IMG/VR virus record: IMGVR_UViG_3300010885_039949
Coordinates: 1 to 44,475 of that record
Origin: a virus
Length of the DNA stretch: 44,475 nt
Direction: 5' to 3' (one strand)
The first letter of the stretch is position 1. Every line of letters starts with the position of its first letter. The notes beneath the pieces were generated by a model. That model had not been told where the DNA came from. It saw nothing but the letters and a program-made list of their open reading frames with translations, and made no database searches. This document shows, piece after piece, positions 1 to 44,475 of this stretch. The translations under genes were made by a program, and so were the position numbers.

Positions 1-336
1 AGTTGTTGAAGAGATTTCATGAATAAGACTATTCGTTTTTTCCTTAAGCATATTATCATCCATATATTTCAAAAATCCAAATAATCCTTCGTTTATATCA
101 TCCTTAATAAAATTAAACCCAGAATTTTCAGAATTTAAATCAAAAATTAAAAAATTTCTAGAATTTTGTTTAAAATAATCGGTAAGTTCTTTTGGGTCGG
201 CAACTGATGAAAATGTTGCTATCACAATACCCTTAGCATCTAGCAAATATGGTTTAATGTCAGAAATTTTAGTAATTTCTTCTAAAATATTCTTAGTGTT
301 GCCCATAACAACAATACAATAATTTCTAAACTTCAT
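1..336 (-). CDS. Hypothetical protein, 3' end cut by window edge
   Basis: An open frame starts with ATG at 336 and runs off the left edge without a stop, giving at least 112 residues. It begins MKFRNYCIVVMGNTKNILEE and contains no domain I recognise. The composition (many F, N, K and D) suggests a soluble globular protein. A Bacteroidota -7 element (356-363) lies just upstream, so the gene may have its own promoter although gp46 ends only about 38 bases away. The function is unknown. The reading frame and start are well supported by uninterrupted coding and by position. Confidence 0.75.
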   Translation of the reverse strand, partial: MKFRNYCIVVMGNTKNILEEITKISDIKPYLLDAKGIVIATFSSVADPKELTDYFKQNSRNFLIFDLNSENSGFNFIKDDINEGLFGFLKYMDDNMLKEKTNSLIHEISSTT

Positions 337-355
337 ATTATAAAATTTTATTATA

Positions 356-363
356 CAAATATA
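356..363 (-). promoter_or_regulatory. Bacteroidota-type -7 promoter element upstream of the left-edge gene
   Basis: Read on the minus strand this is TATATTTG, a match to the Bacteroidota sigma-ABfr -7 consensus TAnnTTTG. It sits 19 bases before the ATG at 336. No clear TTG is present about 19-20 bp further upstream, so the -33 half is weak. Other copies in this window have a good -33 element. Confidence 0.5.
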
Positions 364-374
364 CTAACAATATA

Positions 375-2732
375 CTAACTAAGCATTACCTTAGATACAT
401 TATTCTCCTTTATTACCGTTACTATATTGTCAGCCCAATCTTTTATGATGTCGTTATGTGTTATTAAAAATACTATTTCATACATATTTTTAATCTTATC
501 AAATAACGGTTTTAATTTTTCAATATTCTCATTTGCTACTTTACCCATAATTTCATCAAATGTAATAAAATTTGGCATTGGTAACGTTGAAAGCTTACCT
601 AATACACCTCTTAGTGCTAAACTAGCAGATGTCTTTTCAAACCCACTAGCAGATTTTAATAACTTGGACACACCATCTTTATTCATAAGGAATTGAACAT
701 CATTTTTCTCATCTATAAATATTTCAATTTCAAAATCACATACATCGTCAAGTAGTCTCTGAACTTCAGAATTAATTACTGGTAACACTGACCTTAAAAC
801 TAATTTACTAATACCTTTTTTTCCAACTAATTCGATGTAAATTTTAAATATTTTTTCAATTTCTTCTTCTTTTTTAATTTGTTCAATAAGAAGAGTCTTA
901 GCTTCTATACTTTTTTGATTATTAAGTATATCTTGTTTAATTTTTTCAAATTTTGAGGTCAAATCATCTTTAGAAAAATGTGCAACAGATAGTTTAGTTT
1001 TAATTATAGAAACTTCAGCATCAACATTTCTATTAAACTCAATTGCCGCTTCATTAAGTTTATACTTTTTAAGGTCACTGATTTTATCTTGAACCTTATT
1101 TCTTAATGACCCAAGTTCAACTTCAGCTCTATCTTTCTCAAGTTCTAACTTAATTTTGCTATCAGCCAATTTTTTAGTTCCAATCATTTCAGACAATTCT
1201 AACTTAATTTCTTCATTTCTTTTTATGAAAACATTAAGTTCATTTTGCGTTATATTAATTGCGTTTTTATGTAAATTTATATGTTCGGTATTATCAACAT
1301 CATCTAATTGTCTATTACATGATTTACAGATACCGCCATCAATAAGGTCTTGAATCGTATTTTTAAATCTAACAATTTCACCTTCTTTAAGGCCTATACT
1401 GACTGTAAGCCGATTAATTTCTTGCGTTAATTTATGAAATTGGTCCTCATCAAAATCTACGTCACCAATTTCAATTATTTGAGTATTAATATTTTCAATC
1501 CTAATTTTTATTTTTTTACCAATTTCAGTTATTTCTTCAATATCTGATTGTAATTTAGATGGATTTAACGTATTAATAACAGTATCAATTGTAATTTTAC
1601 TATTAAGTAATCTGTCATTTTCATCATTAAGATTAGTAATTTCCGATTTAGTGTTAACTAATTTGGTTTCCAATGTTTGTTTAATATCTTGACCAAATAT
1701 AATATTTTCATTATGTTCGGCAATGTTATCTAACAATGTAACAATATCAAAATCGTTAGATTTCTTTTTTTTGTCAAATTCATTGTACATTTTCCTCACA
1801 ACCGTCTCTTTCATTTCAATAACTTCTAATCCAATAAGTCTAGTTAATACCTTACCGCTTTCGGTTGTTGTTAACCCAATTAAATCATCAAGTGTATTTT
1901 CAGTTGCTAATACCAACATTTCAAAATCTTTTTCACTACCAATAGTTGTCTTTAGTGCTGCTGTTGTTTTTTTAGCGTCTTCTTCATTTAATTCTTGTTC
2001 TTCACCATCTGGAAGCAATTTATAATAATTAACTTTATTCGTTATTGACCATCCTCCACCTTTTTTAGCGGAACGTTTCATTTTTCTTTCAATAATAAAT
2101 TCTTCATTGTCAATTTCTAGCATTCCCCTTACTAAAAGTTCATTTTTATCGGTAAACGTATTAAAAATTTCTTCATTTTTATCAGTTTTAGTAGTATTAC
2201 CATGAAGTAAAAACTTAAGTGTATCAATTGTTAGTGTAGTTTTTCCACCAGTATTTGCTGGAAGTGAATTAACAACTGTAAGCCCCTTTAATTTATTAAA
2301 AGGAACATAATTATTATTACCAAATGAAAGAAAATTATCAATAACTATCCATTTAATTGACCAAGATTTGTATCTTGAGCTATTATCCTCAAGATTAAGC
2401 TCACCATTAACCTTTTCATCAAGCTTAATAATCCTATTAAAATCAACTATCTTATTTTCACGTTTTACCCATTCACGCATAAGTTCACGCTGATAATTAA
2501 TGTCCATAATATTTTCGATACTAGCGCCATTAATTTCAATTACTTCTCCCTTATCAGAAAATTTAACTGGTCGATATATTACCTCAATATTATTTTTATT
2601 TACACCATATTTTTTAGCAAAATGATTTTTAATCCTAATTTTTGATTCTTTACTATAATTTTCTGGCCTATCGTCCCAATACACTTTAATCTTTCCATAC
2701 GGAGAAATATTTGTTTGATTATCCTTCACCAT
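375..2732 (-). CDS. 46: SbcC/Rad50-like recombination endonuclease subunit (T4 gp46-like)
   Basis: This is the ATPase subunit of the gp46/gp47 (Rad50/Mre11, SbcCD) complex, which resects DNA ends for phage recombination and host DNA degradation. The ABC ATPase halves flank a long coiled coil with a zinc hook CKSC (C469, C472). The Walker A region is PANTGGKTT (about 158-166), with Pro where the first Gly normally stands. Walker B is FITFDE (near residue 726), followed by an H-loop LITHND. About 125 residues precede the ATPase lobe, whereas T4 gp46 starts almost directly with it; this extension (VYWDD...VIYRPV) is unrecognised. The start ATG overlaps the upstream small ORF by 14 nt, so translation is probably coupled. 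The gp47 partner lies two genes upstream. Confidence 0.93.
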   Translation of the reverse strand: MVKDNQTNISPYGKIKVYWDDRPENYSKESKIRIKNHFAKKYGVNKNNIEVIYRPVKFSDKGEVIEINGASIENIMDINYQRELMREWVKRENKIVDFNRIIKLDEKVNGELNLEDNSSRYKSWSIKWIVIDNFLSFGNNNYVPFNKLKGLTVVNSLPANTGGKTTLTIDTLKFLLHGNTTKTDKNEEIFNTFTDKNELLVRGMLEIDNEEFIIERKMKRSAKKGGGWSITNKVNYYKLLPDGEEQELNEEDAKKTTAALKTTIGSEKDFEMLVLATENTLDDLIGLTTTESGKVLTRLIGLEVIEMKETVVRKMYNEFDKKKKSNDFDIVTLLDNIAEHNENIIFGQDIKQTLETKLVNTKSEITNLNDENDRLLNSKITIDTVINTLNPSKLQSDIEEITEIGKKIKIRIENINTQIIEIGDVDFDEDQFHKLTQEINRLTVSIGLKEGEIVRFKNTIQDLIDGGICKSCNRQLDDVDNTEHINLHKNAINITQNELNVFIKRNEEIKLELSEMIGTKKLADSKIKLELEKDRAEVELGSLRNKVQDKISDLKKYKLNEAAIEFNRNVDAEVSIIKTKLSVAHFSKDDLTSKFEKIKQDILNNQKSIEAKTLLIEQIKKEEEIEKIFKIYIELVGKKGISKLVLRSVLPVINSEVQRLLDDVCDFEIEIFIDEKNDVQFLMNKDGVSKLLKSASGFEKTSASLALRGVLGKLSTLPMPNFITFDEIMGKVANENIEKLKPLFDKIKNMYEIVFLITHNDIIKDWADNIVTVIKENNVSKVMLS

Positions 2733-3051
2733 AAATGTCTCGTTTATTTTTCTTTTCGTTTTCTAATTTTAATGTTACTTGTGTTAATTCGTCCGTTAAG
2801 TCTGTTATTTTCTGGGTTAATTTTAAAACCTCTGCGTCATCACTTATATAGACTTTTTTCTCTATGATTTTTTCAATTGGTACCTCAACAATCTTTTCAA
2901 TTATTTTTTGTTTCGTTATTGGTGTTGCACCATATTTTTCAATTGTAAATCCTTGCTTTATTAATTTTACAATAAATTCATCAATTCCCGTTATAACATT
3001 AATTCGACAATAATCCAAAATTTCATTATTTAATTCTTTTGGTATATCCAT
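2719..3051 (-). CDS. Small conserved-type linker protein between gp47 and gp46
   Basis: This is a 110-residue protein between the two subunits of the recombination nuclease. The N-terminal part (EILDYCRINVITGIDEFIVK, then QGFTIEKYG) looks like a small helical domain. The rest is a charged helix, probably coiled coil (about residues 48-105, rich in I, E and K). T4 and cyanophage T4-like genomes also carry small ORFs between 47 and 46. From memory the CRxN...GFxIEKYG pattern resembles some of these, but I could not check this. It starts 5 bases after the gp47 stop and overlaps gp46 by 14 nt. A role with the nuclease is inferred from position only. Confidence 0.8.
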   Translation of the reverse strand: MDIPKELNNEILDYCRINVITGIDEFIVKLIKQGFTIEKYGATPITKQKIIEKIVEVPIEKIIEKKVYISDDAEVLKLTQKITDLTDELTQVTLKLENEKKNKRDIYGEG

Positions 3052-3056
3052 TTTAT

Positions 3057-3869
3057 TTACAAATTTGTTATTATTTCACCATTATTTTCTAGGTCATCCA
3101 ATGATTTAATATTAAAATTATAATATGCATATTTGTTATCAACATTATGTTCGGTAAAATCTTTATTTTCAACGTCCCAAATTAAATAACCATGATTAGA
3201 TACATTCTCCCCAAAATTTTGCTGTATTAAACTTGATGGCATTGCAATTTTGGTCCCATTATGATTAAAATTTTGACGCCTATGTATATCACCACACATA
3301 ACCATATCGCACCCCTCAAATATTTCTAACCCAGCACCATGGTCAATTTCATACCCTATGTCTGTTTTAGCGTTAATTAATGGGCCATGAAATAAACCGA
3401 CATATGTTTTATCATCACCAAATTCTAGCCTTGCATTATCAATATTAGGTTTAGTATTACCTTCAAATATGCTATACACGCACCAAACAATATTGTCATC
3501 CAAATAACATTTGCTTTCTTTAAAATAATTTACATTTGCATCTGGAAGAAATTGTACCATTGGTGTAATGCTATCAACACGGTCTTTATTGTTTTCAAGA
3601 AGGTCATGGTTACCAGCAATAATAACTACTGGTGCAATGTGTTCTAAATTTTTAATTAACCATGTACCTAAAATAAGTTGTTCATTAGAAATAATTATTT
3701 TTTGATGTACTAAGTCTCCAGCAATAACAATACGAAGTTCTTCTTTTTTAAAGTCTTTAAGTTGTTCAGTCAGTTGTTGTAAAACAGTTTTAAATACTTC
3801 TTTGTATTCATCATGTAACCTAAAAGTTCGTATATGTATATCTGCAAGATGTACTATAGCTTTAACCAT
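3057..3869 (-). CDS. 47: SbcD/Mre11-like recombination nuclease subunit (T4 gp47-like)
   Basis: This is the metallophosphoesterase nuclease subunit that pairs with gp46 to process double-strand ends. The phosphoesterase motifs are all present in order: D10-x-H12 (LADIH), GDLVH (D52, H55), GNHDL (N87, H88), FHGP (H161) and GDIHR (H196). These are the residues that bind the two metal ions. At 270 residues it is shorter than T4 gp47 (about 340), and the missing part is the C-terminal capping/Rad50-binding region. A Bacteroidota promoter (3886-3917) lies directly upstream and leaves a leader of about 12 nt. It is the first gene of the gp47, linker, gp46 operon and is divergent from the OmpA-like gene. 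Confidence 0.94.
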   Translation of the reverse strand: MVKAIVHLADIHIRTFRLHDEYKEVFKTVLQQLTEQLKDFKKEELRIVIAGDLVHQKIIISNEQLILGTWLIKNLEHIAPVVIIAGNHDLLENNKDRVDSITPMVQFLPDANVNYFKESKCYLDDNIVWCVYSIFEGNTKPNIDNARLEFGDDKTYVGLFHGPLINAKTDIGYEIDHGAGLEIFEGCDMVMCGDIHRRQNFNHNGTKIAMPSSLIQQNFGENVSNHGYLIWDVENKDFTEHNVDNKYAYYNFNIKSLDDLENNGEIITNL

Positions 3870-3885
3870 ATAAATAAGTTTGTTA

Positions 3886-3917
3886 CAAATATATGATTTT
3901 TTTTTATTTATTGCAAA
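3886..3917 (-). promoter_or_regulatory. Bacteroidota-type promoter for the gp47-gp46 operon
   Basis: On the minus strand TTTGC (3913-3917) is followed after 19 bp by TATATTTG (3886-3893). This fits the Bacteroidota consensus TTTG, 19-20 bp, TAnnTTTG. The -7 box ends 16 bases before the gp47 ATG at 3869. Confidence 0.8.
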
Positions 3918-3948
3918 TTATTAAACAATAATACCATATTTATATTAT

Positions 3949-4911
3949 ATGAAAATATGGGATATAATTAAAGAGGATTTTGAGCCTAAGCAACAAATAA
4001 AAGAAGGATGGAAAGAAAATATATTAGCCACTGTTATTGGTGTTGCTAGTCTATTTGGTAATGTAAAGGGTCAAGATAAAGCACAAAATACAGCTAATAT
4101 TAGTGTTAGTCAACAAGTTACTAATGATTCAATTACATTAGATATCGGTAGAGTATTTAAAAGTGGAAAATATCTTCTTAGTGATGAAGATTATAAAGCT
4201 CTTGCAGTTGAATTACGAAAATTTGGTAATAAAGTTTTAAAAAATCCAACATCTGACTTTTTAATTGAAATTGTTGCAAGTGAATCTAAAGTTCCAAATT
4301 ATGACATGGAACCAAGTTCACCAACATATAAACAAGAATTAGATACTCGTGTTTTATCAGAAAAAAGAGTAGAACCCGTTCAATTTGCATTAATAAATTT
4401 TATAAACTTATTAAAAAAAGACGGTGTTTTAAAAGGAAACGTTAAATTTGTTGAACCTACTATTTTAATTGGGGACGCACCTTGGCCAATGGTTGATAAA
4501 AGTACTGGTGTTAAAAAAGATGCTGATGACCCAATTTATACCAAGGACCAATATGTTTTTGTAAAGATAAAAATTGAGCCAAATAAAGATGTTAAAACAG
4601 TACCATTTAACGCATATGCAGATATAGGCGAGGCAATTTATCTAAATGGTAAAACCATTGGACTAGCGTTTACTAGTTCTAGGGGAAGTCAAGATGTTAC
4701 TAAATCTGGAAACAAAAATACAGCATATGAAAATGTTTTATTTAAAATGGTTAAGCCAGATACGCCATTAAGTGGTAGAAAAGATGAAAAAGGTGTTTAT
4801 ACTAAATCATTTGTTATACCATCTGATTGGTGGAACTCACATATTTCAAATAAAACACTTACGGAAGATGATTTAAATTATATTGTTGCAAATTTTGATG
4901 TTTCTCAATAA
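3949..4911 (+). CDS. OmpA-like domain protein with N-terminal hydrophobic segment
   Basis: This is one of only two plus-strand genes in the window (320 residues). It has an N-terminal MKIWDIIKEDFEP and a hydrophobic stretch (about residues 25-42, ILATVIGVASLFG) followed by a Flavobacterium-like GQDKAQ, so it may be membrane-anchored or exported. Residues about 68-165 read like an OmpA peptidoglycan-binding domain: FKSGKYLLS, then IEIVASESKV, then LSEKR before a helix. The C-terminal half (YADIGEAIYLNGKTIG...) is unrecognised. It is divergent from gp47 and converges with, and overlaps, a small lipoprotein gene. It could be a virion or lysis-related cell-wall protein; the OmpA call is by pattern only. 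Confidence 0.75.
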   Translation: MKIWDIIKEDFEPKQQIKEGWKENILATVIGVASLFGNVKGQDKAQNTANISVSQQVTNDSITLDIGRVFKSGKYLLSDEDYKALAVELRKFGNKVLKNPTSDFLIEIVASESKVPNYDMEPSSPTYKQELDTRVLSEKRVEPVQFALINFINLLKKDGVLKGNVKFVEPTILIGDAPWPMVDKSTGVKKDADDPIYTKDQYVFVKIKIEPNKDVKTVPFNAYADIGEAIYLNGKTIGLAFTSSRGSQDVTKSGNKNTAYENVLFKMVKPDTPLSGRKDEKGVYTKSFVIPSDWWNSHISNKTLTEDDLNYIVANFDVSQ

Positions 4912-5056
4912 TTATTAAAGTATTTTTAATCGCCATTTCCATTTTAAGGGAATCATTGTTTACGTTAACATGATTTGCGTTTTTTTTAATTGGTTTTGAT
5001 ATTCCACATGATAACATAAATAATATCATATGAAATAAAATTGTTTTCTTTAGCAT
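4859..5056 (-). CDS. Small lipoprotein (65 aa), possible outer-membrane spanin or exclusion factor
   Basis: The N-terminus has two Lys, a hydrophobic core and a lipobox-like end: MLKKTILFHMILFMLSC, with Cys17 as the lipidation site. Ser before Cys is typical of Bacteroidota lipoproteins. The mature part is only about 49 residues, polar and Asn/Lys-rich. Its 3' 53 bases overlap the end of the convergent OmpA-like gene, and the signal-peptide half lies in otherwise non-coding DNA, which supports it being real. Small phage lipoproteins are often Rz1-type spanins or superinfection-exclusion proteins; which applies here is unknown. No clear promoter was seen. Confidence 0.55.
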   Translation of the reverse strand: MLKKTILFHMILFMLSCGISKPIKKNANHVNVNNDSLKMEMAIKNTLIIIEKHQNLQQYNLNHLP

Positions 5057-5087
5057 ATTATAAATTATTAATTAAAATTACATTAAA

Positions 5088-5867
5088 TTATTTAAATTGT
5101 ATATTATATTTATGCAATTTTAATAATTTTTCAGCTTCATTTTTTAAATATAAAATTGGAATTTTAGAAAATGACATTGCGATTTTATCCCAATACATAA
5201 CATAGATTTGCCTACATTTACGATTAGGAAATTCTAGTTCATACATATACGCATATATTGATAACTGAAGTGAATATATACTATATTGACAGTTTTGTAA
5301 ATGTGAAACAGGATGATACAACGTTTCATTACCATACGGATTAACAAAATTAAATACTCTATTGGTTTTATAATCACCAACGTCAAAAAAAATATCATCG
5401 ATATCAATAATTAAATCGCTCATTCCAGCCAATTCATATTCTTCACTAAATAATATTCTTTCTGGCCACATAGCAGTACCTTCATCAATTTTTAAATCAT
5501 TATATGAATTAATTACTTTTTGTTCAAATTGACCTTCCTCATCATCTTTTGGAAAATACCATTTATTGGCTAATAGATATTTTTCCATAATATTATGAAC
5601 TTTAGTGCCATATTCATTTGCTTCATCGTTAAGCATTTGCCAATAATCAAGTATTTGTTGTTGAGACATACCAATATACTTTTCTTGCTTAACTGAATCT
5701 AATTGTTTTGTAATAGCTAAAGAAACACCTTGTTCGTCAAAATGTGGCTCTATCGAAGATAAAGTTGTTGTTACGGATTTGTATATTTTACCAGTTGTTC
5801 TATGATGATATTTATGTTGTATTGGTTCAAGGTATATTATTGAATCCCAAACCTTAGCATTACTCAT
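5088..5867 (-). CDS. PD-(D/E)XK nuclease, Cas4/RecB-like
   Basis: The motifs of the RecB/Cas4-type PD-(D/E)XK fold are in order: YGTKVH (H91), PERILFSEEYELAGMSD (Glu136, Asp151), FDVGDYKT (Asp162/Asp165, Lys167) and QLSIY (Q201, Y205). This predicts a metal-dependent DNA exonuclease acting in recombination or degradation of host DNA. The N-terminus (residues 1-40) has the usual beta-rich start with SVTT. There is no visible iron-sulphur cysteine set, so it is closer to phage exonucleases than to Cas4 proper. A Bacteroidota promoter (5884-5913) lies upstream with a leader of about 12 nt, so the gene appears to be monocistronic or to lead into the lipoprotein. Confidence 0.88.
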   Translation of the reverse strand: MSNAKVWDSIIYLEPIQHKYHHRTTGKIYKSVTTTLSSIEPHFDEQGVSLAITKQLDSVKQEKYIGMSQQQILDYWQMLNDEANEYGTKVHNIMEKYLLANKWYFPKDDEEGQFEQKVINSYNDLKIDEGTAMWPERILFSEEYELAGMSDLIIDIDDIFFDVGDYKTNRVFNFVNPYGNETLYHPVSHLQNCQYSIYSLQLSIYAYMYELEFPNRKCRQIYVMYWDKIAMSFSKIPILYLKNEAEKLLKLHKYNIQFK

Positions 5868-5883
5868 TTTAAAAAATTTATTG

Positions 5884-5913
5884 CAAATATATACTTTTTT
5901 ATTGTAATCACAA
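5884..5913 (-). promoter_or_regulatory. Bacteroidota-type promoter for the PD-(D/E)XK nuclease gene
   Basis: On the minus strand TTG (5911-5913) is followed by a 19-bp spacer and TATATTTG (5884-5891). The geometry is the same as at the gp47 promoter: the -7 box ends 16 bases before the ATG at 5867. The -33 half lies just at the end of the upstream gene. Confidence 0.78.
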
Positions 5914-6705
5914 TTAATATTTAATATTAATTTGTTTTATTAGATTTGGCATGTGTTCTTTAATCCATTCATAATATTGTTCATTTGTAAACTTATCACC
6001 ATATTTTGCAATTAAATCGGTTAATGACTTATCAATATGTTGTGCAAGAATTTGGCCATACGAACCACCATTATCCCCTTTAATATCAACACCATGTTTA
6101 TGCGTTCTATCTCCAATTTCTATATTATTATCACGCACCCAATTATTTACTATATTTTCAATATCTTGTTTTATTGCTGCATCATAATAATATATTTTTA
6201 AACTATCATTATGTGAAACAAATGCATCTAATAGTCTATGCGTTTTATATGCTATAGGTGTTTTTTTATCATTAGATAATGTAAATAATCGTTTATCTAA
6301 ATCTGATAAAACATTTAAATATTTTAATATATTATCTTTAGTTTTATTTATAGTAACATAATAATTTAATGTTCTATCTTTTCCACTTTTTTTATCAAAA
6401 TTAAAATTTAAATTTCTTTGTGACCAAACACCATCAGTATTAAAATATTTACTTGAAAAATATTCTTTCCATGCATTCTTTAAATTATCATCAAATCCTA
6501 TTTTATTAGCATCGCCAACTTTTGGAGAACCAACAATTATTGTGTAAAACGGTGAATCATGTTTGGTTACATTACCTATTTTAATTTTTTCAATATATTT
6601 TATAATATTTTGTTTATTACTATCAAAATCAAATTTTTGACTCTCGTTTATAAAAATTTTTATTTTTGATTTAATAAATTCTTTTATTTTATTGTCATTT
6701 TGCAT
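5914..6705 (-). CDS. Unknown protein with faint HopA1-effector resemblance
   Basis: I chose ATG at 6705, giving 263 residues. A TTG two codons upstream (6711) would extend it, but the ATG is the better start. No enzyme motif is certain. The middle and C-terminal pattern is: a strand LNYYVTINK, a helix with spaced Leu, then AYKTH, HNDSLKIYYYD, and a late GGSYGQILAQHI. This arrangement recalls the HopA1 family of type III effectors (FKxK, RxDxxVxYY, SFGxxxAxxIA). The resemblance is weak, and I infer it from pattern alone. It lies between the primase and nuclease genes, where phages often carry host-takeover genes. It is soluble, with no signal or membrane segment. Confidence 0.7.
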   Translation of the reverse strand: MQNDNKIKEFIKSKIKIFINESQKFDFDSNKQNIIKYIEKIKIGNVTKHDSPFYTIIVGSPKVGDANKIGFDDNLKNAWKEYFSSKYFNTDGVWSQRNLNFNFDKKSGKDRTLNYYVTINKTKDNILKYLNVLSDLDKRLFTLSNDKKTPIAYKTHRLLDAFVSHNDSLKIYYYDAAIKQDIENIVNNWVRDNNIEIGDRTHKHGVDIKGDNGGSYGQILAQHIDKSLTDLIAKYGDKFTNEQYYEWIKEHMPNLIKQINIKY

Positions 6706-6733
6706 ATTCAATAAATATATTAAATTTATAAAT

Positions 6734-7672
6734 TTAATCCTTTATTTTTTTTGAATTTTTAAGTGCTTTAATAATACCTCTATTACCCCATTTTTCAAAT
6801 ATTTTGCTAGGGTCATATTTATCGGGAACAATACAGATTCTAATTCTATTTTTAAGTTTACCAAAATTTAATTGGTGGTATAAACGTTCGCCATCTTGAA
6901 CTGCGTCCCCATCCAAAAATATTATTATATTGGCGTTTGCTTGTTCGTAAAGTTTGTCCAATAATATTTCTGACATATATTTACCTAATAATGGGATAGA
7001 ATTTGGTACAACAATATGGTCGGTAACACCTTCAACTAAAACTATTGTCGCATCCCAATTTATTTTTTCTTCATTAAAAATAATTGATTGCTTTTCAACA
7101 TCAGGGTTAAGGTATTTTAATTTAGTAAATTGTTTATCAAACCATCTCGCAATAAAATAATTAAGTACTCCATTTTCATCGTATGAAGGTACTATAATAC
7201 GATTAAAAAAATGACCTCTAGTTGTATAACCGATATTATATTTATTAATTATTTGGTCGGTTATTCCACGTTCCCTTAGATATTTAATTGCGGAATTATA
7301 TTTAAAATCTTTTGTGTTGCAATCTTTTAATAATTTAAACCCTTCAGGTAATTTAACTTCTAATTGTTTTTTATCATCACTAGATAAAAATGCCTCTGGT
7401 TTAAATAGTTTGTAATCTCTAAGATGTTTAGGGGTTCCATACTTATTAATAAGTTTAATAATAGACCCATACATATTGTTTGTATCCTTGCATGACCAAC
7501 ATTTAAATACATCTTTTTCGTAATTTATTTCTAAATTACCCTTCCCATCACCTTCGGGCATACCCTTTTCAGCTGAACAGGCTGGACAATCCCAAGAGCA
7601 TTGCCCTGAATCTTCATTATGGTGTTTATAGTCACCTAAAAATGATTCTAATATTCCTATAATATATGCCAC
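6734..7672 (-). CDS. DnaG-type DNA primase
   Basis: It makes RNA primers for phage lagging-strand synthesis, probably with the helicase encoded at 36186-37607. The N-terminal zinc ribbon has C29, C32, C58 and C61 (CPAC...CWSC), with an additional C25. The TOPRIM domain follows, with VLVEGVTD (E214) and FLDGDAVQDG (D254, D256). At 312 residues it is short, like T4 gp61, and lacks a helicase-binding C-terminal extension of bacterial DnaG type. The only usable start is GTG at 7672, because a stop lies in frame a few codons upstream. A TAnnTTTG box ends just 4 bases before this GTG, so the mRNA may be nearly leaderless. Confidence 0.9.
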   Translation of the reverse strand: MAYIIGILESFLGDYKHHNEDSGQCSWDCPACSAEKGMPEGDGKGNLEINYEKDVFKCWSCKDTNNMYGSIIKLINKYGTPKHLRDYKLFKPEAFLSSDDKKQLEVKLPEGFKLLKDCNTKDFKYNSAIKYLRERGITDQIINKYNIGYTTRGHFFNRIIVPSYDENGVLNYFIARWFDKQFTKLKYLNPDVEKQSIIFNEEKINWDATIVLVEGVTDHIVVPNSIPLLGKYMSEILLDKLYEQANANIIIFLDGDAVQDGERLYHQLNFGKLKNRIRICIVPDKYDPSKIFEKWGNRGIIKALKNSKKIKD

Positions 7673-7676
7673 AAAA

Positions 7677-7707
7677 CAAATGTACTAAAAAAATATTAAT
7701 AAAACAA
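7677..7707 (-). promoter_or_regulatory. Bacteroidota-type promoter for primase, very close to the start codon
   Basis: On the minus strand TTG (7705-7707) is followed by 20 bp and TACATTTG (7677-7684), an exact TAnnTTTG match. Only 4 bases separate the box from the GTG start. Transcription would therefore begin at or next to the first codon. Confidence 0.65.
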
Positions 7708-7708
7708 T

Positions 7709-8347
7709 TTATTTCCATAGTCCATTTTTTTTCATCCAACCAATGCTTGCAGAATAGGCATCGGTCATATCAAAATTTTCTTTTCTTAATTTATTTTTTT
7801 TATCGTAAAGCCATGTAATTTGTGGTTCTAAATCTGATACTAATTCCCAAATTACCATTTTTTTATCAATATCGTAGTCATAAGCACCAAAAAGTGTTGG
7901 CGTAGACTTTTTGATGTCTTTTTCAAGTTTTGACGTACCGTCTTTTTTGATTGTTCTAATTCCCATAAGTTGTGGGAACGCATATTTTCTTGCGTCATAT
8001 GATGAAATAAATTCAGGTGTTACACCTAATATTTCATATACCGACCTAGCTACCATACCATTAAATCTAATAAGTGTTGCAATTGTATGAACATTATTTG
8101 ACTGAAGAAGGGGTTCTTCAATAATTACTTTAGTAATTCCCATATTAGTATAATCATTCAAAAATTCTTTTTCAAAAATTCTAGCTTTTTCAAATAATTC
8201 TCCTAGTTTATTTTCAGATTCAATTTTAACTTTAGGTGTTACGTGATGTAATAGTTTCAAATCTCCAACACCATTGTTATCCTCAAATAATGCAATACCG
8301 ATTGTTTTGGTGGAAATATCCAACCCAAGTACTAAATTATTAACCAT
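7709..8347 (-). CDS. RuvC-like Holliday junction resolvase
   Basis: The RNase H-fold motifs of RuvC-type resolvases are visible: LGLDISTKTIG (D10), VIIEEPL (E77, E78) and a C-terminal NFDMTDAYS (D193, D196). It would cut branched DNA during recombination and before packaging, the job done by gp49 in T4, which has an unrelated fold. I chose ATG at 8347 (212 residues), which places the first strand immediately at the N-terminus as in the family. A TTG ten codons upstream is possible but adds an unlikely leader. The gene follows the tail-fibre genes and precedes primase. Confidence 0.88.
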   Translation of the reverse strand: MVNNLVLGLDISTKTIGIALFEDNNGVGDLKLLHHVTPKVKIESENKLGELFEKARIFEKEFLNDYTNMGITKVIIEEPLLQSNNVHTIATLIRFNGMVARSVYEILGVTPEFISSYDARKYAFPQLMGIRTIKKDGTSKLEKDIKKSTPTLFGAYDYDIDKKMVIWELVSDLEPQITWLYDKKNKLRKENFDMTDAYSASIGWMKKNGLWK

Positions 8348-8391
8348 AACTTTTTTGTGTATTATAATTAAACACAAAAAATAATAAAGGT

Positions 8392-9588
8392 TTAGACTGA
8401 AATTTTAATTCCAAGCGCCAAAAATTCATTAACATTCTTAACTAAATGTCGGTCGGTTTTGGCTATTGCAATTAAATCATTATCTACATCATATAGGCCA
8501 ACTTCACTAATTCTTGGGGTATCTGATGCAGTAAAGGTTGTGTTGGTTGATGAACCGAATTCACCTCTATTTGCAATACATGTAATATTTTGCATTATTG
8601 ATGTTGAAATAGAATCACAACTAATTGTTGTTCCTGTAGCATCAAACCAATTAACAATATCTGGATGCGTAATTACTATAAATCCTTTATCCAAATAAGC
8701 TATACCCACAGCTTGGTCAACGTTTTGATTAATATTTGTATCGGAAATAAAATTGTATGGTTGTTTACTATTTACGCTAAATGGTTTAATTGTTCCCCAT
8801 CCAGTAGACCAACTTAATGAGCTATCATTATTAGGTTTTTTAATTTGGTCTGAAAATAAAAGAGTAATATTATCACCTAAAAAATTAGTTTGTGTCGTTT
8901 GGTCGGTATATGCCGCATCTAAGTTTGAAAGTGGTTGACCAGTATTTTGATATGAACCATATAATGTATAATTAGATATAAAAGTTTTTATTCCAACTTT
9001 AATTGATTTACCATCAATAACTTCACCATAAACAGTATTATTAAGCGCAATTACAACAATTTTATTTTGTGCCAACGTATTTAATGCTGTATCTGAATAT
9101 CCGCCTTGAGCTGAAGTTAAACCAGTAAATTTATAATCATCATTTGAGTTCAACGGAAGATTAAAGCTATAAAAAAGATTAACTAATGAATCTGTTTGTG
9201 TATTGGCTCTATTAACAATATTTTGTCTTATATAACCAGACGCATATGTGTAGGTTGATAATCCGTTAGAAATAATTTCTGAAGAAACCTCACTTGATTG
9301 TGGTTCAACGGATTTGTTTGTTACTCCAGTATTATTAACCATCAACATGCTTTTTATCGAAACATTTTCACCAACACTGTTACTAATTGACGAAAATGTA
9401 CCAACATCACCGCTATCGCTAGGTACTTGACCAGTTGTCAGTGGTAATGCCGCAGAATAGTTTGCATCTGAATCACCAAGACTAAATGATGAGACTAAAT
9501 TATTGTTAGTTAAAATAAGCTTTCGTCGACCAACTGGTGTTAGTTTAGCGATAAGCGTTGTTGTTATTGCACTGGTATTATATCCCAT
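8392..9588 (-). CDS. Tail-fibre-like protein with N-terminal LGDS domain (short paralogue)
   Basis: A 398-residue protein. Its first 50 residues (AKLTPVGRRKLI, then FSLGDSDANY) match, residue for residue in spacing, the start of the next upstream protein. The pattern LTxxGRxxL...LGDSxxxY resembles the N-terminal attachment domain of phage tail-collar fibres (DUF3751 type). The body is rich in N, S, T and small residues, as in beta-structured fibres. The end (ISEVGLYDVDNDLIAIAKTD) also matches the typical fibre-collar pattern. It is the last gene of the virion block and lies 44 bases before RuvC. It probably attaches fibres to the baseplate or acts as a short fibre. Confidence 0.72.
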   Translation of the reverse strand: MGYNTSAITTTLIAKLTPVGRRKLILTNNNLVSSFSLGDSDANYSAALPLTTGQVPSDSGDVGTFSSISNSVGENVSIKSMLMVNNTGVTNKSVEPQSSEVSSEIISNGLSTYTYASGYIRQNIVNRANTQTDSLVNLFYSFNLPLNSNDDYKFTGLTSAQGGYSDTALNTLAQNKIVVIALNNTVYGEVIDGKSIKVGIKTFISNYTLYGSYQNTGQPLSNLDAAYTDQTTQTNFLGDNITLLFSDQIKKPNNDSSLSWSTGWGTIKPFSVNSKQPYNFISDTNINQNVDQAVGIAYLDKGFIVITHPDIVNWFDATGTTISCDSISTSIMQNITCIANRGEFGSSTNTTFTASDTPRISEVGLYDVDNDLIAIAKTDRHLVKNVNEFLALGIKISV

Positions 9589-9643
9589 TTTAATTTAATT
9601 AATGACCTATGTTTATTTTTTATATTTAATTGCACTATACACA

Positions 9644-11779
9644 TTAAAAATCAAGCGATAGCTCAAACATTATTGTGTTGCCAGTTTTAAGTGCGACTGG
9701 TTGACTTAATTTACCAATAATAACCAAATTTTTGTTAGAATCGTAGATTGCAACTTCTGTTGCTTTAATATCTGGTGGATTTGTAACTGATTCTTTGCTT
9801 CTTGTTGGGTTAGATGTCAAACTATATTGTGACGAATTCACCCTAATATCAAAAATTGTTTTATATATTGTCGCACCAATGTAAGTTTCCAAATTACCAT
9901 AAAAAAATCGTTCATCTCCAAATTGTAAAATATTTGAGTTTGACGTTGGTGCCATTGATAACGATTTTGTAATATCAAATATGGTTGACGCTGAATTTAT
10001 TACCGATGTTAAAACAAATTCTTTACGAGTTTGATTTTCTAATAATAATGGGTCAATTGTTTGATTAGCAGTAGTTGTTATGGCTGTTGACGTAAAGTCA
10101 TAAACTTTCCAACTTCCAGCACTTGGTCTATCATTTTGGTTGTCTAAAATTTGATAAACTAATTTAAAATTTGTCGCATAAAAGCCTAAACCATCGTAAG
10201 ATAAGATTTCTGTTTTTCTCATATATGGTAACATATCAACATCATCAATTTTAAATGTAATGTCTTTACTAGTAGAACTAGTATTTGTAACCTTTATATA
10301 CGATTGACAAGGCAATGTTGGCGTTAAACCAGTACTATTTATATTATCTAACGCATACGTTAAATAGATTGTTTTATTTACTTGTAACACGCCAGTTCCT
10401 GTTCCACCTGTTGGTGCTGATAATACTGCTGATAATGGTGGTAATGTCCAATTTCTATTGGCTTTATATGACATTGCGGCTACAATTTCATCATCATCAA
10501 TTACTACCATTTTGAGTTGTGGTAATACTTTACCTACAACTAATGGTGTTAAGTTACCTATTAATGATTGGTCTTCATATAAATCATAGTATTCAATATC
10601 GCTAGTGCCTAGTTGTTTACTAGCACCGCTCGCAACAAAACTCATACCCATTATTGACCCAACGCTAGTTTGATAACCTCTTCTATGGTACATTAAATCA
10701 GGTAATGTAATTTTAGTTGTTTTACTATTTACTGTATCAATATAAAAGAATTCACCATAAAGATTAGATATCGTGTTATTTGTATAATGTAATAAAGATA
10801 GTGATTTATGAACTGTGTCAGCATAACTATATCCAATTCCATTACATTCTACTTGCGCTGTAGTATCGGTACTTGCGGTAAGGTATTCTAAATAAGGATT
10901 TTTTGTTCCTAGATAATCATACGAACCAAATTTAGTAAAATTTTCGTATAAATTTGTTGTTGTTAAACCTGTTACACCAGCAAGATTTTCAGACCAAACA
11001 TTATTCATGTTCCAAACCTTAACATCATCACATGTAATATTTGTTGCTGAATCAAAAGAAAGGGTTCCGCTATCCCAATATGCTGTTGAAGTATCATAAC
11101 CAAATGAATCAGCAACTTCACCACCCTTATATACATATATGAATGAATTTACAGTTTTGGCTGATAGATTTGGAAGCTTTCTATCTACCGTAACTGCTGT
11201 TCCGCCTGCCGTTGTTGCCGTTGATTGAATTTTAAACCATAAATTAGGTACCGCATATGTATTTTCTAATGATGTGGCGCTTACGGTTATTCTATCATTT
11301 ATTAATTTAAGTCTAATAAAATTTCCAACTGTAAGCGTTGTTGCTGAAGTAACAAATACTGTTCCACCAGTCAATTTTGTATCAGATAAAGTGGCTATAC
11401 TATTTATATATGTTCTACCAGTTAATGTTTGATATGTGGTGCCGCTAAAAAATCCTCTTTCTTCAGCTTTATTATTAACAATAGCTTTAACAACACTAAT
11501 ATTTGATGGACTTAATGTTGTTAATTCTTCATTAGATGTAGTAGTAATAAAAGATTTTAAATCTGGTTGTTTATCAAAAGGTCTAAAAACTCTACTTGTT
11601 CCAGATAATACTGAATTTGATTGATTAGCATCAACAATGGCTTCTCTATCATAATTTATTTCTGAATCACCAAGTGCCCAATATGAAAAATTTAATTGAC
11701 CCTTAGCTAGATTTTGCCTTCCCAATTCTGTTAGTTTTATGCTAACGAAAGGACTTGTACTTTTAATTATGTAACTCAT
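9644..11779 (-). CDS. Tail-fibre-like protein with N-terminal LGDS domain (long paralogue)
   Basis: A 711-residue protein beginning with KLTELGRQNLAKGQLNFSYW and ALGDSEINYD, the same N-terminal domain as the neighbouring 398-residue protein. The C-terminal part (ATEVAIYDSNKNLVIIGKLS) matches the end of that protein too, so the pair share both ends and differ by a long insert in the middle. The middle is Thr/Ser/Asn-rich with many short strands and no recognised domain. I infer a virion-surface fibre or baseplate-proximal attachment protein. The start is the ATG after an AT-rich, SD-less stretch. Confidence 0.72.
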   Translation of the reverse strand: MSYIIKSTSPFVSIKLTELGRQNLAKGQLNFSYWALGDSEINYDREAIVDANQSNSVLSGTSRVFRPFDKQPDLKSFITTTSNEELTTLSPSNISVVKAIVNNKAEERGFFSGTTYQTLTGRTYINSIATLSDTKLTGGTVFVTSATTLTVGNFIRLKLINDRITVSATSLENTYAVPNLWFKIQSTATTAGGTAVTVDRKLPNLSAKTVNSFIYVYKGGEVADSFGYDTSTAYWDSGTLSFDSATNITCDDVKVWNMNNVWSENLAGVTGLTTTNLYENFTKFGSYDYLGTKNPYLEYLTASTDTTAQVECNGIGYSYADTVHKSLSLLHYTNNTISNLYGEFFYIDTVNSKTTKITLPDLMYHRRGYQTSVGSIMGMSFVASGASKQLGTSDIEYYDLYEDQSLIGNLTPLVVGKVLPQLKMVVIDDDEIVAAMSYKANRNWTLPPLSAVLSAPTGGTGTGVLQVNKTIYLTYALDNINSTGLTPTLPCQSYIKVTNTSSTSKDITFKIDDVDMLPYMRKTEILSYDGLGFYATNFKLVYQILDNQNDRPSAGSWKVYDFTSTAITTTANQTIDPLLLENQTRKEFVLTSVINSASTIFDITKSLSMAPTSNSNILQFGDERFFYGNLETYIGATIYKTIFDIRVNSSQYSLTSNPTRSKESVTNPPDIKATEVAIYDSNKNLVIIGKLSQPVALKTGNTIMFELSLDF

Positions 11780-11837
11780 AATTTATAAATATGTTTGTTT
11801 ATTGTTTATTTTACTTATAAATACCTAATTGTCAAGT

Positions 11838-14498
11838 TTAATACGAATTAATTGCATTACTTTGAATAATTATTGGTACTGTTTCGCTATATGCAATTGT
11901 TTCAATTTTATCACCGCATATTGATTCATAATTTTTTGTATTTTTAACCCTATAATAATATTTTGTTCCTACATTACCACTTAATGATAATATTGAATAA
12001 TAACTAGTAACATTTACATCATAAGAAACAATATCTGCTGTTATAAATGTAGAAAAATTATTGTTAGTGCTATATTGTAATGCAAATTCACCATTTTTAA
12101 GTTGTGGTTCGTTTGATATATACCAAGCAATATAATTATTTGTTTGATTTGTATTGTTAATTACTGTTGCCATAGGATAGTAAACAATTGTTACAATGTC
12201 ACCAACATAAAGTATTCCTGTTAGTATAACCCTATTGGTATTTGATGTTGATTGATAATAATCAATTCCATCGGCTAATGTCATACCATTTAACATTACC
12301 ATAATTTTTGTATTTGTTAATGGCTTATTATTGGTATAAACTTCGTATTTAGCAGTGGTTATATTGTAAAAATATTTATTATTACCTTGTGTGTTTGTTG
12401 CACCACTTGGAATTACAGTGTCGATTAAAATTGAATCACCTATTAATGTGCTAGATAATATTTTTGTGTAAAATATTGAAATTATATCCTCATTTATTAT
12501 TGTACCATAAAAAGTTAAGATTTGGCCACTTAATGAATAATCAATATTTTTAGCCATTGTTAAGCCATTTAATGTTACTAATACATCACCAGCATATTCA
12601 TTGGTTAATACAAATGTACTACCTGTCCTTCCATAAAGCGTTGATGTGTTGCTTTCATTGCTAAGGTCAACAAATATTACTTGTTGTGTTAATGTTACTG
12701 GCAAATATGTTTGTTGTGGATTTAACGCATTATCAAAATAAGGTGTATCCGCCTTGGTTATAGCTACAAAATAATAATCTGTTGATGGAACATAAATTCC
12801 ATACTCTTGGCCAGCAGTATACTCAGATGTATTTATCTTTTTACCTAATCGACTTAAAAAATTTGTACATGCATTGGCTTCAAAATACCCCTTTACAATA
12901 TATTCACCATCTAAATTTAATCCACTTAATGGAATTGATTGTGAAATAATATTTGTACCGCTAAAAGCGGAATATGAAACACTACTACTTTTATATGTTG
13001 CTGGTAGTTTAAATATTTGACTATTTTTCAAATAACTATATACCTCATATTTAAACGTTGTATCACTAGTAAATGTTGATGTATTACCAGTAAAGTTAAA
13101 TGTCACTGGAATTGATGTGGTTAACAATGGATTTACAATAAAAACACCTTGACTTGTATTATCTATATATGGAAACGTATCGTCACATACAATAACACAA
13201 TTATCTAAGCATTCACCAGTACATGTCTCTGTTTTAGCAGTAGTTATAATTTTTGTGCAAGTATATGCGCTACCACAACCATTTAATACGTATCCCGTAG
13301 GACATGAATAACCAATAGTACTACCTAATTCCCATTTTTTACCAATATAATCAACCGTAGAAAAAATAACATTAGCTTGTGTTGATGCGGTATTCGTTGC
13401 GCCAGTTAGTGTTGCAAAATTAATTGGGTTATAAATTTCAGCACCAAATGATGAGTCAGAACCATCATTTATACCTTCCATTTCAATAACGTGTCTACCT
13501 GAAGTAAAGTTATAAGGATAAACACTCCAAACGTCAAAATTAGTTGTTGTTACTCCGCTATAATTAACTAATAGCGTTCCGTCAACTTTAAATCTACATC
13601 TATTATCCGCAGCTAATCCAATATAATATGTTCCAGCAACATCAATATCAAGACAATATGAAAATCCAAGAAATTCTGTTGAAGAAGCGCTTAGTCCAAC
13701 ATTATTTAATCTACCATTGCCACTAAGGCTCAATGATGACCAAAAAGAACTTGAATTATTTATTGCTAATGCATTTATCGTTCCACCTGTTTGGTCACTT
13801 GGATATAATGATGCTCCGTTAAAATAAATTGGTAATGCTTGATTATTTTGTATGTTTCCATAAAAATATGCTCCAAATTTATTATAATTTACATTTTTAT
13901 TACCAGCAATAATTGTTGTTCCGCTACCATTAAACGTAGCAGCAGTTGTAATAATTTTTTGACATGCATCATTTGCTGGTGTAGCAGAAAAACCAATAGG
14001 ACATGCAAATCCTTTTCCAAGCCCATATATTGAAACACAAAGGTCAATTTCTAAGGTTTTTATACCATATGGTTTATCAATTGTAAATAATGTATTATCC
14101 TTTGTATATGAATATTGTAAATCATTAAATCCTCTTGATACGGTCGCTAAAAACTGTACTTCCGATGGTGTACCAGTTACAGTAGCACCAGTGTAAAACA
14201 TTTCATTGTAGGCTAAATCACCGTTGCTATATATTTTAGTTTCCCATGTTACCAATGAAACGCATTCGGTACTACCAGTTCCAATACATGTATATGTTAC
14301 GGCTGATGCTATATTACTAAACGAAATGCCGCTAAGATTACATGTGATACTGTCACATTGAACTTTTGTTGTATTGCTAACATTAAATGTTGGCGATTGA
14401 AATACGCAAAAATCAGAACTCATATTGACATTTAAAATGTCTTTATTCCTTACTGCACGGTTTTCATTTTGTATATATATTTTCTCTTGGTATCTCAT
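11838..14498 (-). CDS. Large modular virion adhesin with PA14/GLEYA-like module
   Basis: An 886-residue protein. Residues about 166-415 form a module bounded by [12 protein letters not shown] and CPTGYV...C motifs. Its core ([19 protein letters not shown], then FGAEIYNP) looks like PA14/GLEYA-type carbohydrate-binding beta-sandwiches. The same module occurs in the gene at 14770-17847. Residues about 629-679 and 724-777 are two copies of a small beta repeat seen in phage fibres (VTLNGLTMAKNIDY and VMLNGMTLADGIDY). Residues about 785-860 resemble a fibronectin type III domain. I infer a host-recognition protein on the tail tip. Its start codon overlaps the stop of the upstream 80-residue gene (TAATG), so the two are translationally coupled. 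Confidence 0.8.
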   Translation of the reverse strand: MRYQEKIYIQNENRAVRNKDILNVNMSSDFCVFQSPTFNVSNTTKVQCDSITCNLSGISFSNIASAVTYTCIGTGSTECVSLVTWETKIYSNGDLAYNEMFYTGATVTGTPSEVQFLATVSRGFNDLQYSYTKDNTLFTIDKPYGIKTLEIDLCVSIYGLGKGFACPIGFSATPANDACQKIITTAATFNGSGTTIIAGNKNVNYNKFGAYFYGNIQNNQALPIYFNGASLYPSDQTGGTINALAINNSSSFWSSLSLSGNGRLNNVGLSASSTEFLGFSYCLDIDVAGTYYIGLAADNRCRFKVDGTLLVNYSGVTTTNFDVWSVYPYNFTSGRHVIEMEGINDGSDSSFGAEIYNPINFATLTGATNTASTQANVIFSTVDYIGKKWELGSTIGYSCPTGYVLNGCGSAYTCTKIITTAKTETCTGECLDNCVIVCDDTFPYIDNTSQGVFIVNPLLTTSIPVTFNFTGNTSTFTSDTTFKYEVYSYLKNSQIFKLPATYKSSSVSYSAFSGTNIISQSIPLSGLNLDGEYIVKGYFEANACTNFLSRLGKKINTSEYTAGQEYGIYVPSTDYYFVAITKADTPYFDNALNPQQTYLPVTLTQQVIFVDLSNESNTSTLYGRTGSTFVLTNEYAGDVLVTLNGLTMAKNIDYSLSGQILTFYGTIINEDIISIFYTKILSSTLIGDSILIDTVIPSGATNTQGNNKYFYNITTAKYEVYTNNKPLTNTKIMVMLNGMTLADGIDYYQSTSNTNRVILTGILYVGDIVTIVYYPMATVINNTNQTNNYIAWYISNEPQLKNGEFALQYSTNNNFSTFITADIVSYDVNVTSYYSILSLSGNVGTKYYYRVKNTKNYESICGDKIETIAYSETVPIIIQSNAINSY
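13255..14010 (-). repeat. Duplicated PA14/GLEYA-like module, copy A
   Basis: This region encodes about residues 166-415 of the 886-residue protein. It is homologous over its whole length to 15775-16540, and both copies encode [14 protein letters not shown] and [15 protein letters not shown] 35-bp stretch (13711-13745) is identical to 16238-16272. The conservation at DNA level points to recent duplication or gene conversion between the two adhesin genes. Confidence 0.88.
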
Positions 14499-14740
14499 TA
14501 GTATGATATTTCTAAAGTTATCGTTGGCAAATTATATTGATTTTTAAGTCCAAATTCAATTGGCTTATCAAGTTTTGTGACTGATTCTACGTACTGATAA
14601 TTTTGTAAATATGCTATAAATCCATTTACATTTATATAATCATCTAATTGAAGAGATGCTTGTATCGCAGAAACAAAATACAAATTTCCAACATAACTAT
14701 CTAAAACATTGGATTTAACACTTTTTAATAATATTGGCAT
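14498..14740 (-). CDS. Small virion-associated or chaperone protein (80 aa)
   Basis: An 80-residue protein starting MPILLKSVKSNVLDSYVGNL. It is compact, without cysteines or membrane segments, and I recognise no family. It lies between two large adhesin-like genes, 29 bases after one and with a 1-base TAATG overlap with the other, so it belongs to the virion operon. By position it could be an assembly chaperone or a small tail-tip component; this is inference. Confidence 0.7.
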   Translation of the reverse strand: MPILLKSVKSNVLDSYVGNLYFVSAIQASLQLDDYINVNGFIAYLQNYQYVESVTKLDKPIEFGLKNQYNLPTITLEISY

Positions 14741-14769
14741 ATCTTATAAATATTAACTATTTTCACTTA

Positions 14770-17700
14770 TTATATTGTTTGTATTTTTATACTATCTGTT
14801 TTACTGCATATATTATCGGTAACGATTACGCTGTATGTTCCAGCAGATAAACCAATTATTGTTTGCGTTTTTTCACCATTGCTCCAAATATATGTTGGTG
14901 TACCTTGAGAGCCCATAACGGAAACTGTTGCAGTACCATCATTTAATGCGTAACTTTTATTTGTTCCAGAAGCTTTAATTATTAACGCACATTCATTTAA
15001 TACTTGTCCACCAGTACCAGATGGTCCAACAACATTTATTAAACCTATAAATTCTGAACCACTATTCATTTGAATTGCATATGCAGTTGTAAAAGTATGC
15101 TCATCGTACAATTTATATACTGAATCACTACCTTTAAGCACTGTCGTATTTATTTCCACATCACAAGTTGCACCTGTTGCTGGACTTAATACATTTTTAA
15201 AATTAGGTGTACCAAATAATAATGTGTTATTTTTATATTTAAATTTTTGTCCATCAAAAATAGTATTGGTATAAACTTTTGTTGACCCCCATATTGTAGT
15301 TGCTGGGATTACTTGTTCTATTAAGTCAGTCCAATAATTACCAATTAAATTCGCAAATTTATCAATTGAATAATAATTAAATTTAGAGCTATTTGTTTTA
15401 CAAAAATTTAAACTATTCATATATCTATCGTATAATAATCTCAGTGTTGGATATGATGATAATGTTTGTCTTGATTTAACATCAATTAATTCTGATGTCA
15501 TATAATACTCAAAATCTTCTATTGTTGTTATTGCACTTAATGGTTGTGTTAGTAATCCTTGAACATCAATGTTTGCATCGCCACAATATTGACTACAACA
15601 ATATGTTTTAGGTAAACATGCTGTAACTGTTGAATTTGTAGTATTAGTCGTATATCCACTTGAAACTATAGTCTGACCAGTTATGGTATATGTTACGCAA
15701 CTTAAATCAGTACAGTATCCAGTGGTAGTTACGCTATTGGTATTATTTGTTACTATTATTGGTTCTTTTAATAATCGAGTACACGATGGGACTCCGCAAG
15801 TATTTAATATATAATTCTCATTTGATGGGCATGAATAACCAAGACCTACACCATAATTAAAATATTCACCAACCTTATCACCAGTGGTAAAAATTGCATT
15901 TGCACCAGATTCGCTTAAATCAGTGGCATTATATAATGTTGAAAAATTGGTCGGATTATAGATTTCAGCAGCAAATGCTGTTAAATCACCTGAATCCCAT
16001 CCTTCCATTTCGATAATATTCAGTCCAGAATTCAAATAAATTGGAAAAACGCTCCACTTTTGAAAATTAACCATGATATCAGTATTAAAATTTGCTACCA
16101 ATACCCCATTAATTTTAAATCTACATCTATTATCCGCTGCCAAACCAATATAATATGTTCCACCATTTGCAATTTCGACACATTGTGAGAATCCTGCCCA
16201 ACTATTTACAAATGCTTTGATACCAGCATTATTTAACCTACCATTGCCACTAAGGCTCAATGATGACCAAAATGAACTACTGTTATTAATGGAATTTGCT
16301 ATAATTACCTTACCGTTTGCGTCAACTAAATTACCATTAGGGCTATAATTATATGGTAATGCGCTATCCGATGTAATTTCTGGGTAAAAATATGTGCCAT
16401 ATATTCCGTAATGTAATCCAGATTTATCACCTGCTGTAATTATTCTACCAGTACCTAAATACGTTGGTGCAATTGATGTGATTCTTTGACATTCGTCATT
16501 TGCTGGTGTTGCAGAAAATCCAATAGGGCATGTATAGGTTGTTGATGTATATACTACAGTGCTAGATGTTATTGCTGTTACTGGACAACAATTACCAGTA
16601 ATAACACTAGTACTAGATGTTATTGACGTAAAAACAACTGGTTGATTACCAATTGATATTGCATCCTTAACACATAATGTTGTACCAATTGTATTACCAG
16701 TTAATAAACAATTATTATCTGATATGTAGGACCAAACATCAGTTTCAACAGCTGCTGCAATATCAATATCTAAATCAATTTCTTTTGTGTTTATAATTTG
16801 ACGTTCGTCATTAAGATAATAATCTGTTTGTCTTATTGGTTGTGAATCGTCTACGTTTGCAATATTAAACGTTCTATGTGTTGTTTCAGTATTTCCAATC
16901 CACGACTTTTTATTGTCGATAATTCTGTCTAATTCAAAACCTGGTGATTTTGTTAAAAATATGTCATTTCTTACAACTTTTTTACAATTTCTATTTAGTT
17001 TAATATTATCTAACATTAAACAAACATCAACACATACACCACTAAGTTTAATCGTAAGTTTTATTTTTTGATTTGTTATAGCGCTTAGTATTGTATTGTT
17101 TGCAATTTCAGTACTAAAATTTATCCAATTAGATGCAAATGAATCACTGGGAACACCACTTAGACTTGTTAATATTTGTTGAATAAATGGTTTACATGTT
17201 GATGTTGCATTTACTTGATTATTATATAGATTCAAATCTGTACAGCCAGTAGTGTATGCATTTTCGGCACAAATATAAAAACCACTAGAACTACCACCTG
17301 AAATTAAATACTTTTCTAAGTTATTTGCTCCAATTGGGGCAAAAAATTGTTCTTTATAAATGCTATCTAATACAATACTTGTTTGTGTTGTTTTCACAAC
17401 ATCTATGGTCATTGATGCACTAAGATTTTCAAAAATGCTATTAAGTGTATTGCAATTTCCAGTATTTTTATTATTAATAAAATTGGTTAATGTTTCGCAA
17501 TTAAACTTAAACATATAATCAAATTCAATACCTAATGTACATGTTTCATCCGTTAGTGTATAAAATATACTACCGTCATTACCCTTTGGATTTAATACTA
17601 AATTAAATGGTGTTGTATAATCACAACCATTAGAATTTTGACTTGACCATCTACATTTTTGTGTTTTAGTGTCAAAATAAGCCCCTTGACCTAATATTTC

Positions 17701-17847
17701 ACAACAAGGTTTTGTTAATGCATATGGTGCTAACTTTCCTGTTGATGGCGATATCGTATATACTGATATCGTACCGTTTGAATTGTTAACGATTTGTCCA
17801 TTATTAATTAATTCTTCTCTTGTTTTACACGCTTTTAGTGGGTTCAT
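14770..17847 (-). CDS. Giant modular virion adhesin with PA14/GLEYA-like module and SprB-like C-terminus
   Basis: A 1025-residue protein. The N-terminal 300 residues are cysteine-containing beta structure of unknown type. Residues about 436-691 carry the same PA14/GLEYA-like module as the neighbouring 886-residue protein, bounded by [12 protein letters not shown] and [13 protein letters not shown]. The last 75 residues ([48 protein letters not shown]) closely follow the SprB repeat pattern of Flavobacterium gliding adhesins: DGxAxVxVxGG-PxYxWSNGxxT...AGxYxVxVTDxxC. I infer a surface-binding tail component. The gene sits in the virion cluster, 41 bases downstream of the 884-residue gene. Confidence 0.8.
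15775..16540 (-). repeat. Duplicated PA14/GLEYA-like module, copy B
   Basis: This is the second copy of the module described at 13255-14010, here encoding about residues 436-691 of the 1025-residue protein. The flanking protein sequences in the two genes are unrelated, so the similarity is confined to this cassette. Confidence 0.88.
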
Positions 17848-17888
17848 TTTTTATTATATGGTTGCAAAGTTTATTGTTATTTACACGT

Positions 17889-20543
17889 TTAAACATATAT
17901 GCTATTACACGGTATTTTTTCTTGTGTTCTTGACATATATGTTTTATTTATTATTGAATTGTCGGTATCAATGTCATTAATACCCTTATTGGTTAATCGA
18001 CATGCGTATCCAAAATCAGTAGTTGATGCTGAAATGTATATTGGTGTGCTATAGCCATCACCAATACAATTACAGCCATCTTGAGATGTTAATCTTGTTA
18101 TACCATCGGGTGAAATAAATACAATGTATTTTGATGTGTCATTTGGTAAATAAATCCATTTTTGTGGTGACAATAACCATTTACAAGTTACTAAACAACC
18201 ACAAGTGTTTTTAGCCGAATTACAACAAATGTATCCACTATTTACTGCGGTAAATGGTTCTTCTGTACCACCCGTACCAACAAATTTATCATAGTAATAT
18301 GGTGTTTTATTACTTGAACTGCAACATTGTTTATCAACAAATTCTGAAGTGTAATATACTGGGCTACCACTTGTTGGGTAAATCGTACCGTCAAAATTAT
18401 ACTGATAAAAATTATAGGTATAAAATCCATTTTTATCAATTATTGATGTATTAGCAATATCCTTACTACAATTATGTGTAACCCCTTCGTTTTTACTAAT
18501 GCAAATACTTAAAGATTTAAGTTTTGTTTCATTACTATTACATCCGCAATCTGTTTCATCCTTACGTTTTTTAGGGTCTTGTGTAATGGATGTATCTACA
18601 ACGTAACAATTTGCAAAATCAACACCGTTTTCGGTTGAAATGTCAATATATGTATTACCAGTATAAGATGTCATTGTACCGCTTTTATAGTTGGTAAATA
18701 AGTTACTCGTGCTAGTTGTTGATGTTTCAGATGTTATTGTAACTGCTGAAAAATTAGGTATTAACTCTTTAAATTGATTAATGTATTTATACCCACCATC
18801 ATATGGGCCAGCGTGTGGATTATTTCCAGATGTTATGTCTAATGAAGCATTACTACCACCAGTTTCCCTATACCATAATCCATTATTTTGAAAATACATT
18901 TCAGGTGTATTGTATAACGGAGCTGGATACCCACTAAGGCTTATTGGATATTGAGATATGTCATTATTTCTACCGTTTAATACTAATGCTTTTTGAAATA
19001 CATCGATATCTATTTTGTTTTCCGCTAAATAAACATACTCATTGAATGTTATTAATCCTAATGGGGTACCTATAAACTTGAACATAAATTCAATCGCTTT
19101 ACGAGTACCTTTTGATTTCCAAATCCAAGGCGTGTTTAAAATAATTCGCCTCCATAATTCTATATCAGCTTCAACGGCTGTTAAACCAACGGTTTGTCCA
19201 CTATATGTTGATGGTTTTGGTTCTAAATAACTTTTTAAAAGATTATTTTCTAAAACTGATGAAATTACATCCCAACCCAATATTCTAGAAATATTTTTAA
19301 GATATATGTCGGGAGTATTATCGTATTTGTTATAAGTTACTGTGTTTGCAAATTTTATTCCTGTTACAAAGGTATTTAACTTATCAAATTCAGCACCATA
19401 TATTGTTAATGTTTTATTCATTTTTTGACCTGATGTATCTTCATCTAATGGGTCAAAATGAATATCTGTGGTATCAAAATCTGTTATTGATTCTGTTACT
19501 AAAAATCTAACAATAAGATTACTTGTTGTTAAGTCAAAATTTGATGATATATCTAATAATGTTGTTGCATAATCACTATATTCTTCGGTATCAAAATCAA
19601 TATTATAACCATCGGTTGTGGGCCATGTAATATTTTTATTGGTATAAACAAGTGCACCTGAATCTGATTTTATCGTAAAATCAAAATTAGCCGTAAATTT
19701 TGGATAGACTAATCTGTTTAGTAAATAATATTCAAAATCTGGTAATGTATTATAAAATAAATTTTCATTTATTTTATTGGGTTTAATATAATAAATTGGA
19801 TAACCATTATCAATAACATTTGAAAAGACATTCCCACTTACGCTAAGATAAATATAATCATCATTAATAGTTGTTGCACCTGTAAATCCAATAAGGTCAT
19901 ATTCCTTACTATTAATCATGACCGAATATGAAGCATAATTTGTGATTAAATCTCTTAAGTCATTGCTAGCATTAAATGTTGCAGCTAATGAACCATTTTT
20001 AAGATAATTGATTTGAAATTTATTATTAATTACATTTGTACTAATTTTAAAGTTAGATTTGTTTTCAAAAACATTAAAATAATAATTTTCAACAGTATAT
20101 CCTGATTGCGTCACATATAATGGTGCAAATGAATATGTTGGATTCATATATAATGCTGCTGGCCAATTTGTAATAATATTTTCTAATGCAACTCTAGCAA
20201 ATTCTTTAAATGAACCAAAAAGTGCATAGTTTGATAGATTTCTTTTATCAAGATTTAATAATACACCTGCATTATTGGTTAATAATTCTAACGCACTTTG
20301 ATACGTTAAATCTAAATCAGTAAGGCTAACAAAATTAGAAAAACTACTAGTAGCAAAATTTTTATTAATTTTAGGGTCAAAATTTGTCGTTATTGCAAAA
20401 TTTCCCATTGTAAACAATGGTGTTCCACCAGCGCTAGTTAATTGTAAACCAACTAAATCTGGTGAAAAATTTCTACGTTCAATTTTATTATCGTAAACTA
20501 TATTTTGTGAATACCCTGCAACTTTTATTCTTTCGTTACTCAT
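17889..20543 (-). CDS. Structural (tail/baseplate) protein with cysteine-rich C-terminus
   Basis: An 884-residue protein. A segment in the middle (RRIILNTPWIWKSKGTRKA, then FMFKFIGTP) has the pattern L-P-x-x-x-K-x-KGT-x-x-x-I-x-x-x-x-x-x-x-G-I/T-P. I have seen this in large-phage tail and baseplate structural proteins, so a baseplate role is likely. The last 200 residues are unusually cysteine-rich, with CGC, CC and CNC clusters (for example DCGCNSNE, QCCSSSN, YICCNSAKNTCGC, GCNCIG). This suggests metal binding or disulphides once assembled. The start ATG overlaps the stop of the upstream gene by one base (TAATG). Confidence 0.75.
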   Translation of the reverse strand: MSNERIKVAGYSQNIVYDNKIERRNFSPDLVGLQLTSAGGTPLFTMGNFAITTNFDPKINKNFATSSFSNFVSLTDLDLTYQSALELLTNNAGVLLNLDKRNLSNYALFGSFKEFARVALENIITNWPAALYMNPTYSFAPLYVTQSGYTVENYYFNVFENKSNFKISTNVINNKFQINYLKNGSLAATFNASNDLRDLITNYASYSVMINSKEYDLIGFTGATTINDDYIYLSVSGNVFSNVIDNGYPIYYIKPNKINENLFYNTLPDFEYYLLNRLVYPKFTANFDFTIKSDSGALVYTNKNITWPTTDGYNIDFDTEEYSDYATTLLDISSNFDLTTSNLIVRFLVTESITDFDTTDIHFDPLDEDTSGQKMNKTLTIYGAEFDKLNTFVTGIKFANTVTYNKYDNTPDIYLKNISRILGWDVISSVLENNLLKSYLEPKPSTYSGQTVGLTAVEADIELWRRIILNTPWIWKSKGTRKAIEFMFKFIGTPLGLITFNEYVYLAENKIDIDVFQKALVLNGRNNDISQYPISLSGYPAPLYNTPEMYFQNNGLWYRETGGSNASLDITSGNNPHAGPYDGGYKYINQFKELIPNFSAVTITSETSTTSTSNLFTNYKSGTMTSYTGNTYIDISTENGVDFANCYVVDTSITQDPKKRKDETDCGCNSNETKLKSLSICISKNEGVTHNCSKDIANTSIIDKNGFYTYNFYQYNFDGTIYPTSGSPVYYTSEFVDKQCCSSSNKTPYYYDKFVGTGGTEEPFTAVNSGYICCNSAKNTCGCLVTCKWLLSPQKWIYLPNDTSKYIVFISPDGITRLTSQDGCNCIGDGYSTPIYISASTTDFGYACRLTNKGINDIDTDNSIINKTYMSRTQEKIPCNSIYV

Positions 20544-21460
20544 TATACTTTTGTTATTGTATTAAAATTCTTACTAAAATCTACGTTATTTCTTTGTTCT
20601 CTAATTTCAAACAATGGTGCGCCTGTATATACATCTTTAATTTCATACAAATCATATTGTTTATATATTTCATTATTAAAGTTATATATTGTGTAAATTC
20701 CATCTTCAAGTGATTTACTTTGATTACCAAATAGTGCGTATGCAAGTGTTTCAACATCGTGCTCAACCATTTCAACTTCAATCATTATTGGATTAAAGAA
20801 ACTGTTTGTAATGATTACATCTTGATTTGGTTGTCCAATAAATGGAAATGTATTTGGTTGTACGTTTGATGCTGAATTTGGTGAAATTGTACAAAAAACC
20901 AATGTCGAATTATCATTAAAGCGATATCTAATTGCTTTTTGATTAGTATTGGTAAGATTTTGATTGACAGGTTCGGCTCTATTATTTGAAGTTACAATCC
21001 TAAAAAGATTGTTTATTTTAGCATCTGTTGCTGATGGGTTTAAATATTCAATTCTATAACCAATTAAACCATTATTTTCAAATCTATTTAAAAAGTTATT
21101 AGGTATTGTTGCTAAATCAAATAAAAGTCCTTTAATATCAGGAAATGCTGATAAAACTCCAACATCAACTATTTTAGTTCTTATTTCAACAGGTTTAATG
21201 ATAATTGTGTATATTCCTTTAGTTGAAAAAAGATTTACTGGCAATTTGAGTGTGTACATACCACCAAACATTTCAAAACTTGTTATACCTGAATCTACTC
21301 TATTAGGGTTATTAACCTTTAATAAAACATCATTAGTATTTGCAATTTTGACTAAATTATTACCTATTTTATCTCTAGACGCTGAAAATGTGTAGAATAT
21401 TTCCACATCATCTGGTGTTACGTCTGCTGGTCTTACTATACCATATGTACCGACACTCAT
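20543..21460 (-). CDS. Probable virion structural protein (305 aa)
   Basis: A 305-residue protein beginning MSVGTYGIVRPADVTPDDVE and EIFYTFSASRD. It is beta-rich by appearance, with no signal, cysteine cluster or membrane segment. I do not recognise a Pfam family. It lies in the structural run after gp6, separated by 35 bases from the previous gene and sharing a TAATG junction with the next. It is probably a baseplate or tail-tip component, on position alone. Confidence 0.7.
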   Translation of the reverse strand: MSVGTYGIVRPADVTPDDVEIFYTFSASRDKIGNNLVKIANTNDVLLKVNNPNRVDSGITSFEMFGGMYTLKLPVNLFSTKGIYTIIIKPVEIRTKIVDVGVLSAFPDIKGLLFDLATIPNNFLNRFENNGLIGYRIEYLNPSATDAKINNLFRIVTSNNRAEPVNQNLTNTNQKAIRYRFNDNSTLVFCTISPNSASNVQPNTFPFIGQPNQDVIITNSFFNPIMIEVEMVEHDVETLAYALFGNQSKSLEDGIYTIYNFNNEIYKQYDLYEIKDVYTGAPLFEIREQRNNVDFSKNFNTITKV

Positions 21461-21495
21461 ATTATTTATTATTTATTTTATTAATTACTAAAAAT

Positions 21496-22326
21496 TTAAT
21501 TTTTGGTTAAATTATAATATCCCTTATTATATCTTGCTAATTCATTTAAATTTGTTATCTCTGATAATTTTAATTGTCTTTCAAACACAACTGTAAGTCC
21601 TCTATCTATAAATACATCGCTTTTAATTTCTGGTTTGGAAATTATTCCAAATAAATATTCTTCTTTGGTCAATGCTGATAATGAAATATTAGTTTGATTC
21701 CATCCCTCACCAATATATGAAACAGTAGTAACCGTTGTTGCTGTATCATCAATATATAAAAGACCATTTTTTTGATTTAATGTTCCAATATTTAAATCAT
21801 TAACGTCAGCATTAAAAACATATGTTGGATTTGGTAGTAATTGTGTTACCCTATCAACTCCGTTTATTGTTTGACCAGAAAAATTAATATACGTTTCGGT
21901 ATTTGTGTTAAAATTTATACGATATGGTTGATTGGCTCCATAGGCTCTAACATCTTCAATTTTAGAGTCTGTGCTTGCTGTTATTGTTTTATTGCGATAA
22001 TCATAATAATCAGCCTGTGTAGTTCCTGTAGCCCTAATATCAGCATTTAATGTTTGAACAGCGTTTGGTGTAATGCCATTCATAAATGGAAAGGTAATAC
22101 CACTAATTGATAATTTATTAATTAATGGTGTATAATCTACCTTTGTGTCTTGACCTACAAAATTTGGTGTATAGATAATATCTGTGAACATACCCATATC
22201 ATCAATGTTTTGCATTAATGATACATTTATATAAAATGATGTCGCTGTTAATGTTCCATAGGTTGGACTGTTGTAGTTTCTATCAATACAGTCTTCTAAT
22301 AATATTTTTCTTTGAATTAATTCCAT
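21496..22326 (-). CDS. Probable virion structural protein (276 aa)
   Basis: A 276-residue protein starting MELIQRKILLEDCIDRNYNS. It contains many Asn/Thr-rich strand-like segments and ends in a helix (LKLSEITNLNELARYNKGYY). No known domain is visible. Its ATG overlaps the preceding stop by one base. Within the structural cluster, its size and composition fit a baseplate-associated protein; its function is not known. Confidence 0.7.
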   Translation of the reverse strand: MELIQRKILLEDCIDRNYNSPTYGTLTATSFYINVSLMQNIDDMGMFTDIIYTPNFVGQDTKVDYTPLINKLSISGITFPFMNGITPNAVQTLNADIRATGTTQADYYDYRNKTITASTDSKIEDVRAYGANQPYRINFNTNTETYINFSGQTINGVDRVTQLLPNPTYVFNADVNDLNIGTLNQKNGLLYIDDTATTVTTVSYIGEGWNQTNISLSALTKEEYLFGIISKPEIKSDVFIDRGLTVVFERQLKLSEITNLNELARYNKGYYNLTKN

Positions 22327-23177
22327 TATAATGCTTGTATTTGATAAAGATTTATTGTTAAATTCATTAAATTTGGATTATTAACGCTTGAATATTGTAC
22401 ATTTGTTGAATAGGTGGTATCTAAACTATAATAAAATCCTGTTGTATTACGATACAAATCAAATTTTGTATATAGTTTATATATTAAATTATTAATTGGG
22501 TATGCTGATGATGATGTACTTAAATTAAGTATTTTACCAGTTTTGGCGCTAAAATATTGCGCTTTCATATACAAGCTTTTAGGTGGATTATTAACTAAAT
22601 ATTCATCTCTGTATGCATAGATATGGTATCCCTCATAAAAACCTACTGGTGTTGTTAATGGGTTAGATAAAACAAATTTTAATGGAATTTGATTTGCTGG
22701 TTTTGGTTGACCAGCTATTTGTGTTGACGTGCTGCTTACATAATAATCACCACTAGATAAATGACTATAGATTTCTATTTCAGTAACTAAATTTTGTGTT
22801 AATGGATTATCATTATCATAAAACGATAAAATTAACGCACTTTCAGTAAATGCATTTTTTCTAAATTTTATATCATCATTTTTTATTTCAATATCTGAAT
22901 AATATGTTGGTATGTTTAAGTTACCATTTGACCCTAAAAGACTAACGATGTACGTTATTGTATCTACATTTTTTAAATTATCATATACTGGAATAAATCT
23001 AGCTTTTTCATAATCTAATATTGGATTTACGGATTTTTCTATTTCACCATTAACAAATACACGTTCAACCAATTCTGAATTATCAACAAGTTGATATTCC
23101 ATATTTATTGGGAAATCTATGGTTGTTGCTGTTGCACCGCTTAATAAAGATGGGTTTATTTTATAACTAACAAACAT
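22326..23177 (-). CDS. Probable virion structural protein (283 aa)
   Basis: A 283-residue protein starting MFVSYKINPSLLSGATATTI. It is predominantly strand-forming and Tyr/Ser/Asn-rich. I recognise no family. It overlaps the upstream 564-residue gene by 11 bases and the downstream gene by one base. This tight coupling suggests near-equal expression and perhaps a shared complex. Confidence 0.7.
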   Translation of the reverse strand: MFVSYKINPSLLSGATATTIDFPINMEYQLVDNSELVERVFVNGEIEKSVNPILDYEKARFIPVYDNLKNVDTITYIVSLLGSNGNLNIPTYYSDIEIKNDDIKFRKNAFTESALILSFYDNDNPLTQNLVTEIEIYSHLSSGDYYVSSTSTQIAGQPKPANQIPLKFVLSNPLTTPVGFYEGYHIYAYRDEYLVNNPPKSLYMKAQYFSAKTGKILNLSTSSSAYPINNLIYKLYTKFDLYRNTTGFYYSLDTTYSTNVQYSSVNNPNLMNLTINLYQIQAL

Positions 23178-24861
23178 TGCTTGCTGAATTTATTTTAAAA
23201 TTATTTGTCATTGCATTTCCTATCGGGTCAGCAGGAAATTGACCATAATACATATTCCAATTGTCAAATGGGTCTTGTCTTTTAACGTCAAAACAAAAAT
23301 TATCATATATATAATGACAGCCATTAGTAAATGGATAATTTACAATATCAACATTAATGTCGGTTTTTCCAATGTCTAATAAGTCTCTCCAAATATATCT
23401 ACCATCACCTAAATTAACTGCATAATTTGGTATACCTGCCGTAAATTCATCTCCTTGTTCAATATAACTAGAAAAATCTCTTATTTTTAGCCTATAATGT
23501 GAATTATAAAAATATCCTTCAGGTCTGGGACCGCTAGCAACTAATCCTGTGCTAGTTTCTCTGTTTATTGTATTAAATCTATTCATTACATCGGCTAAGG
23601 TTGTTTCAGATAAAGTTGCTACATTATATTCAACAACATCACCATAAAAATCAGCATTATTTATTGTTATATTTGATTGTAATGAATTGTATGAATTTGG
23701 AATTGTTTGACTTGGTGCCGCATTATGAATTAATTGTATTATTGGAATATCTTTTAAATATGGACATGTATTATAATTAATTAAATCAGAAATATCGGGT
23801 GCTTCTATACCTGAAGATACAGACGTAAAAATATTGTTACTATCGGTTTTAATAATACTTAAATATAATTCGCTTAATGGCCTATTTAAATTGTCAACTA
23901 AATTACTAATATCAATATCTTCATTAAAAATAAATTGTGTTATATTATCTGCGTAAATATTTTCAGAAAACGCTAATTTATATATTTCATAATCATCAGA
24001 TTTAATTATATTGCTTGATTTGGTTTTAACTTTAGTGAATTTTCTAAAATAATACTCACATTCAATTCCTTTGTAAACTTTCTTCATTCTACTATCATTA
24101 TCAATAAGAATATTTTGTGATAAAATATCAATACAAAAATAATAATCTTTTAAATCACCATTATCTAAACCAACTCTTTTTACTTCGTAATCGCCATCAA
24201 AATTAGTTCCAGTTATTCTGACTGTACTACCAATAAGTAAATTGTGTCGAATAGGTACCCCTATTGCAGTCATTGGTTTTCCTCCAATTGTAACTGCCCT
24301 TTTACTTATCATTATAATTCCACCATTAATTGTATATTGAGTTTTGTCAGATGCATATGGATATGTTATAGTAATCTCCCAATTTTTCACTCTTTTGTTA
24401 ACAATATTTTTACCATCAGATAAAAATGAAAATCTTTCTCGTTTTGGTTCCATATCATAAAAATTACACAAGCCAGAACCAGTTAAAATAGGGTCAAAAT
24501 ATCCATACCACCCATCAATTTCTTTAAGATGTTTATTGATTGCTTCGGAATATGTTAAATCTTTTTCGTTGTCTAATGAATCGGATAAAAATATTGGAGT
24601 GTTAAACGTTGACCAAGAATTACTTTCTGTAATATTAAATAAAACGTTACTGATTAATGGGTTAAACTTACCTGAAATTCTATAATATGTTGATGATTGT
24701 CTTTCTTTATTAAATTGTTTTCCAATATCAAGTGTTCTATTCATTTCATCTGGTGGTAACAATCTTTCACTACCATTAAATTGAACATTAAGGTATGTAT
24801 TTGTATTTACTGCCTCTTTTGTAGTATATTCTTTTAATATGTTTTTTACTCTAATATCCAT
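23167..24861 (-). CDS. Probable virion structural protein (564 aa)
   Basis: A 564-residue protein beginning MDIRVKNILKEYTTKEAVNT. It appears to mix short helices and strands and has the aromatic-rich stretch DGWYGYFDPILTGSGLCNFY near residue 120. I see no catalytic motif. Its start overlaps the stop of the 1232-residue gene by one base (TAATG). By location just downstream of gp6 it is a baseplate or tail-tip protein of unknown role. Confidence 0.72.
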   Translation of the reverse strand: MDIRVKNILKEYTTKEAVNTNTYLNVQFNGSERLLPPDEMNRTLDIGKQFNKERQSSTYYRISGKFNPLISNVLFNITESNSWSTFNTPIFLSDSLDNEKDLTYSEAINKHLKEIDGWYGYFDPILTGSGLCNFYDMEPKRERFSFLSDGKNIVNKRVKNWEITITYPYASDKTQYTINGGIIMISKRAVTIGGKPMTAIGVPIRHNLLIGSTVRITGTNFDGDYEVKRVGLDNGDLKDYYFCIDILSQNILIDNDSRMKKVYKGIECEYYFRKFTKVKTKSSNIIKSDDYEIYKLAFSENIYADNITQFIFNEDIDISNLVDNLNRPLSELYLSIIKTDSNNIFTSVSSGIEAPDISDLINYNTCPYLKDIPIIQLIHNAAPSQTIPNSYNSLQSNITINNADFYGDVVEYNVATLSETTLADVMNRFNTINRETSTGLVASGPRPEGYFYNSHYRLKIRDFSSYIEQGDEFTAGIPNYAVNLGDGRYIWRDLLDIGKTDINVDIVNYPFTNGCHYIYDNFCFDVKRQDPFDNWNMYYGQFPADPIGNAMTNNFKINSASNVC

Positions 24862-25886
24862 TATAATTTTACTATTTTTTCACAACCAGCATTATCAGTT
24901 GCAACAATTCTTATGGGTAATGTTCCAATATATTGATACCTATAAATAATATTTTCTGGTGCATTTGTATCAATAATGCTATCAATATATGTATATTCAA
25001 TATCATTTATTGTAACAAAATAATCTGGAACTCCAGATGTGACATTAAACTCAACTAATTGTTCACGTGTTTGAAAATCAAACATACTATTATTTGTTAT
25101 ATTAATTGTTAACCCACCTGTAATAGTTATTGTTGTCTCTATGGATTGTGGTTGTGGTTGACCTGAATCTTGAACAACAATTTTATATACCGATGGGCAT
25201 AAATTTGTAAAACTTGTGGCGTTATCAGATATTAATGTATTACCATTTGTTGAAGTATTGTATGTTGTTACTGTATATGGATATGTACCACCACCAACAT
25301 TAAATGAAAATGAACCCTTGCAACTTCTGCAACTATTTGATTTAACTATGTTAGTAATTGTTAATGATTGTGGACCAATAATATTAACTGTTGATATACA
25401 TGTTTGGCCAAGTGAATCAGTACTTAAAAATTTATATGTTCCCACAACTAAACCAGTTAATTGCTGATTTATTGGTTGTGTTTGATATGTATACGTTGAA
25501 ACTAATGAATTATTAATGTCAAATATTTCTAACGTATATGGTAACGTACCACCATCAATTTTAACAATTTCAACAATTGAATCAATAGATGTTTGTGTTG
25601 ATGGTTGTTGTAATACAGAAAATGCGCAGCTTAATCCTATTGGCGCTCCAACTGTAACTTCTTTAATTACAATTGTACCTAAATTGTCACTAGCAGTTAT
25701 TTGATACTTACCAAAAGCCAATCCAGTAATTGAACCACTTGGTGGTACATTAGTTGTAGTAGTGGTTATATTTGTATAGCTAACATCAATACCTATCCAT
25801 GTATATGTAAATGGATGTTTTCCGCCAATAAACGTAAATAAAATTGAACCATCAGTTGCGCCATTTATAGATACTGGAATTGATGT
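24861..25886 (-). repeat. Four tandem SprB-like beta repeats (C-terminus of the 1232-aa protein)
   Basis: These cover protein residues about 892-970, 975-1062, 1064-1150 and 1150-1232. The repeats share a GG-x-x-PY-T turn (GGKHPFTYTW, GGTLPYTLE, GGGTYPYTV, SGVPDYFVT) and a terminal GxYxxxxxDxxG or IVATDNAGC motif. They are diverged at sequence level. The SprB repeat assignment is by motif pattern only. Confidence 0.68.
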
Positions 25887-28559
25887 CGTGTCAATAATAA
25901 ATTCATTAGTTGTGTTGATAATTTCATTAGTGGTTCCAGTAGCAGTTTCATTAATACATGAAATAAAAAATTTAGAATTTAATTTATCTAATGCTGTTTT
26001 TCCTGGGATGATACCAAAATACATATAAAAAGAATTTTTGGTTTGAAAACTAATATCATAATTATTAAGAGGTGTTATCCAACCTCTAAATTCATCATAT
26101 GCTTTTCCATTTGTATCGTGGGATTCGGTTATATTAAATGATGTACCATCACTTGCTAATAAAAGATTATATGGTACTGTTGGTACACTTGCTATTCCTG
26201 AACCTAAAGTATTTAGTAAGTAAAAAGAATCTCTAACATATCTATTAATACTTGTTAATGTATCAATAGTATCATTTGTATTATAAATTTCATTTATTCC
26301 AATATATGGTGGATTAGGTACTGGTACACCGTTATATTCTGGACTATCAACATTAATTTCACATTGTCTTCTTATATTCTTAGCGTTTAAGTCTTCAAAC
26401 TCAACCCCTGAAACACAAGATACACTAAAAAATAATCCACTACCGTATTCTGATTTAAACATCCCTGGAACAATTGTTTGGTCTGAAAATGCAACAGTTG
26501 TGTTTTCTTCCATGTATGATTCAGCTTGTAATGGTGGAATTTTATATGAGGTATCGGTTAGATATTGAATTATTTTAGGTAATCCTTGCCAATCGCACTC
26601 GTTTATTGACCCTAAGTTTGTTATATCTGTTGGGAACATTTTAAAATTTTTACCATTCAACAAAATTGGAGGGTAATACAATTCATTTTTATACTTAACC
26701 AATAATCCATTGATAAATGTTTCACTAGCTAAATCTGTTCTTCGATTGTAAGTTGTATCCCTTAATTTGCTATCCTTACAATTGTTGTAACCTGTACCAC
26801 CATCATAATCATTACAATATGTTTCGCAAAATTTTTCACTACCTCTTCTAGTTTTTTTATATTTTAATTGATAATAGTACAAGGTACCGTTAATCCAATC
26901 ATTATAAAAGTCAAATTGAAATAAATTTAGTTCGTCAACTAATGCTGCCTTAACACAATCCAAATACATATCAATTGTATCATCCCCACAACCAGGCTTA
27001 AATGATTTATCACTATCATCAGGGCATTTTAATTTAATTGCAAGGTTTGCTAAACCCTCAAATGGTTTAAGGCCAAAAAATGAAATATACGCAATAAAAC
27101 ATATAATTGAATTTACCGCAGCTACAATTGATGTCAATACAGCAAATATAAAACAAATAATTGTAAATAATACATTACCCTTAACAGAGGTTCTATTATA
27201 TGGCATTGGTGACTTATCACCAACGCAACCGTCAACATCTTTAATTCCTGTGTATGCTTTAATTTTATATGGACTGGATAATGATAAAACATTTTTTTCT
27301 GTTCTAGAAATAAAACTTCTTACTGTATAGATTTTATTCCAATAAAAATCTCTAAATGTGTTTTTATTATCTACTGTTGATTTATCAAAACTAAAATCAA
27401 TTTCATTTTTTGTATTTGGGTTATGTGGTATGATATATTTACCTCTAGTACGTAACCTGCCACTTCCTTCACCTTCATCCATACTTATTCGAAATCTAAC
27501 TCTAGCTCTTGTTGGAATACCCATATCTGTTGAATCTGAAGGAATTAAGGTACCATCCTCGCCTGTTACAACATAATCAAGATTCATCGGTATTTGATAC
27601 GCCCACGCTCCATTTTCATCAATAACTCTTCCACCTTCAACGTCAAATCTTTCAACTTGACCATCAATTGTTTTTCTGAGCATCTCAATGGTGCCTTCTC
27701 GTGATATTTGTTCGCACATTAATCCAAGCCCTTTTCTCGGACGACATCTTTTATTAACGCTGTTTTTTCGGCTATCCCCAAAAAGACTACCCATAAAAAT
27801 TGCGGTTGGTCTTGCGTTGTAATTAAGGTCAATATCTAATCTATTTATACCAATAACACAGTTGTCAATATCACCCCAAAATGGCTTTACATTAACGCCA
27901 ATATTTGCCGATTTTACTTGAATAAGTGAATTAAGATTTTTACTAGCTTTAAATTTTGTTGCACTATAAAACATTTTTGCTGGTGTGCCTTGTTCAATAA
28001 GGTCGTATGGCTTTTGTGACATAATACCAATATTTGATATATCTGCATCCACGTGAACAGTATGGCTACCCAAAGGTACTCCAAATATCATAAAATCACC
28101 AGCATGATTTGTTTGTGATGTGAATTTATAATATTTACAATAAACTTGAAGCATTTCGTCATTATCTAGTATTTCTCTTTTTGATGGAAATGTGCCAATT
28201 GGTGTATAACAATCATTTTGGCTATCAGATTCTTTTGGTAATAAATTGTATCGTATACCATTACTATCAACATCGTTAACCGTTTCATATGGATATAATC
28301 CAAATATATTTGGATTATTTTTATCTACATCATCAACTGGAATAAAAACTGAAACCTTTGCATTTGGAATCCCAAATCCATTATTTATTGATACACGACC
28401 AACTATAACACCATAATCAGAACAAAAAGTTTCATATACCTTATCCTGACTAATATTTAATGACAAAATTTCTATAAAATCAAAATCTTGTTCTAATTTC
28501 ATATTTAAGTATTTGTCTGTGCCATTTGGCGTTGTTCGTATTCTAATATTGTTAGACAT
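24861..28559 (-). CDS. Giant virion protein with CarboxypepD_reg-like, transmembrane and SprB-like regions
   Basis: A 1232-residue protein. Residues about 48-75 (YGVIVGRVSINNGFGIPNAK) resemble a carboxypeptidase-regulatory-like beta-sandwich. Residues 463-496 form a strongly hydrophobic stretch (VLFTIICFIFAVLTSIVAAV continuing to ISFFG), long enough for one or two membrane helices and unusual for a tail protein. A cysteine-rich section follows (CPDD, CETYCND, NNCKD). From about residue 892 there are four beta domains with SprB-like endings such as LAFGKYQITASDNLG and LVVGTYKFLSTDSLG. I infer a host-surface and membrane-interacting tail component. It sits directly after the small membrane protein gene. 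Confidence 0.8.
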   Translation of the reverse strand: MSNNIRIRTTPNGTDKYLNMKLEQDFDFIEILSLNISQDKVYETFCSDYGVIVGRVSINNGFGIPNAKVSVFIPVDDVDKNNPNIFGLYPYETVNDVDSNGIRYNLLPKESDSQNDCYTPIGTFPSKREILDNDEMLQVYCKYYKFTSQTNHAGDFMIFGVPLGSHTVHVDADISNIGIMSQKPYDLIEQGTPAKMFYSATKFKASKNLNSLIQVKSANIGVNVKPFWGDIDNCVIGINRLDIDLNYNARPTAIFMGSLFGDSRKNSVNKRCRPRKGLGLMCEQISREGTIEMLRKTIDGQVERFDVEGGRVIDENGAWAYQIPMNLDYVVTGEDGTLIPSDSTDMGIPTRARVRFRISMDEGEGSGRLRTRGKYIIPHNPNTKNEIDFSFDKSTVDNKNTFRDFYWNKIYTVRSFISRTEKNVLSLSSPYKIKAYTGIKDVDGCVGDKSPMPYNRTSVKGNVLFTIICFIFAVLTSIVAAVNSIICFIAYISFFGLKPFEGLANLAIKLKCPDDSDKSFKPGCGDDTIDMYLDCVKAALVDELNLFQFDFYNDWINGTLYYYQLKYKKTRRGSEKFCETYCNDYDGGTGYNNCKDSKLRDTTYNRRTDLASETFINGLLVKYKNELYYPPILLNGKNFKMFPTDITNLGSINECDWQGLPKIIQYLTDTSYKIPPLQAESYMEENTTVAFSDQTIVPGMFKSEYGSGLFFSVSCVSGVEFEDLNAKNIRRQCEINVDSPEYNGVPVPNPPYIGINEIYNTNDTIDTLTSINRYVRDSFYLLNTLGSGIASVPTVPYNLLLASDGTSFNITESHDTNGKAYDEFRGWITPLNNYDISFQTKNSFYMYFGIIPGKTALDKLNSKFFISCINETATGTTNEIINTTNEFIIDTTSIPVSINGATDGSILFTFIGGKHPFTYTWIGIDVSYTNITTTTTNVPPSGSITGLAFGKYQITASDNLGTIVIKEVTVGAPIGLSCAFSVLQQPSTQTSIDSIVEIVKIDGGTLPYTLEIFDINNSLVSTYTYQTQPINQQLTGLVVGTYKFLSTDSLGQTCISTVNIIGPQSLTITNIVKSNSCRSCKGSFSFNVGGGTYPYTVTTYNTSTNGNTLISDNATSFTNLCPSVYKIVVQDSGQPQPQSIETTITITGGLTINITNNSMFDFQTREQLVEFNVTSGVPDYFVTINDIEYTYIDSIIDTNAPENIIYRYQYIGTLPIRIVATDNAGCEKIVKL

Positions 28560-28565
28560 AATAAC

Positions 28566-28964
28566 TTATTTAATTATTGTTATTTCGTTAGCATCAACGG
28601 GTTCGTATTCCAAATTTGATAAATTATCATAGTCTTTGTCATCTTCAAAGTTGTCACCATCATCTTCTTCATCATCAAATTCGTCATCATTGTCTTCAAA
28701 ATTTTCATCTTTAAACAATTTTCTACCTAAATACACAAGTGCTGGAACTAAATTAATTCCTCTATTGGTGACCGTAGTTATAAATAAAGTGTAAACTGTT
28801 ATTGGAATTATTAATGGTACGATAATGATGCATAATAAAAGAAATATTATAAATCTTGCAAGATAATTATTTATCTTTTTAAGTGTTGACCCTTCAATTT
28901 TAGAATTATCTATAGATTCATTATATATTTCCGAATTTGTTTTTTTACATGATTTACACGACAT
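28566..28964 (-). CDS. Small membrane protein with CxxC head and acidic tail
   Basis: A 132-residue protein. It starts MSCKSCKK, with a CxxC pair that could bind metal. Residues about 37-75 are highly hydrophobic (FIIFLLLCIIIVPLIIPITV, then YTLFITTV), giving one or two membrane helices. The C-terminal third is strongly acidic with long D/E runs (EDNDDEFDDEEDDGD). No family is recognised. It sits between gp6 and the 1232-residue protein that also has a membrane stretch, 6 bases from the latter, suggesting a shared job at the membrane, either during assembly or injection. Confidence 0.75.
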   Translation of the reverse strand: MSCKSCKKTNSEIYNESIDNSKIEGSTLKKINNYLARFIIFLLLCIIIVPLIIPITVYTLFITTVTNRGINLVPALVYLGRKLFKDENFEDNDDEFDDEEDDGDNFEDDKDYDNLSNLEYEPVDANEITIIK

Positions 28965-29018
28965 AACTTTTTTTTAAACATACTTATCTTTTATTAATAA
29001 ATAAATGTTATTAATACT

Positions 29019-30833
29019 TTATTTTACACGTACAATTACATCGCTTACGGGTTCTAAAATTTCAAACATTGTTGTTGGTTCACCAAAAAGAGTATATTCA
29101 CCAGAAACATCGATTTGTCTTGTTGATAAATCTACATAAGGTTGTGAAATTTCATTAGTTGAGTATTTTCCACCCACAAGATTATATACCCTCAAATCAA
29201 TTACATTAAGTACACCTGCAACATTATTAATTGTTTCAAGTAAATTAGACAAATAAATGTTTTGTCCCATGTCAAATTTATTTATATCCATATATGTTGT
29301 AATACTAGATATTACTTGACTAATAATTTGTGATTGTGGATATTTTTTATCTATAAACAAATCAACTTGAAATGATAAATTAATAATTTTACCATTAGAT
29401 ATTTCAATATAATCATTAAGCATTCTATAATCAGAAAGATATGCTGTTATATTTTCCTTTAATGTGGTTGTTGACGAATTGTTTAATTTGCCGTTAGAAT
29501 CTAAGCCAATTATGTAAATTTTTATTTTATTTTGTTCTTCAAATACCCCATTTCTAAATGGTACACCTAAACGACCTGGCATTAAAGAAATTCTTGATTG
29601 ATAATCCTTTACTGTTACTGCTCTATTTTGTGCCGCAAAATTATATCTTACAAGATTTCTAATTTCTTCAATTGATGGTTCATCTTTTCCACCCAACGCA
29701 GGAATTGGATTATTTACCTTTAATGAAGTTTTAACTAAATTATTGGTTGATTCATTGGCCCCATTTACTGTTATATTTACTAATCCAGTTGAAGTAATAA
29801 TTCCTTGACCTAAATTTGTATCTAATCCACCACCAACTCTATATTTTACAAATAAAGTTGTATTTGGGCTTAATGTTGAACCTAATGATAAATTATTAAT
29901 AAAATCACCAATTTGATTGACAAGATTTGGGTTAATATCAAAATCAGATAAAGAATTAATATTTTGTGTCCCACCACCAAATATTAATTTCATAAATCCT
30001 AAATCAGTAAATTCTGTAATAAATTTTTTATTTGTTGTTATATATTTGCCAGGTTTTATTGATGGATTATCTGACATTTTGTTAAAATCTTCAATGAATA
30101 TTTTATCTTCAGCCAATGAATCCATTTCAAACCATTTGTTATCAACATTTAAAAAATCACTATTGCTTGGGTCTGTTACAAAGTTAATTCCTGATAAAGC
30201 AATTACATCTGTAATTGATAATATATTGTTGTCTGGTAAAATAACTTCTAAAAACGGAATAACATCGCTATTAGTAATAACCTTTTTAAATATTTTACTA
30301 TAGCCATTTACAACCATTTCTCTTTTAACTAATGTGTAATTAATTAATGTACCATTTGAATTAAAATTTGGTATGATTAATCTATTTGGAATCCCACCTA
30401 TTGTAAATGGACTTGAAAAATCTATATCGTATGTTGTTTCAAAAACTTTACCAGCACCACTTACTTGAGCATTAGATTGAATAATTGGTGCATACGATAC
30501 ATCAAATGTATCACCAAAACTTGGAACCGTAACCGAAAAATCAACAATTGTAACCGATGGCTTTTTGCCTGGTATCTTAAGTCCAAACGTTCTTGCCATT
30601 GAAAGAACTGAACTTCTTTGTTGAGCATAATCAATTTGTGTCTCTTGAAACATTCTATCAGTATTGAACGAAATCATATCGCCAACAGCCGCATTTAATT
30701 CTAATAACATCATACCAACCGATGCGTCATTAAAATCATTGAAAATATCTGGATAATATTGTTTTACCATATTAACCAAATCAATTCTTATGTCTGAAAA
30801 ATTTCTACTTGTATAGTTAACAATTTGGGTCAT
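29019..30833 (-). CDS. 6: Baseplate wedge protein, T4 gp6-like (gpJ family)
   Basis: A 604-residue protein. The N-terminus (NYTSRNFSDIRIDLVNMVKQ, then DASVGMMLLELNAAVGDMISF and ETQIDYAQQRSSV) is characteristic of the gp6/gpJ baseplate family, which forms the ring holding the wedges. The C-terminal part (AAQNRAVTVKDYQSRISLMP) also follows the family: a conserved turn before the final domain. The T4 protein is about 660 residues. It lies near gp25, its partner in the wedge core, but a homing endonuclease gene separates the two. The start is preceded by an AT-rich stretch with no SD. Confidence 0.9.
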   Translation of the reverse strand: MTQIVNYTSRNFSDIRIDLVNMVKQYYPDIFNDFNDASVGMMLLELNAAVGDMISFNTDRMFQETQIDYAQQRSSVLSMARTFGLKIPGKKPSVTIVDFSVTVPSFGDTFDVSYAPIIQSNAQVSGAGKVFETTYDIDFSSPFTIGGIPNRLIIPNFNSNGTLINYTLVKREMVVNGYSKIFKKVITNSDVIPFLEVILPDNNILSITDVIALSGINFVTDPSNSDFLNVDNKWFEMDSLAEDKIFIEDFNKMSDNPSIKPGKYITTNKKFITEFTDLGFMKLIFGGGTQNINSLSDFDINPNLVNQIGDFINNLSLGSTLSPNTTLFVKYRVGGGLDTNLGQGIITSTGLVNITVNGANESTNNLVKTSLKVNNPIPALGGKDEPSIEEIRNLVRYNFAAQNRAVTVKDYQSRISLMPGRLGVPFRNGVFEEQNKIKIYIIGLDSNGKLNNSSTTTLKENITAYLSDYRMLNDYIEISNGKIINLSFQVDLFIDKKYPQSQIISQVISSITTYMDINKFDMGQNIYLSNLLETINNVAGVLNVIDLRVYNLVGGKYSTNEISQPYVDLSTRQIDVSGEYTLFGEPTTMFEILEPVSDVIVRVK

Positions 30834-30869
30834 AAATTTATTTATAATAAATATAAATTAAAAAATAAA

Positions 30870-30900
30870 TTTGTAAATTAAATTTATTTTAGTATATTTA
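30870..30900 (+). promoter_or_regulatory. Bacteroidota-like promoter for the homing endonuclease gene
   Basis: TTTG (30870-30873), 19 bp, then TATATTTA (30893-30900), seven of eight matches to the TATATTTG form. It lies on the plus strand, about 30 bases before the ATG at 30930. This gives the selfish gene its own transcription, opposite to its neighbours. Confidence 0.6.
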
Positions 30901-30929
30901 CAAATAATCATAAGTAAATATCTATTGGT

Positions 30930-32558
30930 ATGATAAAAAGTAATAAAAATTCATTTATTGAAAGGTCTAATAATATTCATAATTATAAGTATGATTATTC
31001 ATTAGTTAACTATGTAAATAATGCATCTAAAGTTGAAATTATATGCCCAAAACATGGGATTTTTTTAAAGACTCCTGTAAAGCATATAAATTCAAAACAA
31101 GGTTGTCCAGATTGTTCAATAATTAATACACATAATCTTCAACGAAAAAATATTATAGATTTTATAAATGAATCAAATATCATACATAATCATAAATATG
31201 ATTATTCATTAGTAGAGTATAAAATAAATAGGGAAAAGGTAAAAATTATATGTTCAATTCATGGTATTTTTGAACAAACGCCTAGTAATCATTTAAATGG
31301 AAAGGGCTGTGTATATTGTGGGGGAACATCAAAATTAGACACGAATTTATTTATTCATAAATCAAAAATGATACATGGTGATAAATATGATTATTCATTG
31401 GTGGACTACGAAAATACTCAAACAAAAGTAAAAATTATATGCTCAATACATGGTATTTTTGAACAATTACCAAATAATCATTTATCAAAAGAACAAGGAT
31501 GTTATAAATGTTTGGGAATGATAAGTGATACTAACTCATTTATTGATATATGCTCAAAGATGCATAATAATAAGTATGATTATTCTTTAGTTAAGTATGA
31601 TAATATCACATCAAAAGTGGATATAATATGTCCAGAACATGGTATATTCAGTCAGCGTTGCGACTCACATAGAAATGGTTCTGGCTGTATAAAATGTTCA
31701 AATAATGGCATTTCTAAAGAAGAAGTTGAAATTAATGATTTTATTTTATCATTAAATATAAATACTGAAATAAAAAATAGGGATATACTTGACGGAAAAG
31801 AATTAGATATTTACATACCAAATAAATCTATTGCAATTGAATATAATGGTTTATATTGGCATTCAGAACAATTTGTTGATAGAAAATATCATTTAAATAA
31901 GACTGAATTATGTGAAAGTAAAGGAATTAAATTGATTCATGTTTTTGAGGATGAATGGATTTATAAACAAGATATAGTTAAAAGTAGACTTAAAAATATA
32001 CTTGGGTTAACATCTAATAAAATATATGCTAGAAAATGTATAATTAAAAGTGTGATATATAAAGACGTTAAAAAATTTTTAAATGAAAACCATATACAAG
32101 GAGAAACTAAATCTAGTATTAATATTGGATTATATTATAATAATGAATTGATTTCATTGATGACATTTGGTAAAAGACCAATGATAAATAATTTTTCATT
32201 GGAATTAATTAGATTTTGTAACAAATTAAATACTAGTGTTATTGGTGGGGCAAATAAACTATTACAATATTTTATCAAAACATATAAACCAAACGAAATA
32301 ATTAGTTATGCTGATAGACGATGGAGTCAAGGTGATTTATATGAAAAATTAGGGTTTGAATTTATTTCTAATACAATTCCAAATTTCTCGTATATTATAA
32401 ATAAAAAAAGAATAAATCGATTAAAATTTCAAAAACATATCTTAATTAAAGACGGGTATGATGGGAATAAAACAGCTAATCAAATAATGTTAGACAACAA
32501 TATTTATAGAATATATGATAGCGGCAATAAAAAGTATATTTTAAATATTATTAATTAA
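30930..32558 (+). CDS. Free-standing homing endonuclease (EDxHD/PD-(D/E)XK type) with four zinc-ribbon repeats
   Basis: A 542-residue protein opposite in strand to its neighbours. The N-terminus holds four DUF723-like repeats (residues about 9-63, 75-131, 139-194, 202-257), each with HNxKYDYSLV, IIC...HGIF and a CxxC-like pair. They probably bind DNA. A nuclease domain follows, with ELDIYIP (E291, D293), IEYNGLYWHSE (E304, H311) and FEDEW (D341), the pattern of EDxHD homing endonucleases such as I-Bth0305I. The C-terminal part (IGLYYNNELISLMTFGK, RFC, ADRRWSQGDLYEKLGFE) looks like a GNAT-type fold. It sits between gp6 and gp25 and ends 4 bases from the gp25 stop, so it is a selfish element that does not interrupt either gene. 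Confidence 0.9.
   Translation: MIKSNKNSFIERSNNIHNYKYDYSLVNYVNNASKVEIICPKHGIFLKTPVKHINSKQGCPDCSIINTHNLQRKNIIDFINESNIIHNHKYDYSLVEYKINREKVKIICSIHGIFEQTPSNHLNGKGCVYCGGTSKLDTNLFIHKSKMIHGDKYDYSLVDYENTQTKVKIICSIHGIFEQLPNNHLSKEQGCYKCLGMISDTNSFIDICSKMHNNKYDYSLVKYDNITSKVDIICPEHGIFSQRCDSHRNGSGCIKCSNNGISKEEVEINDFILSLNINTEIKNRDILDGKELDIYIPNKSIAIEYNGLYWHSEQFVDRKYHLNKTELCESKGIKLIHVFEDEWIYKQDIVKSRLKNILGLTSNKIYARKCIIKSVIYKDVKKFLNENHIQGETKSSINIGLYYNNELISLMTFGKRPMINNFSLELIRFCNKLNTSVIGGANKLLQYFIKTYKPNEIISYADRRWSQGDLYEKLGFEFISNTIPNFSYIINKKRINRLKFQKHILIKDGYDGNKTANQIMLDNNIYRIYDSGNKKYILNIIN
30954..31700 (+). repeat. Four DUF723-like tandem repeats inside the homing endonuclease
   Basis: The repeat unit is about 55-60 codons. 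The DNA copies share the phrase for YDYSL (recognisable as tatgattattc) near 30990, 31197, 31386 and 31575. Each has a HG(I/F) and paired cysteines, apart from the fourth, whose final pair is CIKC. Confidence 0.85.
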
Positions 32559-32562
32559 AATT

Positions 32563-32949
32563 TTATAAATTTATTATTACAAAGTCATTTATGTCAAAAA
32601 CATTATCTGATATACTATAATCAATTCTTATTGTTGCAACATATTCATTTTCTTGATTATTAGTAACGTATATATTTTTAATTGTTAAATTTGGTAAGTA
32701 TTTTCTAACAGATGCTCTAACTTCTTCTTCAAGGTCAGATAAAGTAAAGTTATCGTTGGGTTCAAATATAAATTTTATTAAATTTGTTCCAAATTCTGGA
32801 TTATATAGTCGTTGACCTTTTGTTGTCAATAACAAATGCATTAAATCGGCTTTAATTGCTTTTTGGTCGGTTGAGTTAAGATTTAAAAAAAATCCTTGGG
32901 GACTGTTCTTAAATGGATAGTCAATATTTATATATTTACCTTTAGCCAT
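32563..32949 (-). CDS. 25: Baseplate wedge protein, T4 gp25-like
   Basis: A 128-residue protein matching the GPW/gp25 family in length and pattern: FFLNLNSTDQKAIKADLMHL, then TTKGQRLYNPEFGTNLIKFI, FEPND, and RASVRKYLPNLTIKNIYV near the end. gp25 links the baseplate wedge to the sheath and shares a core with gp6. It is the first gene of the virion block, just after a bidirectional terminator (33002-33027), so it must have its own promoter between 32950 and 33001. No TAnnTTTG box is visible there. Confidence 0.93.
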   Translation of the reverse strand: MAKGKYINIDYPFKNSPQGFFLNLNSTDQKAIKADLMHLLLTTKGQRLYNPEFGTNLIKFIFEPNDNFTLSDLEEEVRASVRKYLPNLTIKNIYVTNNQENEYVATIRIDYSISDNVFDINDFVIINL

Positions 32950-33001
32950 ATTTTTTATTTAATAATAAATATTATAATAATATATTTTAACAAGTAAATC
33001 A

Positions 33002-33027
33002 AAAAAAGGCTCATATGAGCCTTTTTT
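33002..33027. terminator. Perfect palindromic bidirectional terminator
   Basis: A 26-bp perfect palindrome: six A, GGCTCATATGAGCC, six T. Either strand gives a GC-containing stem followed by a U-tract. It separates the ribonucleotide reductase transcript from gp25. Confidence 0.88.
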
Positions 33028-33094
33028 ATCTGTTAACTTTGATGTGATTGTAATATGAATCAATTATATTCTGAACCAAATTATCGTGTATCAT
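33026..33094 (-). CDS. Possible 22-codon small ORF after ribonucleotide reductase
   Basis: ATG at 33094 to TAA at 33026 encodes MIHDNLVQNIIDSYYNHIKV plus two residues. It starts 10 bases after the reductase stop and its stop codon runs into the terminator stem. It might be a real coupled small protein or just open sequence. The length is too short to judge from coding pattern. Confidence 0.3.
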   Translation of the reverse strand: MIHDNLVQNIIDSYYNHIKVNR

Positions 33095-33103
33095 TTTACT
33101 TAA

Positions 33104-36100
33104 TTAAATAACAACGCATCCATCACTTCCACAAGCTACTTCGCCTGATAGATTAGTGTTATCGGCTAATTCAATAACCTTAGTAAGGTCAATATTACTT
33201 AATGTTTCCATCATTTTTTCGTATTTTTCTTTACTACAATCTTCAAATGGTGCTTGAATATAACTACCGCCATTATATGGCAATACTGAAATACCATTAA
33301 ATGTTTCTCTATTATCCCACATCCATTTACCCACCATCGGCCATTCATTTATTTTATAAACAATATTATCTTTGTCGTCTCTTCTAATTTCCATGACTGG
33401 ATTATCGTTAGAATCTAAAATAACCTTACCATTTTCATCCAATTTAGAAATTTTTTCTTCTTCTTTTTTGATTGAAACCGTAACCGACACATTGTGTGTA
33501 TTTTGCCCATCTCTATGGCCAGTTTTAATCCATTCTAAGTTAAATTTAGCAACACGTTCAAGTAAATCCATTGGTGATTCGAACCTTAATATTGAGCCTT
33601 CTGGTGCTTTTACTGGAAGTGAAATAACCGCTTGGTCTTTTGGTTTAAAATATTCATCTTCAATCAATTCTGGATGATTAATCGATAAATATGTATAAAT
33701 AGATTCATTTTTACCAACTCGAATCCTTCTGATATAATAATCGTTATGCCATGCATGAATACCTGATGATGTACCTAACACCAAAGAACTTGTCCCTGAA
33801 GGCTTAATTGTAGTAGTTCTAGCCGCTTTATTAATATTAATAAGTTTTGCCACTCTAGCATTTTCTTGTTTTACAACTTTTGCCGCTGCTTCAAGGTCGT
33901 ATTTAAGTGCTTCACCAGAACCAATTCCTGTCATACCAACACCTATAAGTGCATCTTTTTCGGTTGTTCTTTTCCATACATCACGAAGATAGTGAAAATC
34001 AGTGTATCCAGCTTGAAGAGTACCAATAAAAGATGCCACCTTACTTCTTAATTCAAGGTCTTCTTGTGATTCAATATCACTAACATTAATTTCGCATAAA
34101 TTACAAAATTGATTAGGTCGAAGTCCAATTTCAACGCAATTCCCAGTTATAACTTTAGATAACTGAAAACAATGTGTTTCATCAAAAACAGAAATATCCC
34201 AAACATTTTCATAAATATCTGTTTCTTCAACTGATAAAACTTCAACTTGATTATTATCTTGTATATTTTTAAATTTATAATCATCTAATCTATCTTGTTT
34301 ATGTTTTACAGATAATTTAAATAATGAAATAAATTGTTTAATTGATTGATTTTCGTTTATTCTTAAATCAAATCGTGTAAAATCTTTTCCGTTTAAAACG
34401 CTAATACTTTCTTTAATTGTTGTTTTTATTCCATAAAACCCAAGTAATTCGGAAACATCTTGTACTAATTTATAATGTTTAGACGTTAATGTTATCCTTT
34501 TTTTATCTAATGATATATGACCATCGGATGAAAATAACCCATCAATTAACCCCTTTCTAAATTCTTCAGTCCCATTTTGCCATGCTGCTAATGGTAACCC
34601 CATTTCTTTGTTATAAACACCAAACTTTGTCAAATATTCATCAACTTTTTTATTATTTATTGATATTTCTTTAGTACCTGTTTTGACTAAAACTTGTGTT
34701 ATTTCTTCTTCAAAATCTTCAAAAACAGTTTTATATCTTGGTTTAAAATTTCCGTTGAATGACGGTACGTTATCTTTAATGGTTTCAACTAGTAAATCAG
34801 AAATTTTATTCTCATCATCTTTATCACTAACTATCATACCGTATTCTGAATATTCTTTACGATTAGTAACCCAACCATCACCAGTTAACCAACCACATAA
34901 AAATCCATCGTTATATTTGCCAATCGTACCATCAAAAAGTTTTGTTTCTCTTAAAAATGGTAATTTATCACCATTTTTAAGATTTGGCGTATTAATTTTA
35001 ATGTATTTTTGACCATCCCAAACTGGCCATTCATGTTCTTTTGTTGCAAAATATTCTTGACCGTCACACAATTTTAACTTAAATAATTTTTGATTTTTTC
35101 CAGATAACCAACATTTGGCTTCACTTATTTCACCATTTAAATTTTTAACGTTAAATGTTTTGTTTTCCAAGTCTTCAATTGGAAAAATACCATCAGTAGT
35201 GATTACTTTAGTTCCAGCTCTAAGTGATGGATTTGTGCCCCAATCTTTATCATTAGATAAATAAACACCAGGTTCTCCACTATTGCTATCCTCTATTTTT
35301 TTCCACAATTGAAAAAACTCGTCAGCTTTAATTTTGTGTCGTAACACCACAGCTGAGTTATTAGCACGTCCTCTTTGTGGATTAAGCTCCCACCACGCAC
35401 CAGCTTTTGCTGATAGCATATCTTCATCATCTAATGAAAATAACGAAATTAATGCCGCTCTACGTATACCACCAGTCAATACAGAATCAGCAATAAAACA
35501 TATTATATCATGAACTTCAATTGGCGTCAATTTTGAACCGTCTAATTTTGTATCTAAAATTTTTTTAACATTATGAATACAATCTTTTAATGGTTGTGGG
35601 CCTGGTGCTTTGCCACCGCTAGTTACCAATAATGCACCTTTTTGACGAATATCTGAATAATCAAAATTTGGCATTGACATACCTTCAAAGTATGCTTTCA
35701 TAAGTGTTTTAATTGCATCCGCCCAACCTTCAATAGAATCGGCAATAAGGTATCTTCGACTTCTATCTTTATTTGGTTTTCTAATTTCTGGCAATTGTTC
35801 TACGTGATGTCTTTGAACCGAAAATCCAACACCTGTTCCACCTAATAAAAGAAACATGGTTTCACTAAATGCTCTCCAATCATCAATTGGTAAAAAACAA
35901 CAATTATAAATTCTGTTTGGACTAATCTCAATTGGTTTACCACCAAATTGTAATGACCTCATTGATGGCAAAACTTTCTTATCATACACATATTTATACG
36001 CCTCTTCAATTTCTTCAGCAATATGTGAATATTTTTTTTGATGCATTTTTTTATTCCTAGTCACTAGTTCGTACCAAGTTTCCCTTCTTTCTTCTTCTGG

Positions 36101-36163
36101 TAAATACTTTGCATATTTCATATGCACTGTAATGTCTGACAAAATGCTTGTTGATAAATCCAT
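33104..36163 (-). CDS. nrdJ: Class II ribonucleotide reductase (B12-dependent, monomeric RTPR type) with intein
   Basis: It makes deoxyribonucleotides for phage replication using adenosylcobalamin. Family signatures: MRSLQFGG (about 68-75), YNCCFLPIDDW, LLLGGTGVGFSVQ, and NP|CVEI...FCNLCEIN across the splice site. These correspond to the Lactobacillus RTPR residues N406, C408 and E410. The C-terminus ends ACGSDGC (C1011, C1016), the CxxxxC pair that re-reduces the active site. An intein (residues 313-675) interrupts it immediately before the thiyl-radical cysteine C676. Without it the enzyme would be about 656 residues, a little shorter than RTPR (about 739). No NrdB is needed or seen. It starts 22 bases after the helicase stop. 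Confidence 0.92.
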   Translation of the reverse strand: MDLSTSILSDITVHMKYAKYLPEEERRETWYELVTRNKKMHQKKYSHIAEEIEEAYKYVYDKKVLPSMRSLQFGGKPIEISPNRIYNCCFLPIDDWRAFSETMFLLLGGTGVGFSVQRHHVEQLPEIRKPNKDRSRRYLIADSIEGWADAIKTLMKAYFEGMSMPNFDYSDIRQKGALLVTSGGKAPGPQPLKDCIHNVKKILDTKLDGSKLTPIEVHDIICFIADSVLTGGIRRAALISLFSLDDEDMLSAKAGAWWELNPQRGRANNSAVVLRHKIKADEFFQLWKKIEDSNSGEPGVYLSNDKDWGTNPSLRAGTKVITTDGIFPIEDLENKTFNVKNLNGEISEAKCWLSGKNQKLFKLKLCDGQEYFATKEHEWPVWDGQKYIKINTPNLKNGDKLPFLRETKLFDGTIGKYNDGFLCGWLTGDGWVTNRKEYSEYGMIVSDKDDENKISDLLVETIKDNVPSFNGNFKPRYKTVFEDFEEEITQVLVKTGTKEISINNKKVDEYLTKFGVYNKEMGLPLAAWQNGTEEFRKGLIDGLFSSDGHISLDKKRITLTSKHYKLVQDVSELLGFYGIKTTIKESISVLNGKDFTRFDLRINENQSIKQFISLFKLSVKHKQDRLDDYKFKNIQDNNQVEVLSVEETDIYENVWDISVFDETHCFQLSKVITGNCVEIGLRPNQFCNLCEINVSDIESQEDLELRSKVASFIGTLQAGYTDFHYLRDVWKRTTEKDALIGVGMTGIGSGEALKYDLEAAAKVVKQENARVAKLININKAARTTTIKPSGTSSLVLGTSSGIHAWHNDYYIRRIRVGKNESIYTYLSINHPELIEDEYFKPKDQAVISLPVKAPEGSILRFESPMDLLERVAKFNLEWIKTGHRDGQNTHNVSVTVSIKKEEEKISKLDENGKVILDSNDNPVMEIRRDDKDNIVYKINEWPMVGKWMWDNRETFNGISVLPYNGGSYIQAPFEDCSKEKYEKMMETLSNIDLTKVIELADNTNLSGEVACGSDGCVVI
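34139..35227 (-). mobile_element. LAGLIDADG intein in ribonucleotide reductase
   Basis: This encodes residues 313-675 (363 residues). Block A is SLRAGTKVITTDG, starting with Ser rather than the commoner Cys. Block B is ATKEHEW. The two LAGLIDADG-type motifs are FLCGWLTGDG (about 421-430) and FRKGLIDGLFSSDG (about 535-548), so it probably still encodes a homing endonuclease. Block F/G is NVWDISVFDETHCFQL, then VITGN followed by extein Cys. The penultimate residue is Gly rather than His. The insertion lies in the most conserved catalytic motif, between NP and C. Confidence 0.9.
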
Positions 36164-36185
36164 TCTTTTTTTCTTTTTTCTTTTC

Positions 36186-37607
36186 TTATATTGTTATTTC
36201 ATCGGGTGGCGCCTGACCCAATGCTTTTTTTCTTTGTTGAATTGTTTCTAATGCTGATGCTGCACGTCTTACATCATCTTTATCCTTGTCTTTCTTAAAA
36301 TCACTTTGACTTCTACCTATGATATCATTACTCATATCAATTTGAATCCTAGAATTATCAAATCTTATATTTTCAAATACCATACCATCAGGACCAAATC
36401 TTGATTTAAGAATAGCCATTGTTGCTGTTCCGTCAGCTTTTTGGTCTAAGGTTTTGGCTATTGAAGCTACAAAGTGACCAATCTGACCCTTTTTAATTGA
36501 GCCGCCCATTTGGTCCGCTTGAACAACAGTTGCCCCAATAGAACTTCTATTACCTTGAACTGCTGTCCAACCAGCAATATCTAATTCAGATAATAATGTT
36601 TCGAACTGCCTCATTACATTACCTTCACCCACATTAACATCATCAAAATTTTTTGATGGTTGTACACAATCAATATAGTCAAGAAGAATTATATCTGGCT
36701 TAAATCCTTGAGCAATTAATTTTCGTATGTATTGTCTAATTATTGGTATTGTCGTACTATCACTTGGAAATTTTTTAAGTCTGAGTATGCCTTTTTCTAA
36801 GTTTTTACTTTCTGCTAATGCTTTAAGTTCTGCTTTGTGTAACGATATATCATTTAACGGATGTCCTGACCAACACGATAAATGTTTTCTTTGTATAACC
36901 TTAGGATTATCCTCAAAAAATATTTGTAAAACATTATACCCTAGATTTTTCGCAGTATTAGCAATTTTGGTTATCATTGTGGTTTTTCCTACCCCGAAAG
37001 GCGCCAATATAATTGCTAATTCACCCTTTGATAAGCCACCATCCATAACTTCGTCTAATCCTTTAATACCAGTTGGAATAGGTTTTCTAAAATCATCAAT
37101 GAGTACCGCATCAATGTTATCTAAAGCATTCATACCATTATCCTTAAATTCACCGTGTTCTAATGCTTTTTTTAATATTGCCTCACATTCATCATATCGA
37201 TTAATATCACCCTTATCAATAATTGCTTGAATTTCTTTAATTGATTTTTTTAATTCTTGTTGCTTACAAAAAAGCATGGCTTTTTCTTGAACAGAAAGAC
37301 TATCATTAAGATTTGCATCTTTAATTAATTTTAATTGTGCTAATGTATATTTTTTATCATATTCACCAGTAATATTATCTAGCATCCTAAACTCTAAACT
37401 ACCCATATCAGGAATCACACTGTGTTCTTGATATGCATCTTTAATTGTTGAAACTATAAGTTTTAAGCTTTGGTCACCAAAATAATTGGGGTCGATAATA
37501 TCCACAATTGATTCAGCAAATTTATTATCTACAAGAAGTTGTGCTACTAATCTAAGCTGAAAATCGCCTCCTAAGTAACTAAAACTGTCTCTATTTATTT
37601 TTGCCAT
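36186..37607 (-). CDS. 41: Replicative DNA helicase, DnaB/T4 gp41-like
   Basis: A 473-residue hexameric RecA-fold helicase that unwinds the fork and works with primase. Walker A is LAPFGVGKTT (about 201-210) after GLDEVMDGGLSKGELA. Walker B is IILLDYID (about 306-313). Also visible are FFEDNP, and QGNRS with a downstream sensor region (VQADQMGGSIKKGQIGHFVA). The N-terminal 160 residues are the DnaB-type helical domain (QLLVDNKFAESIVDIIDP). It lies between an unknown gene and the reductase, in the same transcription unit as the recombinase and exonuclease. Confidence 0.93.
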   Translation of the reverse strand: MAKINRDSFSYLGGDFQLRLVAQLLVDNKFAESIVDIIDPNYFGDQSLKLIVSTIKDAYQEHSVIPDMGSLEFRMLDNITGEYDKKYTLAQLKLIKDANLNDSLSVQEKAMLFCKQQELKKSIKEIQAIIDKGDINRYDECEAILKKALEHGEFKDNGMNALDNIDAVLIDDFRKPIPTGIKGLDEVMDGGLSKGELAIILAPFGVGKTTMITKIANTAKNLGYNVLQIFFEDNPKVIQRKHLSCWSGHPLNDISLHKAELKALAESKNLEKGILRLKKFPSDSTTIPIIRQYIRKLIAQGFKPDIILLDYIDCVQPSKNFDDVNVGEGNVMRQFETLLSELDIAGWTAVQGNRSSIGATVVQADQMGGSIKKGQIGHFVASIAKTLDQKADGTATMAILKSRFGPDGMVFENIRFDNSRIQIDMSNDIIGRSQSDFKKDKDKDDVRRAASALETIQQRKKALGQAPPDEITI

Positions 37608-37655
37608 TGTGTTTTTATATTTTTTGTGTCTAAAACGTTGTTTTTAATAAATATC

Positions 37656-38168
37656 TTAAAGTTGCACATTAGCATACTTTGTCGTATAATTTTTTTGACT
37701 CAAACCATATTTTATTTCAGATATAATTACTGGGATAATTTCTTTAATATCTAATTGATACTTATCATTAAAAACTGATACTTGAATTTTATCCCAAGAT
37801 TTTTTTGGAAAATAGTTTCCAGAAAATGTACTTTGTGCGACAACTACCTTATCAACCCTTATTTCAAATTCAAAATTATCTTCTTTTTCTAAAAGATTCT
37901 TGTATTGAACATCTTTTTGTGGATAAAATGGTTTATAATTAGACCATAAAAAATCTATTGCTTTATGTTTTAAAAATTTAGGTATAATACCCATAGAACC
38001 AAAATCACCATTATTCATTCCAATTAATCTATCCATTAATTCTTTAATTTCTAAAGAATAAATAGAGTTTTCGTTATAGTCATTAATATTAAACCATCGT
38101 TGGCAAATAATGTGTTTATTAATGTACAGTACAAATTCAAATCGCTCCCCCTGAAATTTCTTAATCAT
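37656..38168 (-). CDS. Unknown protein with internal duplication
   Basis: I chose ATG at 38168 (170 residues); an upstream ATG at 38204 would overlap the exonuclease gene by 44 bases rather than 8. Two halves resemble each other: RFEFVLYINKHIICQRWF and NFEFEIRVDKVVVAQSTF, each followed some 25-30 residues later by a similar SLEIKELMDRLI or QLDIKEIIPVII. I recognise no family. It is located between 5' exonuclease and helicase, so a replication accessory role is plausible but not shown. Confidence 0.75.
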   Translation of the reverse strand: MIKKFQGERFEFVLYINKHIICQRWFNINDYNENSIYSLEIKELMDRLIGMNNGDFGSMGIIPKFLKHKAIDFLWSNYKPFYPQKDVQYKNLLEKEDNFEFEIRVDKVVVAQSTFSGNYFPKKSWDKIQVSVFNDKYQLDIKEIIPVIISEIKYGLSQKNYTTKYANVQL

Positions 38169-39234
38169 ATAGTTTTGTTTTATTTTCCTTGCGCTCTCGC
38201 TCAATTAGTTGTTTAAAAGGCATTAAATATTCATCATATCTAACCGAACCTATTGTTTTTTCAAGTCCATCCTTTTTCATTAATTTTAATACATTTTTAA
38301 TCCCTCTATCTTCATTGATATCAAATTCTCCATATATTAAATCGTTTAATCCTTCAATAGCTTTTTCGGTCATTAATGGGTTTTTAAGGTCTACTAGTGC
38401 TGTATTAATCTCGTATAACTTATCACCTTGCGGACCATCAGTTATCCCATCAATAATGTTTTGTAACAATTTTAAAGGTTTTTTTTTCTCTTCAATACGT
38501 TTTAATTGAAGAACCTTAGCTTTTTCAATAATTTCTAGTATTGTAACCTTTCTTTCTTTAAGTTCTGGAAAAAATGATAATAATGTTGCCTCTTTAACTC
38601 CTTTAACACCTTTAATTGTGTCACTGTTATCCCCAGTAATGATTTTTATTAACGCAGCATTTTCTAAATTATGACCAAAATACACAGAATAATTTATATT
38701 GTCAACATATATCTTCAAATCACAAAAATAAATATGTATTCCATCTGAAATTAGCTGACACATATCTCTGTCACTAGTACAAATAGTAATTTTTTCGTTT
38801 TCTTTTTTGTTAATACAATAATATCCAATAAAGTCATCGCTTTCAACGATTTCATGTTGTATTTGTCTAATATATAACTCCTCAAGATAATTCCAAATCA
38901 TTTTTTTTTGATACAATTCAGAAGCATCAATGGGTTGAGAACCATTGATATAATCTTTACCTCTTCCGCTTTTATACAGCGGATACATTTCGTATCTTAA
39001 TTTACCACTAAATTTACCATCCCAAAAAACATATACCCTATGATATAGGTTTTCAATTAACAATTTTCTTAATATTGTAATAAATTGATATAGTCCACCA
39101 ATATGTTCGCCACGATGATTATACTCACCCTTTGCTCCGTGAAACCCTCGTTTAAATAACGAATTACCGTCAATCAAAAGTGTATTTATAATTTGTTCTC
39201 TAACTTCACCATTTTTTGGTGGTCTTCTGTTCAA
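38161..39234 (-). CDS. 5'-3' exonuclease, FEN/RNase H-like (T4 RNase H family)
   Basis: It removes RNA primers and 5' flaps during phage replication. The FEN/PIN catalytic acids are present: LLIDGNS (D22), VFWDG (D72), VESDDF (E131, D133, D134), TSDRDM (D155, D157) and TGDNSD (D202, D205). A helix-hairpin-helix-like GVKGVKEAT follows. The start is TTG at 39234: no upstream ATG exists, and an AAAGGA Shine-Dalgarno-like sequence sits 7 bases before it. That SD is unusual here, where most genes have none, and a short CCTT/AAGG inverted repeat overlaps it. The gene overlaps the next by 8 bases. Confidence 0.9.
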   Translation of the reverse strand: MNRRPPKNGEVREQIINTLLIDGNSLFKRGFHGAKGEYNHRGEHIGGLYQFITILRKLLIENLYHRVYVFWDGKFSGKLRYEMYPLYKSGRGKDYINGSQPIDASELYQKKMIWNYLEELYIRQIQHEIVESDDFIGYYCINKKENEKITICTSDRDMCQLISDGIHIYFCDLKIYVDNINYSVYFGHNLENAALIKIITGDNSDTIKGVKGVKEATLLSFFPELKERKVTILEIIEKAKVLQLKRIEEKKKPLKLLQNIIDGITDGPQGDKLYEINTALVDLKNPLMTEKAIEGLNDLIYGEFDINEDRGIKNVLKLMKKDGLEKTIGSVRYDEYLMPFKQLIERERKENKTKLYD

Positions 39235-39264
39235 TGTTAATCCTTTAAAAGGTTAAAAATATTT

Positions 39265-40365
39265 TTACGCACTCGTATCTTCAGCTTCAAGCTTACCCTC
39301 AACTTCTCGATATTCAAGAACAACATCATAATCAACATTTAACGCATCATGAATAAATTGTCTTTTTTCTTTTTTGTATTCATCAAGTTCCGCAGGGTTA
39401 ACATATCCATGTGGTGTAGACGCAATCGAACCATTTCTTTCAATACCAGTAACGTGATTTTTTTCGCATCTAATTTTAGCCTCTGTACCATATTGATATT
39501 CTTGTCCTAATGCTGTTGCTGTTAATTTTTTAGTACCATGCGTTAAAATACCACCAATATGAACAATTATTCTAGAATTAAAAAACATAAACTCGCCACC
39601 TTTGTGCTTAATTACGGTGCCATTCATACTATCAAGCCAAATTTTTTGTACACAAATAAACGTATTGGTAAATTCACTCTCAACGTCTCTACTTGAGGGT
39701 ATTTTAAAATTAACAATTGCCTGAAAAACACCCATTGCACCAGCATTCCACATATTGTTACTTGTATTAGAGCAAGCGGATTTATAACAATTAAGTGTAC
39801 CAATAGAATCCCAAAGAAAAGTCAAATCTCTTGGTAAAAGCCCATCTTCTTGTTTTTTTATCATTTCACTAATATATAACGCAACATCTTCAATTACTGG
39901 TTCACCTCTAGTTGGTTTAGTTGTCATCTTACTATCTTTATGGTCATAACATTTATATTTTTCATATAAATCTTTACCCTTAATCAAAATAAAACCATCA
40001 GGTATTTCGGAAATTTCACCTGTTTCCACATCTACAATCTCTTTAAACTTAACACCTATTTTTTTTGCGTGTTCGGTGCTCCAATTACCTTCAGTTTCAA
40101 TAACAATTGGTAAATCACCAATTTTTTGCGCTCCCACAATACTTTCGTAAAATGCGGTAGATTTACCCGTATTTGAATACCCTCTAACTAAACTGACATA
40201 TCCACGTGGAAAACCTGGTAATTTTAATGCATCGTGCCAAGCTTTCGACAACGGTATCCATGATAATTCTTTATCTTTTGTATTTGTATTTAATTTTTCT
40301 TCTTTAATAAAAGAATCTAAATCAAATGACTTTTTTTCAATTATTTTTTTTGGTTTAACTGCCAT
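39265..40365 (-). CDS. uvsX: RecA/UvsX-like strand-exchange recombinase
   Basis: I chose ATG at 40365 (MAVKPKKIIE, 366 residues). The ORF extends further to 40425, but those codons are the terminator hairpin read as protein, so they are not the real start. Walker A is RGYSNTGKST (61-70), with IVIETEGNW after it, and Walker B is LTFLWDSIG. The size is close to T4 UvsX (391). It would coat ssDNA and drive recombination-dependent replication. The C-terminal Glu-rich tail (YREVEGKLEAEDTSA) is typical. It lies between ssb and the exonuclease. No TAnnTTTG promoter is seen after the terminator, so readthrough may supply its transcription. Confidence 0.92.
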   Translation of the reverse strand: MAVKPKKIIEKKSFDLDSFIKEEKLNTNTKDKELSWIPLSKAWHDALKLPGFPRGYVSLVRGYSNTGKSTAFYESIVGAQKIGDLPIVIETEGNWSTEHAKKIGVKFKEIVDVETGEISEIPDGFILIKGKDLYEKYKCYDHKDSKMTTKPTRGEPVIEDVALYISEMIKKQEDGLLPRDLTFLWDSIGTLNCYKSACSNTSNNMWNAGAMGVFQAIVNFKIPSSRDVESEFTNTFICVQKIWLDSMNGTVIKHKGGEFMFFNSRIIVHIGGILTHGTKKLTATALGQEYQYGTEAKIRCEKNHVTGIERNGSIASTPHGYVNPAELDEYKKEKRQFIHDALNVDYDVVLEYREVEGKLEAEDTSA

Positions 40366-40396
40366 ATATTTTGTATTAACTATTGTTTGATAAAAA

Positions 40397-40427
40397 TAAT
40401 GGGTAGAAGAACTCCTTCTACCCATTA
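40397..40427 (-). terminator. Intrinsic terminator between ssDNA-binding protein and UvsX genes
   Basis: A 13-bp perfect stem (TAATGGGTAGAAG / CTTCTACCCATTA) with a 5-base loop. On the minus strand it is followed by ATTTTTATC. It lies 16 bases after the stop of the ssb gene. It would limit, but perhaps not abolish, transcription into uvsX. Confidence 0.85.
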
Positions 40428-40443
40428 TTATAAGTATATTTAA

Positions 40444-41370
40444 TTAGAATGGTAAATCGTTATCTTCAGTATTGATACTGTTAGATATTATATTTATTTC
40501 TGTATTAATATTATTATTGTAACCCTTAGAATCAGTGTTTTGTTGTAAAATATTTGATTTAATATTTTGTACCCCAAGTGATAATTCGCTATCCAAATCA
40601 TTTGATTCAGTTGTGTCAGAAATTGCAGCTTTATCAATAAATTTCTTAGTTTCTTTATCCCAAACTGGTACACCACCCTTTACAATAATTTCAAGAAAAC
40701 TATATGTTTTAATAGCATACACATCTTCCCATGTCCTATTATCAGCTAACCATTCAGCAGCCAAACTAGCATCATCGCTAAGTGGTGATGGGTCAACGTG
40801 AGTAATGCTCTGAACAACAGTGCGATTGTTTTGGTCTTTAGCAAGCATAACTAGCAAATCCCTACCAGTGGTTGCATCGGTAATGTCTTTATTTACAGCT
40901 TTTAATACACCGTAAATTTTATCTAATGTTCCAGTATTACGATAATCGTGATTAAATCTCCAGAATTTAGGTCCATCGGATTCATTATCTCTATCAATTA
41001 TCTTAACCACGTACATTTTTTTAGCACTATATTTTTTTGCTAATTCTTTATCAGAATCTTTACCAGTTGCAAGTAAAGCCTCACGAGCTTCGCAAAATGG
41101 ACACTCCTCATTTTTTTCGTGTTTTGGGCAAACAAATGTTTTAGACTCACCATCAATATACATCTTGTGACCATATATCGTAACAAATGGTGAAGATGAA
41201 TCATTTGTTGGGAGAATCCTAATTCTTTTGGTAGCACTTTTCTCTTTTTCCTTAAGATAAGTGGTAAAATAATTTTTCAAATCATAGACCTTTTGTTCGG
41301 TTTTTTTGTACGTATTTGAACCATTTTCGTACTGTTTCAGCATTGCATCTAACGTGTTTTGATTACTCAT
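40444..41370 (-). CDS. 32: Single-stranded DNA-binding protein, T4 gp32-like
   Basis: A 308-residue protein. The zinc site is FVCPKHEKNEECPFC (C81, H84, C90, C93), as in the gp32 core. The preceding N-terminal basic and hydrophobic parts (ATKRIRILPTND) and GPKFWRFNHDYRNTGTL match the gp32 OB-fold region. The C-terminus is acidic and ends EDNDLPF, very like the DDIPF tip of bacterial SSB rather than the usual gp32 tail. It would coat replication-fork ssDNA and recruit partners. It has its own promoter (41490-41520), a leader of about 115 nt and a terminator at each side, which suits an abundant, separately regulated protein. Confidence 0.93.
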   Translation of the reverse strand: MSNQNTLDAMLKQYENGSNTYKKTEQKVYDLKNYFTTYLKEKEKSATKRIRILPTNDSSSPFVTIYGHKMYIDGESKTFVCPKHEKNEECPFCEAREALLATGKDSDKELAKKYSAKKMYVVKIIDRDNESDGPKFWRFNHDYRNTGTLDKIYGVLKAVNKDITDATTGRDLLVMLAKDQNNRTVVQSITHVDPSPLSDDASLAAEWLADNRTWEDVYAIKTYSFLEIIVKGGVPVWDKETKKFIDKAAISDTTESNDLDSELSLGVQNIKSNILQQNTDSKGYNNNINTEINIISNSINTEDNDLPF

Positions 41371-41489
41371 GTTTTTTGTTTTTAATGTATATATTGTTAT
41401 TAACTCGGATACTATTAATATACGAAAAAAGTTATAAAAGTCAAGTGATTTAATGACAAATTAAATAGTTTTTTTCGCTTAGATTCAAA
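41371..41489 (-). promoter_or_regulatory. Long AT-rich 5' leader of the gp32-like gene
   Basis: About 115 nt separate the predicted transcription start (near 41485) from the ATG at 41370. On the minus strand it has many A runs, including AAAACAAAAAAC directly before the ATG, and little GC. T4 gp32 represses its own translation by binding such unstructured AU-rich leader RNA. That this leader does so is inference. No pseudoknot could be assigned by eye. Confidence 0.5.
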
Positions 41490-41520
41490 CAAATATACTT
41501 GTGGGAACATCAATGTGCAA
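41490..41520 (-). promoter_or_regulatory. Bacteroidota-type promoter for the gp32-like gene
   Basis: On the minus strand TTG (41518-41520), 20 bp, TATATTTG (41490-41497). It lies just beyond the terminator of the preceding gene (41532-41562), so the upstream operon stops and ssb starts within about 45 bases. Confidence 0.78.
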
Positions 41521-41531
41521 GTTTTTTAAAT

Positions 41532-41562
41532 AAAAAAGGTGAGTTAAAAACTCACCTTTTTT
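41532..41562 (-). terminator. Intrinsic terminator after the Ala/Pro-rich protein gene
   Basis: A 13-bp stem, AAAAAAGGTGAGT / ACTCACCTTTTTT, with a 5-base loop, directly abutting the stop codon of the gene at 41563. It ends in a U-tract on the minus strand, and also works by symmetry on the plus strand. Confidence 0.88.
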
Positions 41563-42318
41563 CTAATCATATATATCTTCTTCTTCATATTCTTCTGGAG
41601 CATCAAATGTTCCTTTTATTGATGCGTCGGTAAATCCTGAATCTATATCACCTTTTGTTAACACGTATTCTTTTGTTTTTTTATTTGCCGCATCATATGT
41701 GTCCTCATCTTTAAAATAGTCAGTCAATTTAATATTATACGGAAATGAATCTAATGACCTCAACTCTAATTTTTCTGTTGGCGTTGGATTTCGCTTAACA
41801 ATTTCTTTTTCAAGCGTGTCAATTTTGTCAGATAATGAACTCATGGATGCAATTTTTTGTTCTAATTCACTAAATTTATCCAATAGTTCGCTAGTTTTTT
41901 GATTTGCCATCTGTGCTGACATTTTAGCCTCTTCACTGCCTTGTACCAACTGAGTAACATCAACTTCAACTTCATCGTCACCTGCGCCTTGTTCGGCTCC
42001 CATGTCATCAACTGGTGCGACTTCATCTCCTTCTGGTTGCGCTGGCGCAGCATTAGGGTCAATTGGTTCAGTATCTAAAGGTGCATCTGGAATTGCGTTA
42101 GGGTCGGTTGGGGCTGAAGCGTCTGGTGCAGCATTAGGGCTAGCCGCTGCTGTTTTAGAATCATCGGCTGGTTCTTCATCTGCTTCTTCAATGTTAGAGC
42201 CTAATATAAGGTTGTCATCATTGTTAACGTCTTTTTCTGTGTAAAAGCTATATTCTGAAAGTAATCTAAATTTTTTTAGTTCTTCTTTTAGTAATGCTTG
42301 GTTAAATTTTTTTCCCAT
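41563..42318 (-). CDS. Ala/Pro/Asp-rich protein with central disordered linker
   Basis: A 251-residue acidic protein. It begins with a short helix (ALLKEELKKFRLLSEYSFYT). Residues about 45-110 are low-complexity and rich in Ala, Pro and Asp (repeated PNAAPD, DPNA and TDPNA units). Then come a coiled coil (about 130-180, with LLDKFSELEQKIASM and IDTLEKEIVKR) and an acidic tail (PEEYEEEDIYD). The linker region is visibly richer in G and C than the rest of the window. The layout suits a scaffold or a virion-internal protein, but no family is recognised. It is the last gene of its operon, followed immediately by a terminator. Confidence 0.75.
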   Translation of the reverse strand: MGKKFNQALLKEELKKFRLLSEYSFYTEKDVNNDDNLILGSNIEEADEEPADDSKTAAASPNAAPDASAPTDPNAIPDAPLDTEPIDPNAAPAQPEGDEVAPVDDMGAEQGAGDDEVEVDVTQLVQGSEEAKMSAQMANQKTSELLDKFSELEQKIASMSSLSDKIDTLEKEIVKRNPTPTEKLELRSLDSFPYNIKLTDYFKDEDTYDAANKKTKEYVLTKGDIDSGFTDASIKGTFDAPEEYEEEDIYD

Positions 42319-42322
42319 ATAA

Positions 42323-42502
42323 TTAAATCAATAATTGTCTACCATCTTCGATTATTATTTTTTTGTTGATTTTTTCAACAATACTTTTGTCGTTTTTAAT
42401 TACACAAACACCTGAGCTGCAATCCATTTCTTGTGTTGGTTGTTCACCTAAGAAATTATCTAATGCATTCTCAAGTTTATTCTCATTTTTTTCATTTTTC
42501 AT
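42323..42502 (-). CDS. Small protein (59 aa)
   Basis: ATG at 42502 to TAA at 42323 encodes 59 residues that start MKNEKNENKLENALDNFL and include MDCSSGVCVIKND. It ends KKIIIEDGRQLLI. It fills the gap between the unknown 133-residue gene and the Ala/Pro-rich gene, only 4 bases from the start of the latter. The two cysteines (DCSSGVC) and the ordered C-terminal end suggest a real, folded small protein. Function is unknown. Confidence 0.7.
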   Translation of the reverse strand: MKNEKNENKLENALDNFLGEQPTQEMDCSSGVCVIKNDKSIVEKINKKIIIEDGRQLLI

Positions 42503-42541
42503 AACAGTTTTTTTAGATATACTATAAATATCTTAAATTAA

Positions 42542-42943
42542 TTAAAAAATTTGTTTTATGTTTAAAAACATTAATTCTTTATTGTCAATTAATATAAATT
42601 TATTTTGATATTCTGACCAATCAATCTTTACGGATTTATAATCAATATTGCCAATAGTATCATTTGATTTAGATTCAATTAATTTATTCAATGCATTTAT
42701 TGTATATAATGCGTTGCCTCTTTTATGTATCATTATAGCATTTGGAAACAAATTTTTTAAATTTAGTCGTTTATTTTCAGATATAATTAGTTTAAACGTA
42801 ACAATAAACTTAGATTCATCATCTAAATTTTTATAACCAAAAACTTTATTTTGTGGAATGTTAAATTTGTTTTCTAAGTAATTTATAAACCAATCTAATC
42901 GTTCTGGAAATATAAATGACGATAATAATATTATTTTATTCAT
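42542..42943 (-). CDS. Hypothetical protein (133 aa)
   Basis: A 133-residue protein starting MNKIILLSSFIFPERLDWFI. It is mixed alpha/beta by appearance, with no motif I recognise. Its start overlaps the upstream 198-residue gene by 8 bases, so they are co-translated, and the two probably function together. A gap of 39 bases separates it from the 59-residue gene. Confidence 0.72.
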   Translation of the reverse strand: MNKIILLSSFIFPERLDWFINYLENKFNIPQNKVFGYKNLDDESKFIVTFKLIISENKRLNLKNLFPNAIMIHKRGNALYTINALNKLIESKSNDTIGNIDYKSVKIDWSEYQNKFILIDNKELMFLNIKQIF

Positions 42944-43532
42944 TTTTTATTGTGTGCAAGTAAGGTATAAATTTAACTTGATTATCAAGATTTTCTATCC
43001 TATTCTTGTATTCAATAAATATGTATTTTTCATCTAAAAAAACTTGCGTTTTTTTTATTATTTTAGATAGTATTTTATCACGATTAAAACCAATATATTC
43101 AAGCAATTCTAAGTCAATTCCAAATATAATTTTTTCACCATAAATGTATACCATATTTTTATGGTGATATGCAATAAGATTTGAAATAGATTCTAATTTT
43201 TTAAGTACTTTTTTTATTGTTTTTAGATTAAAAAGTATTGGGTCAATAAAAACATATACGATATCCTTAATTAAATTATTATATGCTCTCTGCGTAAAAT
43301 AATACATATCTTCTTCATATATGTCTCTTTTTTCATTTTTCTTAAATGTCCAATATGTATTATCATTTATTTTTCGATTAATAATATCAGCATTTGGAAA
43401 ATATTTGTTTACATAATCCCACCCAATTACCATTGTGGGTAATCCTTGGATAGCATTATCCAAGGATTCAACCACATTAAAATCTTCAGAAACATTTATT
43501 TTGATTTGTGAAACAATATTACCTATTTTCAT
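42936..43532 (-). CDS. Hypothetical protein (198 aa)
   Basis: A 198-residue protein with a distinctive central segment: GLPTMVIGWDYVNKYFPNAD, then NTYWTFKKNEKRDIYEEDMY. The second half has helical and strand segments rich in Ile and Lys. No family is recognised, though the conserved-looking GWDYV and WTF...EKRD stretches suggest a defined domain. A Bacteroidota promoter (43537-43568) ends 4 bases before the ATG, so this mRNA may be leaderless. An 11-bp inverted repeat (43441-43468) falls in codons about 22-31. Confidence 0.75.
   Translation of the reverse strand: MKIGNIVSQIKINVSEDFNVVESLDNAIQGLPTMVIGWDYVNKYFPNADIINRKINDNTYWTFKKNEKRDIYEEDMYYFTQRAYNNLIKDIVYVFIDPILFNLKTIKKVLKKLESISNLIAYHHKNMVYIYGEKIIFGIDLELLEYIGFNRDKILSKIIKKTQVFLDEKYIFIEYKNRIENLDNQVKFIPYLHTIKNE
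43441..43468 (-). repeat. Inverted repeat (hairpin) inside the 198-residue gene
   Basis: AATCCTTGGAT and its exact reverse complement ATCCAAGGATT are separated by 6 bases. The stem is 11 bp with no mismatch, within a coding region about 65-90 bases after the start codon. No U-tract follows it, so it is not a normal terminator. Confidence 0.8.
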
Positions 43533-43536
43533 ATTT

Positions 43537-43568
43537 CAAATATACAGATTAATATATATTAACACAAA
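43537..43568 (-). promoter_or_regulatory. Bacteroidota-type promoter with leaderless geometry
   Basis: On the minus strand TTTG (43565-43568), 20 bp, TATATTTG (43537-43544). The -7 box ends 4 bases before the ATG at 43532. The -33 overlaps the upstream gene's stop. Confidence 0.72.
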
Positions 43569-44475
43569 TTAGACAATATTATTAATATCTGATAATGTTG
43601 TGGTTGATGAAATATTAACACCATTACTTTTAAAATAATTAATTACAAAATTGGTGTAAGCTGTTGGGTCGTTGTTATCTGTTGGTGGGGCATAAATTGA
43701 AAGATACTCAAATAAGGTATTTGTTGATTTATAATATTTTGATTTATTAACTAATGCTAAACCAAGAACTTGATTCCATTGCGCTTTTAACCCCTCCACT
43801 AATGTTGGAAACTTTGTAACAACATTACCGCCATAAGTTCCAACGTTACCAGGGTTATTGTTTTTATATGATTTTGAGGTAGGGTAGAAACCTTCTAATT
43901 GTGCTTGTGCTTGCATTAATAGTTTCATTCCTTTTGATATATTTGGTAATGCTTGATTTTGTGCTGGAATATATACACTTTTAATTGTATCTGATGGTGA
44001 AACTTTCTGCGATTTATATCCAGTATAACTTCCGTTCACAAATTTGACACTTTGAGTTGGAGATTTTGATAACATTTTAGATAATTGTTTACCATGGTAA
44101 TACTTGTTATTGGTTTTTTTAAGTAATATCTTAGCATTCTTAACATTACTACTATCAACAATATAACCATTTTCCAAATTAATTGTAAATTGTAACACAC
44201 TATCAGAAACATTACCACCAACTAAATATGCTAAATTACCTTCAATTTTATATATAACATCCCCGTGGGAACTTTGATAGTCACCTGTTCTACTTTTAAT
44301 CAATATATCTCCAATTTCAGCTTTTATTTTAAGTCCAAAAGAAAGTGGAAAAGCTTCATAACCATTTTTGCCGTCCATAGCATCTTTAACATAATAATAA
44401 TGTGATGCACTTGCTGGAAATGTTTTATCAGCAGACCTCATAACAAATGATATAAATGCCGCACTCCAAGGTTGA
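43569..44475 (-). CDS. Cell-wall hydrolase with DUF2272-like and lysozyme-like domains, 5' end cut by window edge
   Basis: The frame is open through the right edge: codons before the internal ATG at 44441 read QPWSAAFISFVM, so that ATG is not the true start. PWSAAFISFVMRSAD...FPASASHYYYV follows the DUF2272 pattern (WSAAFVSW, then F..S..H..Y), a probable peptidoglycan amidase/peptidase-like domain; HGDVIYKIEG follows. After a linker (residues about 130-170 of the visible part) the C-terminus has NNNPGNVGTYGG, FPTLVEGLKAQW and YAPPTDNNDPTAYTNFV, typical of phage lysozyme-like/transglycosylase domains. It probably degrades host peptidoglycan at entry or lysis. No signal peptide can be judged because the N-terminus is missing. 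Confidence 0.82.
   Translation of the reverse strand, partial: QPWSAAFISFVMRSADKTFPASASHYYYVKDAMDGKNGYEAFPLSFGLKIKAEIGDILIKSRTGDYQSSHGDVIYKIEGNLAYLVGGNVSDSVLQFTINLENGYIVDSSNVKNAKILLKKTNNKYYHGKQLSKMLSKSPTQSVKFVNGSYTGYKSQKVSPSDTIKSVYIPAQNQALPNISKGMKLLMQAQAQLEGFYPTSKSYKNNNPGNVGTYGGNVVTKFPTLVEGLKAQWNQVLGLALVNKSKYYKSTNTLFEYLSIYAPPTDNNDPTAYTNFVINYFKSNGVNISSTTTLSDINNIV

Follow-up and report, generated by a model that had tools for sequence, protein, structure and literature searches.

SprB-type Ig-like domains as a candidate adhesion arm in a baseplate-region protein from uncultivated jumbo phages

The gliding adhesin SprB, a T9SS type B cargo, is exported via its C-terminal sorting domain. Bacterial SprB repeats (PF13573) are carried on secreted proteins, whereas the phage copies described here lie on a baseplate-region protein. 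Among other Ig-like proteins of phages, the BACON/PKD/Ig proteins of gut phages have been shown to be adhesins, in a paper that makes no mention of SprB (PMC13370021). The UniProt entry A0A6J5LD72, named "SprB repeat [uncultured Caudovirales phage]," reveals that SprB repeats in phage proteins have already been annotated automatically. Among open papers, we found no description of this entry, of SprB repeats in phage virions, or of arrays of them on a phage baseplate protein.

The window, by which we mean the entire stretch of DNA analyzed, is the viral record IMGVR_UViG_3300010885_039949, with 44,475 bases and 28.6% G+C. Sequence inspection identifies T4-like genes for gp46/47-like nucleases, a RecA-like protein, an ssDNA-binding protein, and a helicase. 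A B12-type ribonucleotide reductase is also encoded, and no tRNA or Rfam matches were obtained in the window. The reductase (33104-36163, minus) contains an apparent intein with a LAGLIDADG endonuclease (LAGLIDADG_3, 6.6e-14, residues 535-613); the match to the intein splicing domain, spanning residues 326-673, is below the cut-off at 3e-5. Contigs that carry relatives of the 1232-aa protein considered below reach 368 kb, which makes it probable that the window is only a piece of a larger, jumbo-phage genome.

This 1232-aa baseplate-region protein (24861..28559, minus) consists of a core (residues 1-868) and a SprB-type Ig tail (residues 869-1232). An earlier note, made from the sequence alone, had proposed four tandem beta domains in the tail. 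Three are certain by both profile and AlphaFold2 model: D1 (25641..25901, minus; residues 887-973; profile 1e-17; model strands E19-26 to E95-102), D2 (25371..25631, minus; residues 977-1063; profile 2.6e-12; model strands E109-116 to E185-192), and D3 (25116..25361, minus; residues 1067-1148; profile 1.3e-10). The fourth, D4 (24864..25109, minus; residues 1151-1232), is partial or divergent, with low pLDDT. The note had set the beginning of the array at base 25886; the boundary lies a little earlier, near residue 887 (base 25901). A domain profile from which the window sequence had been left out recovered the protein at E = 4.8e-40. It delimits three domains clearly (residues 889-973, 984-1063, and 1073-1148), and the fourth (1169-1228) scores weakly by itself in the window (E = 0.18); orthologues show the last domain clearly (L004, 8e-10; L064, 1e-9; also L003). 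The motifs described in the note are indeed present: GG-PY occurs at residues 912 (GGKHPF), 1003 (GGTLPY), and 1090 (GGTYPY), and GxYxxxxxD or a close form at residues 950, 1040, and 1123, with a period of about 85-90 residues. These counts are far above those of 20,000 shuffles of the same 364 residues, which reached the GG-PY count in 0.01% of cases and the GxYxxxxxD count in none. The cysteine of D3 (C209 of A2) is invariant across tails.

The AlphaFold2 model of the tail, run with 39 relatives, is all beta, with a mean pLDDT of 81; D1-D3 form three beta-sandwiches mostly above 90, and the fourth region is poorly modeled. In a fold search with this model, Ig/FnIII arrays ranked highest (Z 9-11.6, with large rmsd over multidomain alignments), with parts of GhpA, an adhesin of Aureispira (9flv, 9flx, 9flw), within the first 17 matches. 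Because they are to generic Ig/FnIII arrays, these matches carry no functional information. No solved SprB repeat structure was identified by sequence; the tail is predicted to be a series of tandem Ig-like beta-sandwiches, for which the comparison fold is that of Ig/FnIII arrays and not the SprB repeat itself.

Assignment to the SprB family was judged against the curated Pfam cut-off of PF13573, 28 bits. The window copy scores 14.9 bits as a whole protein, 17.2 as the tail alone, and 21.5 in genome mode, and by this curated score it is a divergent relative that is not called a member of PF13573. Several orthologues exceed the cut-off (L008, 56.8 bits; L053, 48.9; L081, 48.7; L006, 32.8; L063, 31.4; L004, 30.8; L023, 29.0), and PF13573 matches 36 of 40 orthologous tails at E<0.001 (best 7.6e-17), with no other family recurring in more than two of the 40. 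Conversely, a profile made only from phage copies finds a bacterial SprB array in a Bacteroidota MAG (L102) at 2.4e-113, as eight tandem domains each covering profile positions ~4-83. Phage and bacterial copies have in common the GG-PPY and GxYxVTVTD motifs, a period of 75-90 aa, and nearly all 83 profile positions; they differ in that bacterial copies have a first cysteine and a WSN turn, both of which the window copies mostly lack. The array is genuinely homologous to the SprB repeat, and its sequences have drifted apart from the bacterial ones. The SprB pattern recognized in the earlier note is thereby upheld for the family, with the window copy itself under the cut-off, and both a SprB match and a beta-sandwich fold were obtained.

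When the open reading frames of the window and its relatives were searched, the phage profile matched only the 1232-aa family and three other proteins: the 1025-aa protein of the window, an 884-family protein of L064, and a 395-aa protein of L081. The single domain that the note had placed at the end of the 1025-aa fibre-region protein (14770-17847, minus) is real and weaker (14770..14958, minus; match ~14797-14955; residues 965-1017, E = 8.3e-5), and its PF13573 score of 17-19 bits is below the cut-off. The L064 homologue of the 884-aa protein (L064:19029-22733) has three SprB-like domains that are absent from the window copy, so the presence of the domain in this second tail gene is lineage-specific. 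The 886-aa (11838-14498, minus) and 1025-aa fibre-region proteins also share a long similar segment resembling the carbohydrate-binding PA14 domain (PF07691 in the 886-aa protein, 16.8 bits against a cut-off of 24).

The core comprises three parts. The N-terminal part (27810..28418, minus; residues 48-250) is a transthyretin/carboxypeptidase-regulatory-like beta domain with an insertion, for which the PF13620 match is sub-threshold; the comparison of model residues 50-248 with 2nsm (VIA Z 7.1, rmsd 1.9, 79 aligned residues) is weak by itself. It is followed by a strongly hydrophobic, TM-like helix (27087..27173, minus; residues 463-491), modeled as a helix by AlphaFold2, with a Kyte-Doolittle value of 2.75 in the window and 1.8-3.3 in relatives; it is kept in distant relatives as well. 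The remaining part (25956..27059, minus; residues 501-868) is rich in cysteines, of which C512, C535, C578, C715, and C868 are invariant and C603, C655, and C733 near-invariant. The AlphaFold2 core model is confident (pTM 0.84), and its matches in the PDB are to TTL/pilin-like domains only, where Z values up to 7.1 can mean a common arrangement alone.

Orthologues of the core occur in approximately 80 IMG/VR loci, all from uncultivated phage contigs, whereas a search among 50,697 phage records found no relative of the whole 1232-aa protein or of its core. Considered as a possible T4-type wedge protein (gp7/gp10-like), the core gave nothing informative with PHROGs across all its members, apart from one weak tape-measure match in 1 of 48. 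BFVD contains one true core relative, the unnamed protein A0A8S5LA66 (Myoviridae sp. ctPuP5); A0A6J5LD72 is a weak fold match to the core. By wedge protein, the nearest cultured phages are Flavobacterium phage immuto (27%) and Microcystis phage Mel-JY01 (29%). These give no clue to the function of the core, because neither profile searches nor hhalign matched it to them, and the large proteins found at the equivalent position in these phages have no hydrophobic helix.

Gene order around the core is kept as gp25 - gp6 - p132 - core - p564 - p283 - p276 - p305 - p884 - p1025. Two baseplate genes anchor the cluster: a gp6/J-like wedge (29019..30833, minus; phrog_219 8.4e-21, phrog_6 1.9e-16) and a gp25/W-like protein (32563..32949, minus), which was named by sequence and position and has homologues in 73 loci. 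Directly upstream of the core gene lies the gene of a 132-aa protein with one hydrophobic segment (28566..28964, minus), whose homologue is found in 67 of 80 loci and adjoins the core gene in every one of these 67. Downstream, p564, p283, p276, p305, and p884 form a fibre/baseplate region (17889..24861, minus) of conserved order and adjacency. AlphaFold2 and gene order together place an Ig-like fold on a protein of a structural gene cluster. The hydrophobic helix of the core and the one-helix p132 are possibly a membrane-active pair for injection. Between the gp25-like and gp6-like genes, the window has a 542-aa gene (30930-32558, plus) that matches DUF723 and shows weak similarity to restriction endonucleases; since the two baseplate genes are adjacent in 63 of 73 relatives, this gene is probably a mobile insertion.

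Every full-length protein with three or more domains, 46 in number, belongs to the main clade, and the order D1-D2-D3 is identical in 46/46; what follows D3 is 57 to 343 aa long. Outside this clade, the same core is joined to other tails of 700-940 aa (L065, L068-L071), with a single weak SprB match in L068 only, or to short tails of 24-100 aa (L072-L074, L080), and two MAG contigs (L094 and L098) have the core without the array. Tails outside the clade matched a D1-like Ig domain by hhalign in a single comparison (74.5% probability, E 2.7e-5), a sequence match suggesting that they keep a remote domain of this type. Array-bearing proteins group together in the midpoint-rooted core tree. The domain tree is short and has weak resolution; in it, D1 copies mostly cluster with one another. 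The capture of host adhesin domains, one of the origins entertained in the earlier note, is not supported as a recent event, given the distribution of D1-D3, with backing from both trees; an old capture is possible.

Conservation is highest in residues 1-250 and lowest at the end of the chain, with mean identities along it of 0.70, 0.64, 0.40 (helix), 0.47 (cysteine-rich part), 0.36 (D1), 0.33 (D2), 0.30 (D3), and 0.28 (rest). By comparison, the wedge averages 0.71 and the neighboring genes 0.52-0.75, except p132 at 0.35. Among pairs with at least 90% N-terminal identity, D3 identity is 0.52. Attachment proteins usually look like this, with a base that is conserved and an end that diverges and can be exchanged; the fast evolution of the tip could also stem from relaxed constraint and not from selection.

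Start-codon context and MAG binning point to Bacteroidota as hosts. In clade genes, Shine-Dalgarno sequences are not in excess (11 observed, 13.6 expected) and A occupies position -3 in 77% of gene starts, the same pattern as reported for Bacteroidetes (PMC6847099). Core relatives were binned into Bacteroidales and Paludibacteraceae MAGs; because one each also falls in Prochlorococcus, Mycoplasmatota, and Wolfebacteria records, binning alone is weak host evidence. The Prochlorococcus case, single-cell genome contig L097 (QCKH01000004.1), has a core relative with 47% identity in the best segment and no SprB array, and represents either a co-sorted phage or a different host. A T9SS type A sorting domain (Por_Secre_tail, 47.7 bits, above cut-off; G005:C1:29610-29837 and G004:C1:232631-232858, in an open frame of 633 aa) is present in a protein encoded by two related jumbo-phage contigs (L105 and L106), and such a protein would make sense solely in a host with T9SS. 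A bS21 ribosomal protein (43.8 bits) is encoded at G003:C1:132061-132213 on a related 355-kb phage contig (the record of L065), and bS21 is known from other freshwater Bacteroidetes phages (PMC9723584).

A different use of the domain is seen in LR756502, a 642-kb Mahaphage genome that encodes a 1670-aa SprB-repeat adhesin (LR756502.1:514378-519390; L104:4812-9824). This protein starts with a hydrophobic leader and contains 13 or more PF13573 repeats (E 6.3e-95) and a PKD domain, together with a sorting domain of T9SS type B (CHU_C/TIGR04131, 50 bits against a cut-off of 35). By its domain content, it is apparently a complete bacterial-type adhesin for export by the T9SS of the host. Its gene neighbors are SpoVR-family and glutamate-synthase-like genes, and no relative of the core was found in the examined stretch of LR756502. 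This adhesin is unrelated to the core of the 1232-aa protein and shows the SprB domain in a second role in phages. LR756502 is putatively the 642-kb genome listed among the complete, manually curated ones in the source paper, which gives Bacteroidetes as the predicted hosts of its genomes larger than 634 kb (all of them Mahaphages) and makes no mention of SprB or adhesins in its main text (PMC7162821).

Domain homology, fold prediction, gene context, the conservation gradient, and clade distribution form the basis on which we consider it rather probable that the 1232-aa protein is attached to the baseplate of a Bacteroidota-infecting jumbo myovirus and serves in adhesion, with the SprB-type Ig array as its outer arm. 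The N-terminal two thirds, with the transthyretin-like domain, the hydrophobic helix, and the cysteine-rich part, would join the baseplate beside the gp6-like wedge, and the C-terminal array would project outward and bind the outer surface of the host or its exopolysaccharide, the tip evolving fastest. The array would share its origin with the surface adhesins of Bacteroidota in one pool of domains, would have been gained before the clade diversified, and would then have been inherited vertically. A virion role is our best guess from gene position; presence in the particle, outward orientation, binding, and ligand are inferred. The binding of a host surface, as raised in the earlier note, is plausible from gene context and from conservation that falls toward the tip.

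The same array could also serve as a spacer or a general sticky decoration, with recognition left to the downstream fibre proteins (884, 1025, and 886 aa), an account that we regard as unlikely, though worth keeping in view. A structural stalk would fit the invariant number and order of D1-D3, and the best solved-structure matches of the tail profile are Ig-like proteins of phage decorations and whiskers (5lxk, 8zvi, 9d7z, 9occ); in addition, phage Ig-like domains are able to give general surface adhesion (PMC13370021). However, the segment after D3, so variable in length, is the most divergent, as expected for a recognition tip, and tails are replaced wholesale outside the clade. Doubtful to a greater degree is a role in the infected cell, where the protein would sit in the membrane with the array outside and act, for example, in cell-cell adhesion or superinfection exclusion, with no part in the virion. 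The hydrophobic helix is unusual in a baseplate protein and could have this meaning; it is conserved, is followed by a cysteine-rich region, and has a conserved one-helix partner gene directly upstream, and the LR756502 adhesin with its T9SS sorting domain is an example of such repeats encoded by another huge phage. Nevertheless, the N-terminus has no apparent signal peptide, no T9SS sorting domain was found in the protein, and in most loci the gene has baseplate genes on one side and fibre-region genes on the other.

A specific tie to SprB gliding, which the earlier note had also suggested, is not borne out. We consider it very improbable that the array mimics SprB and docks on the partner or track that moves it, so that the phage uses the gliding machinery, and we give equally little credence to a virion held by or carried along a moving adhesin system (the T9SS/gliding apparatus) before injection. 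In favor of such docking are the homology with SprB repeats and the observation that gliding mutations lead to phage resistance in Cellulophaga and related flavobacteria, with SprB/RemA suggested as receptors (PMC13288928). The repeat is generic, however: one Bacteroidota MAG has ~145 SprB-repeat matches across many proteins, of two rumen-type MAGs, one has five and the other has none, as is true of all 14 control genomes. Because it is common in Bacteroidota surface proteins, the SprB repeat marks a Bacteroidota surface domain and not gliding. Nothing indicates that SprB repeats themselves touch the motor. Furthermore, the 1232-aa protein shares the repeat with SprB and other T9SS type B cargo but has only three to four copies, no apparent signal peptide, and no sorting domain that could be found: the 1232-aa and 1025-aa proteins gave no NCBIfam match to a T9SS sorting domain, type B included, and neither CHU_C nor Por_Secre_tail was detected in the window.

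If surface glycans or T9SS-displayed proteins are what the arm binds, this would offer a testable reason for the phage resistance of gliding/T9SS flavobacterial mutants. In addition, the 1232-aa gene provides a marker for a clade that has no isolate in the 50,697-record phage collection. With the array fixed in a widespread jumbo-phage clade, the adhesin domains of hosts and the attachment arms of phages seem to share one Bacteroidota domain pool.

In relation to known systems, the 1232-aa protein resembles T4 Hoc, T5 pb10, and the BACON/PKD proteins of gut phages in having Ig-like sandwiches on a structural protein, and its tail profile weakly matches phage decoration proteins. It differs from them in the SprB-type Ig family of its domains, in its place as a baseplate-region protein, and in its occurrence in uncultivated jumbo phages. 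Ig-like domains on phages are well known; no paper that we found reports the SprB type in phage particles, and here it is a fixed feature of a baseplate-region protein in a jumbo-phage clade.
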